The position numbers were made by a program, and so were the translations under genes. This document shows, piece by piece, positions 1 through 64,000 of a DNA stretch of 64,000 nt. The first letter of the stretch is position 1; every line of letters starts with the position of its first letter. The notes under the pieces were generated by a model that worked only from the letters and a program-made list of their open reading frames with translations, did not search any database and was not told the origin of the DNA. Origin of the DNA: Amycolatopsis thermalba (GTDB lineage: Bacteria > Actinomycetota > Actinomycetes > Mycobacteriales > Pseudonocardiaceae); NCBI RefSeq assembly GCF_003385215.1, contig NZ_PQHW01000019.1:1-64000 (forward strand). Reading direction: 5' to 3'.

Positions 1-29
1 CGGCAGCTTCAGATGTTTATAAGCGACAG
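1..29. other. Residual Nextera (Tn5) adapter at contig edge
   Basis: Bases 1-29 match the 3' 29 bases of the Nextera read-1 adapter at 26 of 29 positions. Bases 11-29 correspond to the 19-base Tn5 mosaic end. The mismatches are at positions 8 (T for G), 17 (T for G) and 24 (C for A). Genomic sequence appears to begin at base 30, where the peptidase reading frame reads normally. The adapter identity is recalled from standard library chemistry; no vector screen was run. Confidence 0.85.
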
Positions 30-1185
30 GGTAGACGTAGGCCTGGATCGGCACACCGTCCGGGCCCAGGAACGTCCGCTCCCGCGGCACCGGCACGTAC
101 TCCGCCGGCGGCAGCGGGTGGGTGGGCGCGGTCAGCTCGGTCACCGCGCCGCTGTCCAGGTCCACGTGCACGACGGCGCTCTCGTGGCGCGGTCCGGCGG
201 CGATGCCCGCGACCCCGTTCCCGTGCCGGGCCAGCGTGGCCGCCCAGCTGGTCAGGTGCTCCGCGACCGGCGTGACCGTCCCGGCGTGCTCGTCGAGCAC
301 GGCCAGCCGCCCCGAGTCGAGCACCGCGTGACGGCCGCCGCCCAGCGGCACGAACCAGTTCGCCCCGATCTTCCACAGCGGCCCGCCCAGCTCGCGCTCG
401 CCCGGGGCGAGCGCCACCGTCGTGCCGTCGAGCCCGATCCGGTGCAGGTTCCACCAGCCGTCCGGGTCCATCAGCGCGAGCAGCGTGCCCGCGTCCGCCC
501 ACTCCACCTGACAGACCGACACGCCCGGCCCGCCGGCGAGGACCCGGTGCGGGCCGAACCCGCCGGGCCGCACCTCGGCGACGCACAGCTGCGTGGAGTC
601 CCACGGCATGTCCGGGTGGTCCCAGCCCAGCCACACCGCGTGCCGCCCGTCCGGGGACAGCTGCGGCGCGGTCAGGAAGTGGTGGCTGGCCCCTAGTGAC
701 ACGACCTCGCCGCCGGACAGCGACACCAGATCGCGGCGGATGTCGGTGCGCCGCGGCCCGGTGCTCGTCTCCCGCACCGCCCACACCGCACCGTCCGGGC
801 CGGGACGCAGATCGCCGAACCGGACACCCTGCGGCACGTGCGGCTCCGGTGTGACCGGAACCACCTCGCCGCTGTCCAGGTCGCGCGCGTGGACCCGCTG
901 GTCGTCCCAGTGGGTGAAGAACAGCGTCCGGCCGATCACCAGCCACGGCCGCCCGCCGTACTCGTGCACCCGGTTCCGCGCGTTCCACGGCGCGGGCAGC
1001 ATCTCCTCCGCGCCGTCCTGACCAGCGCGGACCAGCGTCAGCCTGCCGCTCTCGGCGGGGCGGGCCTCGGCCCACCAGACGGTGCCGCCGACGACGTCGA
1101 GCCACTGCGCGCCACCGCCCGCGGCGGCGACGTCGGCGGCGGAGATGGGGGAGGTCCAGGTGCCGTACGGCGCGGTTTCAGCCAC
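1..1185 (-). CDS. S9-family (prolyl oligopeptidase-like) peptidase, 3' end missing
   Basis: This is the N-terminal ~385 residues of a serine peptidase of the S9 family. It starts at GTG 1185, the first start after an in-frame TAG. The visible part is the beta-propeller that precedes the hydrolase domain: repeated blades such as QLSPDGRHAVWLGW and an HEYGG motif, typical of acylaminoacyl/dipeptidyl peptidases. The sequence reaches FLGPDGVPIQAYVY just before the catalytic domain and then runs into adapter at 29-1. The Ser-Asp-His triad therefore lies off the contig. Substrate cannot be told. It is transcribed away from the DUF3090 gene. Confidence 0.85.
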   Translation of the reverse strand, partial: MAETAPYGTWTSPISAADVAAAGGGAQWLDVVGGTVWWAEARPAESGRLTLVRAGQDGAEEMLPAPWNARNRVHEYGGRPWLVIGRTLFFTHWDDQRVHARDLDSGEVVPVTPEPHVPQGVRFGDLRPGPDGAVWAVRETSTGPRRTDIRRDLVSLSGGEVVSLGASHHFLTAPQLSPDGRHAVWLGWDHPDMPWDSTQLCVAEVRPGGFGPHRVLAGGPGVSVCQVEWADAGTLLALMDPDGWWNLHRIGLDGTTVALAPGERELGGPLWKIGANWFVPLGGGRHAVLDSGRLAVLDEHAGTVTPVAEHLTSWAATLARHGNGVAGIAAGPRHESAVVHVDLDSGAVTELTAPTHPLPPAEYVPVPRERTFLGPDGVPIQAYVYPVAYKHLKLP

Positions 1186-1261
1186 CGCCGCACTCTAACT
1201 AAGATGCAAGCGGGGGCGGCGGATGCCGATCATGAAACAGTGGCATAGGGTCGGGGGTGCC

Positions 1262-1840
1262 ATGGCTCGTGTAATCCACGTCTTCCGCCAGCCCGACCGG
1301 TTCGTCGCAGGGACCGTCGGGGAACCGGGCGACCGCACTTTCTACCTGCAGGCCACCGAGGACGTCCGCACGGTGAGCGTGACGATCGAGAAGCAGCAGG
1401 TGCAGGTGCTCGCCGAACGCCTGTCCTCGCTGCTGGAGGAGATCGTCGCGCGCTTCGGCGCCGAGGTGCCCGAGACCGTGCCCGACGACCTCGTCGACGT
1501 CGATCCGCTCGAGGTGCCGGTCGAGGAGGAGTTCCGGGTCGGCACGATGGGCCTGGGCTGGGACGCCGAAACCAGCGCGGTCGTGATCGAGCTGCTCGCG
1601 ATGACGGAGGGCGAGGTCGACGAGACCGTCGTGCTCGACGACACCGAGGAGGGCCCGGACGCGGTGCGCGTGTTCCTCAGCCCGGCCGCGGCGCGGGCGT
1701 TCGCCGAGCGCGCCGACCGGGTGGTGCGGGCCGGACGCAAGCCGTGCCCGCTGTGCGGCGAGCCGCTGGACCCGGAGGGCCACATCTGCCCGCGGCAGAA
1801 CGGCTACCGGCGCAACACCGACCTGGCCGACGAGAGCTAG
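1262..1840 (+). CDS. DUF3090 family protein
   Basis: A 192-residue protein of the actinobacterial DUF3090 family, whose function is not established. ATG 1262 gives the usual start (MARVIHVFRQPDRF); an upstream in-frame start at 1223 is less likely. The body is acidic, and the C-terminus carries a CxxC...HxC cluster (CPLCGEPLDPEGHIC) that could bind zinc. Two bases separate it from the SCO1664-type gene, a pairing I know as conserved in actinomycetes, often beside mycothiol ligase mshC and a histidine phosphatase. Neither of those is next to it here. The pair is almost certainly one transcript. Confidence 0.9.
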   Translation: MARVIHVFRQPDRFVAGTVGEPGDRTFYLQATEDVRTVSVTIEKQQVQVLAERLSSLLEEIVARFGAEVPETVPDDLVDVDPLEVPVEEEFRVGTMGLGWDAETSAVVIELLAMTEGEVDETVVLDDTEEGPDAVRVFLSPAAARAFAERADRVVRAGRKPCPLCGEPLDPEGHICPRQNGYRRNTDLADES

Positions 1841-1842
1841 AC

Positions 1843-2646
1843 GTGGCCCCACCGGTCGGCCCCGCCGATCCTCACGCCAGGGAGTTGCTGACCCGCGGCC
1901 GCCTGACCGTCGAAGGCCGCCTGGTCGACGCCTCCAACGTCACCCTGTTCTGCTCGGTGGAGCTGGACGGCCTCGCCGCGCAGGCGGTGTACAAGCCGGT
2001 GTCCGGGGAGCGGCCGCTGTGGGACTTCCCGGACGGCACGCTGGCCGGCCGCGAGGTCGCCACCGCCCTGCTGTCCGAGGCGGCCGGGCTGGGCAGGGTG
2101 CCGCCGACCGTGCTGCGCGACGGGCCGTTCGGCGAGGGCATGGTGCAGCTGTGGGTGGAGACCGGCGACGAGGAGCTGATCGACGTCCGGTCCCCGAAGG
2201 ACGTGCCGGACGACTGGCGCATCGTGCTGCACGCCCACGACCGGTCCGGGGAGCCCGCGGTGCTCGCGCACGCCGACCACCCGGGCATGCGGGACCTGGC
2301 GGTGCTGGACATCATCGCCAACAACACCGACCGCAAGGGCGGCCACGTCCTGGTCGGCACGGACGGCACCGTGTACGGCGTCGACCACGGCATCTGCCTG
2401 CACGCCGAGCCCAAGCTGCGCACGGTGCTGTGGGGCTGGGTGGGCGACCCGCTGCCCGGCGAGACCCTGGACAAGCTGCGCGCCCTCCCGGAGAAGATCC
2501 GCGGCGACCTGGGCGAGCAGCTCGCGCCGCACCTGACGAAGCTGGAGATCAGCGCGATCGCCGAACGCGCCGAGATGCTCGTGGCGACCGGCGTGTTCCC
2601 CGAACCCGGCGACGACTGGCGCGCCATCCCCTGGCCGCTGTTCTGA
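1843..2646 (+). CDS. SCO1664 family PI3/4-kinase-like protein
   Basis: A 267-residue protein of the SCO1664 family, distantly related to PI3/PI4 kinases. GTG 1843 lies two bases after the DUF3090 stop, so translation is probably coupled. Kinase-like features are an early lysine in AVYKPVSGERPLWDFP, a catalytic-loop-like NNTDRKGGHVL near residue 170, and VDHGICLH in place of the DFG metal-binding motif. No substrate has been shown for this family, and lipid versus protein kinase activity is open. The downstream gap of about 114 bp separates it from the sigma-factor operon. Confidence 0.88.
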   Translation: MAPPVGPADPHARELLTRGRLTVEGRLVDASNVTLFCSVELDGLAAQAVYKPVSGERPLWDFPDGTLAGREVATALLSEAAGLGRVPPTVLRDGPFGEGMVQLWVETGDEELIDVRSPKDVPDDWRIVLHAHDRSGEPAVLAHADHPGMRDLAVLDIIANNTDRKGGHVLVGTDGTVYGVDHGICLHAEPKLRTVLWGWVGDPLPGETLDKLRALPEKIRGDLGEQLAPHLTKLEISAIAERAEMLVATGVFPEPGDDWRAIPWPLF

Positions 2647-2760
2647 CCGCAGCCACCAATCCGGTGACCGCCCTCACCCGAATTCGTGACGGGCCGGTGC
2701 GTGAGCTTCCGCCCTGCCCGGTGTCTGGGCTACTGAAGCGAGTGTGAACCCGGGGAGGCT

Positions 2761-3342
2761 GTGCATGGGCGGGACGCGGTGACGGCCGGGACCCACCTCG
2801 GCGAGGTCCTGGACGACCCGACGCTGGTCGCGCGGGCGCGCGACGGTGACGTGCGCGCCTACGAGGAGCTGGTGCGCCGCTACCAGGGCCGCATGTACCG
2901 GCTGGCGCTGCGGATGCTGGGCAGCGCCGGGGACGCCGAGGACGTGGTGCAGGAGGTGTTCCTGACCGTGTGGCGGCGGCTGGAGCAGCTCGCCGACGAC
3001 CGGGCGTTCGTCGGCTGGCTCTACCGGTCGGTCACGAACCGGTGCCTCAACGTCATCCGCGCCCGCCGTCCGGTCACCGACGTCGACCCGGACGACACCG
3101 AGACCCGCCGCGGCGACGCCCGGCCCGAGCGCGCCGCCGAGGTGAGCGCCCAGATGGCCGCCCTGACCACCGCGCTGGCCGGGCTGACGCCGGAGCAGCG
3201 GGCCTGCTGGCTGCTGCGCGAGGTGCACGGCCGGTCCTACGAGGAGATCGCGGAGGCCGTGTCGACCTCGCCCACCGCGGTCCGCGGGCGCATCGCGCGA
3301 GCCCGTGCGCAACTGGCGGAGGTGATGCAGCCATGGCGCTAG
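2761..3342 (+). CDS. ECF-type RNA polymerase sigma factor
   Basis: A sigma-70 family protein of about 190 residues with only regions 2 and 4, as in ECF sigma factors. Region 2 runs from DPTLVARARDGD through GDAEDVVQEVFLTVWRRL. Region 4 contains GLTPEQRACWLLREVHGRSY followed by the helix-turn-helix. The start is uncertain: GTG 2761 lies only two bases after GGAGG, while GTG 2779 has weak spacing. Its end overlaps the next gene by 10 bases, and that gene encodes a zinc-anti-sigma-like motif, so a sigma/anti-sigma pair is likely. It heads the Asp23 operon and may control it. Confidence 0.9.
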   Translation: MHGRDAVTAGTHLGEVLDDPTLVARARDGDVRAYEELVRRYQGRMYRLALRMLGSAGDAEDVVQEVFLTVWRRLEQLADDRAFVGWLYRSVTNRCLNVIRARRPVTDVDPDDTETRRGDARPERAAEVSAQMAALTTALAGLTPEQRACWLLREVHGRSYEEIAEAVSTSPTAVRGRIARARAQLAEVMQPWR

Positions 3343-3887
3343 ACCAGACCACCCACGACCTGCCCTGCGGCCGGTCGCTGGAGGACGTGTGGGACCGCCT
3401 CGACGCGGTCACCGACCACGACCTGACCTGCCCGCACTGCTCGACCGCGCGCGGCAGCCTGCTCGCCCTGCGGGAGGCGACCCGCGAGCTGGCGGCGGAG
3501 GAGACCGAGCCCTCGCGGGACCTGACCGAGCGGATCATGTCCGCGGTCCGCGCCGACGTGCGGCGCCACCGCGGCATGGTGCCGCTGTCCGCGCCGGAGC
3601 CCGGCACGCTCGAGGTGAGCGAGCAGGCGGTCGCGGCCGTGCTGCGGTTCGCCGCCGACGAGATGGACGGCGTCCGCGCCCGCCGCTGCCGGGTCACCAC
3701 CGCCGGGCTGGACGCCGACGGGCGGACGCGGATCGAGGCCGAGCTGACGATCGCCACCGCCTACCGCGACGACCTCGCCGACGTGCTGACGCGGCTGCGG
3801 GACCGGGTCGGCGCCGCGTGCTCGTCCGGGATCGGGGTGCGGCTGGTGCGGCTGGATCTGACGGTCGACGACTTCTACGACCGGTGA
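3333..3887 (+). CDS. Asp23/Gls24-domain protein with N-terminal ZAS-like zinc motif
   Basis: A 184-residue protein; ATG 3333 lies inside the end of the sigma gene (10-base overlap, translational coupling). Residues 29-36 read H-x3-C-x2-C (H29, C33, C36) with a further C12, the signature of zinc-containing anti-sigma factors. After a helical linker, residues ~85-184 form an Asp23/Gls24 domain (GTLEVSEQAVAAVLRFAADE onward). There is no membrane segment. The natural reading is a cytoplasmic anti-sigma factor whose sensor is an Asp23 domain able to join the membrane-anchored Asp23/AmaP complex encoded downstream. The domains are seen; the function is inference. Confidence 0.8.
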   Translation: MALDQTTHDLPCGRSLEDVWDRLDAVTDHDLTCPHCSTARGSLLALREATRELAAEETEPSRDLTERIMSAVRADVRRHRGMVPLSAPEPGTLEVSEQAVAAVLRFAADEMDGVRARRCRVTTAGLDADGRTRIEAELTIATAYRDDLADVLTRLRDRVGAACSSGIGVRLVRLDLTVDDFYDR

Positions 3888-3899
3888 GAGGGGGAACTG

Positions 3900-4253
3900 G
3901 TGCACGTCGAGTGGATCGTCGAGGACGCTGTGGTGGCGTCGGTGGCCGCGCACGCCGCGCGGTCGGTGCCGGGCGTGGCCCGGCTGGAGCCGGGTGTGGC
4001 GGGGCTGGTGCGCGGCTGGGGCCGCACCCGGTGGCAGCAGGTCAAGGGGCTCACGCCGGCGCCCGCGGACGGGGTGAGCGTCCGGCGCGCCGGGGACGAC
4101 GTCGAGGTGTGGGTGGGCATCGCCACCCGCGCCGGGGCGCAGGCGGCCGCGGTCGCCAGGGCGGTGCAGCGCGAGGTGCGCGCCCGGCTGACCAGGGACA
4201 CCGGGGTGCGGCCCGGTCAGGTGTCGGTGACCGTGCTGGACATCGAACGATGA
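3900..4253 (+). CDS. Asp23/Gls24-like envelope stress protein (paralogue 2)
   Basis: A 117-residue protein starting at GTG 3900 behind the purine-rich ribosome binding site GAGGGGGAA. It has an Asp23-like pattern: AAHAARSVPGVARLEPG near the N-terminus (the helix and GV turn typical of the family), then a strand-rich region and a C-terminal VSVTVLDIE strand. It is more diverged than the copy at 4605. It has no signal peptide or membrane segment. It overlaps the next gene by ATGA, so both are made from one transcript. The family role is in cell-envelope stress, anchored through AmaP in Gram-positives; the exact role of this paralogue is unknown. Confidence 0.8.
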   Translation: MHVEWIVEDAVVASVAAHAARSVPGVARLEPGVAGLVRGWGRTRWQQVKGLTPAPADGVSVRRAGDDVEVWVGIATRAGAQAAAVARAVQREVRARLTRDTGVRPGQVSVTVLDIER

Positions 4254-4546
4254 CCCCGCGCGCCGAGCGGGTCGAGGCGATCCTGACCGCGTTGTCCGAA
4301 GTGGACGGCCTGCGCCCGGCCGCGCCGGCGGTGCGGCCGGTGGCGTCGTGGAACCCGGCCGCGCTGGCGGTCGACCTGACCCCGGAACTCGTGCGGGTGC
4401 GCCTGGTCGCCACCGCGCTGCCGCTGCCGCCGCGGCTGCGGCTGGCCGGGGACGCGGTGGCGAAGGCCCTGGTGGGAAGTGCTTACGCGGACGCGGACAT
4501 CCGGCTCGTGGTGACCGATGTGGACGGATCCGCGTTCGGCGCGTGA
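4250..4546 (+). CDS. Unrecognised small protein of the Asp23 operon
   Basis: A 98-residue protein, start ATG 4250 overlapping the preceding stop (ATGA). I do not recognise the family. It begins with an amphipathic helix (MTPRAERVEAILTALSEVDG) like the first helix of Asp23 proteins. Later segments alternate as strands (VRVRLVATALPLPPRLRLAG; DIRLVVTDVDG), which suggests a shortened or highly diverged Asp23-type fold. It is cytoplasmic by sequence. Its place between two Asp23 paralogues and its coupled translation argue that it belongs to the same complex. A 58-base gap with a good ribosome binding site follows. Confidence 0.7.
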   Translation: MTPRAERVEAILTALSEVDGLRPAAPAVRPVASWNPAALAVDLTPELVRVRLVATALPLPPRLRLAGDAVAKALVGSAYADADIRLVVTDVDGSAFGA

Positions 4547-4604
4547 CGTTGCCGCGGCAGCGGTGTCGGAGAAGTGGGAACACCAACCGGAAAGGGGACG
4601 AACG

Positions 4605-5057
4605 ATGAGCAGTGGAACCGAGGAGAAGGCCACCGCGGTGCGCAAGGCGCCGGAGAGCTCGCTGGTGACCAGCCAGGGCACCACCACGATCGCGAGCACG
4701 GTGGTGCAGAAGATCGCCGGGCTGGCGGCGCGGGAGATCCCGGGCGTGTACGACCTGGGCGGCGGCGCGGCGCGGGCGTTCAACGCGCTGCGCGAGCGCA
4801 TCCCGGGCGCCAGCGGCAGCGTCGGCCAGGGCGTGTCGGTCGAGGTCGGGGAGAAGCAGGCCGCGGTGGACCTGCAGATCGTGGTCGAGTACGGGGTGCC
4901 CATCGCCGACCTGGCGCAGGCGGTGCGGGCCAACGCGATCGGCGCGATCGAGCAGATGACCGGCCTGGAGGTCGTCGAGGTCAACATCACCGTCAACGAC
5001 GTCCACCTGCCCGGCGACGACGAGCCCGGCGACGGCGCGGCCGCGCGGGTGCAGTGA
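4605..5057 (+). CDS. Asp23/Gls24 family envelope stress response protein
   Basis: A 150-residue, canonical member of the Asp23/Gls24 family and the best preserved copy in the operon. ATG 4605 follows a strong site (GGAAAGGGGACG). Residues ~20-140 carry the hallmarks TIASTVVQKIAGLAAREIPG, VSVEVGEKQAAVDLQIVVEY and the C-terminal VVEVNITVNDVHL strand. In firmicutes, Asp23 is an abundant cytoplasmic protein tethered to the membrane by AmaP; both the anchor and a DUF2273 protein are encoded just downstream here. Two bases separate its stop from the next ATG. Confidence 0.93.
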   Translation: MSSGTEEKATAVRKAPESSLVTSQGTTTIASTVVQKIAGLAAREIPGVYDLGGGAARAFNALRERIPGASGSVGQGVSVEVGEKQAAVDLQIVVEYGVPIADLAQAVRANAIGAIEQMTGLEVVEVNITVNDVHLPGDDEPGDGAAARVQ

Positions 5058-5058
5058 C

Positions 5059-5235
5059 ATGAACGCCACGATCGCCGGTCTGCTGACCGGGCTCGTGCTC
5101 GGCCTGGCGGCCGCGTTCGGCGGGTTCGGCGCGTTCCTGATCGTCGCCGTGCTGGGCGGGCTGGGCCTGCTGGCGGGCCGGGTGCTGGACGGCAAGCTCG
5201 ACCTGTCCCAGTTGACCGGCCGCGAGCGGAGGTGA
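5059..5235 (+). CDS. Small membrane protein, DUF2273-like
   Basis: A 58-residue protein, ATG 5059 one base after the upstream TGA. It is mostly one hydrophobic hairpin: residues 5-42 are Gly/Ala/Leu-rich with glycine motifs (AAAFGGFGAFLIVAVLGGLG), ending in a short charged tail LTGRERR. Size and position match the DUF2273 proteins found inside Asp23/AmaP operons, so it is probably a membrane partner of the complex. Family assignment rests on size, topology and context. Confidence 0.85.
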   Translation: MNATIAGLLTGLVLGLAAAFGGFGAFLIVAVLGGLGLLAGRVLDGKLDLSQLTGRERR

Positions 5236-5239
5236 GCCG

Positions 5240-5611
5240 GTGACCGTCGAAGCGCCGGAGCGGCGCGGCACCACGGTCGTGGCCGACCGGGCGGTGCAGC
5301 GCATCGCCGAGCAGGTGATCAGCGGGCTGGAGGGCGTGGGCGGGTCCGCCCGCCGGGTGCTCGGGGTCGCCCTGGGCACCGGCGATCCGGAGCAGCCGGC
5401 CAACGTCACCGCGCGGGTGCGGGACGGCCGGGTCAGCCTGGCCGTGGAACTCTCGGTCGGCTACCCGGCCCCGATCGCCCGCACCACGCGGGCGGCGCGG
5501 GAACGGCTGGTCCGGAAGGTCGGCGAGCTGACCGGGCTGGTCGTGGAGCGGGTGGACATCACGGTGACCGCCCTGCACAGCGACCGGTCGCGGGAGAGGA
5601 GCGTGGCATGA
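5240..5611 (+). CDS. Asp23/Gls24-like envelope stress protein (paralogue 4)
   Basis: A 123-residue Asp23-like protein starting at GTG 5240, four bases after the previous stop. The N-terminal helix RAVQRIAEQVISGLEGVGG, central strands (RVSLAVELSVGYP) and C-terminal VERVDITVTAL fit the family. It has no membrane segment. It overlaps the next gene by four bases (ATGA). Together with the other copies, the operon encodes four Asp23-type proteins, which suggests a hetero-oligomeric assembly rather than the single-protein layer described in staphylococci. That last point is inference. Confidence 0.83.
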   Translation: MTVEAPERRGTTVVADRAVQRIAEQVISGLEGVGGSARRVLGVALGTGDPEQPANVTARVRDGRVSLAVELSVGYPAPIARTTRAARERLVRKVGELTGLVVERVDITVTALHSDRSRERSVA

Positions 5612-6138
5612 TCCGCCGGTCCCGGCGCAGCCTCGCGGCCACGCTGGTGGCACTGGCCGGGCTGATCGCGTGTGCGCTGGTGGCGACCAGCGCGGTGCAG
5701 CTCCTGCTGGGTGAGCGGCCGGTGCTGGACTACGACGCCGTCGCCGCCCGGCTGCACGCCACCCGCTGGGAAGCGCTTCCCGTGGCGATCGGCGGGGGCG
5801 TGCTGGCCGCGGTGGGACTGGTGGTGCTGCTGGCGGCGGTGCTGCCCGGCCGCGCGCTCGTGCTGCCCCTGTCGGGGGGAGGCAGCGCGCCCGTCAAGGC
5901 CGGCGCGAGCCGCCGCAGCATCACCGGCAGCCTGCGCTCGGCGGCCGAGTCGGCCGACGGGGTGGAGGCGGCGAAGGTGCGGCTGAGGTGGCGCAGCGTC
6001 ACCGCGAAGGTGCGTGGCAGCCGGCTGGCCGCGGACGACGTGGCCACCCAGGTGCGGCGGGCGATGGAGGACCAGCTGGACCGCATCGCCCCGGCCCGGC
6101 GGCCGCGGGTGAAGGTGCGCGTGAGGAGCACGGCATGA
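5608..6138 (+). CDS. DUF6286-type membrane protein of the Asp23 operon
   Basis: A 176-residue protein. The first half has two membrane helices (about residues 10-32 and 58-83: GGGVLAAVGLVVLLAAVLPG). A basic linker and a soluble C-terminal domain follow, with VEAAKVRLRWRSVTAKVRGS and a closing PRVKVRVRSTA strand. The C-terminal part resembles the soluble domain of AmaP-like proteins, so it may be a second membrane anchor for Asp23 paralogues. The ATG at 5608 overlaps the previous stop, and the end overlaps the AmaP start by ATGA. Family naming is from memory of similar operons. Confidence 0.75.
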   Translation: MIRRSRRSLAATLVALAGLIACALVATSAVQLLLGERPVLDYDAVAARLHATRWEALPVAIGGGVLAAVGLVVLLAAVLPGRALVLPLSGGGSAPVKAGASRRSITGSLRSAAESADGVEAAKVRLRWRSVTAKVRGSRLAADDVATQVRRAMEDQLDRIAPARRPRVKVRVRSTA

Positions 6139-6707
6139 CCAGCCTGAACCGTCCCGCCCGGCTCAACCGGGCCCTGCTCGCGCTGACCGGGCTCGTCCTG
6201 CTCGCCGCGGGCGGGTTCGCCCTGGCCACCTCGCTCGGCTGGCTGCGGCTGCTCGGCCGCGACCAGCCGCTGGTGCCGGGCGACGACCGGCCCGCGACGT
6301 GGGTGCTGTACGTGACCGTGGTCGTCGCGGTGGTGCTGGGGCTGCTGTTCCTGCGGTGGCTGGCCGCGCAGGTGATGCGCCGCCCGAAGACGCAGACCTG
6401 GCGGCTGGAGGACGATCCGGCCCGTGGCGTCACGAAGCTGGCGGCGGACGCGGCGGTCGCGCCGTTCGAGTCGGAGATCGCGGCGTACCCGCAGGTGCGC
6501 TCGGCGGACGCGACGCTGTCCGGCGCGCCGGACCGGCCCACGCTGCTGGTGACGGTGACCGCCGAGCCGGGCACGGACCTGACGGCACTGCGGGAGCACA
6601 TCGTCACCGACGGCGTGGCGCGGTTGCGGCAGGCGCTGGACCTGACGGAGCTGCCGACGGTGATCGAGTTCCGCATCGCCGCCGAGGCGGCCGCGCGGGT
6701 GATCTAG
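6135..6707 (+). CDS. amaP: Alkaline shock response membrane anchor protein AmaP
   Basis: A 190-residue AmaP-type anchor. ATG 6135 overlaps the upstream stop. There are two membrane helices (residues ~11-35 LALTGLVLLAAGGFALATSL and ~57-80 LYVTVVVAVVLGLLFLRWL) with an extracytoplasmic loop between them. A cytoplasmic domain follows: TWRLEDDPARGVTKLAADAA, then LLVTVTAEPGTDLTALREHI. In staphylococci AmaP holds Asp23 at the membrane. It is the last gene of the operon. Its TAG stop shares the palindrome CTAG with the stop of the convergent HxlR gene. Confidence 0.87.
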   Translation: MTSLNRPARLNRALLALTGLVLLAAGGFALATSLGWLRLLGRDQPLVPGDDRPATWVLYVTVVVAVVLGLLFLRWLAAQVMRRPKTQTWRLEDDPARGVTKLAADAAVAPFESEIAAYPQVRSADATLSGAPDRPTLLVTVTAEPGTDLTALREHIVTDGVARLRQALDLTELPTVIEFRIAAEAAARVI

Positions 6708-7084
6708 GCGATCGCCGCGGGTTGCTGGGCGTCGTAGGCGTGGCGGGCCGCGGCGATCTCGACCCGGTACTTCTCCGCCCACGACGTCAGGCCGAGCAGC
6801 GTCTGATGCAGCTCGCGCGCCATGTCGGTGAGCGTGTACTCCACGCGCGGCGGCACCGTGGGGTACACGGTGCGCACCAGCAGCCCGTCGCGCTCCAGCT
6901 TGCGCAGCGTCAGCGTCAGCATGCGGCGGCTGATGCCCTCCACCTCGCGCTCCAGCTCGGTGAAGCGGACCGGGCCGTGCGCGGCGGTGACCAGGATGCC
7001 GATCGCCCACTTGCCGGCGACGTGATCGAGGACCTCGACGATCGGGCACGCCTCGGTGACCGGGGAAGCGGTGTCAGCAGCCAT
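6704..7084 (-). CDS. HxlR family transcriptional regulator
   Basis: A 126-residue winged-helix regulator. The start is ATG 7084; an extended start at 7183 would add non-conserved residues. The HxlR core is clear: CPIVEVLDHVAGKWAIGIL, FTELEREVEGISRRMLTLTL as the recognition helix region, and the wing RVEYTLTDMARELH. HxlR proteins bind as dimers and often respond to aldehydes, quinones or drugs. It faces away from the DHA2 exporter gene across about 200 bp, the usual arrangement of a regulator and its transporter target. Confidence 0.9.
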   Translation of the reverse strand: MAADTASPVTEACPIVEVLDHVAGKWAIGILVTAAHGPVRFTELEREVEGISRRMLTLTLRKLERDGLLVRTVYPTVPPRVEYTLTDMARELHQTLLGLTSWAEKYRVEIAAARHAYDAQQPAAIA

Positions 7085-7283
7085 ACCCCGATGGTTCCAC
7101 GTCCGCCCCTCGGTTACCACCCGTTCTCCATGGGGATCGTGACCCGCATCACAGCACCACCGGCGGGACCAGGAGTGGTACATCGGTGTTCCTCTGGCAC
7201 AGGGAACTGCCTTCTTCCGGCCACGGTTACGGGCTCACATGATGGCCCCAGTAACAAATCGTGCCCCTTTGGAGGTCAAGGCC

Positions 7284-8747
7284 ATGTCCCTCGATCAGCC
7301 CGCAGGACGGTCGCGGTGGCTCGCGCTCGCCGTGCTGTCCGCGCAGACGCTGATGATCGTGCTCGACCAGACGATCGTGAACGTCGCCCTGCCCGCCATC
7401 CGCGACGACCTCGGCTTCACGCCGTCGAACCTGTCCTGGGTCATCAACGCCTACCTGATCCCCTTCGGCGGGCTGCTGCTGCTCGCCGGGCGCCTCGGTG
7501 ACCTGGCCGGCCGCCGCCGCGTCTTCCTCGCCGGGATGGTCGTGTTCACGCTGGCCTCGCTGCTGGCCGGGCTCGCCTGGAACCCGGAAACCCTGATGGC
7601 CGCGCGGTTCCTGCAGGGCGCCGGCGGCGCCGCCTCGACCGCGGTCGCGCTGGGCATGGTCGTCCGGCTGTTCCCGGAACCGGCGGAACGCGCGAAGGCG
7701 CTGGGCACGTTCAGCTTCGTGCAGGCCGCGGGCGGCTCGATCGGCAGCATCGCCGGCGGTGTGCTCACCCAGGCGCTGAGCTGGCACTGGATCTTCCTGA
7801 TCAACCTGCCGATCGGCCTGGTCGCCGGTGCGGTCGCGGTGCGGGTACTGGAGAACGACCGCGGCCTCGGGCTGCGCGCCGGCGCCGACTGGCTGGGCGC
7901 CGCGCTGGTGACCGCCGCGCTGATGCTCGGCGTCTACACCATCGTCGAGGTGGAGTCCCACGGCTGGGCCTCGGCGCACACGCTCGGCTTCGGCGCCCTG
8001 TCGCTGGTGCTGCTGGCCGCGTTCGGCGTCCGCCAGGCCCGCACCCGGGACCCGCTGCTGCCGCTGCGGATCTTCGCCTCGCGTGGCCTGTCCGGCGCGA
8101 ACCTGACGATGGCGCTGCTGGTGTCGGCGATGTTCGGGTTCCAGTTCCTGGTCGTGCTCTACATGCGGCAGGTGCTGGGCCTGAGCGCGCAGGCGACCGG
8201 GCTGGCGATGGTCCCGATCGCGGGATCGATCGCGGTGGTGTCGCTGGTGGTCTCGCCGCGGCTGTCCACCCGCTTCGGCGACTACAAGGTGCTGCTGGCC
8301 GGGCTGGCGCTGATCGGCGCCGGGCTCGCCTGGCTGGCCCGGGTGCCCGCCGACGGCGGCTACGCCACCGACGTGCTCGGGCCGACCGTGGCGATGGGCG
8401 TCGGGTTCGGCCTGGCCATGCCCGCGCTGATGGGACTGGGCATGCGCGACGCCGCCGCCGAGGACACCGGCCTGGCCTCCGGCCTGTTCAACACCACACA
8501 GCAGGTGGCGGGCGCGCTGGGGCTGTCGGTGCTGGCGGTGCTCGCCGCGACCCGCACCGAGTCGCTGACCGGGGTGCGCCCGGAGGAGGCGCTCACCTCC
8601 GGCTACCACCTCGCCTTCTGGGTGGGCACCGGTCTCGTGGCGGCCGCCTTCGCCGCGGCCGCGCTGATGCTGCGCCCCGGCGTGGCGGCGCGACGAACCG
8701 GTGAATCCGGCGCTACCGTCGCGGATCGTGCGCTCCCACAGCTATGA
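7284..8747 (+). CDS. DHA2-family MFS drug exporter
   Basis: A 487-residue, 14-helix major facilitator of the DHA2 (EmrB/QacA) type, predicted to export hydrophobic compounds using proton motive force. ATG 7284 follows GGAGG at 7271; upstream starts at 7239 are not needed. Motifs include VLDQTIVNVALPAI in helix 1, RLGDLAGRRR in the 2-3 loop, and motif C-like GGSIGSIAGGVLTQALSWHWIF. It is divergent from an HxlR regulator that probably represses it. Its 3' end overlaps the DUF3097 gene by 20 bases. Confidence 0.92.
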   Translation: MSLDQPAGRSRWLALAVLSAQTLMIVLDQTIVNVALPAIRDDLGFTPSNLSWVINAYLIPFGGLLLLAGRLGDLAGRRRVFLAGMVVFTLASLLAGLAWNPETLMAARFLQGAGGAASTAVALGMVVRLFPEPAERAKALGTFSFVQAAGGSIGSIAGGVLTQALSWHWIFLINLPIGLVAGAVAVRVLENDRGLGLRAGADWLGAALVTAALMLGVYTIVEVESHGWASAHTLGFGALSLVLLAAFGVRQARTRDPLLPLRIFASRGLSGANLTMALLVSAMFGFQFLVVLYMRQVLGLSAQATGLAMVPIAGSIAVVSLVVSPRLSTRFGDYKVLLAGLALIGAGLAWLARVPADGGYATDVLGPTVAMGVGFGLAMPALMGLGMRDAAAEDTGLASGLFNTTQQVAGALGLSVLAVLAATRTESLTGVRPEEALTSGYHLAFWVGTGLVAAAFAAAALMLRPGVAARRTGESGATVADRALPQL

Positions 8748-9537
8748 CGACATCCTCGCCGGCCCGCGCAGACGCAAGATCCCCGAGGTCGTGGCGGAGC
8801 GCGGGCTGGTGGTCGAGGAACCGGGAAGCGGTTTCTGCGGCGCGGTGGTCCGGTTCGAGCACGGGAACGTGGTGCTGGAGGACCGCCACGGCCGCCACCG
8901 CGTGTTCCCCCTGGCACCCGCCGGGTTCCTGCTCGAAGGCAAGCCGGTGACGCTGGTACGGCCGAAGGCCGCGCCGCCGTCACCGGCTTCGGCGCGTTCG
9001 GCGTCGGGGTCGGTGAAGGTGCGGGGGCTGCGGGCCCGCACCGCGCGCGACTCGCGCATCTGGGTCGAGGGCAAGCACGACGCCGAACTCGTGGAACGCG
9101 TGTGGGGGCACGACCTGCGCGTCGAGGGCGTCGTCGTGGAGCCGCTGGACGGCGTGGACGTGCTGGCCGAAGCGATCGAGGAGTTCGGCACCGGTCCCGG
9201 GCGGCGGCTGGGTGTCCTGGTCGACCACCTGGTGCCGGGCAGCAAGGAATCCCGCCTGGTGAACGCGATCCGCGACCAGCACGTGCTGGTCACCGGCCAC
9301 CCCTACGTCGACGTGTGGCAGGCGGTGAAGCCGTCCGCGGTCGGCATCCGCCAGTGGCCCTCGGTGCCGCGCGGCACGCCGTGGAAGGAGGGCGTGTGCG
9401 CGGCGCTGGGCTGGGGCGAGACCTACGAGGGCTGGCAGCGCGTGCTGGCCGCGGTGAGCAGCTACCGCGACCTGGAGACGCCGCTGATCGGCGCCGTCGA
9501 GCGGCTGATCGACTTCGTGACCGACCCGGAAGGCTGA
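8728..9537 (+). CDS. DUF3097 family protein with TOPRIM-like domain
   Basis: A 269-residue protein of the DUF3097 family, widespread in actinobacteria and uncharacterised. GTG 8728 (VRSHSYDDILAG) is preferred to GTG 8701 because it begins at the conserved DILAG segment. The N-terminal part (residues 20-85) looks like a small beta barrel. From residue ~100 a TOPRIM-like core follows: IWVEGKHDAELVERVWG supplies the glutamate, and GVLVDHLVPGSKE the metal-binding acidic residue. TOPRIM suggests a nucleic-acid phosphotransfer or nuclease role, which is inference. It overlaps the exporter gene but is probably functionally separate. Confidence 0.87.
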   Translation: MRSHSYDDILAGPRRRKIPEVVAERGLVVEEPGSGFCGAVVRFEHGNVVLEDRHGRHRVFPLAPAGFLLEGKPVTLVRPKAAPPSPASARSASGSVKVRGLRARTARDSRIWVEGKHDAELVERVWGHDLRVEGVVVEPLDGVDVLAEAIEEFGTGPGRRLGVLVDHLVPGSKESRLVNAIRDQHVLVTGHPYVDVWQAVKPSAVGIRQWPSVPRGTPWKEGVCAALGWGETYEGWQRVLAAVSSYRDLETPLIGAVERLIDFVTDPEG

Positions 9538-9612
9538 ATCCGGCAGGTCACACCGAGATCACTTCGGGTCGTCCGCTGGTCGCGAGCGGTCACTTTCTGC
9601 CACGATGGGCGC

Positions 9613-10044
9613 ATGACACCGGCGCTCGTCTGGCTGATCGTCGCCATCGTCCTGATGGCCGCCGAAGTGCTGTCCGGCGACTTCTTCCTGCTGATGCTCG
9701 GCCTCGGCGCGTTGTTCGGGGCCGGCGCGGCCCTGATCACCGGCAACATCGTCATCGACGCGGTCGTGTTCGCGGTCGCGTCCGGGGCGCTGATCCTCCT
9801 GGCCCGGCCCGCGCTCAAGCGCCGGTTCCTGACCGGGACGGGTCACCGCACCAACACCGAGGCCCTGATCGGCGCCAGGGCCGTGGTCGTGTCCGTTGTG
9901 GACGGCGACTCCGGGCGTGTCAAGCTGGCCGGCGACGTGTGGTCCGCACGGTCCGTCGCCGACGGTCAGCGAATCGAACCCGGCACGACCGTGACCGTGG
10001 TAGAGATAGCGGGCGCCACGGCCGTGGTGGCGCCCGAGCCGTAA
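9613..10044 (+). CDS. NfeD family membrane protein
   Basis: A 143-residue short NfeD-like protein. It has two to three N-terminal membrane helices (residues 3-70, starting ALVWLIVAIVLMAAEVLSGD) and a C-terminal OB-fold domain from residue ~85 (ALIGARAVVVSVVDGDSGRV to VEIAGATAVV). Short NfeD proteins pair with SPFH/stomatin proteins to organise membrane microdomains, and the SPFH gene follows 28 bases later. The start ATG 9613 fits the helix boundary. The upstream region has no obvious operator. Confidence 0.93.
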   Translation: MTPALVWLIVAIVLMAAEVLSGDFFLLMLGLGALFGAGAALITGNIVIDAVVFAVASGALILLARPALKRRFLTGTGHRTNTEALIGARAVVVSVVDGDSGRVKLAGDVWSARSVADGQRIEPGTTVTVVEIAGATAVVAPEP

Positions 10045-10072
10045 CCACAACCCACATACCGGGAGAGCGATC

Positions 10073-11446
10073 TTGGGAACCGCAGCGATCATTGTTGTCG
10101 CGGTCATCGCCCTGTTCGTGATCGTGACGATCGCGAAGGCGATCATGGTGGTCCCGCAGGCCCAGGCCGCGGTGATCGAGCGGCTGGGCAGATTCAAGTC
10201 GGTCGCCTCGCCCGGCCTGAACTTCCTGGTGCCGTTCCTGGACAAGGTGCGGGCCCGCATCGACCTGCGCGAGCAGGTCGTGTCGTTCCCGCCGCAGCCG
10301 GTGATCACCGAGGACAACCTGACGGTGTCGATCGACACGGTCGTCTACTTCCAGGTGACCGACGCGCGCGCCGCGGTGTACGAGATCTCCAACTACATCG
10401 TCGGTGTCGAGCAGCTGACCACCACGACGCTGCGCAACGTGGTCGGCGGCATGACGCTGGAGCAGGCGCTGACCTCCCGCGACCAGATCAACAACCAGCT
10501 GCGTGGCGTGCTCGACGACGCCACCGGCCGGTGGGGCATCCGGGTGGCGCGGGTCGAGCTGAAGGCGATCGACCCGCCGCCGTCCATCCAGGACTCGATG
10601 GAGAAGCAGATGCGCGCCGACCGGGAGAAGCGCGCGATGATCCTCAACGCCGAAGGTCAGCGGGAAGCGCAGATCAAGACCGCGGAGGGGCAGAAGCAGT
10701 CGCAGATCCTCGCGGCGGAGGGCGCCAAGCAGGCCACGATCATGGCGGCCGAGGCGGAGCGGCAGTCGCGGATCCTGCGGGCGCAGGGTGAACGCGCGGC
10801 CCGGTACCTGCAGGCGCAGGGCCAGGCCAAGGCGATCGAGAAGGTGTTCGCGGCGGTGAAGGCGGGCAAGCCGACGCCGGAGGTGCTGGCTTACCAGTAC
10901 CTGCAGACGCTGCCGCAGATGGCGCAGGGCGACGCGAACAAGGTGTGGCTGGTGCCCAGCGACTACGGCAACGCGCTGCAGCAGTTCGCCCGCGCGTTCG
11001 CCAAGCAGGACGCCGACGGCGTGTTCCGGTACGAGCCGGCCGAGACCGACGGCGCCGAGCCGCCCACCCTGGACGACGAGGAGGTCGCCAGCTGGTTCGA
11101 CACCTCCACGGACCCGCGGATCGCCGAGGCGGTGCGCGAGGCCGAGGCGGTGGCGCGCCAGGAGGTGCCCGGGCCGCTGTCGCACCAGCCGCAGCCGCCG
11201 GCTCCGCAGGCGACCAGCGCGCTGCGCGGCACCCCGGTGACCGAGGAGGCGCAGGAGGCCCCGGCGGCCGAACCGCCCGTCCAGCCGGAACCGCCCGCGC
11301 TGTCCCCGCCGACGACGCCGCAGTTCCCCGCGGCCGGCGGACAGCAGGGCCAGCTGCCGACCCGCAGCCCGGGCCAGCACTACGGCACCCCGCCACGGCC
11401 CCCGTACCCGCCGCAGCAGCCGCCACCCGCGGCGCCGCAGCAGTAG
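10073..11446 (+). CDS. SPFH/Band 7 (stomatin-like) protein with proline-rich tail
   Basis: A 457-residue stomatin/QmcA-like protein. TTG 10073 follows GGGAGAGCG. Residues 3-22 form a membrane anchor; the Band 7 domain follows (VVPQAQAAVIERLGRFKSV, VTDARAAVYEISNYIVGVEQ). Residues ~180-270 are an Ala/Glu/Gln-rich coiled coil typical of oligomerising SPFH proteins. The last ~110 residues are proline-rich and disordered, ending PPQQPPPAAPQQ. With the NfeD gene upstream it forms a membrane-microdomain unit. A strong intrinsic terminator follows the stop. Confidence 0.93.
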   Translation: MGTAAIIVVAVIALFVIVTIAKAIMVVPQAQAAVIERLGRFKSVASPGLNFLVPFLDKVRARIDLREQVVSFPPQPVITEDNLTVSIDTVVYFQVTDARAAVYEISNYIVGVEQLTTTTLRNVVGGMTLEQALTSRDQINNQLRGVLDDATGRWGIRVARVELKAIDPPPSIQDSMEKQMRADREKRAMILNAEGQREAQIKTAEGQKQSQILAAEGAKQATIMAAEAERQSRILRAQGERAARYLQAQGQAKAIEKVFAAVKAGKPTPEVLAYQYLQTLPQMAQGDANKVWLVPSDYGNALQQFARAFAKQDADGVFRYEPAETDGAEPPTLDDEEVASWFDTSTDPRIAEAVREAEAVARQEVPGPLSHQPQPPAPQATSALRGTPVTEEAQEAPAAEPPVQPEPPALSPPTTPQFPAAGGQQGQLPTRSPGQHYGTPPRPPYPPQQPPPAAPQQ

Positions 11447-11457
11447 GCGCTTTCCGA

Positions 11458-11489
11458 GGGGCCGCACCGGATCCGGTGCGGCCCCTTTT
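11458..11489 (+). terminator. Intrinsic terminator after the SPFH gene
   Basis: A perfect 28-base palindrome (11458-11485; left arm GGGGCCGCACCG, GATC loop, and the exact complementary arm) is followed by TTTT at 11486-11489. It sits 12 bases past the SPFH stop. This is a textbook rho-independent terminator for the NfeD-SPFH transcript. A converging HTH remnant ends at the same point, so it could act in both directions. Confidence 0.92.
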
Positions 11490-11826
11490 GCTTCTCGGTC
11501 GCGGCCGGGGTGCGCATCCCCACCAGGACGGCGGGCACGGACAGGGAACCGATGAGCTGGCGGGTGCTGTGGCAGGCCCGCGCGGGTGCCGCCGTGCGCG
11601 GGCGAGCCGGGGCGGGCCGGGCGAGGTTGTGCAGGTAGTCCCGCTGGTCGTCGGTCAGTTCCAGCGCCCTGGCCAGCGGCTCGAGGACCGCCTCCGACGC
11701 CTGGTGGCTCTGCCCTTGTTCCAGTCGCGTGTAGCAGGTGACGCTCACGCCCGCGAGCTGGGCCAGTTCCTCCCGGCGGAGCCCGGGAACGCGCCGCGCC
11801 CCGTACGAGGCGATCCCGACGTCTGT
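11489..11826 (-). pseudogene. Remnant of a MmyB-like helix-turn-helix regulator
   Basis: The minus strand encodes the DNA-binding half of an XRE/MmyB-type regulator: GIASYGARRVPGLRREELAQ, LAGVSVTCYTRLEQGQSH, then ALELTDDQRDYLHNLARPAP. Both ends are broken. The first ~20 residues are replaced at ~11826 by antisense of an alcohol dehydrogenase remnant, and the ligand-sensing C-terminal ~150 residues stop at the SPFH terminator. A complete relative of the same family lies at 22810-23679. Without its sensor domain it is unlikely to be functional. Confidence 0.8.
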
Positions 11827-12334
11827 GGGACCGGCGGGGTCGCGCTCTTCGGCCTGCAGATCGCCGCGGCGCACGGTGCCGAGGTCATCGTCGTCTCCGG
11901 CGACGACGCCAAGCTCGCCCGCGCCGAGGACCTGGGCCCCACCCACGGGGTCAACCGAATCATCCGGGGGACTGGGTGGAGGCCGTGTACGAACTCACCC
12001 GGGATCGCGGAGCCGACCACATCCTGGAGACCGTCGGCTGCCACCACCTCGCCCGCTCGATCGAGGCAGCCGCGGTCGGCGGGCACATTTCCCTGATCGC
12101 CATCCTGGACGGCTACGAGATCTCCGGCCCGTCGCCCACCTGGGGCGCAAGAAGCTGCGCATCGACGGCCTGCAGGCCGGGTATCGGCGGGCGCTGGAGG
12201 GCCTCGTCCGCGCGGCCGATCACCTCGCGCTCCGCCCCGTGATCGCGGCCGAGTACGCCCTGTCCGATCTCCCGTCCGCGCTCGCCCACCTCGACCGCGG
12301 CGCCTTCGGCGAGGTCGAGGTCCGCACCGCCTGA
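11822..12334 (+). pseudogene. Remnant of a zinc-type alcohol dehydrogenase (MDR)
   Basis: The C-terminal half of a medium-chain dehydrogenase is spread over three frames. The pieces are GTGGVALFGLQIAAAHGAEV (nucleotide-binding turn), EAVYELTRDRGADHILETVG, and GRKKLRIDGLQAGYRRALEG to the natural C-terminus FGEVEVRTA. The frame breaks fall near 11970 (a run of Gs) and near 12135. The catalytic N-terminal ~150 residues are missing; homology starts abruptly at 11822, facing the HTH remnant. Two frameshifts plus truncation make it a clear pseudogene. Confidence 0.88.
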
Positions 12335-12339
12335 TCCGC

Positions 12340-13305
12340 CTACCCGGCTGCGGCCGACGGCGTGCGGAACGCCTCCCGGTAGGCGCTGGGCGTCGTGCCG
12401 ATCGTGCGCGTGAAGTGGCGTCGCAGGGTGGCCGCGGTGCCCGTGCCGACCCGCGCGGCGATGTGCTCCAGCGGCGCGTCGGTGTCCTCCAGGAGGCGTT
12501 GCGCCTGCCGGATCCGTTCCAGGTGCAGCCAGTGCAGCGGCGTCAGGCCGGTCGTCGCGCGGAACAGCCGCGTCAGGTGGCGGGGGCTGACGTGGAACCG
12601 CGCGGCGAGGGTCGCCACCGTGATCGGCTGGTGGAGGTTCGCGCGCGCCCAGTCCAGCAGCGTGCCCAGGCCGTGCCCGTCCGCGGCGGGCACCGGCGTC
12701 TCGATGTACTGGGCCTGGCCGCCCTGCCGGTGCGGGGGAGCGACCAGCCGCCGCGCGACCGCGTTGGCCACCTCGGACCCGAGGTCGCAGCGCAGCATGT
12801 GCAGGCACAGGTCGAGCCCGGCGGCCTTGCCCGCCGACGTCAGGATCTGCCCGTTGTCGACGTAGAGCACGTCGGCCACGACCTCGACCGCGGGAAACTC
12901 GCGCGCCAGGCGCCCGGCGTGCAACCAGTGCGTGGTGGCCCGCAGCCCGTCGAGCAGGCCGGCCTCGGCGAGCGTGAACGCCCCCGTGCAGATCGACGCG
13001 ATCCGCGCGCCGTTGCGGTGCGCCTCCCGCAGCAGCGACGCCAGCGCGGGCGACGACGGGGCGGAGGAGTCCTGCAGCGGCGGCACGATCACGGTGTCGA
13101 GATCCACCAGGCCCTCCAGCGGGGCGGTGCCGGACCCGCTGACCTGGAGCCAGCCGTCACCGACGTGCGCCCCGGACTCGGCGCACACCACGAACTCGTA
13201 CCACGGATCGTGCACCTCCGGTCGCGGCGTGCCGAAGACCGAACACGGCGCCCCCAGCTCGAACAGCGAGGTGCCCTCGACGACCACGACGCCCACCCTG
13301 GTCAT
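12340..13305 (-). CDS. GlxA-type AraC regulator with DJ-1/PfpI domain
   Basis: A 321-residue regulator. Residues 1-170 are a DJ-1/PfpI-like amidotransferase fold (VGVVVVEGTSLFELGAPCSV; a cysteine in ICTGAFTLAEAG at the nucleophile elbow). Residues ~215-315 are a double helix-turn-helix AraC domain (ITVATLAARFHVSPRHLTRL). GlxA-type proteins sense small metabolites through the first domain. It is divergent from the MFS gene at 13377 with 71 bp between them, so it probably regulates that carrier. Five bases separate its end from the dehydrogenase remnant. Confidence 0.93.
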   Translation of the reverse strand: MTRVGVVVVEGTSLFELGAPCSVFGTPRPEVHDPWYEFVVCAESGAHVGDGWLQVSGSGTAPLEGLVDLDTVIVPPLQDSSAPSSPALASLLREAHRNGARIASICTGAFTLAEAGLLDGLRATTHWLHAGRLAREFPAVEVVADVLYVDNGQILTSAGKAAGLDLCLHMLRCDLGSEVANAVARRLVAPPHRQGGQAQYIETPVPAADGHGLGTLLDWARANLHQPITVATLAARFHVSPRHLTRLFRATTGLTPLHWLHLERIRQAQRLLEDTDAPLEHIAARVGTGTAATLRRHFTRTIGTTPSAYREAFRTPSAAAG

Positions 13306-13376
13306 GTCCCAAACTGTACGGCACGTGTCGTTCGGGACGCTCGTGCGCGGACGGCGGCTCGGAAACGATCACCGGC

Positions 13377-14588
13377 ATGACGAAATCCACCACCGCGGCG
13401 ACCCCGCGTTCCACCGCCGCTCCCCGCGCGGGCGGCCGGGCGTGGCTGGTGGCCGCCTTCGCGATGACGGCCGTCGGCTGGGGCGCCAACCAGTTCGCGC
13501 CGCTGCTGTCGCTCTACGAGACCCGCGGCGGGGTCAGCACCGCCCAGGCGCAGGGCATGTTCGTGCTCTACGCGGTCGGGCTGGTGCCGGGCCTGCTGTT
13601 CGGCGGGCCGCTGTCGGACCGGCGCGGGCGGCGGCACATGATGCTCTGGGCACTGGCGCTGTCGGCGGCCGCCAGCGTCGTGCTCGCGGCCGGCGCCTGG
13701 TCCACCGCGGTGCTGTACCCGGGCCGGCTGATCGCCGGGGTGGCCAGTGGCGCGGCGTTCAGCTGCGGCACCGCCTGGCTCGGTGAGCTCAGCGCGGGCG
13801 CCGCCGGGCGGGTTCCCCGCCGCGCCGCGGTCGCGATGACCGCGGGGTTCGGTCTCGGGCCGCTGGCCGCCGGGCTGCTCGCCCAGTACGCGCCGGCGCC
13901 GCTGGTGGCGGTGTACGTGCCGCACATCCTGCTCGCGGTGGCCGCGTTGGTCCTGGCCTGGCGGACTCCGCCGGGCGTCCCCGCGGCTGCCGGCGCGGCG
14001 GGCGCGCGGCGCGGCACGCCCGCGTGGCGGCACCGCCGGTTCCTGCTGGTCGTCCTGCCGGTGGCGCCGTGGGTGTTCCTCACGGCCGCGGTCGCGCTGG
14101 CCACGCTGCCCGGCAGCGTCGGCGACCTGCTGGGCGATCACGTCATGCTCTTCAGCGGGCTGGTCACGCCGTTGCCCGCGCTGGCCGGTGTGCTGGTCCA
14201 GTCGCTCGCCCGCCGTCTGCACGACCGGTCGCGCCTGCTGACCCTCTCCTCGCTCGCCGTGGTGGTGGCCGGTCTGCTGATCGGCGCGGCCGCCGTGGGC
14301 ACGTCGTCGATCGCGCTCGTCGTGGCCGGCGCGCTGGTGCTCGGCGCCGCCTACGGCGCGCTGATGGTCAGCGGCCTGACCGAGATCCAGCGGCTCGCCG
14401 AGGCCGAGCACCTCGGCCGCACCGTCGCGATCTACCAGGCGGCGACCTACGTGGGGTACCTCAGCCCGTTCTTCATCGCGCTGCTGGCCCGGGTCGTCGC
14501 GCTGCCGCACATCCTGATCGCCCTGGCCGTGCTCGCGGCGTTGACGGCGCTCTGGACCGGGGCGATCACCCGCACGGAGCCCCGATGA
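13377..14588 (+). CDS. MFS transporter
   Basis: A 403-residue, 12-helix major facilitator. The 2-3 loop carries the standard motif GGPLSDRRGRRHM, and helix 1 has AVGWGANQFAPLLSLYETRG. An arginine-rich central loop (GAAGARRGTPAWRHRRF) separates the two halves. The start ATG 13377 follows a disordered Thr/Ala-rich N-terminus. Substrate cannot be predicted. A GlxA-type regulator is divergent. The stop overlaps the ATG of a thioesterase remnant by ATGA, which suggests that a thioesterase was once co-translated with it. Confidence 0.92.
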   Translation: MTKSTTAATPRSTAAPRAGGRAWLVAAFAMTAVGWGANQFAPLLSLYETRGGVSTAQAQGMFVLYAVGLVPGLLFGGPLSDRRGRRHMMLWALALSAAASVVLAAGAWSTAVLYPGRLIAGVASGAAFSCGTAWLGELSAGAAGRVPRRAAVAMTAGFGLGPLAAGLLAQYAPAPLVAVYVPHILLAVAALVLAWRTPPGVPAAAGAAGARRGTPAWRHRRFLLVVLPVAPWVFLTAAVALATLPGSVGDLLGDHVMLFSGLVTPLPALAGVLVQSLARRLHDRSRLLTLSSLAVVVAGLLIGAAAVGTSSIALVVAGALVLGAAYGALMVSGLTEIQRLAEAEHLGRTVAIYQAATYVGYLSPFFIALLARVVALPHILIALAVLAALTALWTGAITRTEPR

Positions 14589-14751
14589 CCCCGCCGCCAC
14601 CCGCCGAGGGGCTGCCCACGCACCTGGGGATCGAACTCGTCGGCGCCTCCGCCGGCCGCACCACCCAGGTGTGGGACGCGACCGTCACGGCCGGCGGCGC
14701 CGGCGCCCGGTCGCCCATTTCCGCTGCACCCAGCTGCTGATGACGACGGCG
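14585..14751 (+). pseudogene. PaaI-type hotdog thioesterase with internal deletion
   Basis: The ATG at 14585 opens a typical hotdog thioesterase N-terminus (LPTHLGIELVGASAGR), which jumps directly to the C-terminal strand RTTQVWDATVTA. A frameshift near 14698 then leads to PVAHFRCTQLLM in the +1 frame. About 80 central residues, including the active-site helix, are missing. The junction lies in GGCCGC, which could code for the GR shared by both parts. The product cannot fold as a hotdog enzyme. Confidence 0.78.
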
Positions 14752-14777
14752 CGGCGGGCGGATGCGACCCTGGACCC

Positions 14778-14990
14778 ATGAACGAAGAGCCCGGGCCCGC
14801 CACGCAGCGGCGCCGCCTCTTGTGGGGTTCCGTGCTGGCGACCGTCGTGGCACTGGCGATCCTCGTGCCCGGTCTGATCGGCGCGCTGGGGGCGCGGTCG
14901 AACTGGCTGCCCTACGGGATCGCCCTCGCGGTGCTGGCCGCGATCGGCTGGTACCAGTGGCTCAGCGGCGGTAGACCGCGTCGTCGGTGA
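14778..14990 (+). CDS. Small two-helix membrane protein
   Basis: A 70-residue protein from ATG 14778. After a charged N-terminus (NEEPGPATQRRR) come two membrane helices (residues ~13-35 and ~43-61: LPYGIALAVLAAIGWYQWLS) and a basic tail GGRPRRR. The family is not recognised beyond generic actinobacterial small membrane proteins. Its last 29 bases overlap the convergent MHS transporter gene. Confidence 0.7.
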   Translation: MNEEPGPATQRRRLLWGSVLATVVALAILVPGLIGALGARSNWLPYGIALAVLAAIGWYQWLSGGRPRRR

Positions 14991-16305
14991 TGTCGGCCCG
15001 GGAGCGGTCCTTCAGCAGCGCCACGCAGACGATCGTGACCACCGCCGAGAGCACGACGTAGGCCGCGATCGAGTACGGCGTGCCGGTGGCGTGCAGCAGC
15101 CAGGTCGCCAGCAGCGGCGCCGGGCCGCCCGCGAACACCGACGCCAGCTGGTAGCCCAGCCCGGCCCCGCCGTAGCGCAGGTGCGTCGGGAAGCTCTCGC
15201 CGATCAGCGCGGCCTGCGGACCGTACTGCATGGCGTGCGGGATCATCGACACCACGATCGCGACGAAGATCAGTACCTCGCCGCCGTTCTTCAGCACCGC
15301 GAAGTACGGGAACGCCAGCACCCCGGTCAGCACCGCCCCGGTCAGGTACACCCGTTTGCGGCCGAACCGGTCCGACAGCTGGGAGAACCACAGGATCAGC
15401 GCCAGCTCCATCGCCGCGCCGAGCAGGACGGCGTTGAGCACGAACGTCTTCGAGTAGCCGTGCTCGGCGACCACGTACACCAGGACGTAGCTGGTGTAGA
15501 GGTAGAACGGCATCTGCTCGGAGAACCGCAGCCCGGCCGAGAGCAGGATCTCCCGCCAGTGGTGTTTCACCGCGTCGGCCACCGGGCTGCGGGAGGTCCG
15601 CCGCTGCGCCACGACCTGGGCGAACATCGGGGTCTCCAGGATGCGCAGCCGGATCAGCAGCCCGACGGCGACGAGCAGCAGGCTGGCCAGGAACGGCAGC
15701 CGCCAGCCCCACGAGTCGAACGCCTCCTCCGACAGCACCGCGGACAGCAGGGTCATGCCGCCGGTGCCGAGCACGAGCCCGACCGGCACCCCGATCTGCG
15801 CGAAACTGCCCAGCAGCCCGCGTTTGCGCTGGTCGCCCCATTCCATGGCGAGCAGCACCGAGCCGCTCCACTCGCCGCCGATCGCGATGCCCTGGATCAG
15901 CCGCAGCGTCACCAGGATCAGCGGCGCCGCGATCCCGATGGTCGCCGCGCCGGGCAGCACGCCGACCACCCCGGAGGCGATGCCCATCATCAGCAGCGTG
16001 ACCACGAGCGTGGTCTTGCGGCCGATCCGGTCGCCCCAGTACCCGAAGATCGCCGCGCCGATCGGCCGTGCCGCGAAGCCGACCGCGTAGGTGGCGAAGG
16101 ACTGCATCGCCCCGGCGTAACTCGACGAAGCGGGGAAGAACAGCTGCGGGAAGATCAGCGCCGCGGCCGTGTTGTAGAGGAAGAAGTCGTACCACTCGAT
16201 GGTGGTGCCGATCGCGCTGGCGAAGGCCGCGCGCCGCACCTGGGTGGACTTCTGGCTGGTCTGCGCCTGGAGAACGGTGTCCGCTTCGTCGCGTCCGAGA
16301 ACCAT
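14962..16305 (-). CDS. MHS-family MFS transporter (metabolite:H+ symporter)
   Basis: A 447-residue carrier of the metabolite:H+ symporter family, which imports organic acids and related solutes. ATG 16305 follows AGGAGG. Motifs: IGTTIEWYDFFLYNTAAAL at helix 1, GYWGDRIGRKTTL in the 2-3 loop, and the MHS hallmark LIQGIAIGGEWSGSVLL. The second half has SQLSDRFGRKRVYL. It stands alone apart from a 29-base convergent overlap, so no substrate can be inferred. A second MHS carrier is at 30112-31407. Confidence 0.93.
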   Translation of the reverse strand: MVLGRDEADTVLQAQTSQKSTQVRRAAFASAIGTTIEWYDFFLYNTAAALIFPQLFFPASSSYAGAMQSFATYAVGFAARPIGAAIFGYWGDRIGRKTTLVVTLLMMGIASGVVGVLPGAATIGIAAPLILVTLRLIQGIAIGGEWSGSVLLAMEWGDQRKRGLLGSFAQIGVPVGLVLGTGGMTLLSAVLSEEAFDSWGWRLPFLASLLLVAVGLLIRLRILETPMFAQVVAQRRTSRSPVADAVKHHWREILLSAGLRFSEQMPFYLYTSYVLVYVVAEHGYSKTFVLNAVLLGAAMELALILWFSQLSDRFGRKRVYLTGAVLTGVLAFPYFAVLKNGGEVLIFVAIVVSMIPHAMQYGPQAALIGESFPTHLRYGGAGLGYQLASVFAGGPAPLLATWLLHATGTPYSIAAYVVLSAVVTIVCVALLKDRSRADITDDAVYRR

Positions 16306-16428
16306 GCCGCCGAGCCTCCTGTGATCGGCTTCACTTCCCGGTGAACGATCCCTCACAGGAGTGACGATGTCCAGATCCGGAGGGCGAATCACCACCCGTT
16401 GTCCGGTTCCGGCAGGGTTCCCCGCGGC

Positions 16429-17187
16429 TCACTCCACGGGCAGCAGCACCGGCCGTTTCGCGGAGAGGGTGTCGCCGGAGGACTCGCCCCGCAGGCGGCG
16501 CCCGATCCACGGCAGCACGTGCTCGCGGCCCCAGCGCAGGTTCTCCGCGCGCTGCCGCCGCCGGTCGACCAGCTCGCGCGGCCCGAGCGCGGCGGGGGAG
16601 AGCCCGTGCGGGCGGCCGAGCACGTCCAGCACGGCGATCGCGACCTCGGCGTGGCCGAGCGCGTTGAGGTGCAGCCGGTCGGCCGACCACAGGCGCCGGT
16701 CCCGCAGCTGCCGCATGCCCCACATGTCCACCACGAGCGCGCCGTGCCGGGCGGCGATCACGCGGGTGTGCTCGTTGTAGATCGCGGTGCGGCCGCGCAG
16801 CTTGCGGAACACCGGGTCCTCGGCGCCGTCGACCCCGGTGAACAGCAGCACGGTCGCGCCGGTCTTGGCGAGCTGCTCGACGGCGTTCTCGAACCGCGCG
16901 GCCAGCGCGTCGATGCCGGCCTTGGGACGCAGCAGGTCGTTGCCGCCGGCGTAGATCGAGACCAGGTCGGGCCGCAGCGCGAGGGCCGGTTCGAGCTGCT
17001 CGGCGAGGACCTGGTCGAGCAGCCGCCCCCGGATCGCGAGGTTGGCGTAGCGGAACTCGGGGTCGGCGGCCGCCAGCTGCTCGGCCACCCGGTCGGCCCA
17101 GCCCCGCACGCCGTTCGGGCGGGCGGGGTCTTCGTCGCCGACGCCCTCGGTGAAGGAGTCGCCGAGGGCCACGAAACGCTTGTACAT
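16429..17187 (-). CDS. SGNH/GDSL hydrolase
   Basis: A 252-residue SGNH-family esterase. The blocks are present in order: block I VALGDSFTEGVG with the serine near residue 10, block III IYAGGNDLL with the oxyanion-hole residues, and block V WSADRLHLNALGH with the Asp-His pair. There is no signal peptide, so it is probably cytoplasmic. The start is ATG 17187 (MYKRFVALGDS); the longer frame from 17229 is unneeded. The C-terminal ~40 residues are basic. It lies 10 bases after the end of the ECF41 sigma gene on the same strand and may be co-transcribed with it. Confidence 0.93.
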   Translation of the reverse strand: MYKRFVALGDSFTEGVGDEDPARPNGVRGWADRVAEQLAAADPEFRYANLAIRGRLLDQVLAEQLEPALALRPDLVSIYAGGNDLLRPKAGIDALAARFENAVEQLAKTGATVLLFTGVDGAEDPVFRKLRGRTAIYNEHTRVIAARHGALVVDMWGMRQLRDRRLWSADRLHLNALGHAEVAIAVLDVLGRPHGLSPAALGPRELVDRRRQRAENLRWGREHVLPWIGRRLRGESSGDTLSAKRPVLLPVE

Positions 17188-17197
17188 GCTCAGCACT

Positions 17198-18100
17198 TTA
17201 GGCGACCGGTCCGGGCACCCCGAGAGCACGCGCGACGGCGCCGAGTTTGTCCGGGTTGGCCACGTTGTGCAGGCTGGTGATGCGGCCGTCGGCGTCGAAG
17301 TCGAAGGTGACGGTGGCGATCACCCGGTCCGGGCCGCGGAAGACCAGTCCCGGGCCGCCGTTGATCCCGGTCAGCTCCGCGACCATGTCCGCGGGCGCGA
17401 CGCCCTGGTAGGTGACGGTCCCGATGGCGGCGAACCAGGCAGCCACCGTCTCGGCGCCGGCCACCGGGCGCAGAGCCTGGCGGACCTTGCCGCCGCCGTC
17501 CGTCCACAGCGTGACGTCCGGGGACAGCAGGTCCATCAGGGTGTTGACGTCACCCCCGGTCGCGGCGGCGAGGAACCGCTCGGTGACCTCCCGCTGCTTC
17601 CCGCGATCGGCCGGGAACCTCGGCCTGCGGGCCCGCACGTGCTCGCGGGCCCGGTGCGCGGCCTGCCGCACCGCCGCTTCCGTGCGGTCCACGGCTTCGG
17701 CGATCTCGGCGTGGCTGAACCCGAAGACGTCCTTGAGCACGAACACCGCGCGCTCCAGCGGACTCAGCGTCTCCAGCACCACCAGCATCGCCATGGACAC
17801 CGATTCCGCGCCCGTGACGGCATCCGCGCCGTCGCCGGTGGCGAGAATCGGTTCCGGCAGCCACGGACCCACGTAGGTCTCCCGCTGGTGCCGGGCCGAC
17901 CGCAGCCGTTCCAGCGCCAGGTTGGACACGATCCGCGCCAGGTAGGCCTTCGGGTCGGCCACCTGGGAACGGTCGGCGGCGGACCACTTCAGCCACGCGT
18001 CCTGCACCGCGTCCTCGGCGTCGGCGGCGCTGCCGAGGATCCGGTAGGCCACCGCGAACAGCAGCTTGCGGTGCTGCTGGAACGCCTCGGGCCCGGTCAC
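17198..18100 (-). CDS. ECF41-type sigma factor (SigJ-like) with SnoaL-like C-terminal domain
   Basis: A 300-residue sigma factor. Residues 5-75 are region 2 (LGSAADAEDAVQDAWLKW) and 100-155 region 4. A C-terminal NTF2/SnoaL-like domain spans 165-290. The two ECF41 signature motifs are visible: WLPEP at 80-84 in the linker and DGGGK at 201-205. In this group the C-terminal domain replaces a separate anti-sigma factor. GTG 18100 overlaps the stop of the oxidoreductase gene (GTGA), so the two are translationally coupled. ECF41 genes usually control such a linked oxidoreductase. I could not find a well-spaced ECF41 promoter upstream. Confidence 0.92.
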   Translation of the reverse strand: MTGPEAFQQHRKLLFAVAYRILGSAADAEDAVQDAWLKWSAADRSQVADPKAYLARIVSNLALERLRSARHQRETYVGPWLPEPILATGDGADAVTGAESVSMAMLVVLETLSPLERAVFVLKDVFGFSHAEIAEAVDRTEAAVRQAAHRAREHVRARRPRFPADRGKQREVTERFLAAATGGDVNTLMDLLSPDVTLWTDGGGKVRQALRPVAGAETVAAWFAAIGTVTYQGVAPADMVAELTGINGGPGLVFRGPDRVIATVTFDFDADGRITSLHNVANPDKLGAVARALGVPGPVA

Positions 18101-19269
18101 CGGGCGATCCGGGTGAAGCGGCCGCCGCGCGGCCAGAACGCGCCCGAGGCGGGCATCTTCTTCATGCGCAGGTAGGTCAGCCAGGGCGAGGCGGTCACCG
18201 TCTCTTTGTACCGGGTGGCCAGGCGGCCGGTCAGGCAGATCCGCCGCGGGCTGTCGTCGGGGTGGGTGAACTGCACGACCGCGTCGTGGCGGCCCAGGCT
18301 GACCGGCGTGTGGTAGTAGCCGAAGCGGAACGGCTTGGGCTCCTTGCCGTTGCGCGCGCGGACGATCGACACCGCGGCGTGCACGCCGGTCGGCATGCCG
18401 CTCTGGCAGGTGCCGTGCAGGACGCCGTGGCCTTGCCGGATCGCGGCCGCGTCGCCCACCGCGTAGACATCGGGGTGCGAGACCGAGCGCAGCATGGGGT
18501 CCGTGACGACGCGGCCGCGGTCGTCGACGGTCAGCCCGGCGGCGGCCGCGAGTGGTGCGGCGCGGGTGCCGCTGGTCCACAGGACCACGTCCGCGGGGAC
18601 GGTCTCGCCGCCGGCCAGTTCGACCGCGTCCGGGAGCACCTTGGCCACCTCGGCGCCGCTGCGCGCCTCGACGCCCAGCCGCTCGAGCGCGGCCCGGAGG
18701 TGTGCCCTGGCCCGGGTGTTCAGTGCCGCGCCCGGCTCGCCCCGGCCCAGCAGCACGACCCGCAGCGCGGGGTACTGCTCGGCGATCTCCGCGGCCGACT
18801 CGACGCCGGTGAGCCCGTTGCCCGCCACTACGACCGTGCCCTGTTCCAGGCGCGCCAGCCGGCCGGCCAGCACCTCGGCGTCCTCCGGGCTGTTCAGGGT
18901 GTGCGCGTGCTCCTCGACGCCGGGCACCGTGACGGTGTCGGCCACGCTGCCGAGGGCGTACACCAGCGTGTCGTAATGCAGCACCCGGTCGTCGTCGACG
19001 CGCACGGTCCTGGTGTCCGGGTCGAGCGGGGTGACCCAGCCCCGCACGAACCGCGCGCCCGTGCCGTCCAGGAGCCGGGGGATGCTCAGCTCGGCGACCG
19101 GCTGCCCGGTCGCGGTCAGGTGCAGCCGCAGCCGCTCGGTGAACATCTCGTGCGCGTTCACCAGCGTCACCTCGACGTCGTCGCGGCCCTTCGTGCGTGC
19201 CGCGAGCTGGATCGCCGCGGCCGTGCCCGCGTACCCCGCGCCCAGCACCAGAACCTTGTGGGTGGTCAT
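18097..19269 (-). CDS. NDH-2-like NAD(P)/FAD-dependent oxidoreductase
   Basis: A 390-residue flavoprotein of the pyridine nucleotide-disulfide/NDH-2 type. It has an FAD-binding turn at the N-terminus (VLVLGAGYAGTAAAIQLAAR), an NAD-binding turn near residue 155 (VVAGNGLTGVESAAEI), and the second FAD motif VYAVGDAAAI near residue 285. There is no clear C-terminal membrane helix, so it may be peripheral or soluble. Start ATG 19269. It is coupled by GTGA overlap to the ECF41 sigma gene, its likely regulator. Electron acceptor unknown. Confidence 0.92.
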   Translation of the reverse strand: MTTHKVLVLGAGYAGTAAAIQLAARTKGRDDVEVTLVNAHEMFTERLRLHLTATGQPVAELSIPRLLDGTGARFVRGWVTPLDPDTRTVRVDDDRVLHYDTLVYALGSVADTVTVPGVEEHAHTLNSPEDAEVLAGRLARLEQGTVVVAGNGLTGVESAAEIAEQYPALRVVLLGRGEPGAALNTRARAHLRAALERLGVEARSGAEVAKVLPDAVELAGGETVPADVVLWTSGTRAAPLAAAAGLTVDDRGRVVTDPMLRSVSHPDVYAVGDAAAIRQGHGVLHGTCQSGMPTGVHAAVSIVRARNGKEPKPFRFGYYHTPVSLGRHDAVVQFTHPDDSPRRICLTGRLATRYKETVTASPWLTYLRMKKMPASGAFWPRGGRFTRIAR

Positions 19270-19356
19270 CGTTGTCGCCTCCTCATCGGCTGTTGACGAC
19301 CACGAGATGGGAGGAGCCGGCCCGTTCGTGACATGGCGCGGTGTGACGCGCGGCAC

Positions 19357-19869
19357 CTACGTGGCGCGGGCTCGGTGTTCGGCGACGTGCACCCGGGTCG
19401 CGCAGCGGGTGGAGCAGAACCGGCGGCGGCCGTTGCGCGAGGTGTCCACGAAGACGATCTCGCAGCCGGCGCGCGCGCAGGTGCCGATGCGCCCGGCGTC
19501 CTCGACCAGCAGGTGGGCCAGCCCGCCCGCGGTGAAGGCCCGGATCCGGCGGGTCAGGGTGTCGTCCTCGGCGGCGTAGTGCAAGTGGGCGGGCAGGCCG
19601 TCGTGGCGGGAGATGAACGGGCGGCACGCGGTCTCCGCGAGCAGCTCGTTGACCAGGTCGATCCGCCGGTCCGGGTCCGGTTCGGCGAACACCGCCCGCA
19701 GCCGCCGGCCCCACGCCTGCGCCGCGGCGGCTTCGGCGGCGGTGAGCCGGGTCAGCGACATGCCCGCGGCGCGCATCATCCGCAGCAGCTCGGCGGCCGT
19801 GGCGCCGGGCATGTTCACCAGGCCGGCGGCGACCTGCGCGGCCGGGCCGCCGTAAGGGTTGAAGTGCAC
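19357..19869 (-). CDS. CGNR zinc-finger protein (diverged motif)
   Basis: A 170-residue protein of the ABATE/CGNR family, thought to be transcription regulators. GTG 19869 begins with the family-typical HFNPYGG. The N-terminal ~115 residues are the ABATE domain. The C-terminal zinc motif is CARAGCEIVFVDTSRNGRRR followed by FCSTRCATR, so the usual CGNR has become CATR while the cysteines remain. It is upstream of, and in the same direction as, the flavin oxidoreductase, 87 bases away, and may control it. Two other CGNR proteins are in the window (45336, 47310). Confidence 0.88.
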   Translation of the reverse strand: MHFNPYGGPAAQVAAGLVNMPGATAAELLRMMRAAGMSLTRLTAAEAAAAQAWGRRLRAVFAEPDPDRRIDLVNELLAETACRPFISRHDGLPAHLHYAAEDDTLTRRIRAFTAGGLAHLLVEDAGRIGTCARAGCEIVFVDTSRNGRRRFCSTRCATRVHVAEHRARAT

Positions 19870-19894
19870 TGACCCATTACAGCACGCTGGGGCC

Positions 19895-20074
19895 ATGACC
19901 GACGAACGTTGTCCCCGCTGCCAGTGGCCGCTGTCCGAGCTGCTTCGCGGCGGGTCGAGCCATCCCGTCTCGGATGGCCGCCTCGACTACCGCCGCTGCG
20001 TGTGCGGGACCTGGCTGCTGCTCGTCAACGGCGCACTCGCCGGCGCCACGCGGGGGCCTAGGATCGAGGCATGA
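19895..20074 (+). CDS. Small zinc-ribbon-like protein
   Basis: A 59-residue protein from ATG 19895, divergent from the CGNR gene. It has two cysteine pairs (CPRCQWPL near residue 6 and CVCGTW near residue 35), which would form a zinc ribbon. No further domain is seen. The stop overlaps the patatin ATG (ATGA), so the two are translated together. Function unknown. Confidence 0.7.
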   Translation: MTDERCPRCQWPLSELLRGGSSHPVSDGRLDYRRCVCGTWLLLVNGALAGATRGPRIEA

Positions 20075-20907
20075 CGCGTGCGCTCGTACTCGGCGGTGGC
20101 GGGGTGGCCGGAATTGCCTGGGAAACCGGGCTGTTGCACGGTTTGTCGGAGTCCGGAGTGGACATCCTGGGCGCGGACCGGTTCATCGGCACCTCCGCGG
20201 GTTCGACGGTGGCGGCCCAGATCACGAGCGGCACCGCACTGGCGGAGCTGTTCCGGCGGCAGGTCGATCCGGCGCTGCAGACGCCGGAGATCGCCGCGAA
20301 CGTCGACGCCGAGGCCATCGCGGAGATGTTCGGCGCGGCGGTGAGCGCGGCGACCGACGCCCGGGACGCGCGGCGGCGGATCGGCGAGCTGGCGCTGGCG
20401 ACGCAGACCGTGCCGGAGTCCGAGCGGCTGAAGGTGATCGAGGCGCGCCTGCCCGTGCACGAGTGGCCCGCGGTGCCGCTGCGGATCGTCGCGGTGGAGG
20501 CCACGACCGGCGACGAGCGGGTGTTCACCGTGGAGTCCGGGGTGTCGCTCGTGGACGCGGTCGCGGCCAGCTGTGCGGTGCCGGGCACCTGGCCGCCGGT
20601 GACGATCGGCGGCCGCCGCTACATCGACGGCGGGGTGCGCTCGATGGAGAACGCCGACCTGGCCGCGGGCTGCGACCGGGTGCTGGTGCTGCGGGTCACC
20701 GAGGTGCCGGGCAACACCGACCTCGACGACCAGGTCGCCGCACTGCGACGGGACGGCGCCGAGGTGCTGGTCATCGCCCCCGACGCGACGGCGATCGAGG
20801 CGATCGGCCCCAACCTGCTGGACCCGTCGGTCCGCGAGGCGGCCGCACGCGCCGGGTACGACCAGGCCGTGCGCGCGGCCGCCGAGGTCGCGGCTCTCTG
20901 GGGGTAG
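20071..20907 (+). CDS. Patatin-like phospholipase
   Basis: A 278-residue patatin-family lipid acyl hydrolase. The oxyanion-hole loop is LGGGGVAG (residues 7-14), the nucleophile elbow is GTSAG with Ser42, and the catalytic aspartate is in YIDGGVRSMEN. There is no signal peptide or membrane segment. It acts on an acyl ester that the sequence does not reveal. ATG 20071 overlaps the zinc-ribbon stop by four bases. It converges with the SMP-30 gene. Confidence 0.93.
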   Translation: MTRALVLGGGGVAGIAWETGLLHGLSESGVDILGADRFIGTSAGSTVAAQITSGTALAELFRRQVDPALQTPEIAANVDAEAIAEMFGAAVSAATDARDARRRIGELALATQTVPESERLKVIEARLPVHEWPAVPLRIVAVEATTGDERVFTVESGVSLVDAVAASCAVPGTWPPVTIGGRRYIDGGVRSMENADLAAGCDRVLVLRVTEVPGNTDLDDQVAALRRDGAEVLVIAPDATAIEAIGPNLLDPSVREAAARAGYDQAVRAAAEVAALWG

Positions 20908-20935
20908 CGGAGTTCCGCGGCCCCGGCGGCAGCGC

Positions 20936-21820
20936 TCAGGGGCGGCCGGCGCGCGGCACGCCGACCCGGAAGGCGAGCAGGCTCGCCTCGCGGGCGTCCT
21001 TGCGGGCGTGCTCGTTGAAGTCCGGCGCCGCGCACGCGAACAGCGTCCGGCCATCGGCGCCGCCGAGCATGCAGGCGAACACCCCGGTTCCCGGCTGGAT
21101 CTCGTCGTTGATCTCCCCGCCCTCGCGGACCCGCAGCAACCGGCCGCCGATGCCGTCGGCCACCCACAGGGCGCCTTCGGCGTCCAGGCAGCACCCGTCC
21201 GGCGCGACGGCGATCTCGGGAAGCGCTTTCTCCAGCTCCCGCTCGGTGAGCGGCTCCCCGAACTGCGCCCACACGCGCCGGTTGGTGAGCGACCCGTCGG
21301 CGGCGATGTCGAACGCGGTGACCCGGTTGCCGAAGGTCTCGTCGACCAGCAGCACGCCGTCGTCGGTGATGACGCTGCCGTTGGGGAACCACAGGTCCTC
21401 CGCCACGACCGTCACGGTGCCGTCCGGGTCGACGCGCAGCAGGTTCGCCGGAGCCACCACGGCGCCGTTCATCAGGTCGAACCCGAAGTTGCCGACGTAG
21501 GCCCGTCCCTGGGCGTCGACGACCAGGTCGTTGGGATGCCCCGTGACGTACGCGGACAGGTCGGTGTGGGTGACAAGACTGCCGTCGGGTTCCCGGCGCA
21601 GCAGCCGCGCGTCGCGCATCGACACCACGAGCAGGCGGCCGTCGGGCAGCCAGCCCAAGCCGGAGGGCTGCTGCGGAACCTCGGCCTCGACCCGCAGGTC
21701 ACCGCCGTCCTCCAGGCTGGAGTACACGCGGTGGGTGTAGAAATCTGCGAACCAGATGCGTCCCTCGTGCCAGCGCGGGCATTCGAGGTAGGAGAAGCCG
21801 TCCGGAACTTCATTGGTCAC
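20936..21820 (-). CDS. SMP-30/gluconolactonase family protein
   Basis: A 294-residue six-bladed beta-propeller of the SMP-30/gluconolactonase/LRE family, probably a Ca2+- or Zn2+-dependent lactonase. The metal-site segments are visible: LECPRWHEGRIWFADF (first acidic ligand), GHPNDLVVDAQGRAYVGNFG, FPNGSVITDDG, and PDGCCLDAEGALWVADG with the catalytic-site Asp. Start GTG 21820; it has no signal peptide. 47 bases separate it from the SDR gene upstream on the same strand, so they may share a transcript. Confidence 0.9.
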   Translation of the reverse strand: MTNEVPDGFSYLECPRWHEGRIWFADFYTHRVYSSLEDGGDLRVEAEVPQQPSGLGWLPDGRLLVVSMRDARLLRREPDGSLVTHTDLSAYVTGHPNDLVVDAQGRAYVGNFGFDLMNGAVVAPANLLRVDPDGTVTVVAEDLWFPNGSVITDDGVLLVDETFGNRVTAFDIAADGSLTNRRVWAQFGEPLTERELEKALPEIAVAPDGCCLDAEGALWVADGIGGRLLRVREGGEINDEIQPGTGVFACMLGGADGRTLFACAAPDFNEHARKDAREASLLAFRVGVPRAGRP

Positions 21821-21867
21821 AGTGGACAGTCAGGCACGCCGCGCCCGGCGGTGTCAAGGCGGGTCCG

Positions 21868-22722
21868 TCAGGAGGAGACGGTGACTCCGCCATCGGGGCG
21901 ATCGGTGGACAGGGTGAGCTCCTGCCAGGTGTCGATGTCCTCCTGGACCCGCTTGCGCCCGGCCGTGACCAGGCGCAGCGCGTCCGAGCCGAGCAGCAGG
22001 TGCACGGGTGGCGTGTCGGAGTCGAGCACGGTGAGGATGGCCTGCCCGGCGCGGTCGGGATCGCCGATCCCCTGGCCGGCCAGCGTCTGCCGGCGGGCGC
22101 GGATCGGATCGAACAGCTCGTCGTAGTCGGGGATGCTGCGGGGCGCGCGGACCAGTGACCGGCCCGCCCAGTCGGTCGCGAACGCGCCGGGGGCCACCGC
22201 GGTCACCCGCACCCCGAACTGCGCGACCTCTTGCGCGAGTCCCTCGGTGATGCCTTCCATCGCGTGCTTGCTGCCCTCGTAGAACGACAGGCCGGGGAAC
22301 GTGGTCATCCCGCCCATCGAGGTGATCACGAAGATGTGACCGCCCCGCCGCTGGCGCATCCCGGGCAGCACCGCCTTCATGGTCGCCACCGTGCCGAACA
22401 CGTTGACCTCGAACTGGCGGCGCAGATCGGCCATCGAGGACTCCTCGAAGGTGCCCTCGACGCCGTAGCCGGCGTTGGCCACGAGCACCTCGATCGGCCC
22501 CAGCGCGTCCTCGGCGGCACGCACGGTCGGTTCGATCCGGTCCGCGTCGGTCAGGTCGAGGATGAAGGCGCGGGCGCGGTCGGCGTCCAGGGCTTGGAAG
22601 GCCGCCGCGTCCTGCTCGGTGCGCACCGTGCCGGCCACCCGGTGCCCGGCCGCCAGCGCCCGCCGGGCGATCGCCAGTCCGAGCCCGGTGCTGACACCGG
22701 TGACCAGGAACGTCTTGCTCAT
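21868..22722 (-). CDS. SDR family oxidoreductase
   Basis: A 284-residue classical short-chain dehydrogenase/reductase. The cofactor-binding turn is TGVSTGLGLAIARR (residues 8-21), followed by VLVANAGYG, and the active site is ITSMGG (Ser) with YEGSK (Tyr-x3-Lys). An arginine after the first strand (TVRTEQDA) suggests NADP preference. The start ATG 22722 is 87 bases after the end of the MmyB-like regulator gene on the same strand. Such regulator-SDR pairs are common, so it is a likely target. The substrate is unknown. Confidence 0.93.
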   Translation of the reverse strand: MSKTFLVTGVSTGLGLAIARRALAAGHRVAGTVRTEQDAAAFQALDADRARAFILDLTDADRIEPTVRAAEDALGPIEVLVANAGYGVEGTFEESSMADLRRQFEVNVFGTVATMKAVLPGMRQRRGGHIFVITSMGGMTTFPGLSFYEGSKHAMEGITEGLAQEVAQFGVRVTAVAPGAFATDWAGRSLVRAPRSIPDYDELFDPIRARRQTLAGQGIGDPDRAGQAILTVLDSDTPPVHLLLGSDALRLVTAGRKRVQEDIDTWQELTLSTDRPDGGVTVSS

Positions 22723-22809
22723 CAGGGGTTTTCCTTTCCGTGACGGCCGTCGAGGCCGTGATCGAGCGCCGCGCGCGGGTGCGCGCGGGCGATGTCGGCT
22801 CCGCGCCGG

Positions 22810-23679
22810 TCAGGAGCCGGCGTCGGCGCTGTGGGGAGCCGCGGCCGCAGACTCGCTTCCCCAGCTGGCGAGCAGCCGCAGGCGCTCCTCACTGGGGGAG
22901 CCGGGCGGGGCGGAGTAGACCAGCATCGACAGGGCCGGGTCGGCCACCGGGGTGAAGATCTCGAAGTGCAGTTCGAGGTCACCGACCAGGTGGTGGTGGA
23001 TCCGTTTCCGGCCGGCGCTGCGTTCGTGGACGCGGTGCTCGGACCACCAGCCCGGGAACTCCGGTGACCGCACCATCAGCTCGCCGATCAGGTTGGTGAT
23101 CCGCTGGTTGCGGGGCTGGGCCGCGGCGGCCAGCCGCAGCACGTGGACGTAGTCGCGGGCCACCTGCTCCCAGTCGCGCCACACCGCGCGCGCCCGCGGG
23201 TCCAGCAGCGTCCAGCGGACCATGTTGCGTTCCCGGCGCGGCAGTGCGGCGATGTCGGGGAAAACCAGTGCCCACAGCGCGTTCCCGGCGACGATCTCGA
23301 GGTTGTCGTCGCGGACGTAGGCCGGGCACAGGTGCATCGACTCCAGCACCTGGCGCATCGCCGGCCGCACTCGCGTCGAGCGCTCGCCGCGGTCCGGCTT
23401 CCGGGCCGCGGTGCCGGCGAGGGTGAACAGGTGCCGCCGCTCGACGTCGTCCAGCCGCAGGGCGCCGGACAGGGCGTGCAGCACCTGCTCGGAGGGCTGT
23501 CCGGCGCGGCCCTGTTCGAGCCGGGTGTAGTACTCGGCGCTCACCCCGGCCAACCGGGCGACCTCGCCGCGCCGCAGGCCGGTGACCCGGCGGCCGGGCT
23601 CGACCGGGAGCCCGATCTCCTCCGGCGTGAGCCCGGCGCGGCGGGCGCGGAGGAAGTCGCCGAGTTCCTTGTTGACCAT
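22810..23679 (-). CDS. MmyB-like helix-turn-helix transcriptional regulator
   Basis: A 289-residue regulator. Residues 1-75 are an XRE-type helix-turn-helix (VTGLRRGEVARLAGVSAEYY TRLEQG), and residues 100-270 are the MmyB-like PAS-type ligand domain (AYVRDDNLEIVAGNALWALV, SPEFPGWWSEHRV). Start ATG 23679. The much longer minus-strand frame reaching 24864 is only a GC-driven extension antisense to the recombinase. It probably controls the SDR gene downstream. The remnant at 11489-11826 is a decayed member of the same family. Confidence 0.92.
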   Translation of the reverse strand: MVNKELGDFLRARRAGLTPEEIGLPVEPGRRVTGLRRGEVARLAGVSAEYYTRLEQGRAGQPSEQVLHALSGALRLDDVERRHLFTLAGTAARKPDRGERSTRVRPAMRQVLESMHLCPAYVRDDNLEIVAGNALWALVFPDIAALPRRERNMVRWTLLDPRARAVWRDWEQVARDYVHVLRLAAAAQPRNQRITNLIGELMVRSPEFPGWWSEHRVHERSAGRKRIHHHLVGDLELHFEIFTPVADPALSMLVYSAPPGSPSEERLRLLASWGSESAAAAPHSADAGS

Positions 23680-23750
23680 GCCTCCAGTCTGAACTCGCCG
23701 TGGTCGCCCGCCAACCGGATAGGTGGCCCTGCGAGGGCCACCCAGGGGTG

Positions 23751-24851
23751 TCAGGCGTCGCGGACCAGCCGCAGGTGGCGCGGCTCGTCCCGGGTTTCCG
23801 GAGTGGTGCCGCTGGTGAGGTCGGCCAGCATCTGGGTGGTCTGGCGGCGGCGGCTGCGGCGGACGTAGATCAGGGTGGTGGCGACGCTTTCGTGGCCGGC
23901 GAGGTCGGCCAGGTCCTCCACGGAGACGCCCTGTTCGTAGCCGAGGGTCAGGACGGTGTGCCGCAGGGAATGCGGGACGACGTCGTCGGGCTGGTCCAGG
24001 CCGTCGCCGCGGGCCGCGTCGCGCAGGAGGTTGCCGAGGTCGCGGGAGGTCAGGGGCGTGCCGGTGCGGGTGGCGAACAACCAGCCGGACAGCTCGGCGA
24101 CGGGCTTGCCTTCGCGGGCGGCGCGGGCGGCGAGGTAGTTGCCCAGGGCGACGTCGGCCAGGCCGAGGATGTCGGCGGTCTTGCGGTGGCCGCCCTTGTT
24201 GACGTAACGCAGGATCCGGTGGCCGCGGTCGACGCCGAGGTCGCCGTCCGGGCCGCAGCGGGCGTGCAGGATCGCGCCGGACCGCACGGCGGTGGTGGCC
24301 ATGATCTCCAGGATGGCGAGGTTGCGCAGCGCGGCCTCGGTGCCGGCGGTCTCGGCGCGGCCGCGGGCGTGGCCGAGCAGGGCCAGGAGTTCGCCGTGGG
24401 TGAGGGCGCGGGTCTGGGATTCCTGGTCGCGCTTGTGGCGAGGGACCAGGCGCGCCGGGTTGTCGTCGTGGACGCGGTTGTTGATCAGCTCGGTGTACCA
24501 GGAGCTGACGGCGGCCAGGCGGGCGTTGTGGGTGACCGGGCTGCCGGGGTCGAGCAGGGCGATCCAGTCCTTGACGTCGGCCAGGCGCGCGGCCAGCGGG
24601 TCGACGCGGTGCCAGTCGCAATAGGACAGCCACAGGCCCAGACCGCGCCAGTAGGAGCGGCGGGTCTGGTGGCTCTTCATCTCCAGCAGCCACGAGCGGG
24701 TGACCCCGCGCGGGCCCCGGGCGCCGGCGGGGTCGTCCGGCAAGGCCGGGAGCCCGGCCACCGCGTCCTCGACCAGGCGCCGCAGGGCGGGCTTGTCGGG
24801 GGCGCGAGCGGGCATCGGCCGGGGCTCGTACGGGGCGTGGTCGACGGTCAT
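23751..24851 (-). CDS. Tyrosine-type recombinase/integrase
   Basis: A 366-residue integrase of the lambda/XerCD class, start ATG 24851 (GTG 24854 is adjacent). Residues ~45-135 form the SAM-like core-binding domain. The catalytic set is complete: Arg190 (TAVRSGA), Lys219 (YVNKGGH), His294-x2-Arg297 (PHSLRHT), His320 (LAGHES) and nucleophile Tyr329 (LIYVRR). It is therefore probably active. There is no excisionase, tRNA or clear attachment-site pair next to it, and its neighbours are metabolic genes. It could be an orphan recombinase, a remnant of an integrated element, or a domesticated resolvase. Confidence 0.92.
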   Translation of the reverse strand: MTVDHAPYEPRPMPARAPDKPALRRLVEDAVAGLPALPDDPAGARGPRGVTRSWLLEMKSHQTRRSYWRGLGLWLSYCDWHRVDPLAARLADVKDWIALLDPGSPVTHNARLAAVSSWYTELINNRVHDDNPARLVPRHKRDQESQTRALTHGELLALLGHARGRAETAGTEAALRNLAILEIMATTAVRSGAILHARCGPDGDLGVDRGHRILRYVNKGGHRKTADILGLADVALGNYLAARAAREGKPVAELSGWLFATRTGTPLTSRDLGNLLRDAARGDGLDQPDDVVPHSLRHTVLTLGYEQGVSVEDLADLAGHESVATTLIYVRRSRRRQTTQMLADLTSGTTPETRDEPRHLRLVRDA

Positions 24852-24865
24852 CACCGCCGATCATG

Positions 24866-26281
24866 TCACGACGGCGCGCCGTCGGCCGGTGGGATGTTGA
24901 CGTTGCGGTGGAAGACGTTGCGCGGGTCGTACCGCAGCTTGATGTCGCGGAGCCGCTGGTACTTCGCGGGCCCGTAGGCCGCCTGGACCCGGTCCTGCCC
25001 GGTGTCGTCCATCGCGTTGACGTAGGTGCCGACGTGCGGGGCGTACGGGCGCAGCGCCTCCGCGCACGAGCGCACCCAGGCCGTCTCGGCCGGCAACGTC
25101 TCCAGGGTCTGCGTCGCCGCGATCATGAAGGCGCAGTACCGGGGTGAGCGGCCGCCGCTGAAGGCCGTGGCGTCGTCGGGCACCGCCGAGTAGGCGCCGT
25201 CGAGCCGGTAGAACAGCACGATCGACATCGGCGAGGTGCGCCGCGGCACCTGCTCGACGACCGCCTGGATCACCTCGTCGGACAGTTCCTCCAGGTACAG
25301 GCTCTTGTCGTAGTAGTACAGGCCCCAGGCGTTGGCCTCGTCGATGAGCTGCTGCAGTTCCACGTAGGGCATCGGGGTCACGAACTCGAACGCGGGCGGC
25401 AGCGCCTGCCGGATCCTGGCGAGCACGTCGGCGTGGGTGCCCGGGTCGCCGAACCCCGTCACGAGAAGCGCGTAGCCGGGTGTGAAGTGGTACTGCTCGG
25501 GGACGAACGAAGCGGGCGGCGCGTTGAGGGCGCCGATCACCACGCTGAGGTCGAGCGGCAGCGTGGGCACCAGCTCGCGCGCCAGCCTCAGCACTTCTGG
25601 TCCCTGGTCGAGTTCCCAGAACACGAGCGCGTACTGCACCAGGGGGCCGGCCTCGTGCAGCCGGAACTCGAACTCGGTGACCACGCCGAAGTTCCCGCCG
25701 CCGCCGCGGAGGGCCCAGAACAGGTCCGGGTGGTCGGTCGCCGAGGCGCGCAGGATCCGGCCGTCCGCCGTGACGACCTCGGCGGAGACCAGGTTGTCGA
25801 TGCTGAGCCCGGCCTTGCGGGTGAACCAGCCCATCCCGCCGCCGAGGACCAGCCCGCCGATGCCGGTGTGGCTGACCATGCCGGCGGGCACCGCGAGGCC
25901 GTGTGCCTGGGTGGCGGCGTCCAGGTCGCCCAGCAGGGCGCCGCCACCCGCGCGGGCGAGCTTCGCGTCCGGGTCGACGGTGACGTGGTTGAGGGCGCTG
26001 AGGTCGATGACCACGCCGTCGTCGACCGTGGAGTTGCCCGAGGGGCTGTGCGCGCCGCCGCGGACGGCGATCTCCAGGTCGTGGTCACCGGCGAACCGGA
26101 TCGCCGCGGCGACGTCGGCGGCGGAGGCGCAGCGGGCGATCATCGCCGGTCTCCGGTCGTTGGCGGCGTTCCACACCTTCCGGGCTTCGTCGTACCCGGA
26201 GTCCTCCGGGCCGAACACCGGGCCGTTGAGCAGTGCCCGCAGGTCCGCCACTCCGCCGCCGACCGTCTGGGTCATGGTCAT
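24866..26281 (-). CDS. BBE-type FAD-dependent oxidoreductase
   Basis: A 471-residue flavoprotein of the vanillyl-alcohol oxidase/berberine-bridge family. ATG 26281 follows GAAGG (an in-frame second ATG is at 26275). The FAD domain has RGGAHSPSG, whose His is the usual 8-alpha-histidyl attachment point, and VSHTGIGGLVLGGGMGWF. That second loop lacks the cysteine used in bicovalent members, so FAD is probably attached once. The C-terminal BBE segment is DPRNVFHRNVNIPP. Such enzymes oxidise sugars or tailor natural products; the substrate is open. It lies 14 bases upstream of the recombinase gene on the same strand. Confidence 0.92.
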   Translation of the reverse strand: MTMTQTVGGGVADLRALLNGPVFGPEDSGYDEARKVWNAANDRRPAMIARCASAADVAAAIRFAGDHDLEIAVRGGAHSPSGNSTVDDGVVIDLSALNHVTVDPDAKLARAGGGALLGDLDAATQAHGLAVPAGMVSHTGIGGLVLGGGMGWFTRKAGLSIDNLVSAEVVTADGRILRASATDHPDLFWALRGGGGNFGVVTEFEFRLHEAGPLVQYALVFWELDQGPEVLRLARELVPTLPLDLSVVIGALNAPPASFVPEQYHFTPGYALLVTGFGDPGTHADVLARIRQALPPAFEFVTPMPYVELQQLIDEANAWGLYYYDKSLYLEELSDEVIQAVVEQVPRRTSPMSIVLFYRLDGAYSAVPDDATAFSGGRSPRYCAFMIAATQTLETLPAETAWVRSCAEALRPYAPHVGTYVNAMDDTGQDRVQAAYGPAKYQRLRDIKLRYDPRNVFHRNVNIPPADGAPS

Positions 26282-26460
26282 CACCTTCGTCCGGAACGCT
26301 TTCCGTGAAGTCGCACTCGATCTGCGGGGGGTTACACCGGCCGGGTGAGCTCGGTAGGCCTTCCGGACGCGCAGTCGCGGGGTTCCCGGGGTACCGGGTC
26401 GTTTCGTCACGGTGACGAGCTCCAGTTTTCGCCCTCCAGGACAGCCGGATCTCTCATCCA

Positions 26461-26478
26461 CGATAACCGTGATTATCG
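26461..26478. promoter_or_regulatory. Perfect inverted repeat in AT-rich divergent intergenic region
   Basis: CGATAA, the six-base spacer CCGTGA and TTATCG form a perfect 6+6+6 inverted repeat. It lies between the divergent flavoprotein and coiled-coil genes, within an unusually AT-rich stretch (about 26,459-26,545). A second short palindrome (CGTCAC-G-GTGACG) is at 26405-26417. It may be an operator. The 6+6+6 geometry also resembles a tyrosine-recombinase core site, and the recombinase gene is 1.6 kb away. Confidence 0.5.
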
Positions 26479-26520
26479 CGGACTTTTGTTTGTTCGGATT
26501 TATGAAATCTAACTGCCGGT

Positions 26521-26549
26521 TTAGGTTCTGCAACTCGAACTGATACGCT
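26521..26549 (+). promoter_or_regulatory. Promoter of the leaderless coiled-coil gene
   Basis: A TAnnnT-type -10 box (TACGCT, 26544-26549) lies 17 bases after a weak -35-like TTAGGT (26521-26526). Initiation about 7 bases after the -10 box would fall on the A of ATG 26556, giving a leaderless mRNA. There is no ribosome binding site before that ATG, which agrees. Confidence 0.5.
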
Positions 26550-26555
26550 GTGGTT

Positions 26556-27689
26556 ATGGAAGAAGCACCCCCACCACCGCCACGCAGGGATGCGTCGGGG
26601 AGTCGTGAGCCCCTGTCCGATCCGGGGCTGTGCCGGTACTGCCGGCGGCACCCCCGCAAACAGCCGGGCCCGCGGGGCGGGCGGCCGGGGGAGTACTGCA
26701 CGACGGTGTGGGCGGTCGACGAGCGCGGCCGCGAGGTGACGTGCGCGCGGCTGGACGAGGCCGACCAGATCTCGTTCGCCGCCTACGGACCGGCGATGCC
26801 GGGGCTGGACGTGGCGGCGGTGGGCCGGGACGTGAGCCGGGCGCTGGCGGAGATCACGCCGCTGCAGCGGACCCTGACCGCGCTGGACGAGCGGCTCGGC
26901 GCGGAGGTGGCGGAGGCCCGCGCCCGGGTCGCGGAAGCCGAGGCCGCCGCCGCGGATGCGGAGGCGCGCGCTTCAGCGGCCGAGACCTCCGCGGCGGCCG
27001 CGGAGGTGGTCGCCGCGGAGGCCGCCGAGCGGGCCGAAGCCGCCGAGGCGCGGGCGCGGGAGGCGGAGGAGCGCGCCGCGAGCGAGCGAACCCAGGCCCA
27101 GCGCGCGATCGCCGACCGGCTCACCGCCGAGGGCGAGATCCGCCAGCTGCGCGAACGCCTGGACCAGGTCGAGACCGAGCAGCGGCAGGCTGCCGAGGCC
27201 GCCGCCGCCCGCATCGAGGAACTCGCCGCCGCGGCCGCCGCCCGCGCCACCGAGGCCGAGGCCGCACACGCCCGCGCCCGGCAGCTGGAAACCGACCTGC
27301 GCGACCTGGCGACTCAGCACCACGAGGACCTCGAGCGGTTGCGCGCCCGGCACGACCAGGCCCTGGCCGAGGAACGCGAGAAGCACCGTCAGGCCCGCGA
27401 CGAGCACGATCAGCGGATCACCGCACTGCGCGAGCAGCACGAGACGGCGTTGGCCGCCGCCCGCGACCGGATCACCGAGCTGGTCACCACCGCCGCGCGG
27501 GCCGAGGCCGCCGCCACCGAGGCGCGGACGACCGCCCGGACCTCGGAGGCCGCCGCGGCGCGGCTCGGCGCGCTGCGGGAGGGGGTGCTCACGGCCCTGG
27601 CCGAGCCGGCGGCTGATCTTTCTGCCCGGCTCCGCGCACTGCTCGCCGGCACCGCGGCGCCCGTGGGGGGCGAGGGCCACGAGGGGTGA
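26556..27689 (+). CDS. Alanine-rich coiled-coil protein with N-terminal cysteine cluster
   Basis: A 377-residue protein, family not recognised. Residues 1-20 are proline-rich. Residues ~26-65 hold a four-cysteine group (LCRYCRRHP, EYCTTVW, VTCARL) that could bind zinc. From residue ~95 to ~355 it is one long Ala/Glu/Arg coiled coil of SMC or KfrA style. ATG 26556 is preferred to GTG 26550 because it is the predicted transcription start. The AT-rich promoter and a nearby tyrosine recombinase suggest an origin on a mobile element. A DNA- or partition-related structural role is only a guess. The 3' end runs into a degenerate tandem repeat. Confidence 0.8.
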   Translation: MEEAPPPPPRRDASGSREPLSDPGLCRYCRRHPRKQPGPRGGRPGEYCTTVWAVDERGREVTCARLDEADQISFAAYGPAMPGLDVAAVGRDVSRALAEITPLQRTLTALDERLGAEVAEARARVAEAEAAAADAEARASAAETSAAAAEVVAAEAAERAEAAEARAREAEERAASERTQAQRAIADRLTAEGEIRQLRERLDQVETEQRQAAEAAAARIEELAAAAAARATEAEAAHARARQLETDLRDLATQHHEDLERLRARHDQALAEEREKHRQARDEHDQRITALREQHETALAAARDRITELVTTAARAEAAATEARTTARTSEAAAARLGALREGVLTALAEPAADLSARLRALLAGTAAPVGGEGHEG

Positions 27690-28040
27690 CCCCACCGGTG
27701 CCTGCTGGACGGCGGCGTGCCTGCCCCGGATCGAGCCCAAGCCGCTCCGGGCATTCAAGGCCGCGTGCGCTCGGACCAGTTCAGCGGGACTCGGCGGGCG
27801 GTGGCCATCAGGGGTGACTCCCACCGGCGCCCGCTCCAGATCGAGGCAGCCGACTCTGTTCGAGAGTGCCCAAGCCGCTCCGGCCTCCAAGCCCGCAGGC
27901 GCCAGGACCAGCTCCACCCGATCCGGTGGCCGGTGGGGCCATCAGAGGTGAACCCACCGGCGCCCGCCCAGAGCGAGCGCACCCGGCTCGGGATCCGGGC
28001 GTCCGAGCCCGCGGGTGCCAGGACCAGGTCAGCGCGCTTC
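27683..28040. repeat. Degenerate tandem repeat, ~130 bp unit, about 2.7 copies
   Basis: Three diverged units begin at 27683, 27811 and 27945 (periods 128 and 134). Each opens with a GGGGTGA/GAGGTGA motif and then CCACCGG. Units 1 and 2 share GCCCAAGCCGCTCCGG exactly and both end in CCATCA. Units 2 and 3 share CCCACCGGCGCCCGC and a GCCAGGACCAG block. The array starts in the last codons of the coiled-coil gene and runs into the 3' end of the MBL gene. No ORF in it looks like a real protein. This 339 bp gene-free stretch (27690-28028) holds nothing else that I can see. Confidence 0.75.
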
Positions 28041-28940
28041 CGTGACCACCGGTTGCCAGGCGCGCCGGCCGCCCTCGTCCTGGCGCACCCGCCCGAACGC
28101 GACATCGGCGAAGTGGATTCCGAAACCGTACGTTCCAGGCGTCGCCAGGCGGTCGACGAGGGCGCGCCGGTGGCGGGCGGTCGTCTCGGGATCCACGTCG
28201 ACCGGCGGCGACCACTCCGGGTGCCCGATTTGCAGCGGCGAGTGGAACAGATCCCCGAACGCGATCACCGTCTCCTCGCCGGCCGTGATCTCGTAGGCGG
28301 CGTGACCGGGTGTGTGGCCGGGCGTGGCGAGGAGCCGGACGCCGGGGAACACCTCGTCACCGTCGTCGGCCAGGTCCAGCCGCGGTTCCAGCGCCACCAC
28401 CGTCTCCGGGAACGGCGCCTCCCGCCGCGAACAGCCGTGGTCCCATTCGGCCTTCGTCAGCACCGCTCGCGCGTGCGCGAACGGCGGCACCCCGGTGTCC
28501 GGTGCCGGCGCGGCGACCCAGCCGATGTGGTCGCGGTGCATGTGCGTGATCGCCACGGTGTCGACATCGGCCGGGGCCCGGCCGAGCGCGGCGAGGCTGG
28601 CGAGCAGCCGGCCACCGGACGCCGCCCCCACTTGCGGCTGGGCCGGGTCGGTGGCCACCTCGCACGGTCCGAAACCGGTGTCGATCAGCAGGGCGCGGCC
28701 GTCGCGTTCGACGAGCAGACCGCCCGCGCCCACCCGCAGGAAGCCCTCGTCGTCGAGGTATTCCCGGTGGCGGTCCCAGAAATCCGGGCCGCTGTCGGCA
28801 AACCACACCCGCGGGTTGAGCTGGATCCACCCGTCGGCGACGTAGCTGAGCCTGACGCCCCCCAGCACGGCGGTCCGCACGCGCGACGGCGTGCGCAGCC
28901 GGAGGGGGTCGAGGCCGGCGACATCAGCGAGAGAATTCAC
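28029..28940 (-). CDS. MBL-fold metallo-hydrolase
   Basis: A 303-residue metallo-beta-lactamase-fold hydrolase. The zinc motif is THMHRDHIGW (HxHxDH), followed by TPGHTPGHAAYE and AFGDLFHS with further metal ligands. GTG 28940 is chosen because GGAGG lies five bases upstream; ATG 28970 has no such site. It probably acts on a lactone or thioester-like substrate. It is the last gene of the GntR-controlled catabolic operon, 26 bases after the aminotransferase. The third tandem-repeat unit overlaps its stop region. Confidence 0.9.
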   Translation of the reverse strand: MNSLADVAGLDPLRLRTPSRVRTAVLGGVRLSYVADGWIQLNPRVWFADSGPDFWDRHREYLDDEGFLRVGAGGLLVERDGRALLIDTGFGPCEVATDPAQPQVGAASGGRLLASLAALGRAPADVDTVAITHMHRDHIGWVAAPAPDTGVPPFAHARAVLTKAEWDHGCSRREAPFPETVVALEPRLDLADDGDEVFPGVRLLATPGHTPGHAAYEITAGEETVIAFGDLFHSPLQIGHPEWSPPVDVDPETTARHRRALVDRLATPGTYGFGIHFADVAFGRVRQDEGGRRAWQPVVTEAR

Positions 28941-28966
28941 ATGCACCTCCGGAACAGTAACAACGA

Positions 28967-30115
28967 TCATGCGGCCGCGAAGGCCGCGAGCCGGTCGAGC
29001 GCCTCGTCCAGCACGGGGATGTCCACCGCGTAGCTGAGGCGCACGTGGTCCGGCGCGCCGAAGCCCGTGCCCGGCACCAGGCCGACCCCGGTCTCGGTCA
29101 GCAGAGCGCTGCAGAACTCGTCCGCCGTACGTCCGGCGAGCAGCGCCGAGACGTCCGGGAACAGGTAGAAGGCCCCGGTCGGCAACGGGCACCGCACGCC
29201 GTCGATCGCGGTCAGCCTCCGGTGGGCGAGGTCGCGGCGGTACCGGTAGGACCTGATCGCGTCCCACGGCACGTCGTCCATCGCGCCCAGCGCCGCGTAC
29301 TGCGCGACCACGGACACGTTCGAGGTCGCCTGGCCCTGCAACCGCCGGATGAGCCGGGCGATCTCCGGCGGCGCCGCCGTGTGACCGACGCGCCAGCCGG
29401 TCATCGCGCAGCTCTTCGACACCCCGTTCACCACCACCGTCCGGGCCTGCAGCTCCGGCCCGAGCGAGGCGATGCTGGGCACTCCACCGTCCCCGTAGTG
29501 GAAGTATTCGTAGATCAGGTCCTCCACGACGAACAAGTCGTGCCGCAGGACCACCTCGGCGAGGGCCGCCAGTTCCGCCCGGCTGTAGGTCGCGCCGGTC
29601 GGGTTGCCGGGGCTGTTGAGCACCACCGCTTTCGTCCGCGGCGTGACTGCCGCCGCCAGCTGCTCCGCGGTCAGCTTGGCCGCGGTGGGCACGATCACCG
29701 GCCGGGCGCCGGTGACCCGGACCTGCTCCGGGTAGGTCACCCAGTACGGCGCGGGCACCACGACCTCGTCCCCGTCCTCGCACAGCGCCAGGAACGCGTT
29801 GAACAGGGCGTGCTTCGCGCCGTTGGCGACCACGACGTCGTCGGGTGTGTACTCCAGTGCGTTGTCCTCGGCGAGCTTGCGCCGGATGCGCTCCCGCAGT
29901 TCGGGGATCCCGGCGACGTCGGTGTAGCGGTTGCGCCCGTCGGCGATCGCCTTCGCCGCGTACTCCCGGGCCCGGTCGGGCATCGGGAAATCGGGCTCAC
30001 CGACCGAGAGGTTGAGCACCTCCTCCCCGGCGGTGCGGCGAGCGGTGAGCTGGGCGTGGAGCGAGAGTGTCGGCGAGGGGCGGATCGAGTCCGCCCGGGA
30101 CGACAGGGGCTTCAC
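28967..30115 (-). CDS. PLP-dependent class I aminotransferase
   Basis: A 382-residue fold-type I aminotransferase of the aspartate family. Landmarks are LSVGEPDFPMPD near residue 37, NSPGNPTGATY, VVEDLIYEYFHYGD with the PLP-binding Asp and Tyr, and VSKSCAMTGWRVGH with the Schiff-base lysine. GTG 30115 overlaps the stop of the MHS transporter gene (GTGA). Substrate is unknown. Position between a carrier and an MBL hydrolase suggests that it removes the amino group of the imported compound or of an intermediate. Confidence 0.92.
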   Translation of the reverse strand: MKPLSSRADSIRPSPTLSLHAQLTARRTAGEEVLNLSVGEPDFPMPDRAREYAAKAIADGRNRYTDVAGIPELRERIRRKLAEDNALEYTPDDVVVANGAKHALFNAFLALCEDGDEVVVPAPYWVTYPEQVRVTGARPVIVPTAAKLTAEQLAAAVTPRTKAVVLNSPGNPTGATYSRAELAALAEVVLRHDLFVVEDLIYEYFHYGDGGVPSIASLGPELQARTVVVNGVSKSCAMTGWRVGHTAAPPEIARLIRRLQGQATSNVSVVAQYAALGAMDDVPWDAIRSYRYRRDLAHRRLTAIDGVRCPLPTGAFYLFPDVSALLAGRTADEFCSALLTETGVGLVPGTGFGAPDHVRLSYAVDIPVLDEALDRLAAFAAA

Positions 30116-31407
30116 GTCAGGGGCCTGCCCTTGGTTTCGGGGGTGAGGAGGGTGGTGATCAGTCCGATCGCGACCAGCACGACGAGGTAGCCGGAGAACA
30201 CCCACTCCAGCTGGTGCGCGTGCAGCCAGGTCAGCACGTAGGGTGCGGTACCGCCGAAGACGGCGACCATCAGCGAGTACGGCACGCCGACGCCGGAGGC
30301 GCGGACCTCGGTGGGGAACAGCTCGGCGAAGTAGGCCGGCATGATGCCGACGAACGCGCCGAGGAAGAACAGCGCCACTCCCATGAGGACGCCGAGCCGG
30401 ATCGCGGAGTCGTCGATCAGGGTCATCAGCGGAAACGACAGCACCAGGAACGCGACACCGTAGGCGATGAAGATCGGTTTGCGGCCGAAGCGATCGGACA
30501 GCCATCCCCACAGCGGCAACGTGATCATGAAGAACACGTTCGCCGCCACCGTGGCCCACAGTCCCGCCGTCGCGTCGACGCCCTTGGCGCTGATGGCGAA
30601 CCCCGACACACCGACTGCCCAGATGTAGTAGACGACGGTGACACCGGCGGTCAGACCCAGGATCCGGGCCAGGCTCCTCTTGTTGCGGGCCAGCGCACGC
30701 ACCAGCTCGCGCGTGCTGCGTGGTGTGGCGCCCTCGGTGTAGGCGTCGGTTTCCTTGAGGGTGCGCCGCAGGTACAGGCCGACGAACCCGAGGACACCGC
30801 CGATGAGGAACGGCACGCGCCAGGCCCAGTCCCGCAGGGCCTGCTCACCGAACACGCTCGATCCCGCCGCGCCGATGAGCGAGGCGAGCACGATCCCGGC
30901 GGTGACCGAGATGTAGAGGCTGGTCGACCACAGTCCGCGGCGCGCGGCGGGCGCGATCTCGGCGACGTAGGTGTAGGAGGCGGCGATCTCGCCGCCGTGG
31001 GCCAGGCCCTGCAGCAGCCGGGCGAGCAGCAGGATCACCGCCGCGCCGACGCCGATGGCCGCGTGGGTGGGCGCGATCCCGATGATGAGGCTGCCCAGCG
31101 CCATGGTGACCATCGACGTGGTCAGCGAAAACCGCCGTCCGCGGCGGTCGGCGAGCCAGCCGAAGAGGAATCCGCCGAGCGGGCGCATCAGGAACCCGAC
31201 CGCGAACACGGCCAGGGTGGACAGCAGTGCGCTCGTGGCGTCGCCACCGACGAAGAACTGCTTGGCGAAGAACGGGGCGAAGATGGCGTAGACGCTCCAG
31301 TCGTACCACTCGAGCGTGTTGCCGATGCCGGCGCCGAGCAGGGTGCGGAACGTGCCGGGTGCGGTGCCGGCCTTCGAAGTGGCTGGCACCGAGATGGGAG
31401 CCGTCAT
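30112..31407 (-). CDS. MHS-family MFS transporter of the catabolic operon
   Basis: A 431-residue metabolite:H+ symporter. Helix 1 has GAGIGNTLEWYDWSVYAIFA. The 2-3 loop has GWLADRRGRRFSL, and the family hallmark is LLQGLAHGGEIAASYTYVAE. The second half has GWLSDRFGRKPIF. ATG 31407 follows GGAGGA. It is the uptake step of the operon; relatives import carboxylates and betaines. It lies 19 bases after the broken flavoprotein gene and is translationally coupled to the aminotransferase downstream. Confidence 0.93.
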   Translation of the reverse strand: MTAPISVPATSKAGTAPGTFRTLLGAGIGNTLEWYDWSVYAIFAPFFAKQFFVGGDATSALLSTLAVFAVGFLMRPLGGFLFGWLADRRGRRFSLTTSMVTMALGSLIIGIAPTHAAIGVGAAVILLLARLLQGLAHGGEIAASYTYVAEIAPAARRGLWSTSLYISVTAGIVLASLIGAAGSSVFGEQALRDWAWRVPFLIGGVLGFVGLYLRRTLKETDAYTEGATPRSTRELVRALARNKRSLARILGLTAGVTVVYYIWAVGVSGFAISAKGVDATAGLWATVAANVFFMITLPLWGWLSDRFGRKPIFIAYGVAFLVLSFPLMTLIDDSAIRLGVLMGVALFFLGAFVGIMPAYFAELFPTEVRASGVGVPYSLMVAVFGGTAPYVLTWLHAHQLEWVFSGYLVVLVAIGLITTLLTPETKGRPLT

Positions 31408-31426
31408 GGGTCCTCCTCCGGACGGG

Positions 31427-31883
31427 TCAGGCCGTGGCGGCCGCGCGGCCGGCCACCCGCCCGAACACCATGCCGCGCAGCACGGATGTGCCGCCGGGAT
31501 ATTTGTCGTGGTAGATGCCGGTGCATTCGCCCGCCGCGTACAGGCCGGGAATGGGCGTGCCCCGCTCGCCGACGACGCGGGCCTCCGCGTCGGTCGCCAG
31601 GCCGCCGAAGGTGAACACGATCGCGCACGCCACGGGATAGGCCAGCAGCGGCGCCTCGTCGATGGTCAGAGCCCAGTTGCTCTTGGGTGGGGTGAGGCCC
31701 GCGGTGTGCTTGCCGTCCGGCCGCCGCCAGTCGAAGGGACCGTCCACAACGGACGCGTTGTACGCGGCGACGGTCTCGGCGAGCCGGTCCGCGGGCAGTT
31801 CCAGTGCGGCGGCCAGTTCGCCGAGCGCGCCGGCGGTGACCGGTTTGCGGCACCGGGTCCGGCGACGATGCCGATGTCGTCAT
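31427..31883 (-). pseudogene. FAD-binding dehydrogenase (tricarballylate dehydrogenase/fumarate reductase type), internally deleted
   Basis: From ATG 31883, which has a good site (AGGAG), only a few residues of an N-terminal Rossmann segment survive (DDIGIVAGPGAA in an adjacent frame). The sequence then joins to the last ~145 residues of a flavoprotein dehydrogenase: RKPVTAGALGELAAALELPA, GLATDAEARVVGERGTPIPG, LYAAGECTGIYHDKYPGG. Intact relatives have about 450-500 residues, so some 300 including the active site are gone and the frame is shifted. The family can be named from the C-terminal FAD motif. The operon around it is intact. Confidence 0.85.
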
Positions 31884-31897
31884 GCTCTTCTCCTGTG

Positions 31898-33415
31898 TCA
31901 GGCGCGCGGGTTGAAGGGGTCCTTGACGCCCTGGCCGGTGTCCACCCAGACGCTCTTCTCCTCGGTGTACTCGCGCAGCGCGTCGGCGCCGTTCTCGCGG
32001 CCGAGGCCGCTCTGCTTGTAGCCGCCGAACGGGGTGGCGTAGGAGGTCTTGCGGTAGTTGTTGATCCACACCGTGCCCGCGCGCAGGCGGCCCGCGACGC
32101 GGTGCGCGCGCTGCACGTTGCCGGTCCACACGCCCGCGGCGAGGCCGAACTGGGTGTCGTTGGCGATGCGCACGGCCTCGTCCTCGTCGGTGAACCGGAT
32201 GAGGGCGGCGATCGGGCCGAACACCTCTTCCTGCGCGATCCGCATGTCCTTGGTGACGTCGGCGAACACGGTCGGGCGGAGGAACAACCCGTCGGGAAGG
32301 CCCTCGACCCGCGCCGGGCCGCCGCCGGCCACGAGCCGGGCGCCGTCGTCCTTGGCGACGTCGATGTAGGACAGGACCTTGTCGTACTGGGCGCGGGAGG
32401 CGATGGTGCCCATCTCGCTGGCCGGGTCCTGCGGGTCGCCCACCCGGATCGCCTCGGCGCGGCGCGCCAACTCCTCGGCGACGCGGTCGTAGACGCTGTC
32501 CTGCGCCAGGATGCGCGATCCCGCCATGCAGGTCTGGCCGCTGGCGCCGAAGATCCCGGCGACCAGGCCGTTGAGCGCGCTGTCGAGGTCGGCGTCGTCG
32601 AAGACGATGTTGGGTGACTTGCCGCCCAGCTCCAGCGACACGCGCTTGAGCGTCTTGCCGGCCTGGGACGCGATGGCCTGTCCGGTGGCGGTCGAGCCGG
32701 TGAACGCGATCTTGTCCACGCCGGGATGCCCGGTCAGCGTGGTGCCCGACGGGTGCCCCAGGCCGGTGACGACGTTGAACACGCCCGGGGGCAGACCGGC
32801 CTCGGCGGCGAGCTCGGCGAAGCGGATGGCCGACACCGGGGTGACCTCGGACGGTTTGGCGATCACGGTGTTGCCCGCGGCCAGCGCCGGGCCGAGCTTC
32901 CACACCAGCAGCAGCAACGGCGAGTTCCACGGCGTGATGGCGGCGACCACGCCGAGCGGCTCGCGCACCGTGTAGTTGATCATCTGCCGCACGTGCAGCG
33001 GGTTGGTGCTGCCGGTCGGCATCTGCGCCAGGCCGGCGTAGTAGTTGAAGTACTCGGGCATCAGCTTGGCCTGGCCGGCCATCTCGCGGATCAGCTTGCC
33101 GTTCTCGTTGACCTGCAGCTGGGCGATCTCCTCGGCGTTGTCCGCGATCGCCTCGCCGAACCGGATGAGGAACTTCGCCCGGTCGGCCGCGCGCCAGGCG
33201 GGCCAGTCGCCGTCGTCGAAGGCGCGGCGCGCGCTGTCCACCGCGGCGTCGACGTCCTTGGCCGAGGCGTCGGGCACCTGGGCCCACACGCGGCCGGTCG
33301 CCGGGTTGACGACGTCGAGGTACTCGCCGTCGATCGGGGCGATCTGCTGGTTGCCGATGAACAGGCCGTAGCGGGTGACACCTTCGGCGGAGGTGTCCGG
33401 CGATGACGGGGGCAT
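31898..33415 (-). CDS. NAD(P)-dependent aldehyde dehydrogenase
   Basis: A 505-residue ALDH-superfamily enzyme that oxidises an aldehyde to the acid. The catalytic cysteine is in FGASGQTCMAGSRIL, the general base in SLELGGKSPN, and the cofactor loop in FTGSTATGQAI. ATG 33415 has AGAAAGG eight bases upstream; the frame extends to 33511 but that part spans the promoter. It is the first gene of a five-gene operon. A strong promoter with a palindromic operator is at 33451-33480. Substrate unknown. Confidence 0.94.
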   Translation of the reverse strand: MPPSSPDTSAEGVTRYGLFIGNQQIAPIDGEYLDVVNPATGRVWAQVPDASAKDVDAAVDSARRAFDDGDWPAWRAADRAKFLIRFGEAIADNAEEIAQLQVNENGKLIREMAGQAKLMPEYFNYYAGLAQMPTGSTNPLHVRQMINYTVREPLGVVAAITPWNSPLLLLVWKLGPALAAGNTVIAKPSEVTPVSAIRFAELAAEAGLPPGVFNVVTGLGHPSGTTLTGHPGVDKIAFTGSTATGQAIASQAGKTLKRVSLELGGKSPNIVFDDADLDSALNGLVAGIFGASGQTCMAGSRILAQDSVYDRVAEELARRAEAIRVGDPQDPASEMGTIASRAQYDKVLSYIDVAKDDGARLVAGGGPARVEGLPDGLFLRPTVFADVTKDMRIAQEEVFGPIAALIRFTDEDEAVRIANDTQFGLAAGVWTGNVQRAHRVAGRLRAGTVWINNYRKTSYATPFGGYKQSGLGRENGADALREYTEEKSVWVDTGQGVKDPFNPRA

Positions 33416-33450
33416 GGATGCGCCTTTCTGGTCGTCTTCGGGTGACCAGG

Positions 33451-33480
33451 ATGCTAGATGATTGTCCCACAATCGGTCAA
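33451..33480 (-). promoter_or_regulatory. Catabolic operon promoter with GntR-type operator in its spacer
   Basis: Read on the minus strand: -35 TTGACC (33480-33475), an 18-base spacer, and -10 TAGCAT (33456-33451). The palindrome GATTGT-CCC-ACAATC (33460-33474, perfect 6+3+6) sits between the two boxes. It fits the GT...AC pattern of GntR-family sites. A bound GntR/FCD dimer would block RNA polymerase, so repression relieved by substrate is expected. Confidence 0.75.
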
Positions 33481-33527
33481 ATACAAGTCTATGACCTGCT
33501 TCTTTGGTCACAGTAGATCGGAAGAGT

Positions 33528-33556
33528 TTGACCTACAATCGGGCAATCGTTAGGCT
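33528..33556 (+). promoter_or_regulatory. Leaderless promoter of the GntR gene
   Basis: -35 TTGACC (33528-33533), a 17-base spacer and -10 TAGGCT (33551-33556). Initiation about 7 bases on falls at GTG 33564, giving a leaderless mRNA. The spacer contains ACAATC (33535-33540), one half-site of the operator in the divergent promoter. This supports autoregulation. Confidence 0.7.
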
Positions 33557-33563
33557 GGCGGGC

Positions 33564-34205
33564 GTGAAGGTGGTCCATGCCGCGGCGCCGGTCCGCACCC
33601 AGGCGGTCGAGGCCATCCGCGCCGACATCGTCAGTGGTGTGCTCAAACCCGGGCAGCGGCTGGTCGAACGCGAGCTGTGCGAACGGCTCGACGTCTCGCG
33701 CAACACCATCCGCGAGGCCTGCCGCCAGCTGGAGGCCGAGGGGTTCCTGGTCATCCCGCCGCACAAGGGCCCGACCGTCGCGCAGCTGAGCGACGACGAG
33801 GCCAGGGCGATCTACGAGGTGCGTGAGGCGCTCGAGTGCTTCGCCGTGCGGCTGTTCGTGGAACGGGCCGACGACGACGTGATGACCCGCCTGCGTGAGG
33901 CGTTCGCGAAGGTCAAGGCGGCGCACGAGTCCGGCCGGGTGACCCGCATGCTCAGCACGAAGAACAAGTTCTACGACGTGCTGTACTCGGGCGCGGGCAA
34001 TGACGTGCTGCACGCCCAGGCGCGGCTGCTGCACGGCCGCCTGGCGCAGCTGCGTGCGCGGTCCCTGGCCCACCAGGGGCGTCCGCGGTCCAGCATCGCC
34101 GAGATCGAAGAGGTCGTGGAGCGCATCGCGGCGCGGGACGCCGATGGGGCGAGCGCCCTGTGGCGTGACCACATCCGCAACGCGGCGGCGACGGCGTTGT
34201 CCTAG
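33564..34205 (+). CDS. GntR family regulator, FCD (FadR) subgroup
   Basis: A 213-residue regulator. Residues ~8-75 are the winged helix (AIRADIVSGVLKPGQRLVER and LDVSRNTIREACRQLEAEGF), and residues ~85-205 the all-helical FCD ligand domain (EARAIYEVREALECFAVRLF, conserved His near the C-terminus). GTG 33564 is chosen over 33504 because the -35 and -10 boxes lie between them. It is divergent from the ALDH operon and almost certainly its repressor, with a small organic acid as likely inducer. Confidence 0.92.
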   Translation: MKVVHAAAPVRTQAVEAIRADIVSGVLKPGQRLVERELCERLDVSRNTIREACRQLEAEGFLVIPPHKGPTVAQLSDDEARAIYEVREALECFAVRLFVERADDDVMTRLREAFAKVKAAHESGRVTRMLSTKNKFYDVLYSGAGNDVLHAQARLLHGRLAQLRARSLAHQGRPRSSIAEIEEVVERIAARDADGASALWRDHIRNAAATALS

Positions 34206-34224
34206 CCGGCGCCGAGCCGGCGGA

Positions 34225-34710
34225 TCAGCCGCCCGGCCGGGGCCGCCGCCAGGCGGGGTTGAGCCGGACGCCCAGTTGGTCCAGCTCGACCGGGTGCCCC
34301 TCGTCGGTGCGCAGGCCGACCCGGGCCGGGGCCCCGGTGTCGTGGTCGACGTAGAGCAGCGGGGGCCCGCCGTCCTGGAGGTACTTGTCCGCCCACTGCA
34401 TCAGGCCGAGCACGACCGGGAGCAGGTCGCGGCCCATGTCGGTGAGCACGTATTCGTCGCGTGTGCGGCCGCCAACGTCCCGGTAGGGCTGCTTGTCGAG
34501 CAGGCCGGCCCCGGTGAGGTGCCGCAGCTGCCGGGCCCGGGCCGTCTCGGTGATCCCGACCCGGGAGGCGAAGGCACTGAACCGGGTGGTGCCGTAGAAC
34601 GCCTCGCGCAGGATCAGCAGCGCCGACTTCGTGCCGACGATCTCCAGGGCCTTGACCAGCGAGCAGTGGTCGGTCTTCCACGAACTGAGATCCGCGAGCG
34701 GACCTTCCAT
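34225..34710 (-). CDS. HxlR family transcriptional regulator
   Basis: A 161-residue winged-helix regulator of the HxlR family, start ATG 34710. The core is DHCSLVKALEIVGTKSALLI LREAF, then FSAFASRVGITETARARQL and the wing RDEYVLTDMGRDLLPV. A C-terminal extension (DHDTGAPARVGLRTDEG) is typical of the longer HxlR subgroup. It is divergent from a DHA2 exporter gene that has decayed, so it may have lost its main target. The same regulator-exporter arrangement is intact at 6704-8747. Confidence 0.9.
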   Translation of the reverse strand: MEGPLADLSSWKTDHCSLVKALEIVGTKSALLILREAFYGTTRFSAFASRVGITETARARQLRHLTGAGLLDKQPYRDVGGRTRDEYVLTDMGRDLLPVVLGLMQWADKYLQDGGPPLLYVDHDTGAPARVGLRTDEGHPVELDQLGVRLNPAWRRPRPGG

Positions 34711-34742
34711 CACGGCGGGCTCGCTCGGCCGCGTTCACGGCC

Positions 34743-35937
34743 ATGCTCGACGTCTTCGTGGTCAACGTGGCCTTCACCGACATCGGCGCGAGCTTCGACG
34801 GCTCGTCGCCGGCGGACCTGAGCTGGGTGCTCAACGGCTACACGATCGTCTACGCGGCGCTGCTGATCCCGGCCGGGCGGCTGGCGGACCGGCACGGCCG
34901 CAAGGCGGGTTTCCTCGTCGGGCTCACCGTCTTCACCCTCGCCAGCGTGGGCTGCGCCCGGGCTCTGGTGGCTGGTCGCGTTCCGGGTGCTGCAGGCCCC
35001 CGGGGCCACGGTGCTGACGCCGACCAGCCTCGGGCTCCTGCTCACCGCCCTGCCCGCCGAGCGGCGTGCGGGCGCGGTGAAGATCTGGGCGACCACCAGC
35101 TCGTTCGCCGCCGCGCTCGGCCCGGTCGCCGGCGGGGCGCTGGTCGAGCTGTCCTGGCACTGGGTGTTCCTGATCAACCTGCCGGTCGGTGTGGTGGCCT
35201 TCGCCGGGGCGCTGCGGCTGGTGCCCGAGTCCCGCGACGACTCGATCACCCGGCTGCCCGACCCGCTCGGCGCCGTCGTGCTCGCGGTGGCGCTCGGGCT
35301 GGTGAAGGGCGACGAGTGGGGCTGGGCCGGGGCGGCGACGCTGGCCGCGTTCGGCGCCGGGGTGCTCGGCATCGCGTTCCTGGTCGCGCGCGTGCTGCGG
35401 CATCCGGCACCGGTCGTGGATCCGGCCCTGTTCCGGGTGCCGGCCTTCGCCTGGGCGAACGTCACGGTGCTGGTGTTCTGCACGGCGTTCGGGGCGCTGT
35501 TCCCCAGCGTCGTGCTGTGGCTGGAGAACGTCGCCGGGTACAGCGCCATCGCCACCGGTGTCGCGATCCTGCCGGGGCCGCTGATGCTCCCGATCTTCGC
35601 CGTCGTCGGCCAGCGGCTGGTCCGGTACCTGTCGGTGGGCCGGCTCGTGGCCGTGGGCAACCTGGTGTTCTGCGTGGGCGCGGTGATGCTGGCGTGCAAC
35701 GCCTCGGCGCAGGCGCGGTTCGGGACGGACATCCTGCCCGGCTGGATCGTGACCGGCATCGGCATCGGGCTCGCGCTGCCCAGCATGCTCGCCGCCGCGA
35801 CCGCGGGCCTCCCACCCGCCCGGGCGGCGACCGGCAGCGCCGTGGTCAACACCGGCCGCCAGCTCGGGTACGTGCTCGGGGTGGCCGTCCTGGTCGCCGA
35901 GCTCGGTCTCACGCCCCGCGCATCCGCCGGGAAGTGA
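34743..35937 (+). pseudogene. DHA2-family MFS exporter, truncated and frameshifted
   Basis: The frame starting at ATG 34743 begins inside helix 1 (MLDVFVVNVAFTDIG) and lacks the usual N-terminal ~20 residues. It reads well through RLADRHGRKAGFLVGLTVFT, then breaks near 34965. The second part continues in the +1 frame as LVAFRVLQAPGATVLTPTSL and through six or more helices. It ends early at GLTPRASAGK, short of the normal 14-helix length. A single indel could be a sequencing error, but loss of both ends argues for a real pseudogene. Confidence 0.85.
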
Positions 35938-36011
35938 GGGGCCGGCTGCGCATCCTCGTCGGACCCCGCGGGTACCGTCCACGCAGGAGCACGACGCGTG
36001 GAGGAGCCACG

Positions 36012-36242
36012 GTGAAGGCGAAGGACCAGCTCAGCCTGTTCGAGGCGCTCCCGTGGTTCGTGCCGGACGTGCCGGCCCCGTTCGCCGACGAGCGGCGGGC
36101 CCACCTGTTCGCCGACGAGCAGCCCTACCTCGGCTACCGGATCGCGCGGTGCGGGGAGCGGCGGCGCATCTGGACGGCGATCGAGCACGTGCCCGGAGGC
36201 GAGCGGGTGCCGCGCTGCGCGGAGTGCCTCGCCGTGTCCTGA
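36012..36242 (+). CDS. Small conserved-type hypothetical protein
   Basis: A 76-residue protein. GTG 36012 has GAGGAG five bases upstream. It reads VKAKDQLSLFEALPWFVPDV at the start, then DEQPYLGYRIARCGERRRIW and ends with RVPRCAECLA. One cysteine plus a CAEC pair near the end could bind metal. The spacing and codon use look like a real gene, but I do not recognise the family. It lies 32 bases upstream of the TRIC channel gene. Confidence 0.65.
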   Translation: MKAKDQLSLFEALPWFVPDVPAPFADERRAHLFADEQPYLGYRIARCGERRRIWTAIEHVPGGERVPRCAECLAVS

Positions 36243-36274
36243 TCGTCCGTCCACTGCGGACTAGGGTGCCCGGT

Positions 36275-36991
36275 ATGGCGGGTGGAACGGCGGTCGAGGC
36301 GATCAACCACGTCACGCGTTACCTCGATCTGGCCGGCGTGTTCGCCTGCGCGATCCTCGGCGGCGCGATCGCGCGGAGCGAGCGGCTGGACCTGTTCGGG
36401 TTCCTGGTGGTGGGCAGCGTGTCCGGGCTCGGCGGCGGGGTCATCCGGGACACGCTGCTGCAGCACGGCACGCCGGTCGCGCTGACCGACTACGCCTACC
36501 TGCCGACCGCGCTGGCCGGTGCGCTGCTGTCGTTCGTGATCTCGATCAGCGAGAGCGCGTGGGACAAGCTGTTCACGGCCCTGGACGCGGCGGTGATCGG
36601 GTTCTGGGCGGTCACCGGGGCGCAGAAGACGCTGGCCGCCGGGCTGGGCTGGCTGCCGGCGATCCTGCTGGGCACGGCCACCGCGGTCGGGGGCGGCGCG
36701 CTGCGGGACATCATGCTGCGGCGCGTGCCCGCGGTGTTCGGCGGCAACGCGCTCTACGGCACGGTCGCCGCGGCCGTCGCGGCCACGATGGTCATCTGCC
36801 ACTACCTGGGCGCCCCGCTGGTGGGTGTCGTGGCCGGGGTGGTCGGGGCGTTGTCGTTCCGGCTGGCGGCGGTGAAGTTCGGGTGGAACCTGCCCAACGG
36901 GCTGGAGTGGCAGCCGCACTCCCGCCTGGCGAGCAAGTGGCGCAGCCGCCGGGTGCGGCGCAACCCGCCGGAGGGTCAGGAGGGCCGGTAG
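36275..36991 (+). CDS. TRIC-family trimeric intracellular cation channel protein (UPF0126)
   Basis: A 238-residue membrane protein of the bacterial TRIC family, which forms homotrimeric monovalent cation channels. It has the internal duplication of three helices plus one: VSGLGGGVIRDTLLQ in the first repeat and TAVGGGALRDIMLRR in the second, the GGGxxRD signature of the family. The basic C-terminus (SKWRSRRVRR) is cytoplasmic. Start ATG 36275. It converges with the HTH-cupin gene, overlapping its end by 16 bases. Confidence 0.92.
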   Translation: MAGGTAVEAINHVTRYLDLAGVFACAILGGAIARSERLDLFGFLVVGSVSGLGGGVIRDTLLQHGTPVALTDYAYLPTALAGALLSFVISISESAWDKLFTALDAAVIGFWAVTGAQKTLAAGLGWLPAILLGTATAVGGGALRDIMLRRVPAVFGGNALYGTVAAAVAATMVICHYLGAPLVGVVAGVVGALSFRLAAVKFGWNLPNGLEWQPHSRLASKWRSRRVRRNPPEGQEGR

Positions 36992-37560
36992 CGGGCCCGG
37001 ATGTGGAAGCGTTCGCCCTGCGGGCCGAGGATGCTCAGGAACTCGACCGGGCCGGTGTCGGCGTTGCCGAACCAGTGCGGCAGGTGGGTGTCGAACTCGG
37101 CGACCTCGCCGGCGGACAGGACGAGGTCCTGGTCGCCGAGGACGAGCCGGAGCCGTCCGTCGAGGACGTAGAGCCAGTGGTAGCCCTCGTGCGAGCGCGG
37201 ATCGGGGTCGAGCCCGGACGGCCCGGCCGGGAGGATCTGTTTGAAGGCCTGCAGCCCGCCGGGTTTGCGGGTGAGCGGGATGACGGTCATGCCGTGGTGG
37301 GTCCGGGGCCGCGGGTAGACGCGCGGGTCGCCGGTGGCGGGCGCGCCGACGAGGTCGTCGAGCGGCACCTGGTGGGCCTTGGCCAGCGGCAGCAGCAGTT
37401 TCAGGCTCGGGGCGCGCTGCCCGGATTCCAGGCGGGACAGGGTGCTGACCGGGATGCCGGTGGCCTCCGACAGGGCGGTCAGGGTGGTGCCGCGGCGCCG
37501 GCGCAGCTCACGCAGCCGCGGGCCGACGGCGCCGAGCACGGCGTCGAACTCCTCGCTCAT
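36976..37560 (-). CDS. HTH-cupin (XRE plus cupin_2) transcriptional regulator
   Basis: A 194-residue regulator. Residues 8-65 are an XRE helix-turn-helix (LRELRRRRGTTLTALSEATG, IPVSTLSRLESGQ). Residues ~115-190 are a cupin barrel (SHEGYHWLYVLDGRLRLVLG, LPHWFGN) that binds the effector. Start ATG 37560 (37596 is an unneeded extension). It is divergent from the methyltransferase gene at 37640 across 79 bp containing repeated CTTTG/CAAAG half-sites, so it probably controls both. Confidence 0.92.
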   Translation of the reverse strand: MSEEFDAVLGAVGPRLRELRRRRGTTLTALSEATGIPVSTLSRLESGQRAPSLKLLLPLAKAHQVPLDDLVGAPATGDPRVYPRPRTHHGMTVIPLTRKPGGLQAFKQILPAGPSGLDPDPRSHEGYHWLYVLDGRLRLVLGDQDLVLSAGEVAEFDTHLPHWFGNADTGPVEFLSILGPQGERFHIRARYRPS

Positions 37561-37579
37561 CTCTCCACTGTGCCCGCGG

Positions 37580-37605
37580 CTTTGCCGATTCCGCAAAGAA
37601 CTTTG
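37580..37605. promoter_or_regulatory. Likely operator of the HTH-cupin regulator
   Basis: CTTTGC-7-GCAAAG (37580-37598) is a perfect inverted repeat. Its right arm also pairs with the next CTTTG (CAAAG-AA-CTTTG, 37594-37605). Three half-sites in 26 bases between the divergent regulator and methyltransferase genes fit cooperative autoregulation. Confidence 0.6.
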
Positions 37606-37639
37606 TCAGCCGGCGGGCGTGCGGGGCACCGTGGTGGTC

Positions 37640-38209
37640 ATGGACTGGGACGAGATGTACCGCAGCCGCGAGCGGGTGTTCAGCGGCGAACCCAACGAGG
37701 TGCTGGTCGCCGAAGCCGCCGGACTGGCGCCGGGGCAGGCGCTGGACGCGGGCTGCGGGGAAGGGGCCGACGCGTTGTGGCTGGCGCGGCGGGGCTGGCA
37801 CGTCACCGCGGTCGACGCCTCCCGCGTCGCGCTGGAACGGGCGGCCGCGGCGGACGACACCGGGCGCGTGGCGTGGATGCACGCCGACCTGACGGCCATG
37901 GCGCCACCCGCGGGCTGCTTCGACCTGGTGTCGGCGCACTACGTCCCGCTGCCCAAGGCCGACCCCGGCGTGCTGCGCGGACTGCTCGCCGCGGTCGCGC
38001 CCGGGGGCACGTTGCTGGTGACCAGTCACGATCCCGCCGAGCTGACCGCGCGCGAGGGGTTCGACCCGGCCGACTACTACCACCCGGCCGACATCGCCGC
38101 GCTGCTCGCCGCGGAGTGGACCGTGCTGGTCGACGAGATCCGGCCGCGCGCCACACCCGGCCGGTACACGCGGGACACCGTCCTGCGGGCGCGGCGGGCT
38201 ACAGGCTGA
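37640..38209 (+). CDS. Class I SAM-dependent methyltransferase
   Basis: A 189-residue methyltransferase, close in size to TehB/thiopurine-type enzymes. Motif I is ALDAGCGEGADALWLARRGW, motif II the acidic VTAVDASRVAL, and post motifs are FDLVSAHYVPLPK and APGGTLLVTSHD. Start ATG 37640. It is divergent from the HTH-cupin regulator. Electrophile- or metalloid-detoxifying methylation is plausible from similarity to TehB, but no substrate is shown. The 3' end overlaps the DHDPS-like gene by 11 bases. Confidence 0.9.
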   Translation: MDWDEMYRSRERVFSGEPNEVLVAEAAGLAPGQALDAGCGEGADALWLARRGWHVTAVDASRVALERAAAADDTGRVAWMHADLTAMAPPAGCFDLVSAHYVPLPKADPGVLRGLLAAVAPGGTLLVTSHDPAELTAREGFDPADYYHPADIAALLAAEWTVLVDEIRPRATPGRYTRDTVLRARRATG

Positions 38210-39050
38210 GCGCCGCCAGCGTGGCGATGACCTCCTCCCGCGCCGGGCCGTCGAGTTCGCGCAGCGGGCGGGGCAGGACGCGATCGCCGGTCAGGCCGAG
38301 GTGGGTGGCCGCGGCGGCGAGGACGCGGATGCCGCCGTGGCGGGCGAACAGGTCCCACAGCGGTCGCAGGCGCTCCGACTCGGCGGGATCGCGCATGATC
38401 GCCTGGGCGGCGTCCGGGAACGTGCCGGCGAGGGCCGAGTACCAGGCGTCGCAGCCGGCGGCGAGTCCGGCGGCGGCGAACGGGTCGCCGCTGATCCCGA
38501 TCGTGACGGTGTCCGGGATGCGGGCGCGCAGGGCGTCCACCCGGGCCTTGGCGCCGGCGGGCACGCCGGGGATCTTGATGGAGCCCACGCCGGGCAGTCC
38601 GGCGATGCGGCCGTGCAGCTCGTCGCTGAACTGGAAGTGCGTGGTGCGCGGGTTGTCGTAGACGCACAGCGGGACCGACAGTTCGCGGGTGACGTCTTCG
38701 TAGAGGCCGAACACCTCGTCGTCGGTGAGGGGCTGGTAGCTGACCGGGGCGAGCAGCACCGCGGCCGCGCCGGCGTTCTGGGCGTCCTCGGCCAGCGCGA
38801 GGACCTCGCTCGTGGTCAGCGCGCCGATGCCGACCATCACCGGGGTGCCCGCCGCCGCGCCGACGGCGATCTTGGCCGCCTCGGCGCGCTGGTCGCGGGT
38901 CAGGTAGGCGTAGGAGCCGGTGGAGCCGAGCGCGCCGATCGAGTCGACCCCGGCCGCGGCGAGGCGCTCGACCAGCCGGGCGTAGGCGGCGGTGTCGAGG
39001 CCGGTGCCGGTGATCGGGGTGAGCGGGAAGGCGGACAGGCCGGTGAACAT
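38199..39050 (-). CDS. Dihydrodipicolinate synthase family aldolase
   Basis: A 283-residue TIM-barrel aldolase/lyase of the DapA/NanA family. The family Tyr is in CVYDNPRTT, the Schiff-base lysine in GVGSIKIPGVP, and GALGSTGSYAYL matches the substrate carboxylate loop (GxTGE in DapA, altered here to GSTGS). That change suggests it is not lysine-pathway DapA but a catabolic 2-oxo-acid aldolase. Start ATG 39050. The methyltransferase gene upstream on the same strand is 11 bases away, so they may be co-transcribed. Confidence 0.9.
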   Translation of the reverse strand: MFTGLSAFPLTPITGTGLDTAAYARLVERLAAAGVDSIGALGSTGSYAYLTRDQRAEAAKIAVGAAAGTPVMVGIGALTTSEVLALAEDAQNAGAAAVLLAPVSYQPLTDDEVFGLYEDVTRELSVPLCVYDNPRTTHFQFSDELHGRIAGLPGVGSIKIPGVPAGAKARVDALRARIPDTVTIGISGDPFAAAGLAAGCDAWYSALAGTFPDAAQAIMRDPAESERLRPLWDLFARHGGIRVLAAAATHLGLTGDRVLPRPLRELDGPAREEVIATLAALSL

Positions 39051-39061
39051 GGAGGTTCCTC

Positions 39062-39772
39062 TCAGGGGCGGGTGGCGGTGAAGATCGCGTGGCCGGCGTG
39101 CAGCCAGACCACGTCGGCGTCGGCGAACCCGGCGTCGGCGAGCCAGGTCAGGTGCTCGGCGACCGAGGAGGGCGTGTCGAGCGGGTCGGGGCCGGGCAGG
39201 CGGTAGTAGTTCCACTCCGCGCGCTCGAACGCCCGGGCGGCTTCGTCGCCGCCCGCGTCGCGCACGGCGCGGTCCCAGTGCTCGGCGGCCACCGCGCGGG
39301 CCCGGGCGCCCGCGGGTTCGACCAGGTCGGCCATGACGAACACCCCGCCGGGCACGAGCATGCCGTGCAGGTCGCGGTAGAGCTCGCGCGTGCCGGCGCC
39401 GTCGAGGTGGTGCACGGCGAGCGAGGTCATCACGCCACCGAACGCGCCGCGCCGCCAGTCCCGGTCGTGGATGTCCGCCCGCACCCGTTCCCACCGGCCC
39501 GCGAACGGCGCGAGGCGGGCAGCCGCCTTGTCCAGCATCTCGGGTGAGCCGTCGAGCAGGGTGACGCGGGCCCGGGTGTCGCGGCGCAAGTACTCCGCGG
39601 AGAGCAGGCCCTCACCGCAGCACAGGTCGAGCACGCGCGGTTCCGGGATGCCGGCGAGGAGGTCGCAGACGACCGCGATCTGCTCGCGCCGGTGCGGCAC
39701 GAACGCGTCGCCGTGGGTGGTGAAGAGCTCGGTGTCGCTCGGCTGCCAGGCGGCGGGCTGCTCGGCGGGCAT
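39062..39772 (-). CDS. Class I SAM-dependent methyltransferase
   Basis: A 236-residue methyltransferase with motif I VLDLCCGEGLLSAEYLRR, an acidic motif II (VTLLDGSPEMLDKA), and post I VMTSLAVHHLDG. The C-terminal part (NYYRLPGPDPLDTPSSVAEH, WLADAGFADADVVWLHAGHA) resembles ubiquinone/small-molecule O-methyltransferase-like proteins. Start ATG 39772. It is upstream of the DHDPS-like gene on the same strand. No substrate can be deduced. Confidence 0.9.
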   Translation of the reverse strand: MPAEQPAAWQPSDTELFTTHGDAFVPHRREQIAVVCDLLAGIPEPRVLDLCCGEGLLSAEYLRRDTRARVTLLDGSPEMLDKAAARLAPFAGRWERVRADIHDRDWRRGAFGGVMTSLAVHHLDGAGTRELYRDLHGMLVPGGVFVMADLVEPAGARARAVAAEHWDRAVRDAGGDEAARAFERAEWNYYRLPGPDPLDTPSSVAEHLTWLADAGFADADVVWLHAGHAIFTATRP

Positions 39773-39825
39773 GGTCCTCACCCTAGCCAGCCCGGGCGAA
39801 TCCTTTTCCGGCATCGGGCGGGTCC

Positions 39826-40704
39826 TCAGCGCAGTGCGGCGCGGGCGCGGTCGAGGAACACCCGCGCCGCCGGGCTCACCGGGCCCGCCGCCCGCCAGGC
39901 GAGGGCCAGGCAGCCGCGCAGCGGGGGATCGGTGATCGTGATCGCGTGCAGGTCGGGCCGGGTCGTGGCCACCGACTCCGGCAGGATCGCCACGCCCAGC
40001 CCGCGCGCGGCGAGGTCGGCCAGCACCGCGGGGTGCCTGGCCTCGAACCCGATCCGCGGGGTGAGGCCCCGCGCGGCGCAGGCCTCGTCGAGGCGGGCGC
40101 GCAGGCCGGTGCCGGCGGGCAGGCTGATCAGCGGCCGGTCCCGCAGGTGCGCCAGCGGGACCTCGGCTCGGCCGGCCCACTCGTCGTCCAGGCCGACCGC
40201 CGCGGTGATGGCCTGCTCGGTGAGGACCAGGACGTCCAGGCCGGGTGGTCGTTCGTCGGTGGCGAGGCTGACGATCGCCGCGTCCAGGCGTCCGCCGCGG
40301 ATGTCCTCGGACAGCTGCTCGGAGCGGCCTTCGACGAGCGTGATCTCCACGCCCGGGTGGTCGTCGTGCCAGGCGGCGAGCAGGCCGGGCACGTCGAAGC
40401 TGTGCGAGGTGACCATCCCGAAGGCGATCTTGCCCCGGACCAGGCCGCGGAACTCGTCGGCGACCAGCCGCGCCCCGGCGACGGCGGCCAGCGCCGCGCG
40501 GGCGTAGGGCAGCACGGCGGCGCCGACCTCGGTGAGCCGGACGGGGCGGCCGGAGCGGTCCAGCAGTTCGTGCCCCAGCTCCCGTTCCAGGCGCCGGACC
40601 TGCGCCGACACGCCGGGCTGGGCCACGTGCACGCGTTCGGCGGCGCGGGTGAAGTTGCCCTCCTCGGCGACCGTCACGAAGTACTCGAGCTGCCGCAGTT
40701 CCAT
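39826..40704 (-). CDS. LysR family transcriptional regulator
   Basis: A 292-residue LysR-type regulator. Residues 1-60 form the winged helix (MELRQLEYFVTVAEEGNFTR, AAERVHVAQPGVSAQVRRLE), and residues 88-290 the two-lobed periplasmic-binding-like sensor domain (GKIAFGMVTSHSF, GVAILPESVA). Start ATG 40704. It is divergent from the NTF2-like gene at 40793 with 88 bp between, the usual LysR-target arrangement. Confidence 0.94.
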   Translation of the reverse strand: MELRQLEYFVTVAEEGNFTRAAERVHVAQPGVSAQVRRLERELGHELLDRSGRPVRLTEVGAAVLPYARAALAAVAGARLVADEFRGLVRGKIAFGMVTSHSFDVPGLLAAWHDDHPGVEITLVEGRSEQLSEDIRGGRLDAAIVSLATDERPPGLDVLVLTEQAITAAVGLDDEWAGRAEVPLAHLRDRPLISLPAGTGLRARLDEACAARGLTPRIGFEARHPAVLADLAARGLGVAILPESVATTRPDLHAITITDPPLRGCLALAWRAAGPVSPAARVFLDRARAALR

Positions 40705-40718
40705 AACCGCTGATTCTA

Positions 40719-40732
40719 GTAGCGAGACCTAC
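40719..40732. promoter_or_regulatory. Candidate LysR binding site
   Basis: GTAG-6-CTAC forms a short inverted repeat in the intergenic region between the divergent LysR and NTF2-like genes. It is compatible with the T-N11-A type site of LysR proteins. The arms are only four bases, so this is weak evidence. Confidence 0.35.
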
Positions 40733-40792
40733 CAGCTCTTGGACTTCTGGCTCGTGCGGCGAGAGGCTGGGTGGAGAGGAAGGGAGCGAAAC

Positions 40793-41149
40793 ATGATCGA
40801 CAAGGCCCGGAGGCCGGAGGATCTGGCCGTGATGTTCGTGGAGCGCGCCAACGCGCGGGACGCGAAGGCGCTGGCCGAGCTGTACGCCGAGGACGCGGTG
40901 CTGGCGTTCCCGCCCGGCTCGCAGACGGTCGGCCGCGACGCGATCCGGGAGGTGCTGGAGCGCCTGGTGGAGCAGGGCGGTGAGTTCCAGGTCGAGGAAC
41001 CGATGCCGACCGTCTACTACGGCGACCTGGCGCTGTGCTCGACCAAGCCGGCCGACGACACCGGGGGACGGGTGCAGGTCGCGCGGCGGCAGCCGGACGG
41101 CACCTGGCTGCGGATCATCGACCGGCCGGAGATCCGCCGCCCGGCGTGA
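40793..41149 (+). CDS. NTF2/SnoaL-like protein
   Basis: A 118-residue protein with the nuclear transport factor 2 fold. The N-terminal helix LAVMFVERANARDAKALAEL, YAEDAVLAFPPGSQTVGRDA and the strand-rich C-terminus (GRVQVARRQPDGTWLRIIDR) are typical of YybH-like SnoaL proteins. ATG 40793 follows GGAAGGGAG. It is probably controlled by the divergent LysR regulator. Such proteins are steroid/polyketide isomerases or small-molecule binders; the role here is unknown. Confidence 0.87.
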   Translation: MIDKARRPEDLAVMFVERANARDAKALAELYAEDAVLAFPPGSQTVGRDAIREVLERLVEQGGEFQVEEPMPTVYYGDLALCSTKPADDTGGRVQVARRQPDGTWLRIIDRPEIRRPA

Positions 41150-41197
41150 GGTCGTCCGCACCGCGGCCTCGGCCGGCTGGCAGGCTCACCCGCCGGA

Positions 41198-42124
41198 TCA
41201 CACGGAAGTGCTCGCGGGGACCCGGCCGGTCGGCCGCTCGGCGATGATCTCCCGGATGCCGTGGCTGTCCACCCGCAGGAGGGTGGGCACCAGGTCGCCG
41301 CTCGTGTCGGGCGAGGTGCGCACCCACTCGGTGAGCTCCGCAGCCCAGCCGGAGCTCACACCGGCGACGTAGATGTGGTCCGGGCTGACCAGCGCCGCCA
41401 GCAGCTGGTCCTCGCCGACGTGCGCGCCGATAGTCTCGGCGAAGTCGTCCATCACGACCGCGGACGCGGCGCACAGGCTGTTGTCGCCGCGCTCCAGGAT
41501 GACCAGGGGGCCCTTGTCCGGGTCCGGGGCGACCTTGACGATGAGCCCGCGCCGGAGGTTGCCGACCGCTTCGTCGATCAGTTCGTGGAACTCGTCCTCG
41601 CTCAAGGCATCGGCTTGGTTCCTCAGCAGGTGGGACATGCCGACCCGGCCCTCGGGCGTGGCGGTCGCCCTGGCGAAGCCGAGGTGCAGCCGGTCGTCCA
41701 CCAGCGGCAGCGAGTAGTAGAGCTTCAGCGGACCGTCGTAGGTGTGGAGGATGGGCAGCCATTCCCCCTCGGATTCGGCCCGCACGAACGCGTCGCGCAG
41801 GCTCTCGAGCTGCACCTTCGTGTTCTCCTCGCGGGCGGCTTCGAAGGCTGTGTCCCAGTCGCCGTCGGCGGGGCGGTCGAAGTCGTGCGTGATCTCGGCA
41901 CCGCGAAACGTCGCGGCGAGGAAGATCCGGTCCACCCGCGAGGGCTGCCAGACGCTGTGCACGCGGGTGATGTCGGGCGGCTGGACCTGCCGCTCCCGCT
42001 GGACTTGGCGCCAGGCCTGCCGGATGGCGTCCTCGGCCTGGGCCGGCGCCGCTGCCCGCAACAGATCGTCCTCGTCGCCGTTCACCTGGAAAACGACGAC
42101 GTTCAGGCGCGCATTCTCGTCCAC
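41198..42124 (-). CDS. Unrecognised 308-residue protein
   Basis: A 308-residue soluble protein starting at GTG 42124. I do not recognise the family. It has no signal peptide or membrane helix. Notable segments are PDITRVHSVWQPSRVDRIFL, PLKLYYSLPLVDDRLHLGFA (strand-rich), ALSEDEFHELIDEAVGNLRR and VMDDFAETIGAHVGEDQLLA. The last two faintly recall DUF1444-type proteins (an NLR turn followed by a lobe), but I would not rely on that. Codon usage is normal for the window. It stands alone between an NTF2-like gene and the PrmC-like gene, which is divergent. Confidence 0.75.
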   Translation of the reverse strand: MDENARLNVVVFQVNGDEDDLLRAAAPAQAEDAIRQAWRQVQRERQVQPPDITRVHSVWQPSRVDRIFLAATFRGAEITHDFDRPADGDWDTAFEAAREENTKVQLESLRDAFVRAESEGEWLPILHTYDGPLKLYYSLPLVDDRLHLGFARATATPEGRVGMSHLLRNQADALSEDEFHELIDEAVGNLRRGLIVKVAPDPDKGPLVILERGDNSLCAASAVVMDDFAETIGAHVGEDQLLAALVSPDHIYVAGVSSGWAAELTEWVRTSPDTSGDLVPTLLRVDSHGIREIIAERPTGRVPASTSV

Positions 42125-42293
42125 GCGCGATGATCTTACTCAGACGCGCCGACCGTTCCGTGCCGGCGCGAGAGCGGCCGCGGTGCTGTACCCCGCCGCC
42201 TCCGCTAGGGTGATCACCACGACCGACCGAGGAGGTGAGACCCGTTTCCGTTCCGCCAACCCGGGTGCTCGCCTCCGGCGACGAGTGAGCCGC

Positions 42294-42329
42294 GAGCGCC
42301 CGTTTCCCCCGTGAAAGGCGCTCTTTCTT
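42294..42329 (+). promoter_or_regulatory. Attenuator-like hairpin ending at the PrmC-like start codon
   Basis: GAGCGCC (42294-42300) and GGCGCTC (42317-42323) form a perfect 7-bp stem, followed by TTTCTT up to the TTG start at 42328. The right arm includes the AAAGG ribosome binding site (42314-42318). It could act as an intrinsic terminator or hide the ribosome binding site. It is seen in the sequence; the function is inferred. Confidence 0.45.
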
Positions 42330-43113
42330 GTCCGTCGATTCCGAAACCGTCCTCGTCGGCCGCCTGCGCGCCGCCGGCTGCGTCTTCGCCGAAGACGAGG
42401 CCCGGCTGCTGCTGGCCGCCGCGGCCACCCCGGCCGAGCTGGAGGCCCTGACCGCTCGGCGGGTCGCCGGCGAACCCCTCGAACAGGTCCTCGGCTGGGC
42501 CGGGTTCCGCGGCCTGCGCATCCACGTCGAACCGGGCGTGTTCGTGCCCCGGCGGCGCACCGAGCTGCTGGTCGAGGAGGCGGTCCGGCTGGCCCCGCCG
42601 CGTCCGGTGGCGGTGGACCTGTGCTGCGGCTCCGGCGCGGTGGGCGCCGCGCTGGCCGCCGAACTCGACCTCGCCGAGCTGTACGCCGCGGACCTCGACC
42701 CCGCCGCGGTGCGCTGCGCGCGCCGCAACGTTCCCGGTGAGGTCTTCGAAGGCGACCTGTACGCCGCGCTGCCGGACGGGCTGCGCGTGCGGGTGGACCT
42801 GCTGGTCGTGAACGTGCCGTACGTACCCACCGAAGCTGTCGCGCTGATGCCGCCGGAAGCACGCCTGCACGAACCCCAGCTGGCACTCGACGGCGGCGCC
42901 GACGGCCTGGACATCGCCCGCCGCGTCATAGCCGGTGCCCCGGCCTGGCTCGCGCCGGGCGGGCACCTCCTGATCGAAACGAGCGAACGCCAGGCGCCGG
43001 CACTGGTCCGCGCCGCCACCGGCGCCGGACTGGTCCCGCGTGTGGCGACCTCCGACGAGCTGGACGCCACGGCGCTCGTGGCCCGCCGGGGGCGGGGGCT
43101 AGGCGGGAGCTGA
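42328..43113 (+). CDS. PrmC-like protein N5-glutamine methyltransferase (diverged)
   Basis: A 261-residue SAM methyltransferase related to PrmC/HemK. The start is TTG 42328. A helical N-terminal substrate domain includes PLEQVLGWAGFRGLRIHVEP and FVPRRRTELLVEEA, as in PrmC. Motif I is VDLCCGSGAVGAALA. The catalytic NPPY motif is changed to NVPY (LLVVNVPYVPTEA), and HEPQLALDGGADGLD follows as in PrmC. The changed motif marks a paralogous group annotated as putative glutamine methyltransferases, so release factors may not be the substrate. It overlaps the convergent GntR gene by 15 bases. Confidence 0.88.
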   Translation: MSVDSETVLVGRLRAAGCVFAEDEARLLLAAAATPAELEALTARRVAGEPLEQVLGWAGFRGLRIHVEPGVFVPRRRTELLVEEAVRLAPPRPVAVDLCCGSGAVGAALAAELDLAELYAADLDPAAVRCARRNVPGEVFEGDLYAALPDGLRVRVDLLVVNVPYVPTEAVALMPPEARLHEPQLALDGGADGLDIARRVIAGAPAWLAPGGHLLIETSERQAPALVRAATGAGLVPRVATSDELDATALVARRGRGLGGS

Positions 43114-43779
43114 GCGGAGGCCGCGGAGCACGGGTTCGAGGTTGGCGACCGTGGCGGCGACCGCTGCGTCCGCGTCGCCGCGTTCGAGGGCGTCCAGGAG
43201 GTCGGCGTGGGCGGCGGAGGAGTCCGGCAGCTGCGTCTCGTGGCGAACCAGGTCGGTCAGGATCTCGCGCAGCACCGGCTCCGCGGCCGTGAACAGGCTG
43301 AGCAACAGCGCGTTGCCGGACAGCTCCACCACGCCGCGGTGGAAGGCGAGATCGGCGTCGACGAACACCGCCGGGTCCGCGCCACGCTCGTCCTGCCGTT
43401 TCCGCAGGCCGGCGCGCAGACGATCGACGTCCTCGGGCCGGACCCGCCGTGCGGCGAGCCGCGCCGCCTCGACCTCGAGCGCACGGCGGACCTCGTACAC
43501 CTCGAGCACCCGCGCGCGCCGCACCAGCCGCCGCACGTCGCCGGTGTCGGCCGTCCCGGCGGCGACGAACGTGCCGGAGCCGTGCCGGACGTCCAGGAGC
43601 CCGTCCTGGACCAGCAGGCGAACCGCCTCCCGCACCGACGAGCGCCCGACCCCGAACTCCGCGGCGAGCTGGACCTCGTTGGGCAGCCGGTCGCCGGGCC
43701 GCCAGTCACCGCGCCGGAGCCGCTGCCGCAGCAGGCTCGCGACCTGGGGCACGACCGGTCCACGGCGCAGCTCCGTCAT
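43099..43779 (-). CDS. GntR/FadR family regulator (FCD domain)
   Basis: A 226-residue regulator. Residues 8-75 are the GntR winged helix (LRRGDWRPGDRLPNEVQLAA EFGVGRSSVREAVRLL), and residues 85-215 the FCD ligand domain (VLEVYEVRRALEVEAARLAA, DADLAFHRGVVELSGN with a metal-binding His). Start ATG 43779. A perfect palindrome 19 bases upstream suggests autoregulation. There is no obvious adjacent metabolic operon, so its targets may lie elsewhere. Confidence 0.92.
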   Translation of the reverse strand: MTELRRGPVVPQVASLLRQRLRRGDWRPGDRLPNEVQLAAEFGVGRSSVREAVRLLVQDGLLDVRHGSGTFVAAGTADTGDVRRLVRRARVLEVYEVRRALEVEAARLAARRVRPEDVDRLRAGLRKRQDERGADPAVFVDADLAFHRGVVELSGNALLLSLFTAAEPVLREILTDLVRHETQLPDSSAAHADLLDALERGDADAAVAATVANLEPVLRGLRSAPA

Positions 43780-43797
43780 GGGCGCACGGTAGCACTG

Positions 43798-43807
43798 CAG
43801 ACGTCTG
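43798..43807. promoter_or_regulatory. Candidate GntR operator
   Basis: CAGACGTCTG is a perfect 10-bp palindrome, 19 bases upstream of the GntR/FadR start codon. Its AC/GT core fits GntR-family sites. Position suggests autorepression. Confidence 0.5.
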
Positions 43808-43865
43808 AGGACTCACGTGCGGAGCAGCAGCCCGGTCCTCCTGCGGCCACGGCAGATCCGGCAGG

Positions 43866-44198
43866 TCAGGGCCGGGGGAGATGCGTGCTGTGCGCGTCGA
43901 ACGCGCAGCGCAGTTGCCGTTCGGTCAGCAGGAACAGGAACGGCCGCCCGGCGCAGCGCGCGCACACGGTCGCGCAGGCCACGTCGTAGCCGTCGGGGCG
44001 GCTGAACACCGACGTGGCCACCCGCAGGTCCTCCGTCGAGCCGCAGCCGTCGCAGGTGGGCGCGATGGGGCAGTCGCTGTGGTCGGTGAGGGACTCGCGG
44101 GGCGGGTCGAACGCGAGGTTGTCCAGGTCGTCCGCGTCCTCCCAGGCCGGGTGCTGGTCGAGGAGCCGCCGCCAGCGGCTCTGCAGCTTGGTCGCCAT
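43866..44198 (-). CDS. Zinc-ribbon-type hypothetical protein
   Basis: A 110-residue protein from ATG 44198. The N-terminus is helical and acidic (MATKLQSRWRRLLDQHPAWE). The middle carries two CxxC pairs (CDGCGS near residue 50 and CARCAG near residue 80), plus a further C in DHSDCPIAP, consistent with zinc binding. It ends with FDAHSTHLPRP. I do not recognise the family. It is divergent from the VOC gene. Confidence 0.7.
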   Translation of the reverse strand: MATKLQSRWRRLLDQHPAWEDADDLDNLAFDPPRESLTDHSDCPIAPTCDGCGSTEDLRVATSVFSRPDGYDVACATVCARCAGRPFLFLLTERQLRCAFDAHSTHLPRP

Positions 44199-44381
44199 CG
44201 CACGGTCCTTTCGTCGCTCCGGCCTCCCATGCTCGGCCGCCGCGAAGCCCACGGCGGCGTTGACACACGACCGGGCCACCAGAACGACCTGACCGGGTGA
44301 CAGCGGGACCAAATCCTCTGGCCGCGTCCCCGTGGCCGGGCCTAGCGTCGGTGACCCATCGAGCCATGGCAGGAGACGGCG

Positions 44382-44771
44382 ATGAGCGGCAGGATCGTCC
44401 ACTTCGAAATCCCGTTCGACGACGGCGAACGCGCGCGCGGCTTCTACCGCGAGGCGTTCGGCTGGAACGTCACCGAGATGCCGGACATGAACTACACCAG
44501 CGTGGCCACCGGCCCGACCTCCGAGCAGGGCATGCCGAGCGAACCCGGCTTCATCAACGGCGGCATGTTCGCGCGCGAGGAGTCGGCCCCGAAGAGCCCG
44601 GTGATCACCATCGACGTGGCGAGCATCGACGAGACGCTGGGGAAGGTCGAGCAGCTCGGCGGCGCCAAACTGGTGGGCCGCACCGAGATCCCGGGCATGG
44701 GGTGCTACGCGTACTTCACCGACACCGAGGGCAACGTCATCGGCCTGTGGGAGAACCTGCCGCAGAGCTGA
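44382..44771 (+). CDS. VOC family (glyoxalase-like) protein
   Basis: A 129-residue vicinal-oxygen-chelate protein. Two beta-alpha-beta-beta-beta modules are visible: IVHFEIPFDDGERARGFYRE and PVITIDVASIDETLGKVEQL. The C-terminus has YAYFTDTEGNVIGLWEN with the last metal-ligand position. ATG 44382 follows AGGAGA. It may be a lyase, dioxygenase or binding protein. Its end overlaps the convergent kinase gene by 35 bases. Confidence 0.9.
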   Translation: MSGRIVHFEIPFDDGERARGFYREAFGWNVTEMPDMNYTSVATGPTSEQGMPSEPGFINGGMFAREESAPKSPVITIDVASIDETLGKVEQLGGAKLVGRTEIPGMGCYAYFTDTEGNVIGLWENLPQS

Positions 44772-45312
44772 CGCGCGCCTCGGTCCAGGCGCGGGCGAGG
44801 ATTTCCTCGCCCGCGCCGGCGGGGGACTGGTCCGAGGAGTCGAGCCACAGTCCGAGGCGGGGCGTGTCACGCCGGAGCACCGCGTCGAGCTGGGTGATCG
44901 CCCAGTCGTCGTAGGCGGTCTTGCCGCGCCCCTCCTCGCGGGCGGCGATGGCTTCGGGCCGCGGCGCGAGCACGACCACCAGCAGGGGCCGCCGCCGGAT
45001 CAGCTCGACCATCTCGCCGAGGTGTTCCCCGAGAACGACGTCCTGCGCGACGACCGTGAACCCGGCGTCGAAGTAGGCGTCGCAGGTGGCCGCGGTGAGG
45101 CGGTGACGCAGGCGGAGCTGCCGGACCGCCGCTTCGGCGGAGGGGTCCGGGCTCATGTCGGCGCGCCCGTTGACGATCATCCGGCGGAACCCGTCACCAC
45201 GCACGTGCACCGACCGGGGAAGCCGCTCGGCGAGCATCTGCGCGACGGTGGACTTGCCGGCCGCCTGGATCCCGGTGAGCAGGACGATCGCCGGCTCGGA
45301 CGGCAGGGACAC
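44737..45312 (-). CDS. P-loop kinase (zeta-toxin/chloramphenicol phosphotransferase-like)
   Basis: A 191-residue P-loop kinase. GTG 45312 is set by GGAGG five bases upstream. The Walker A motif is LLTGIQAAGKSTVAQMLAER (residues ~10-28). An aspartate follows in VHVRGDGFRRMIVNG, and a basic lid segment AREEGRGKTAYDDW is later. It resembles chloramphenicol phosphotransferase and zeta-type kinases, so a small molecule or nucleotide sugar is the likely acceptor. No antitoxin-like gene is adjacent. It lies 23 bases downstream of a CGNR gene. Confidence 0.87.
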   Translation of the reverse strand: MSLPSEPAIVLLTGIQAAGKSTVAQMLAERLPRSVHVRGDGFRRMIVNGRADMSPDPSAEAAVRQLRLRHRLTAATCDAYFDAGFTVVAQDVVLGEHLGEMVELIRRRPLLVVVLAPRPEAIAAREEGRGKTAYDDWAITQLDAVLRRDTPRLGLWLDSSDQSPAGAGEEILARAWTEARVSSAAGSPTGR

Positions 45313-45335
45313 GAGAACCTCCGGAACAGGGCAGC

Positions 45336-45848
45336 TCAACGGCTGCGGCGTGCGTGGGCGGCGACGCGGGCGCGGTTGCCGCAGACTTTGCTGTCGCACC
45401 AGCGGCGGTCGGCGCGGGCGGAGACGAAGACCTTGTGACAGCCACCGCCCTGGCATCGCCGCAGGTGCGCGATCTGCGGGCCGAGCAGGAAGTCCACCAC
45501 CGCGCGGCCGAGCACCTGCGGGACGGCCTCCGGTCCGGCGTCGTCCACCGCGACACCGCCGGCCGCGGGCCGCACGCGGAACTCCGCGCGGGCGAGCCCG
45601 GGTGCGGTGGCGAACGCCAGTTCTCCGGCCGGCGGTGCTTCGCCGGCCGCGAGGTGGTGCAGAACGACCTGTGTGGCGTCCCGTCGCGCGAGAACCTCCG
45701 GCAGCGCGCCCGGCGGCGTGGCGGTCACGCACGCGGCCAGGGCGGGCCAGGGCCGGGCCCACGCCCGGAACCGCTCGACGGTCGCGATCCGGTCCCGCCC
45801 GGGCGAGGACCGGGTGTTGGCGAAGGCCAGTGCCAGGGGTTCGGTCAT
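45336..45848 (-). CDS. CGNR zinc-finger regulator
   Basis: A 170-residue ABATE/CGNR protein, start ATG 45848. The N-terminal ABATE domain opens with PLALAFANTRSSPGRDR. The zinc motif is CQGGGCHKVFVSARADRRWC, ending in the full VCGNRARVAAHARR. These proteins are thought to be ligand-responsive transcription regulators. An 8+8+8 inverted repeat lies just upstream, shared with the divergent DUF6196 gene. It probably also drives the kinase gene downstream. Confidence 0.92.
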   Translation of the reverse strand: MTEPLALAFANTRSSPGRDRIATVERFRAWARPWPALAACVTATPPGALPEVLARRDATQVVLHHLAAGEAPPAGELAFATAPGLARAEFRVRPAAGGVAVDDAGPEAVPQVLGRAVVDFLLGPQIAHLRRCQGGGCHKVFVSARADRRWCDSKVCGNRARVAAHARRSR

Positions 45849-45864
45849 CGACGACACCGTACCA

Positions 45865-45888
45865 AACTAATGGGTTGACTCATTAGTT
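45865..45888. promoter_or_regulatory. Operator between the CGNR and DUF6196 genes
   Basis: AACTAATG (45865-45872), the spacer GGTTGACT and CATTAGTT (45881-45888) form a perfect 8-base inverted repeat. It is in an otherwise short AT-rich intergenic region. The spacer contains a TTGACT -35-like box for the plus strand. A dimeric regulator, most simply the CGNR protein, could control both genes here. Confidence 0.65.
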
Positions 45889-45910
45889 CGGCTCGTGCGA
45901 GCCTCTGGTC

Positions 45911-46651
45911 ATGGTGACGATCTCCCGGGAAACGGGCGCCCAGACCGAAGCCCGGCTGCGCCGGGTGTTTCGTACGAGCGCGATCGACTGGCTGCCTGGG
46001 GCGTGGTCCTTCGTCGAAGGTGCGGATGCCGTTCGCCGTGCGGACGCGATCGCGCTCGTCCGCGACGAAGGCCGCCCCAGCGCCCTGTGCCCGGCCGCCG
46101 GAGCTGGTGAGCGGTTCGCGGTGTTCCGCGTCGTGCTCCCGAAGGGCGCCGACGACAGCGGGTTCGTGGGCTGGCTGTCCTCTCGCGTCAAGGCCTCGAC
46201 CGGGAGCGGCTTGTTCGTGATCTGCGGGCAGAACAGCGAGCGCGGCGGGATCTTCGACTACTACGGGGTTCCCGAGGCCGCGGCCGGGCCCGTCCGGGAC
46301 CTGCTCGACCGCCTGTCCGGCACCGGTTTCCTGGACGGCGTCGTGCTGCGCACCGTCGCGACGGCGGAGAGCTCGGCGCTCGGCCCCGGGACCGTCTTCT
46401 GCTTCGACCAGAACGGCGAGGCGATCACCGCGCGCTACGGCGGCGGCGGGATCGCCGACGGCTGGCTGGCCGGCACCCTCGACGGCGCCCGGGCCCGCTT
46501 CCACTACCTGCAGATCCAGACCGACGGGACCGTCGACAGCGGCCACTCGGAGGGCGAGGTGACCCGGTTGCCCGACGGACGGTGGCGCCTCACCGAGCAC
46601 TTCACCTGGGCGACCCGCGAAGGTGGGGGAACCAACCGGCTCGAGGAGTAG
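45911..46651 (+). CDS. DUF6196 protein fused to a C-terminal beta-barrel domain
   Basis: A 246-residue two-part protein. Residues 1-140 are DUF6196 (MVTISRETGAQTEARLRRVF, DSGFVGWLSSRVKASTGSGL, FVICGQNSERGGIFDYYGVP). Residues ~155-246 are a strand-rich domain (ITARYGGGGIADGWLAGTLD, FHYLQIQTDGTVDSGHSEGE) like the small proteins annotated as N-acetylglutamate synthase-like beta barrels. I know the two halves as separate proteins. ATG 45911 is clear. It is divergent from a CGNR regulator across a shared operator. Function unknown. Confidence 0.8.
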   Translation: MVTISRETGAQTEARLRRVFRTSAIDWLPGAWSFVEGADAVRRADAIALVRDEGRPSALCPAAGAGERFAVFRVVLPKGADDSGFVGWLSSRVKASTGSGLFVICGQNSERGGIFDYYGVPEAAAGPVRDLLDRLSGTGFLDGVVLRTVATAESSALGPGTVFCFDQNGEAITARYGGGGIADGWLAGTLDGARARFHYLQIQTDGTVDSGHSEGEVTRLPDGRWRLTEHFTWATREGGGTNRLEE

Positions 46652-46825
46652 CCCCCGGCCTCCTCGAGGATCGCCAGGTGCCGGGACAGGTTCCCGGCAC
46701 CTGGCGAGGGTCCGGCGCAGGTATCCGAAGTCCACCTGCCCGGCCTCGGCGGCGATCGTGAGGATGCCGAGCCGGTGCCGCTGGTGCACGGTCTCGTCCA
46801 GGCCCGCCGCGGGGTGCTCGCTCAC
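46640..46825 (-). pseudogene. Winged-helix regulator remnant disrupted by a palindrome
   Basis: GTG 46825 (overlapping the upstream remnant's stop, GTGA) opens HQRHRLGILTIAAEAGQVDF GYLRRTL, the first helices of a winged-helix regulator. The frame is then lost at a perfect 15-bp inverted repeat. The recognition helix continues in another frame as NLSRHLAILEEAGG and is cut off where the DUF6196 gene ends. Only about 60 of ~100 residues remain. Confidence 0.8.
46672..46706. repeat. Perfect 15-bp inverted repeat with 5-base loop
   Basis: CGCCAGGTGCCGGGA (46672-46686), loop CAGGT, and its exact complement TCCCGGCACCTGGCG (46692-46706). It lies 21 bases after the DUF6196 stop and has no following T run. 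One arm is authentic coding sequence of the winged-helix remnant (LSRHLA); the other replaces expected coding sequence. Confidence 0.9.
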
Positions 46826-47160
46826 GCGCGCGCCCGCCGCTCGTGCCACGCCGCGACCGCGCCGCCCAGCAGCAGGACCAGCCCCGCGACGAGGCCGAAG
46901 ACCATCGCGGCGGCGGTGGTGACGCCGCGCGCGGTCCGGCTATCGAGCTTCGAGCGGAGCGACAGGGCTCCGCCGACTGCGAGGTTCGCCGAACCGCACA
47001 CCCGCGACGACGAACAGCGGCGGGCGGGCGGCGGTCCCCAGCGGCGCGAGCAGCACGAGCACGGCGAACAGGATCAGCGGCGGGACGTAGGCGTGCCGGT
47101 CCGCCCGGGCCCGCGCCCGGAGCCGCGCCATCTCGTCGAGCAGGTTGGCCGGGGGAGGGG
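46819..47160 (-). pseudogene. Remnant of a membrane protein gene
   Basis: On the minus strand, LLDEMARLRARARADRHAYV then PPLILFAVLVLLAPLG gives a charged N-terminus and first membrane helix. After a frame change near 46985, a last helix follows: AAAMVFGLVAGLVLLLGGAV AAWHERRARA and a stop at 46819. The middle helices are missing. Its stop overlaps the GTG of the winged-helix remnant, so the two were an operon in which both members have decayed. The rest of 47161-47309 shows no gene. Confidence 0.7.
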
Positions 47161-47309
47161 ACCGAGCAGACGGATTTCCCCTGATCAACGGACGGGCACA
47201 CGGCGACCCGATCACGGGCGAAACCGGGCGCATGAGCCGCCCGGGCCGGTCGTCTGGGAATCCTGGACCGGGCAGAACGGGCGGCCGCGCTTGCGCCCGC
47301 CGGGTACGC

Positions 47310-47870
47310 CTAGGAGCTTTTGCGATGGGCGGCGTTGAAGCGCGCCTTCTTCTGGCGATTCCCGCACGTGTTCATGTCACACCACTTGCGGGTGCGGCTC
47401 TGGCTGGTGTCGAAGAAGGCAGCCCTGCAGGTCGCCGATGCGCACAAGGCCAGCCTGCCGTCCCGTTCGCCGGCGATGATGCTGATCGCGTCGGCGGCGA
47501 TCACGCCCAGGGCGTCTTCCACGCGGGTTGCCGAGCTGAGTTGCCATCGCCGCTTGCCCTCGGGCGTCAGGACAGCCGCGGCCCTGCCCTGAGCGCTGCG
47601 GTCGTTGATGACTCGGACAGCGGACGCGGGGAGAGGGTCGTGGAGCGCGGCCGCTGTCGCGGCGGCGTGAATCGATTCCCGTAGTTCCCGGGCGAGTTCG
47701 AGCTGGGCTGTGGTGCAGGACTCCACGGCGAGGCCGCTCACCGCCAGCCAATCGATGAGTCGTTGCGGGACGGGAATGCGCTCCACCGGCTTGCCGTGCC
47801 GCTCCGACAGAGTTCCCGTGAAGGTGGTCGCCAGCACGGGGCCGAGGCGGAAGTCAGGGAACCCACGCAC
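47310..47870 (-). CDS. CGNR zinc-finger regulator
   Basis: A 186-residue ABATE/CGNR protein starting at GTG 47870 (VRGFPDFRLGPVLATTFTGT). The zinc motif is canonical: CASATCRAAFFDTSQSRTRK then WCDMNTCGNRQKKARFNAAH. It is the best conserved of the three CGNR proteins in the window. The start codon sits at the junction with an epoxide hydrolase gene whose own start is missing, so no upstream regulatory region remains. Confidence 0.92.
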   Translation of the reverse strand: MRGFPDFRLGPVLATTFTGTLSERHGKPVERIPVPQRLIDWLAVSGLAVESCTTAQLELARELRESIHAAATAAALHDPLPASAVRVINDRSAQGRAAAVLTPEGKRRWQLSSATRVEDALGVIAADAISIIAGERDGRLALCASATCRAAFFDTSQSRTRKWCDMNTCGNRQKKARFNAAHRKSS

Positions 47871-49000
47871 CCGACGCCGACCTCGACGATCTGCGCGCGC
47901 GACTGGCCGCCGCGCGGCTGCCGGAGGCCGAGACGGTCTACCGGGCCGCGCCCGATCCGCGGCGGTGGGACCAGGGCGTTCCGCTCGCCGACCTCACCGA
48001 GCTCGTGGGCTACTGGCGCACCGGGTACGACTGGCGGTCGTTCGAAGCGCGGCTCAACCGGATCGGCCAGTTCCGCACGACGATCGACGATGTGGGAATC
48101 CATTTCCTGCACCGCCGATCCGCGCGGGCGGATGCCACTCCGCTGATCGTGACGCACGGCTGGCCGGGCAGCGTTGCCGAGTTCATCGACGTGGCGGACG
48201 AGCTGGCGGATCCGGAAGACGCGGACGCGCCGGCGTTCCACGTCGTGGTGCCCTCGCTGCCGGGGTTCGGTTACAGCGACAAGCCGGCCACCACGGGGTG
48301 GGGCACCGAAAAGATCGCGGCCGCCTGGGCGGAGCTGATGGGACGGCTCGGCTACCGCGAGTTCCTGGCCCACGGCGGCGACTGGGGAGGCGTGATCACC
48401 ACGATCCTCGGTGGCCGGTTCCCGGAGCACGTTCTCGGCATCCACACCACGACCGCGCAGGCGCCGCCCGGGCTGACAGCCGACGGGCTGACGGCGGTCG
48501 AGCGCGCGTGGACCGAGGAAACCCACCATTTCTGGCACCACCACGCGGCGTACGCGAAGCAGCAGGCGACCCGACCGCAGACGATCGGCTACTCGCTCGT
48601 CGACTCACCGGTCGGGCTCCTTGCCTGGATCCTGGACAAGTTCGCCGAATGGTCGGACACCGAAGACAGCCCGTTCGAAACGATTTCCCGGGACCGCGTG
48701 CTCGACAACGTCACCCTGTATTGGCTGACGTGGTCCGGCGCGTCATCGGCGCGCATCTACTACGAAAGCCACAACTCGCTGGACCCCGACCTGCGGGTCG
48801 ACGTCCCGTCCGCGATCACGGTGTATCCCCGCGACATCGAGAAGTACCCGCGCCCCTGGGCGCAGCAGCAGCGGTTCCGCCAGATCGTCCGATGGAGGGC
48901 ACCCGAAACCGGGGGACACTTCCCATCGCTGGAGATGCCCGGGTATTTCGTCAAGGACCTGCGAGAGGGTCTCGCGGCAGTGCTGGCCGCTCAGCGCTGA
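47864..49000 (+). CDS. Epoxide hydrolase (alpha/beta fold) lacking its start codon
   Basis: About 378 residues of an EHN-type epoxide hydrolase. The N-terminal EHN domain (DADLDDLRARLAAARLPEAE, YWRTGYDWRSFEARLN) and the catalytic parts are intact: oxyanion-hole HGWPGS, nucleophile Asp in HGGDWGG, and the final His in ETGGHF. No ATG, GTG or TTG exists in frame between the stop near 47819 and GTG 48005. The first ~10 residues appear deleted at the CGNR junction. Translation from GTG 48005 would lose ~45 residues of the EHN domain. It is probably inactive or poorly expressed. Confidence 0.82.
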   Translation, partial: HAPDADLDDLRARLAAARLPEAETVYRAAPDPRRWDQGVPLADLTELVGYWRTGYDWRSFEARLNRIGQFRTTIDDVGIHFLHRRSARADATPLIVTHGWPGSVAEFIDVADELADPEDADAPAFHVVVPSLPGFGYSDKPATTGWGTEKIAAAWAELMGRLGYREFLAHGGDWGGVITTILGGRFPEHVLGIHTTTAQAPPGLTADGLTAVERAWTEETHHFWHHHAAYAKQQATRPQTIGYSLVDSPVGLLAWILDKFAEWSDTEDSPFETISRDRVLDNVTLYWLTWSGASSARIYYESHNSLDPDLRVDVPSAITVYPRDIEKYPRPWAQQQRFRQIVRWRAPETGGHFPSLEMPGYFVKDLREGLAAVLAAQR

Positions 49001-49376
49001 ACCCCGATCCAGCGGTGTAGCCGTGGAGTGCTTCCCATCGGATGTCGTGGGCGGCCGGCCAGAGGTCTGCCACCCAGATTCGTCCGCGATGAGCACTCAC
49101 CAGAGCACTCAAATTCCGCCTGCGCCGCAGCGTGTTGAGGGTGGTGAGTGTGGGCGACGCCCGCCTCTGATGCAGCTACTTGACATAATGTGCATTATCG
49201 GCGACCGCGACAACGTCGGAAAGAGGGGCACAGCGCGGTGAGGTTCGGGTTCGGTGGCGAGGTCGGGCAGCAAAGCGGCCGGACTCGACCGTGATGTCCC
49301 ATTGCGGCGGCGGCTCCCCGCCAAGTGGGTGGTAATCCGCTTGGCGAGCCCTCTCGCCCGTGCTGGGATGCGCCCG
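49001..49376. other. 376 bp intergenic region holding a dif-like site
   Basis: No convincing ORF on either strand. It contains the dif-like XerCD site at 49178-49205, in a short AT-rich patch. No terminator hairpin or promoter could be assigned with confidence for the GNAT gene that follows. Two imperfect CCGCCAAGTGG/CCGCTTGGCGAG elements near 49320-49350 form a weak inverted repeat. Confidence 0.6.
49178..49205 (-). other. dif: dif-like XerC/XerD recombination site
   Basis: On the minus strand: left arm GTCGCCGATAA, 6-base centre TGCACA, right arm TTATGTCAAGT. Compared with E. coli dif, as I recall it, the right (XerD) arm matches 9 of 11, the centre 4 of 6 and the left (XerC) arm 7 of 11. 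The innermost arms ATAA/TTAT are perfectly inverted, and the TTATGTnAAnT XerD-arm pattern is also that of Bacillus. It is intergenic and the only such site I saw in the window. This would mark the chromosome terminus, or be a Xer site used by an integrated element. Confidence 0.75.
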
Positions 49377-50153
49377 ATGGATGCTTCTGAAGTACTCGCT
49401 CTCTTCGACCGTCAGATGCGGCGGGATGCCCTCCCGGACGCACCCGGCGCCCGGATCGAGCGGGTCGGCAAGGTGGTGCGGCAGGTCGGCGCCAAGGGCG
49501 GCTGGAGCGCAGTCGTCTGGTCCGGCCTGGACGCGGCCACGGCGCGGTCGGCGATCGCCGAGCAGGTGCAGTTCTTCGCTGAGCTTGGCCGCGAATTCGA
49601 GTGGAAGCACTACTCGCACGACCAGCCGGACAATCTCGGCGAGCTGCTGCTGGCGGCCGGGTTCGAGGCTGGGTCCGGAGAGGCCCTGATGATTGCCCGG
49701 ATCGCCGACTTGCCCGATGGCGGCGGACTGCCCGAGGGTGTCCGGCTGCATCCGGTGACCACGCCAGCCGACGTGGAGCTCATGCTGTCCGCGCACGAGG
49801 AAGCGTTCGAGACGACCGCGGACTGGCTACGGCCGAGCCTGCTCGACATGCTGGCCGAGAGCCCGGGGACCGTCAGCATGGTCGTCGCGATGGCCGGCGA
49901 CGTGCCGGTCGGCGGGGCGCGGCTGGAACTGCACCCGGGCACTGAGTTCGCCAGCCTCTGGGGCGGTGGCACCGTACCCGCCTGGCGCGGCCGCGGGATC
50001 TACCGGGCGTTGGTTGCACACCGCGTCGAGGTCGCCGCCCAGCACGGCTACCGCTATGTGCAGGTGGACGCCTCCGACGAGAGCCGGCCGATCCTCCACC
50101 GGCTCGGCTTTACCGCTCTGGGCACCACGACCCCGTACGTCTACAAGCCGTAA
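49377..50153 (+). CDS. GNAT family N-acetyltransferase
   Basis: A 258-residue protein with a C-terminal GNAT domain (residues ~120-258). Acetyl-CoA binding is shown by LWGGGTVPAWRGRGIYRALV (the RxxGxG-type loop, here RGRGIY) and the C-terminal YVQVDASDESRPILHRLGF. The N-terminal ~115 residues are a second, diverged GNAT-like lobe. The start is ATG 49377 (MDASEVLALF); ATG 49368 is also in frame. The acceptor substrate is unknown. It converges with the UvrA-like gene. Confidence 0.88.
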   Translation: MDASEVLALFDRQMRRDALPDAPGARIERVGKVVRQVGAKGGWSAVVWSGLDAATARSAIAEQVQFFAELGREFEWKHYSHDQPDNLGELLLAAGFEAGSGEALMIARIADLPDGGGLPEGVRLHPVTTPADVELMLSAHEEAFETTADWLRPSLLDMLAESPGTVSMVVAMAGDVPVGGARLELHPGTEFASLWGGGTVPAWRGRGIYRALVAHRVEVAAQHGYRYVQVDASDESRPILHRLGFTALGTTTPYVYKP

Positions 50154-50174
50154 CCGGCACCGGCTCCCCCGCGC

Positions 50175-52565
<2,391 letters not shown>

Positions 52566-52587
52566 GGGGTCTCCTGGGAGGGTGGGG

Positions 52588-52611
52588 CGTGGCCGGCGGT
52601 CGCCGGCCACG
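52588..52611. promoter_or_regulatory. Intercistronic hairpin between the VOC and UvrA-like genes
   Basis: CGTGGCCGGCG and CGCCGGCCACG form a perfect 11-bp inverted repeat around GT. It lies between the VOC stop and the UvrA-like start. There is no T run, so it may stabilise or process the operon mRNA rather than terminate it. Confidence 0.55.
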
Positions 52612-52619
52612 CGGTGGGG

Positions 52620-53027
52620 TCAGCTCAGCTGCTGGATGCGGACCATGTTGCCCGCGGGGTCGCGGAAGGCGCAGTCGCGCACGCCGTAGGGCTGGTCGAC
52701 CGGCTCCTGGACGACCTCGGCGTCGCGGGCCTGCAGGCGTTCGAAGACGCCGTCGAGGTCCTTGGTGGCGAGGTTGATGCTGGCGAAGGTGCCCTTGGCC
52801 ATCATCTCGGAGATGGCGTTGCGCTCGTCGTCGGTGATGCCGGGGGTGGCCTCCGGCGGGTACAGCACGATGGAGACGTCCTGGCCGGGCGGGCCCACGG
52901 TGATCCAGTGCATGCCGTTGAAGCCGACGTCGTTGCGGACCTCGAAGCCGAGGACGTCGCGGTAGAAGGCGATGGCGGCGTCCCGGTCGTTGTGCGGGAG
53001 GTAGGTGGCGTGAATGCTGATGTCCAT
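52620..53027 (-). CDS. VOC family protein
   Basis: A 135-residue glyoxalase/bleomycin-resistance-fold protein, start ATG 53027. Module one is MDISIHATYLPHNDRDAAIA FYRDVLGFEV; module two FASINLATKDLDGVFERLQA; the C-terminus is CAFRDPAGNMVRIQQLS. It sits between the AraC regulator (10-base gap) and the UvrA-like ATPase. In such a context a drug-binding role like that of bleomycin-resistance proteins is plausible but not shown. Confidence 0.9.
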   Translation of the reverse strand: MDISIHATYLPHNDRDAAIAFYRDVLGFEVRNDVGFNGMHWITVGPPGQDVSIVLYPPEATPGITDDERNAISEMMAKGTFASINLATKDLDGVFERLQARDAEVVQEPVDQPYGVRDCAFRDPAGNMVRIQQLS

Positions 53028-53037
53028 GGCGGCCACA

Positions 53038-53481
53038 CTATTTCCGGGCCGCCGGCGGCGCTTCTCGATTCCTGATCGGTCTGGTGACCTGCTTGGCGAT
53101 GCACGCGGGCATGCCCAGCGTCGCGTCGGCGGCCTGGGCGCGGTAGGCGCTGGGTGGCATGCCGACCAGTTCGGTGAAGCGGGTGCTGAAGGTGCCCAGT
53201 GACGAGCAGCCGACGGCGAAGCAGACTTCGGTGACGCTCAGGTCGCCCCGGCGCAGCAGCGCCATCGCGCGTTCGATGCGCCGGGTCATGAGGTAGGAGT
53301 AGGGCGATTCGCCGTAGGCGCGCTTGAACTCCCGGCTGAGGTGCCCGGCCGAGACGTTCACGCCGCGGGCGAGCGCCTCGACGTCCAGCGGCTGCGCGTA
53401 CTCCCGGTCGATCCGGTCCTTGACGCGGCGCAGCATCGCGAGGTCGCGGAGGCGCTGGGCCTCGCCGGTACTCCTGGTCAC
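53038..53481 (-). CDS. AraC family regulator (DNA-binding domain only)
   Basis: A 147-residue protein with an AraC double helix-turn-helix and almost no sensor domain. GTG 53481 is followed by DLAMLRRVKDRIDREYAQPL, ALARGVNVSAGHLSREFKRA YGESPYSYL and CFAVGCSSLGTFSTRFTELV. Stand-alone AraC domains of this type resemble SoxS/Rob/MarA-like regulators. It is the first gene of the AraC-VOC-UvrA-like unit and probably activates it. Confidence 0.9.
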   Translation of the reverse strand: MTRSTGEAQRLRDLAMLRRVKDRIDREYAQPLDVEALARGVNVSAGHLSREFKRAYGESPYSYLMTRRIERAMALLRRGDLSVTEVCFAVGCSSLGTFSTRFTELVGMPPSAYRAQAADATLGMPACIAKQVTRPIRNREAPPAARK

Positions 53482-53545
53482 CTGCGGAATCGTGCCATAC
53501 CGGGCGCCGCCGCGGAGGCGGAATCGGCGCACCGGCCGTCGCGGT

Positions 53546-53755
53546 TCAGCTCACGGGCCGTTCGAAGGTCACCAGGATGCCTTCGACACCACCCGGCCCG
53601 AGACGGCCCTTCACGTCCGCCGTGGTGATGGCCTTGAGGCGCCAGCCCTGGGCGGCCTGGTCGTTGGGCACCTTCTCCAGCCGGGCGCCTGACATCTTGC
53701 CGCCGATGAGCTTCTCGCGCAGCTCGACCACCTTGTACTCGTACCGCTCCGCCAT
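53546..53755 (-). CDS. DUF4177 domain protein
   Basis: A 69-residue protein from ATG 53755. ERYEYKVVELREKLIG at the start and AAQGWRLKAITTADVKGR with VEGILVTFERP at the end match the small DUF4177 fold (two strands, helix, strands). The tryptophan in the QGWRLK turn is the family's most conserved residue. Function is unknown. Confidence 0.83.
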   Translation of the reverse strand: MAERYEYKVVELREKLIGGKMSGARLEKVPNDQAAQGWRLKAITTADVKGRLGPGGVEGILVTFERPVS

Positions 53756-53800
53756 GCCGACGATCATCCCGGCCCGCGGCGGTGGTGTCGACCCGGTGGG

Positions 53801-54172
53801 TCAGCGCAGCCGTTCCAGGTCGCGGGCCGTTTCGGCGAGTTCGCGGGCCATGCGGCGCAGCTCGCCGGCGTCGGCGCCGTCGTCGGCAGCGGTGACGACG
53901 TCCTCGGCGGCGCAGCGCAGCTGGAACAGGCGGTCCTGCAGCGCGGTCAGCTCGGTGTCGGACAGCACGACGGCGTCTTCGGGCAGCCCGGTGCGCTGGA
54001 CCGCGACCCGGCGTTCGTAGGCGCGTTGCCGGCAGGACTGCCCGCAGTACCGTCGCCGGCGGCCGGTGCTGCCCTGTTCGATCGGCCTGCCGCACCATCC
54101 GCAGTGCAGGACGGCGCCCGCCCGCCGCCGGCGTGGGGCCACCGCCTCGATCTGGTCCACCTGTCCGCTCAC
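53801..54172 (-). CDS. Zinc-finger-like hypothetical protein
   Basis: A 123-residue protein from GTG 54172. Residues ~23-47 form a four-cysteine motif (LHCGWCGRPI, RRRYCGQSCRQRAYERR), similar to the treble-clef-like finger of small actinobacterial DNA-associated proteins. The C-terminal half is helical (DTELTALQDRLFQLRCAAED, LRRMARELAETARDLERL). It is divergent from the GDPD gene. Function unknown; nucleic-acid binding is plausible. Confidence 0.75.
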   Translation of the reverse strand: MSGQVDQIEAVAPRRRRAGAVLHCGWCGRPIEQGSTGRRRRYCGQSCRQRAYERRVAVQRTGLPEDAVVLSDTELTALQDRLFQLRCAAEDVVTAADDGADAGELRRMARELAETARDLERLR

Positions 54173-54238
54173 GCAGCAGACCCTAACCGGCCACTCCGCA
54201 CTCATGCCTCGGCCACGCCGATGCCGCACACTGGTCGG

Positions 54239-55024
54239 GTGCAGATCAACCACCCGTACCTGAGCGGCACCCTGCCCCGCGCGTTCGCCCACCGCGGCTG
54301 GCACCTGGACGAGCTGGACGGGCTGGAGAACTCGCTTCCCGCGTTCCAGCGCGCGGCCGCCGAGGGCTACGCCTACGTCGAGACCGACGTGCACGCCACG
54401 GCCGACGGTGTGGTCGTGGTCCACCACGACGCCCTGCTGGACCGCACGACCGACGCGCACGGCCCGATCGCGAAGCAGACGTGGAAGGCCGTGCGGCAGG
54501 CCAAGATCGGCGGCCGCACGCCGGTGCCGCGCCTGGAGGACGTGCTGGAGGAACTCCCCCAGACCCGGTTCAACATCGACATCAAGAGCGGCCGGGCGGT
54601 CGTGCCGTTCGTGAAGACGATCGAGCGGATGGGCGCGTTCGACCGGGTCGCGGCGGCCGCGTTCTCCGACACCCGGCTGGCCGCGATCCGCAAGCTGGCG
54701 GGGCCGAAGCTGATCACGTCGATGGGGCCGCGATCGGCGGCCGTGCTGTGGGCCAGCGGGTGGCTGCTGTGGGCGCGGCTGGGCTTCCTGTGCCGGGGCG
54801 AGATGGCGCAGGTGCCCTCCCGGCAGGGCGCGATGACGGTGATCGACCGCGGGTTCGTGCGCAGCGCCGAGCGGGCCGGCGCCGAGGTGCACGCCTGGAC
54901 GATCAACAACCGGGCCCACATGGAGCGGCTGCTGGACCTGGGTGTGCACGGCATCGTCACGGACCGGCCGGACGTGCTGCGCGAGGTGCTCACCGAGCGC
55001 GGCGCCTGGCCACCGGCGACCTAG
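54239..55024 (+). CDS. Glycerophosphodiester phosphodiesterase
   Basis: A 261-residue GDPD-family TIM barrel that releases glycerol-3-phosphate from glycerophosphodiesters. Catalytic elements: AFAHRGWH (His-Arg), ENSLPAF, YVETDVHATADGVVVVHHD with the metal-binding Glu/Asp and second His, and VHAWTINNRAHM at the C-terminus. GTG 54239 is chosen; ATG 54221 is also possible. No signal peptide, so it is cytoplasmic. Its end overlaps the convergent Rpf gene by four bases. Confidence 0.92.
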   Translation: MQINHPYLSGTLPRAFAHRGWHLDELDGLENSLPAFQRAAAEGYAYVETDVHATADGVVVVHHDALLDRTTDAHGPIAKQTWKAVRQAKIGGRTPVPRLEDVLEELPQTRFNIDIKSGRAVVPFVKTIERMGAFDRVAAAAFSDTRLAAIRKLAGPKLITSMGPRSAAVLWASGWLLWARLGFLCRGEMAQVPSRQGAMTVIDRGFVRSAERAGAEVHAWTINNRAHMERLLDLGVHGIVTDRPDVLREVLTERGAWPPAT

Positions 55025-55692
55025 CGCGGCGGCTTGCCCTCCCACGCCGCGTTCCACGTCTTGGGGCCCAGGCGCCCGGAGTCGTTGATGCCGTTGGCGC
55101 GTTGCAGGTCCAGGACGGCGTCGCGGGTCTTGTCGTAGTAGCAGCCGGTGCCGGTGAAGCCGTAGCCGAAGGCGTTCATCCGCAGCTGGAAGGTCTTGAG
55201 GGCCTCGGCGCAGTCGCCGTAGGCGTAGACGACTCCGGGCCAGGCGGGTTTGGTCACCGGCGCCGGGGCGGGGACTCCGCCGCCGCCGATGTAGGCGCTC
55301 TCGGCGTAGCTGGGGACGCGTTTGCTGCGGGCGTCCTTGTCGTTGCGCAGCCCGAGCATGCCGGCGCACTCCCAGGGCTGCCAGCCGCGCATGCGGTAGA
55401 GGTAGAGCGCCCGGTAGTCCTGCTCGGCGGGGGTGGCGAGGTCGGGGCGGCCCTTGCCGCCGACGCTGCGCCAGGTGGGCAGGTCGAACTGGTAGGCGCC
55501 GTAGTAGCCGTTGCCGGTGTTGACCGAGTAGCGGTTGCTGGACTCGCACATGCGCAGCTTCAGCCAGGTCGCCGCGCTCGGGTCGGCCGCCGCGGACGGG
55601 GCGGTGACCACCTGGACCCCCAGGGCGAGCAGCACCGCGAGCACGAGCCCGGCGCTCGCGCGGGCCGGGGGTCTCCACCGGGGCTTTCTCAT
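55021..55692 (-). CDS. Resuscitation-promoting factor-type transglycosylase
   Basis: A 223-residue secreted protein. A signal peptide is clear (basic RKPRWRPPAR, hydrophobic LVLAVLLALGVQVVT, cleavage near APSAAA-DP). The Rpf domain follows (WLKLRMCESSNRY with the catalytic Glu, then GNGYYGAYQFDLPTWRSVGG). Residues ~150-223 are a peptidoglycan-binding-like repeat (ALKTFQLRMNAFGYGFTGTG, DLQRANGINDSGRLGPKTWN). It cleaves peptidoglycan and stimulates regrowth from dormancy in relatives. Start ATG 55692. I saw no convincing riboswitch in the 238 bp upstream. Confidence 0.92.
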   Translation of the reverse strand: MRKPRWRPPARASAGLVLAVLLALGVQVVTAPSAAADPSAATWLKLRMCESSNRYSVNTGNGYYGAYQFDLPTWRSVGGKGRPDLATPAEQDYRALYLYRMRGWQPWECAGMLGLRNDKDARSKRVPSYAESAYIGGGGVPAPAPVTKPAWPGVVYAYGDCAEALKTFQLRMNAFGYGFTGTGCYYDKTRDAVLDLQRANGINDSGRLGPKTWNAAWEGKPPR

Positions 55693-55930
55693 GCGGCCAC
55701 CGTAAGTTTGGACATCAGGAACCACAACTGTCACAACAAGCCCATCAGCATCACCGGCACCACCCGCCGGCCGGCCCCCGCCTCGCGCGCGGACCTGCGA
55801 ACACCCCGGAAAACCGGACAAAGTGCTCCCCTTAGCGCCACTCCCCTGTCATCGGCACCCGGAGGCGGCGGCTCCGCTGTTTTCACCCGATCAAGGGAGC
55901 CGTCGGCGGGGCTGGATAGGGTCGTCGGTC

Positions 55931-56686
55931 GTGACCACCCCTGTCGACTCCGATCCCGACCCGACCGACGCCCTGTCCCCGCTGCCCTCGCGCAACGGCT
56001 CGGGCGTGCCGGCGCGGGGCAGGCTGCGGTTCTGCTACGGACCGATGGACTGCGGCAAGTCCACGCTGGCGCTGCAAATCGACCACAACCACGCGCGGCA
56101 GGGCCGGCGCGGGATGCTGCTGGTGCGGCACGACCGCTCGGGCGAGCCGCGGATCAGCAGCCGGATCGGGATCACGCGCGGGGCGACCGAGGTGGGCGCG
56201 GACACCGACCTGCGGCAGCTGGTCCGCCGCGAGTGGGTCGCCGGGCGGCACCTGGACTACCTGATCGTGGACGAGGCGCAGTTCCTGTCCGCCGAGCAGG
56301 TCGAGCAGCTGGCCGAGCTGGCCGACGAGGTGTCCCTGGACGTGTACTGCTTCGGCATCGCCACCGACTTCCGCGGCCGGCTCTTCCCGGGCGCGCGGCG
56401 GCTGTTCGAGCTGGCCGACGAGCTGCAGCCGGTGCAGGTGGAGGTGCTGTGCTGGTGCGGCGCGCCGGGGCGGTTCAACGCCCGGGTGGCTGACGGGGAG
56501 GTCCTCCGGGAGGGGGACACGGTGGTGGTCGCCGACACCGTTCCGGGGGTAGTTGAAAACACAAGTTCACCACACTGGGAGACGGAAGTGGCTACGTTGC
56601 GTTATCAAGTATTATGCCGCCGCCACTTCCGGCTCGGCGACCTCGGGCCCGCGACACCACGGCATGGTCAGCTACGACTGACCTGA
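55931..56686 (+). CDS. tdk: Thymidine kinase (class II)
   Basis: A 251-residue thymidine kinase that phosphorylates salvaged thymidine. GTG 55931. The P-loop is GPMDCGKST (37-45), the Walker B-like LIVDEAQF follows near residue 118, and the zinc lid has CWCGAPGRFNARV with a later LCRRH. Codons 207-228 (56549-56614) are strikingly unlike the rest: GTA, GAA, ACA, AGT, TCA, CCA, TTG, CAA and a TTA leucine codon at 56612. TTA needs the rare bldA-type tRNA in streptomycetes, so translation may be limited by it here too. Confidence 0.92.
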   Translation: MTTPVDSDPDPTDALSPLPSRNGSGVPARGRLRFCYGPMDCGKSTLALQIDHNHARQGRRGMLLVRHDRSGEPRISSRIGITRGATEVGADTDLRQLVRREWVAGRHLDYLIVDEAQFLSAEQVEQLAELADEVSLDVYCFGIATDFRGRLFPGARRLFELADELQPVQVEVLCWCGAPGRFNARVADGEVLREGDTVVVADTVPGVVENTSSPHWETEVATLRYQVLCRRHFRLGDLGPATPRHGQLRLT

Positions 56687-56830
56687 ACGGATCAGCCGCT
56701 CCCCCGCACGGGGGAATATGCCGAGAAGAGCACCACATCCGCGTCACGTCGCGCGCCGAATCACCTCTCAACAGAGGAAGCTGTTGCCGAGGGGTGACGC
56801 AGCTCATCGTGAGTAACGACATGGTGCGGT

Positions 56831-56858
56831 GGGAATTCCCAGTTGCCAGTAGCCGTTG
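56831..56858 (+). promoter_or_regulatory. Sigma-R (thiol-oxidative stress) type promoter of rbpA
   Basis: GGGAAT (56831-56836), exactly 18 bases, then GTTG (56855-56858), 56 bases upstream of the rbpA ATG. This fits the SigR consensus GGAAT-N18-GTT. In Streptomyces rbpA is a known SigR target, which supports the call. Confidence 0.83.
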
Positions 56859-56914
56859 CATAGGGTGAGCATCACCCTGGCTCTAGACCCGGAGCCGACT
56901 GAAAGGACGTCATC

Positions 56915-57262
56915 ATGGCCGACCGTGTTCTCCGTGGAAGCCGGCTGGGAGCGGTCAGCTACGAGACCGACCGCAATCACGATCTGGCCCCGCGCCGGAC
57001 GGTGCGTTACGCGTGTCCGAAGAACCACGAGTTCGAGGTGCCCTTCTCCGACGACGCCGAGATCCCCTCGGTGTGGGAGTGCCGCCTGCACGGCAGCGAG
57101 TCCGAGATCGTCGATGGCGCGCAGCCCGAGCAGAAGAAGGTCAAGCCGCCGCGCACGCACTGGGACATGCTGCTCGAGCGGCGGAGCATTCCCGAGCTCG
57201 AGGAACTGCTGAACGAGCGTCTCGCTGAGCTGAAGGGACGGCGTACGTCCAAGTCGGCGTAG
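56915..57262 (+). CDS. rbpA: RNA polymerase-binding protein RbpA
   Basis: A 115-residue actinobacterial transcription factor that binds the principal sigma factor and RNA polymerase and stabilises open complexes. ATG 56915 follows AAAGGA. The N-terminal tail (ADRVLRGSRLGAVSYETDRN) is followed by the core domain with YACPKNHEFEVPFSDDAEIP, the basic linker QKKVKPPRTHWDMLLERRS and the C-terminal sigma-interaction helix IPELEELLNERLAELKGRR. A sigma-R-type promoter lies upstream and a terminator downstream. Confidence 0.97.
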   Translation: MADRVLRGSRLGAVSYETDRNHDLAPRRTVRYACPKNHEFEVPFSDDAEIPSVWECRLHGSESEIVDGAQPEQKKVKPPRTHWDMLLERRSIPELEELLNERLAELKGRRTSKSA

Positions 57263-57286
57263 CGCTCCTGCCTCTCCCACCACACC

Positions 57287-57321
57287 GAAGGCCCCCGTGT
57301 CCTCCCGCCACGGGGGCCTTC
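57287..57321 (+). terminator. Terminator-like hairpin after rbpA
   Basis: GAAGGCCCCCGTG (57287-57299) pairs perfectly with CACGGGGGCCTTC (57309-57321) around a 9-base loop, 24 bases past the rbpA stop. It has only a short T content after the stem. The strong GC stem is a typical actinobacterial terminator. Confidence 0.8.
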
Positions 57322-57410
57322 GCCTGTGCCGGCCCCGGTGGGTCCAGCCCCACCGGGGTGTGGGCCTGGACCGGTACTGCCGGCACGGCGGCCCGCATAG
57401 CGTCGCCGGA

Positions 57411-57813
57411 ATGACGAACGAGACAGTGCGCAAGTGCCTGGTGATCTACGGCGTGATGAGCGGCGTCGTGCTGGCGACGGTGGCCGTCGTCGCGCTCACC
57501 GGCGGCGAGGTGAACACGTTCATGTGGGTGCGGGCGGTCCTGCTGCTGCTGGCCGCTCCCCTGTTCCAGTGGATGGCCGCGCGCGGGAGCTACGCGGCTG
57601 CGGGCCGTGACCACGATCCTGCCGGTCGCGATCGTCGCGGTCGATCTGATCCCGGGTGTCTGCCCGGTCTGGTACGCCGCGATGCAGGGTGCGTCGGCGG
57701 TGCCGCTGATCGCGGTCGCCGTCCTCAGCCGAAGCGGCGCAGCAGCGTCCGCACCTGCTCGGCCCGGTGGCGAGCGCCCCACAGACCGACCCGCAGCAGG
57801 GCCTCGCGGATGA
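57411..57813 (+). pseudogene. Small membrane protein gene with a frameshift
   Basis: ATG 57411 opens VRKCLVIYGVMSGVVLATVA and LLLLAAPLFQWMAARGSYA. Near 57600 the frame shifts by one base, after which TILPVAIVAVDLIPGVCPVW and [17 protein letters not shown] continue the hydrophobic protein. Together they would make a four-helix protein of about 120-130 residues. One indel at GCGG could be a real mutation or an assembly error. The 3' end converges on ppm1. Confidence 0.7.
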
Positions 57814-58495
57814 TGGCGCCGCTCATCTTCGACTGGCCGATCTCGCGCTCGGTGAAGGTGATCGGCACCTCGACCACGTCGAACCCGGTGCGGACGGTGC
57901 GCCACGCGAGGTCGATCTGGAAGCAGTAGCCGCGCGAGGCGATCTCCTCCAGCGGCAGCTTCTCCAGCACCTCCCGCCGGTAGGCGCGGAACCCGGCGGT
58001 CACGTCCTTGATCCGCACGCCGAGCGCGAGCCGCGAGTAGAGGTTGGCCGCGCGGGAGAGCAGTTCGCGGTGCTTGGGCCAGTTCACCAGGCTGCCGCCG
58101 GGCACGTACCGCGAGCCGAGCACCAGGTCGGCGTCGCCGAGGGCGTCGAGCATCCGGGGCAGGTCGTCGGGGGCGTGCGAGCCGTCGGCGTCCATCTCGA
58201 CGATCGTGCGGTAGTCGCGTTCCAGGCCCCACCGGAACCCGGCCACGTAGGCGGCGCCGAGGCCGGCCTTCTCGGTGCGGTGCAGCACGTGGACGCGGTC
58301 GTCACCGGCGGCGATCTTGTCGGCGAGCTCGCCGGTGCCGTCCGGGCTGCCGTCGTCGACGACCAGCGCGTGCACGGCGGGCAGCGCCCGGTGCAGCCGC
58401 TCCAGGACGACCGGCAGGTTGTCCCGCTCGTTGTAGGTCGGGATCACCACCAGCACCGGATCGATCGGTCGCGTCGGCCGTGGCGCGTGCGCCAT
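57725..58495 (-). CDS. ppm1: Polyprenol monophosphomannose synthase
   Basis: A 256-residue GT2 glycosyltransferase that makes polyprenyl-phosphate-mannose for lipomannan and protein mannosylation. Motifs: [36 protein letters not shown], the metal-binding MDADGSHAP, and the C-terminal [14 protein letters not shown] with [11 protein letters not shown]. In M. tuberculosis this domain is fused behind Lnt; here it is a separate gene 27 bases after lnt. Start ATG 58495. It acts at the inner membrane face with no helix of its own. Confidence 0.94.
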
Positions 58496-58522
58496 CCCCT
58501 TGTTCCTCCCCCGCGGAGAACC

Positions 58523-60109
58523 TCACTCCGCCCTGGTCGCCGTCGTGCTCGTGACCCGGGTGCGGAAGCGGAGCACGAGCCCGGCCAGGATGGCGGCGAT
58601 CGCCGCTGCGACCAGCCCGTACTCCGTCGAGGCCCCGAGTCGATCCGACAGCGTAGCCTGTGTGCGCAGCGGCACCTCCCCGACCAGGGAGGCGGCGGTG
58701 AACTGGCTGGTCGACTGCGTCACGGTGCCGTCCGGCTCGACCAGGGCGCTGACCCCGCTGGTGGCCGACACCACGACCGCGCGGCCGTGCTCGACGGCCC
58801 GCAGCCGCGCCATCGCCAGCTGCTGGTAGGTCATCTCGCTGTGCCCGTACCAGGCGTTGTTGGTGGGCAGCACGATCAGCTGGGCGCCGTCGTTGACCGC
58901 GTCGCGGGAGACGTAGTCGTAGGCGATCTCGTAGCAGATCGGCACGGCCACCCTGGTCCCGGCGATGTCGAGCACCGCGGGCGCGGTCCCGGCCCGCATG
59001 TCGCTGGTGTCGTCGACGAACGGGGTGAACCAGCGCGCGATCGACCGCGCGGGGACGAACTCGGCGAAGGGCACCAGCTCCTGCTTGCTGTAGCTCTCGC
59101 CGCGGCCGGTGACCGGGTCCCACACGAACTCGGTGTTCTGGGTGCGCTGCCCGGGTTCGCGGTAGCGGGCGCCGATCAGGGTGGGGATGCCGAGGTCGCG
59201 CACCACCTGGTCGAGCACGGGGTCGGTGGTGGTGAGGTCGGTGGCGGTCTCCGGCCACACGATCAGGTCCGGCGCGGGCACGGCGCCGGAGCGGATGCGC
59301 GCGGCCAGCACTTCGCTCTGGGCGAGGTGGTTGGCGCGCAGGGCCGGTGACTCGTTGATCAGGTCGATGCCGACGTCGGGCGCGTTGCCCTGCACGGTGG
59401 CGACGGTGCGGGTGCCGGCCTGCGCGCCGGTGCCGATCGTGGGCCACAACGCCAGCCCGGCGATCACCGGGACCACGGTGGCGATCACGGGCAGCCGCGC
59501 GGCGCGCCAGTCGCGGCGGGCGGCGTGCGCGAGCAGCGCGGCGAGGCCGAAGCCGGTCACCACGACGGCGAACCCGGTCAGTGGCGCGCCGCCGATCGCG
59601 GCGAGCGGGGTGAAGGCGCCCTCGGGCTGGCTGAACGCGACCCGGCCCCACGGGAACCCGCCGAAGGGCCACCAGCTGCGCGGGGTCTCGCTGGCGATGA
59701 TCACCGCCGCCATCCACACCAGCGCGCCGGGCAGCCGGGCGGCGACGGTGCACAGGGCGGCGGCGAGCCCGAGGTAGGCGGCCAGGGCGGCGGACAGCCC
59801 GGCCCAGGGCGCCGGGCCGAACCCGCGGCCGAGGAAGTCCTGCAGCCAGAACAGCAGCGGCAGGTACAGGCCGAGCCCGAACACGAAGCCGTAGCCCAGG
59901 CCACCCCAGAACCGCCGTCCCCGCAGCACCAGGCCGAGCCCGGCGAACCCGAGCGGCGCGAGCCACCACAGGTCGCGGGGCGCGAAGGCGAGGTAGAAGA
60001 CGAACCCGGACGCCGCGGCGAGCGCCAGGCGCAGCAGCCACGGCCGCCAGGCCCGCTTCTTCCGGGGAGGTGCCGACGGTCCGGCGGATTCGGCCACAGG
60101 TGCTGCCAC
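58523..60109 (-). CDS. lnt: Apolipoprotein N-acyltransferase
   Basis: A 528-residue membrane enzyme that N-acylates lipoproteins. The start GTG 60109 gives a short polar N-terminus, then six to seven membrane helices (AAASGFVFYLAFAPRDLWWL, PFGGFPWGRVAFSQPEG). The nitrilase-like domain from ~residue 225 has the catalytic triad: Glu in LIVWPETATD, Lys in YSKQELVPFAEF and Cys in VPICYEIAYD. A final helix precedes the C-terminus. It is in one operon with ppm1 downstream and 10 bases after the amidohydrolase gene. Confidence 0.94.
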   Translation of the reverse strand: MAAPVAESAGPSAPPRKKRAWRPWLLRLALAAASGFVFYLAFAPRDLWWLAPLGFAGLGLVLRGRRFWGGLGYGFVFGLGLYLPLLFWLQDFLGRGFGPAPWAGLSAALAAYLGLAAALCTVAARLPGALVWMAAVIIASETPRSWWPFGGFPWGRVAFSQPEGAFTPLAAIGGAPLTGFAVVVTGFGLAALLAHAARRDWRAARLPVIATVVPVIAGLALWPTIGTGAQAGTRTVATVQGNAPDVGIDLINESPALRANHLAQSEVLAARIRSGAVPAPDLIVWPETATDLTTTDPVLDQVVRDLGIPTLIGARYREPGQRTQNTEFVWDPVTGRGESYSKQELVPFAEFVPARSIARWFTPFVDDTSDMRAGTAPAVLDIAGTRVAVPICYEIAYDYVSRDAVNDGAQLIVLPTNNAWYGHSEMTYQQLAMARLRAVEHGRAVVVSATSGVSALVEPDGTVTQSTSQFTAASLVGEVPLRTQATLSDRLGASTEYGLVAAAIAAILAGLVLRFRTRVTSTTATRAE

Positions 60110-60119
60110 GTGCTGAACT

Positions 60120-61730
60120 CTAGGCCGCGGAGGTGAACGCGTCGTAGAGAACCTCGCCCGCGCGGACGGTGCGCAGGCAGGCCGGCAGCGGCGCGTCCGG
60201 GTCGAGCGGCGGCAGCGCGGGCACGCGGGAGCGCGGGTCGGTGGACCAGCGCTGGACCCGGGAGTCGGGTGCGGCGACGACGAGGTCGGCGGCGTCCCAG
60301 ACGGCGTAGTGCGCGGGGGCGCCGGGGACCAGGCTGCCGGTGAGGCCGTCGGTGACGCCGGTCGCGCGGTGGCCGCCGCGGGTGTGGGCGGTGAAGGCGG
60401 CGCGGGCGGACAGTCCGGAGCCGGGTGTGCGGTGGTGGATGGCGGCACGCACGCTCTCCCACGGCTGCAGCGGGGTGACCGGGCAGTCGGAGCCGAAGGC
60501 GAGCAGGACCCCTTCGGCGGCGAGCATCGCGAACGGGTTCATGCCCGCGGCCCGCCCGGCGCCCAGCCGCCGGGCGTACATGCCCTCCGGGCCGCCCCAC
60601 AGCGCGTCGAACTGGGGCTGCATGGAGCCGGTGACGCCCCACCCGGCCAGGGCCTTCGCTTGCTCGGCGTCGATCATCTCCAGGTGTTCCAGCCGGTGGT
60701 GGCCGCCGGCCAGGGCCCGCTGGCCGACGGTCTTCTCGGCGAGCTGGAAGCCGCGGACGACCTCGGCCACCCCGGCGTCGCCGATGACGTGGAAGCCGGC
60801 CTGCAGCCCGGCTTCGGTGCACGCGATCAGGTGGGCGGCGATGGCGTCGGCGTCGAGGTAGCGGGCGCCGGTGGAGGCGGGTTCGTCGAGGTAGGGCTCG
60901 TGCAGCGCGGCGGTGCGGGAGCCCAGGGCGCCGTCGACGAACAGGTCCCCGGCGAGGCCGCGCGCGCCGAGGCGGCGGGCGGTGCCGGTGGCTTCGAGTT
61001 CGCCCCAGTAGCCGACGACCTCGGGGTGGCCGGGTTCGGCGGCCAGGGCGAGGAGGTCGGCGAGGTCGTCTTCGCCGGAGATGTCGGGCCCGGCGCACTC
61101 GTGGACGCTGACGATGCCGCGGGCCGCGGCCAGCCGGAGGAACGCTTCCTGGGCGCGGCGGCGCTGCTCGCGGGTGAGCGCGGCGCGCACCGCGCCGCGG
61201 ACGTGGTGGTGCGCGTCGCGGGTCAGGGGTCCATCGGCAGACCAGCCGGCGGCGTCGCGGGCGGTGGGGGCGAGTCCGACCAGCGCAGTGGACACCAGTG
61301 CGGAGTGGACGTCGACGCGGCTGAGGTAGACGGGCACGCCGCCGGCGGCCTCGTCGATCTCGGCGCGGCTGGGCAGCCGGGGCGTGGTCCAGGTGGTTTC
61401 GTCCCAGCCGTGGGCGATGAGGACCTCGCCGGGGCGGGCGGCGGCGCGGATCGCGGCCAGCAGCCCGGCGGCGTCGGTGATCCCGCCGAGGTCCACCCCG
61501 GCCAGGTGGAGGCCGGTGGCGGTGGCGTGCACGTGGGCGTCGACGAAGCCGGGGGCGACGAACGCGCCGTCGAGGTCTTCCACGCGGGCGTCCGGGTGGA
61601 GGGCGCGGCCGGGGCCGTCCTGGCCGATCCAGACGATCGTGCCGTCCTTGACGGCCATCGCGGTGGCGTCGGGGTTGCTGGGCGAATGGATCCGCCCGCC
61701 CAGCAGGAGCGTGGTGCTGTCGTCGGTCAC
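60120..61730 (-). CDS. YtcJ-like amidohydrolase
   Basis: A 536-residue metal-dependent amidohydrolase of the YtcJ group. The first metal site is APGFVDAHVHATATGLHLAG (HxH). Later ligands are in LSRVDVHSALVS, AGFHVIGDAGVAEV, HHRLEHLEMID and the final LAFGSDCPVTPLQPW. The N-terminal and C-terminal strands form the small barrel (TLLLGGRIHSPS, VPGAPAHYAVWDA). GTG 61730 is chosen over the frame from 61790. The substrate is unknown. It is divergent from the KamA-like gene across about 100 bp. Confidence 0.92.
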   Translation of the reverse strand: MTDDSTTLLLGGRIHSPSNPDATAMAVKDGTIVWIGQDGPGRALHPDARVEDLDGAFVAPGFVDAHVHATATGLHLAGVDLGGITDAAGLLAAIRAAARPGEVLIAHGWDETTWTTPRLPSRAEIDEAAGGVPVYLSRVDVHSALVSTALVGLAPTARDAAGWSADGPLTRDAHHHVRGAVRAALTREQRRRAQEAFLRLAAARGIVSVHECAGPDISGEDDLADLLALAAEPGHPEVVGYWGELEATGTARRLGARGLAGDLFVDGALGSRTAALHEPYLDEPASTGARYLDADAIAAHLIACTEAGLQAGFHVIGDAGVAEVVRGFQLAEKTVGQRALAGGHHRLEHLEMIDAEQAKALAGWGVTGSMQPQFDALWGGPEGMYARRLGAGRAAGMNPFAMLAAEGVLLAFGSDCPVTPLQPWESVRAAIHHRTPGSGLSARAAFTAHTRGGHRATGVTDGLTGSLVPGAPAHYAVWDAADLVVAAPDSRVQRWSTDPRSRVPALPPLDPDAPLPACLRTVRAGEVLYDAFTSAA

Positions 61731-61828
61731 GGTGTCGAGTGTGCACGATGGGTCGCGACGAAAGCATTTACGTCGTATTGTCACTTTCACCGGAAGTTTT
61801 GACGCCGCAGCGCCGACGAGGAGCAGAG

Positions 61829-63199
61829 TTGACTGCGATCCAGGAAGTCTCCCCCGCCGACACCACCGATGTCGCCGACCAGCCCTACGCCTACCGCCGC
61901 ACCGAGCTGACCGAACCGGACTGGCGCCGGTTCCCCGGGTGGCGCGAGGTGACCGAGGCGCAGTGGCGGGACGCCCAGTGGCAGCGGGTGCACTGCGTGC
62001 GCAACATCAAGCAGCTGCGGGCGGTGCTGGGCGACCTCGTCGCGGAGCGCTTCTACGACGACCTGGCCGCCGACCAGCGCGAGCTGGCGACGATGTCGAT
62101 GCTGGTGCCGCCGCAGATGCTCAACACCATGTCGGTCGAGTCGACCGAGGCGTTCTACGCCGATCCGATCCGCCGCTACATGCTGCCGGTGCGCAGCGAC
62201 CGCGACCCGGAGTGGCCCAGCCACCCGCACTCGGCGCGCGACTCGCTGCACGAGGCCGAGATGTGGGTGGTGGAGGGCCTGACCCACCGCTACCCCACCA
62301 AGGTGCTGGCCGAGCTGATCTCGACCTGCCCCCAGTACTGCGGCCACTGCACCCGGATGGACCTGGTGGGCAACTCGACCGAGCAGGTGGTCAAGCACAA
62401 GCTGGACCTCAAGCCGGCAGACCGCCAGGACGCGATGATCGGCTACCTGCGCCGCACCCCCGGGGTGCGGGACGTGGTGGTCTCCGGCGGGGACGTGGCG
62501 AACGTGCCGTGGCACCAGCTGGAGTCGTTCCTGATGCGGCTGCTGGACATCGAGACGGTGCGCGACATCCGGCTGGCGACCAAGGCGCTGGCCGGGATGC
62601 CGCAGCACTGGCTGCAGCCCAAGATCGTCGAGGGGCTGGAGCGGGTGGCCGGCACCGCGCGGCGGCGCGGGGTGAACCTGGCGATCCACACGCACGTCAA
62701 CCACGTCCAATCGGTGACGCCGCTGGTGGCCGAGGCGGCGCGGACCGCGCTGGAGGTCGGGGTGCGGGACGTGCGCAACCAGGGGGTGCTGATGCGCGGG
62801 GTGAACGCGACCCCGGCGGCGCTGCTCGATCTGTGCTTCGCGCTGCAGGGTGAGGCGAACATCCTGCCGTACTACTTCTACCTGTGCGACATGATCCCCA
62901 ACGCCGAGCACTGGCGGCTGGCGGTGTGGGAGGCGCAGGACCTGCAGCACGCGATCATGGGCTACCTGCCGGGCTACGCGACGCCCCGCATCGTGTGCGA
63001 CGTGCCCTACGTCGGGAAGCGGTGGGTGCACCAGGTCGCCGAGTACGACCGGGAGCGCGGCATCTCCTACTGGACGAAGAACTACCGCACCGGAATCGAA
63101 CACGCCGACCCCGAGGCGCTGCGCCGCCGCTACCCGTTCTACGATCCGATCTCCACGCTGCCCGAGCAGGGCCGCACCTGGTGGGCGGCGCAGGGCTGA
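61829..63199 (+). CDS. KamA-family radical SAM aminomutase
   Basis: A 456-residue radical SAM enzyme of the lysine 2,3-aminomutase family. TTG 61829 follows GAGGAG. The iron-sulfur motif CxxxCxxC is TCPQYCGHC (C167, C171, C174), followed by DVVVSGGDVANVPWHQLESF, RDIRLATKALAGMPQHW and HTHVNHVQSVTPLVAEAA. The C-terminus has PNAEHWRLAVWEAQDLQHAI. Close relatives are annotated as lysine 2,3- or glutamate 2,3-aminomutases; the amino acid used here cannot be told. It stands alone, with no EpmA/EF-P-modification gene next to it. A TATTGT -10-like box is near 61776. Confidence 0.9.
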   Translation: MTAIQEVSPADTTDVADQPYAYRRTELTEPDWRRFPGWREVTEAQWRDAQWQRVHCVRNIKQLRAVLGDLVAERFYDDLAADQRELATMSMLVPPQMLNTMSVESTEAFYADPIRRYMLPVRSDRDPEWPSHPHSARDSLHEAEMWVVEGLTHRYPTKVLAELISTCPQYCGHCTRMDLVGNSTEQVVKHKLDLKPADRQDAMIGYLRRTPGVRDVVVSGGDVANVPWHQLESFLMRLLDIETVRDIRLATKALAGMPQHWLQPKIVEGLERVAGTARRRGVNLAIHTHVNHVQSVTPLVAEAARTALEVGVRDVRNQGVLMRGVNATPAALLDLCFALQGEANILPYYFYLCDMIPNAEHWRLAVWEAQDLQHAIMGYLPGYATPRIVCDVPYVGKRWVHQVAEYDRERGISYWTKNYRTGIEHADPEALRRRYPFYDPISTLPEQGRTWWAAQG

Positions 63200-63440
63200 G
63201 CCGGACAGGCCGCGGCGATCCCGGCCCCGCGGGAGGCAGTCCACGAACGTGATTGCCGGGTAGGCGACGAACGCGGCGTGCAGGATCCCTCCGGCAGGCG
63301 GGTCGCGGCCAGTGAGCCGACGACGGCGCCGAGCGCGAGGACGCGATCAGCGGCCACACGCGGTCCCGGCGCACACGGCCGGCGCGGGCCTGGGCGACGG
63401 TGGCGGCCAGGGAGTTCACCACCATCACCGGTCGAAAGCG
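63195..63440 (-). pseudogene. Remnant of a TauE/SafE-type permease
   Basis: Minus-strand pieces in three frames: VVNSLAATVAQARAGRVRRD (TauE second-repeat motif), LALGAVVGSLAATRLPEG, and VDCLPRGRDRR at the C-terminus. Order and spacing match the C-terminal half of a sulfite exporter TauE/SafE family protein, with at least two frameshifts. It converges on the KamA-like gene. Not functional. Confidence 0.72.
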
Positions 63441-63516
63441 GCGAGGGTGCCTGGACCGTGCCCCCGGCCCGCCGGTCCTCATCCCGCCGCGGAGGCCGCA
63501 CCAGGTCCTGATACGT

Positions 63517-63812
63517 CAGCACCCGCAGCCTCTACCTCGAACCCGACGCCGTGCCGTGGTTTCCCGCCCGGTGCCGGGTCGTCGCGGTTTTCCCACTGCT
63601 GCGGGGAACTGTTGTTCGGCACCGTCGGCATCGAGCCGGAGTACCGCGGCTGCGCGCCCCTGAGGGGAATTCCAGCGGCGGTGCCAGCGGGCCTGCGTCC
63701 TGCACGCGATCCGGCTCCTCGCGACCGGCGCGACCGTGACGGCGGTCGCCTCGGCGCTCGGTTACGACACGCCGGCCGCGTGCACGGTGATGGTCCGCCG
63801 CGAGACCGGGTT
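63517..63812 (+). pseudogene. Remnant of an AraC-type regulator
   Basis: Plus-strand pieces: SLYLEPDAVPWFPARCRVVA VFPLL (end of the cupin-like sensor), ELLFGTVGIEPEYRG in the next frame, and CVLHAIRLLATGATVTAVAS ALGYDTPAACTVMVRRETG from the last helix-turn-helix. Frames change near 63600 and after a deletion near 63665-63685 that removes the first helix-turn-helix. Not functional. Confidence 0.78.
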
Positions 63813-63814
63813 CC

Positions 63815-64000
63815 TCACACGTGCCGCAGCGCCTGGTTGAGCAGGTTGCCGCTGTGGTCGAGGCAGTCGTGGCAGATCACGGCGCCGGTTTGGGCACAGC
63901 GCATGCGCGGCAGGCCGCGGGTGAAGCCGAGGAAGGTGCGCCGGTCCGTGCGGTCGCAGAATTCGCACGGCGCTCCCCCGGCCCGGACCCGGTCCAGCTC
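63815..64000 (-). CDS. C4 zinc-finger protein, 5' end outside the window
   Basis: The last 61 residues of a minus-strand gene ending at 63815. Two cysteine pairs are visible: PCEFCDRTDRR and, after TRGLPRMRCAQTGAVICHDC, the second CxxC-type pair. The pattern is like the small C4 finger of ClpX or similar proteins. The end is DHSGNLLNQALRHV. The start lies beyond base 64000, so the family cannot be assigned. Confidence 0.65.
   Translation of the reverse strand, partial: ELDRVRAGGAPCEFCDRTDRRTFLGFTRGLPRMRCAQTGAVICHDCLDHSGNLLNQALRHV

Follow-up and report, generated by a model that had tools for sequence, protein, structure and literature searches.

A 28-base site on the minus strand of the Amycolatopsis thermalba DNA analysed here (the window, a stretch of 64,000 nucleotides) is almost certainly the chromosomal dif of an Amycolatopsis species, at which Xer/FtsK would resolve linked sister chromosomes into monomers during cell division, and it marks the terminus of this draft genome. 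As such it is very probably an ordinary actinobacterial dif, expected rather than novel, and the larger points are a motif and a gene linkage. The heptamer GGGGGAG converges on the site from both sides and, judged by its distribution, behaves like an FtsK-orienting motif, a putative KOPS. We think it fairly probable that across much of the Actinomycetes FtsK takes its orientation from GGGGGAG, a polar heptamer distinct from GGGNAGGG that converges on dif in Amycolatopsis as in Cryobacterium, Arthrobacter, Nocardia and Micromonospora, and that dif in these bacteria has long been linked, in a fixed orientation, to a gene for a UvrA-like ATPase lying upstream of it.

The dif site and its setting

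The minus strand at 49178-49205 reads GTCGCCGATAATGCACATTATGTCAAGT, that is GTCGCCGATAA TGCACA TTATGTCAAGT, and has the 11-6-11 layout, the inverted ATAA/TTAT inner arms and the XerD-type arm (TTATGTCAAGT) that the initial annotation had described. Its parts are as follows, the two arms being told apart by their resemblance to published dif sequences.

49178..49205, minus strand: dif, 28 bp (almost certain from sequence, single copy and conservation)
49195..49205, minus strand: XerC-type arm, GTCGCCGATAA
49189..49194, minus strand: central hexamer, TGCACA (from sequence)
49178..49188, minus strand: XerD-type arm, TTATGTCAAGT

This 28-mer is the sole match at up to three mismatches in the window, where partial palindromes elsewhere stay at chance level, and the same threshold finds it once, as had been anticipated, in the whole draft (7,237,143 bases in 222 contigs, 98.5% complete). 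Exactly one dif is present in the genome itself and in each of the 18 same-genus relatives sampled. That the site is a chance AT-rich palindrome is practically impossible: none of 100 shuffles contained a match, 18/18 relatives carry the site, a reversed control pattern had no match among the family genomes listed, and we found nothing in favour of such a coincidence. The surrounding stretch, from about 49021 to 49359, holds no convincing gene, as had been claimed, though a mechanically called 206-aa minus-strand ORF (49176-49796) overlaps dif. On one side of it an epoxide-hydrolase-like frame stops at 49000, and on the other lies a GNAT-containing frame with two alternative starts, 49254 and 49360. 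The epoxide-hydrolase-like frame (48005-49000) begins within its EHN domain and is perhaps 5' incomplete.

Conservation held in every same-genus genome sampled and in the larger part of the family sample, where 206 of 297 genomes (our own included) match dif at up to three mismatches and 91 do not. Forty of these 91 were searched again with a looser 20-mer, which matched in 27 and left 13 still without a dif pattern. In genus g5 (e.g. G139, G169 and G203), nine of the 11 genomes tested had no recognisable dif even by the loose pattern; a diverged dif, another system and a linear chromosome are possible explanations there. At the level of the class, the loose dif core was matched by 108/138 genomes and, in family f17, which may be the linear Streptomycetaceae, by 0/12.

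Because the genome is a draft of 222 contigs, the distance from dnaA to dif was taken from relatives, namely 40 single-contig family genomes among those listed, five of them from the same genus, with lengths rounded to 0.1 Mb except for G130. In 38 of these, the fraction of the chromosome between dnaA and dif is 0.45-0.55, and in the remaining two it is 0.589 and 0.649. Together with single copy and conservation, this opposite-origin position in relatives supports the terminal location proposed in the initial annotation; the chromosome is presumably circular. The proposal that arm orientation would report replichore polarity failed, dif sharing the strand of dnaA in 21 of the 40 genomes (p 0.87).

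Matches to the flanks keep the window's orientation relative to dif in 18/18 same-genus relatives, the exceptions being three short matches in G187, G026 and G198. Since dif never flips against its neighbours in these relatives, the terminus block seems to invert as one piece, which is what symmetric inversions would produce; such inversions predominate in Actinobacteria (PMC5850607). One block beside dif was matched in all 18:

53801..57327, no strand assigned: block beside dif with a full or partial match in 18/18 same-genus relatives (flank comparison)

The content and length of the DNA adjoining dif vary among the same relatives, and the GNAT region (49311-50161), about 100 bp from dif, shares 91.1% identity over roughly 850 bp with a Streptomyces sp. 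NBC_00846 plasmid, a similarity that probably reflects recent transfer. The clustering of accessory genes at the terminus, as originally suggested, is to that extent partially supported. A 367-aa tyrosine recombinase encoded at 23751-24854 on the minus strand is distant from XerC/XerD (81 bits), and in G130, G249 and G226 matching DNA occurs no more than 17 kb from dif.

Transferred GNAT DNA so close to the site would suit an origin as a dif-like attachment site of a plasmid, phage or Xer-dependent mobile element rather than as the chromosome's own dif, and so would G157, the only family genome among those listed with two dif-like sites. We regard such an origin as very improbable, given that neither the window nor the draft has a second site at up to three mismatches, that the 53801..57327 block is common to all 18 relatives, that single-contig relatives place dif at the midpoint, and that flank searches returned 13 plasmid records, all on neighbouring genes and none covering the site, and no phage. 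The second site of G157 (G157:C55:6710-6736, L180) also has GGGGGAG converging on it, with one plus copy to the left and seven minus copies to the right, and raises the question of a second replicon or a duplication. Elsewhere, a scan of viral contigs for dif-like sites yielded 74 loci, for which the 28-mers and GC content were listed; contigs L052, L055, L058, L060, L061 and L069 (0.5-0.6 GC) bear the same dif-like core and are perhaps phages that use host Xer recombinases.

GGGGGAG polarity around dif

GC skew had been expected to switch sign within a few kb of the site, and it did not do so. The window is mostly G-rich on the plus strand on both sides of dif, as is the contig as a whole (to its end at 78,278), with no switch at dif. 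In G130 (60 samples of 20 kb) the arms have mean skews of +0.0160 and -0.0087 (p 1e-4), with the best change point at +40 kb from dif; in G092 (40 samples) the means are +0.0096 and -0.0149 (p 4e-4), and the best change point lies at -40 kb. GC skew was dropped as a decisive terminus test, being weak and about 40 kb off in both sampled relatives. Pools of the 40 most skewed 7- or 8-mers were likewise rejected as a marker: they were noisy and gave no clear switch on our contig (7-mers, 542/428 on the left and 306/307 on the right; 8-mers, 221/150 and 129/123), which led us to consider the top heptamer alone.

We ordered heptamers by how unequally they fall on the two strands in G130 and G092 samples more than 210 kb from dif, and GGGGGAG (168/17) headed the list. 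On our own contig, which played no part in choosing the motif, 8/8 copies left of dif are on the plus strand and 10/10 on the right are on the minus strand, so that all 18 point to dif (two-sided binomial, 7.6e-6). The nearest copies, at -2.0 and +1.0 kb, bracket the switch. Fifteen of the 18 fall within the window, and three more, on the minus strand, lie further right.

1147..47157, plus strand: eight GGGGGAG copies left of dif, starting at 1147, 5875, 12734, 16594, 22894, 26687, 43874 and 47151
50164..63979, minus strand: seven GGGGGAG copies right of dif, starting at 50164, 50457, 54554, 56699, 58506, 61849 and 63973

In G130 there are 106 plus and three minus copies before dif and nine plus and 86 minus after it; the corresponding numbers in G092 are 76 and five, then two and 62. 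The interval in which a switch leaves the fewest exceptions runs from -1414 to +690 bp of dif in G130 (12/204 exceptions) and from -563 to +1441 bp in G092 (7/145). A further 16 same-genus genomes, examined over 14-20 kb around dif (40 kb for G162), have 116 of 119 copies pointing to dif. GGGGGAG is here a sharper terminus marker than GC skew.

Conceivably, the site is dif and the polarity of GGGGGAG stems from a general replication or transcription strand bias instead of from FtsK. G is slightly in excess on leading strands; the window has 15 copies where dinucleotide shuffles would give 21.8; and other G-rich words are skewed too, such as AGGGGAG (63/13) and GGGGAGG (229/96). We nevertheless find this explanation unlikely, if worth keeping in mind, chiefly on observations from a 2.0-Mb control set of G130 and G092 that includes the training samples. 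GGGGGAG has a leading-strand bias of 330/19, a ratio that no other of the 4153 lead-biased heptamers present at least 60 times equals, AGGGGAG being next, whereas the six other arrangements of its letters (18/7, 104/74, 146/72, 140/73, 229/96 and 32/20) reach just 32/20 to 18/7. Its leading-strand density, 0.94 per 10 kb at a distance from dif, reaches 2.22 less than 50 kb from it, and its bias goes from 30/8 at 2.4-3.7 Mb to 40/0 within 50 kb. The switch of the motif, within about 2 kb of dif, stands against a GC-skew change some 40 kb away. As to over-representation, the two estimates point in opposite directions: the leading strand carries 330 copies against 197 expected under a maximal-order Markov model, and the window falls below its shuffles. 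Among other words, GGGNAGGG is weakly biased (192/144), its form GGGGAGGG stands at 56/13, GAGAAGGG at 24/37 and GAAGAAG at 199/183. An FtsK-orienting role remains our preferred reading of the polarity.

The UvrA-like gene and the motif in other actinomycetes

To the right of dif lies a gene that is linked to dif in other actinomycetes as well.

50175..52610, minus strand: gene for an 811-aa UvrA-like ATPase, with dif downstream on the same strand

The protein scores 699.5 bits to TIGR00630, under the cut-off of 729.8. Its 80 nearest named relatives include 14 loci with a dif-like site, and in 13 of these dif lies downstream on the same strand. The wider search in the class covered 80 of the 108 genomes with a dif-like site, a choice that was not random, the 28 left out being 12 of family f21, six of genus g47, four of g79, three of f14, two of f31 and one of g80. 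A strong UvrA-like match was obtained in 63 of the 80, on the dif contig in 38 and on another contig in 25. Of the same-contig genes, 25 of 38 (our own genome included) are within 20 kb of dif, and in 24 of these 25, spread over 10 families, dif is downstream on the same strand, with G370 as the exception; the other 13 are 37 kb to 3.8 Mb away. In G113, of the same genus, the best UvrA-like match lies 1.4 Mb from dif. The plainest reason for the linkage is inherited gene order at the terminus, with a functional tie as a possible alternative. Carnoy and Roten (PMC2731167) reported that dif lacks a specific genetic environment in Proteobacteria, and our literature search returned no paper with UvrA and dif as its theme.

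The polarity of GGGGGAG extends to other genera and families of actinomycetes. Four genomes from other genera of the family have 30 copies toward dif and one away within 12 kb, and the 13 named loci with a UvrA-like gene and a dif-like site have 132 toward and four away (122 and four without A. tucumanensis, which is probably G146, counted elsewhere). The other 12 loci belong to Micromonospora, a Nocardioidaceae MAG, Arthrobacter, Paenarthrobacter, Rhodococcoides, three Cryobacterium, Puerhibacterium, Ornithinicoccus, Allonocardiopsis and Nocardia; the fourteenth, from Tsukamurella (L290), has a poorer site, lying upstream, and was excluded from the count. In G377 (family f31), with dif at 1,675,908, the CGGGGGAGC pattern switches across dif among the 100 listed of 163 places: the plus strand holds as far as 1,670,291, apart from three minus places within the initial 330 kb, and the minus strand from 1,677,846, apart from one plus place. 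All 50 places listed for G316 are plus and ahead of dif. Among the 100 listed of 257 places in G113, the strand is minus up to 2,257,223 (three exceptions) and plus from 2,282,602 (one exception), so that the motif, among the places listed, changes strand near dnaA too (2,231,120, some 50 kb away at most). Fourteen Streptomyces loci, taken as a linear control, have too few copies to weigh either way: the counts lie between 8/0 and 3/4 or 2/2, and one locus has no copy. Of the three loci on contigs longer than 7 Mb, two lean to the nearer contig end (8/1 and 3/1) and one is even (2/2).

Recombination machinery and known systems

The genome encodes 23 matches to the tyrosine-recombinase family, the two best of which are XerD (353.2 bits, above the curated cut-off of 329.6) and an XerC-like protein (316.3 bits, below its cut-off of 335.15), as well as one FtsK gamma domain (82.5 bits). 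Compared with the solved gamma domain of P. aeruginosa, the latter has an altered stretch, FAKAGRLMDLLE for YNRAARMIEAME, which we take to be the recognition helix. By analogy with the known Xer/FtsK system, from which we infer recombination at this dif, recombination between sister chromosomes would sometimes yield a dimer; FtsK, oriented by polar motifs, most likely GGGGGAG, would pump both arms to the point where the motifs converge; and at dif it would activate XerD and then XerC, the crossover giving two monomers. Should FtsK indeed read GGGGGAG, the motif could locate termini and give the direction of contigs at a resolution of a few kb in genomes whose GC skew is too weak for this.

No KOPS is named for Actinomycetota in the open-access literature that we searched, including the accessible portions of PMC13277299, PMC11898615, PMC5993296, PMC11537254, PMC5357621 and PMC4786541; Nolivos et al. 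2012 and Hendrickson and Lawrence 2006 may bear on novelty. The AIMS, strand-biased octamers with a gradient toward the terminus (PMC5993296), resemble GGGGGAG in both respects, although the latter is a heptamer and the accessible text names no actinobacterial motif for them.

The dif itself has a close counterpart in the suggested dif of Frankia alni, CACGCCGATAATGCACATTATGTCAAGT (Kono et al. 2011, PMC3025954). By eye, and for the 28-mer alone, 26 of 28 positions are equal, including the entire XerD arm and the centre, and the two differ at the first two bases of the XerC arm. Single copy and a location at the terminus are likewise common to our site and to the actinobacterial dif predicted in that paper.

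The nearest parallel to the motif is the KOPS of E. coli and Vibrio, GGGNAGGG (PMC5357621, PMC4786541), which like GGGGGAG is G-rich, biased to the leading strand, rising toward dif and switching there. FtsK gamma reads KOPS as GGG, NA and GGG and activates XerD (PMC5357621). In A. thermalba, FtsK most likely reads GGGGGAG and converges on dif, as the analogy suggests. The differences are that GGGGGAG is a heptamer, that the E. coli/Vibrio word and its form GGGGAGGG are less biased in the control set, and that the presumed recognition helix departs from that of P. aeruginosa; the last six bases of the motif, GGGGAG, fit the GGGNAG of the E. coli/Vibrio KOPS.
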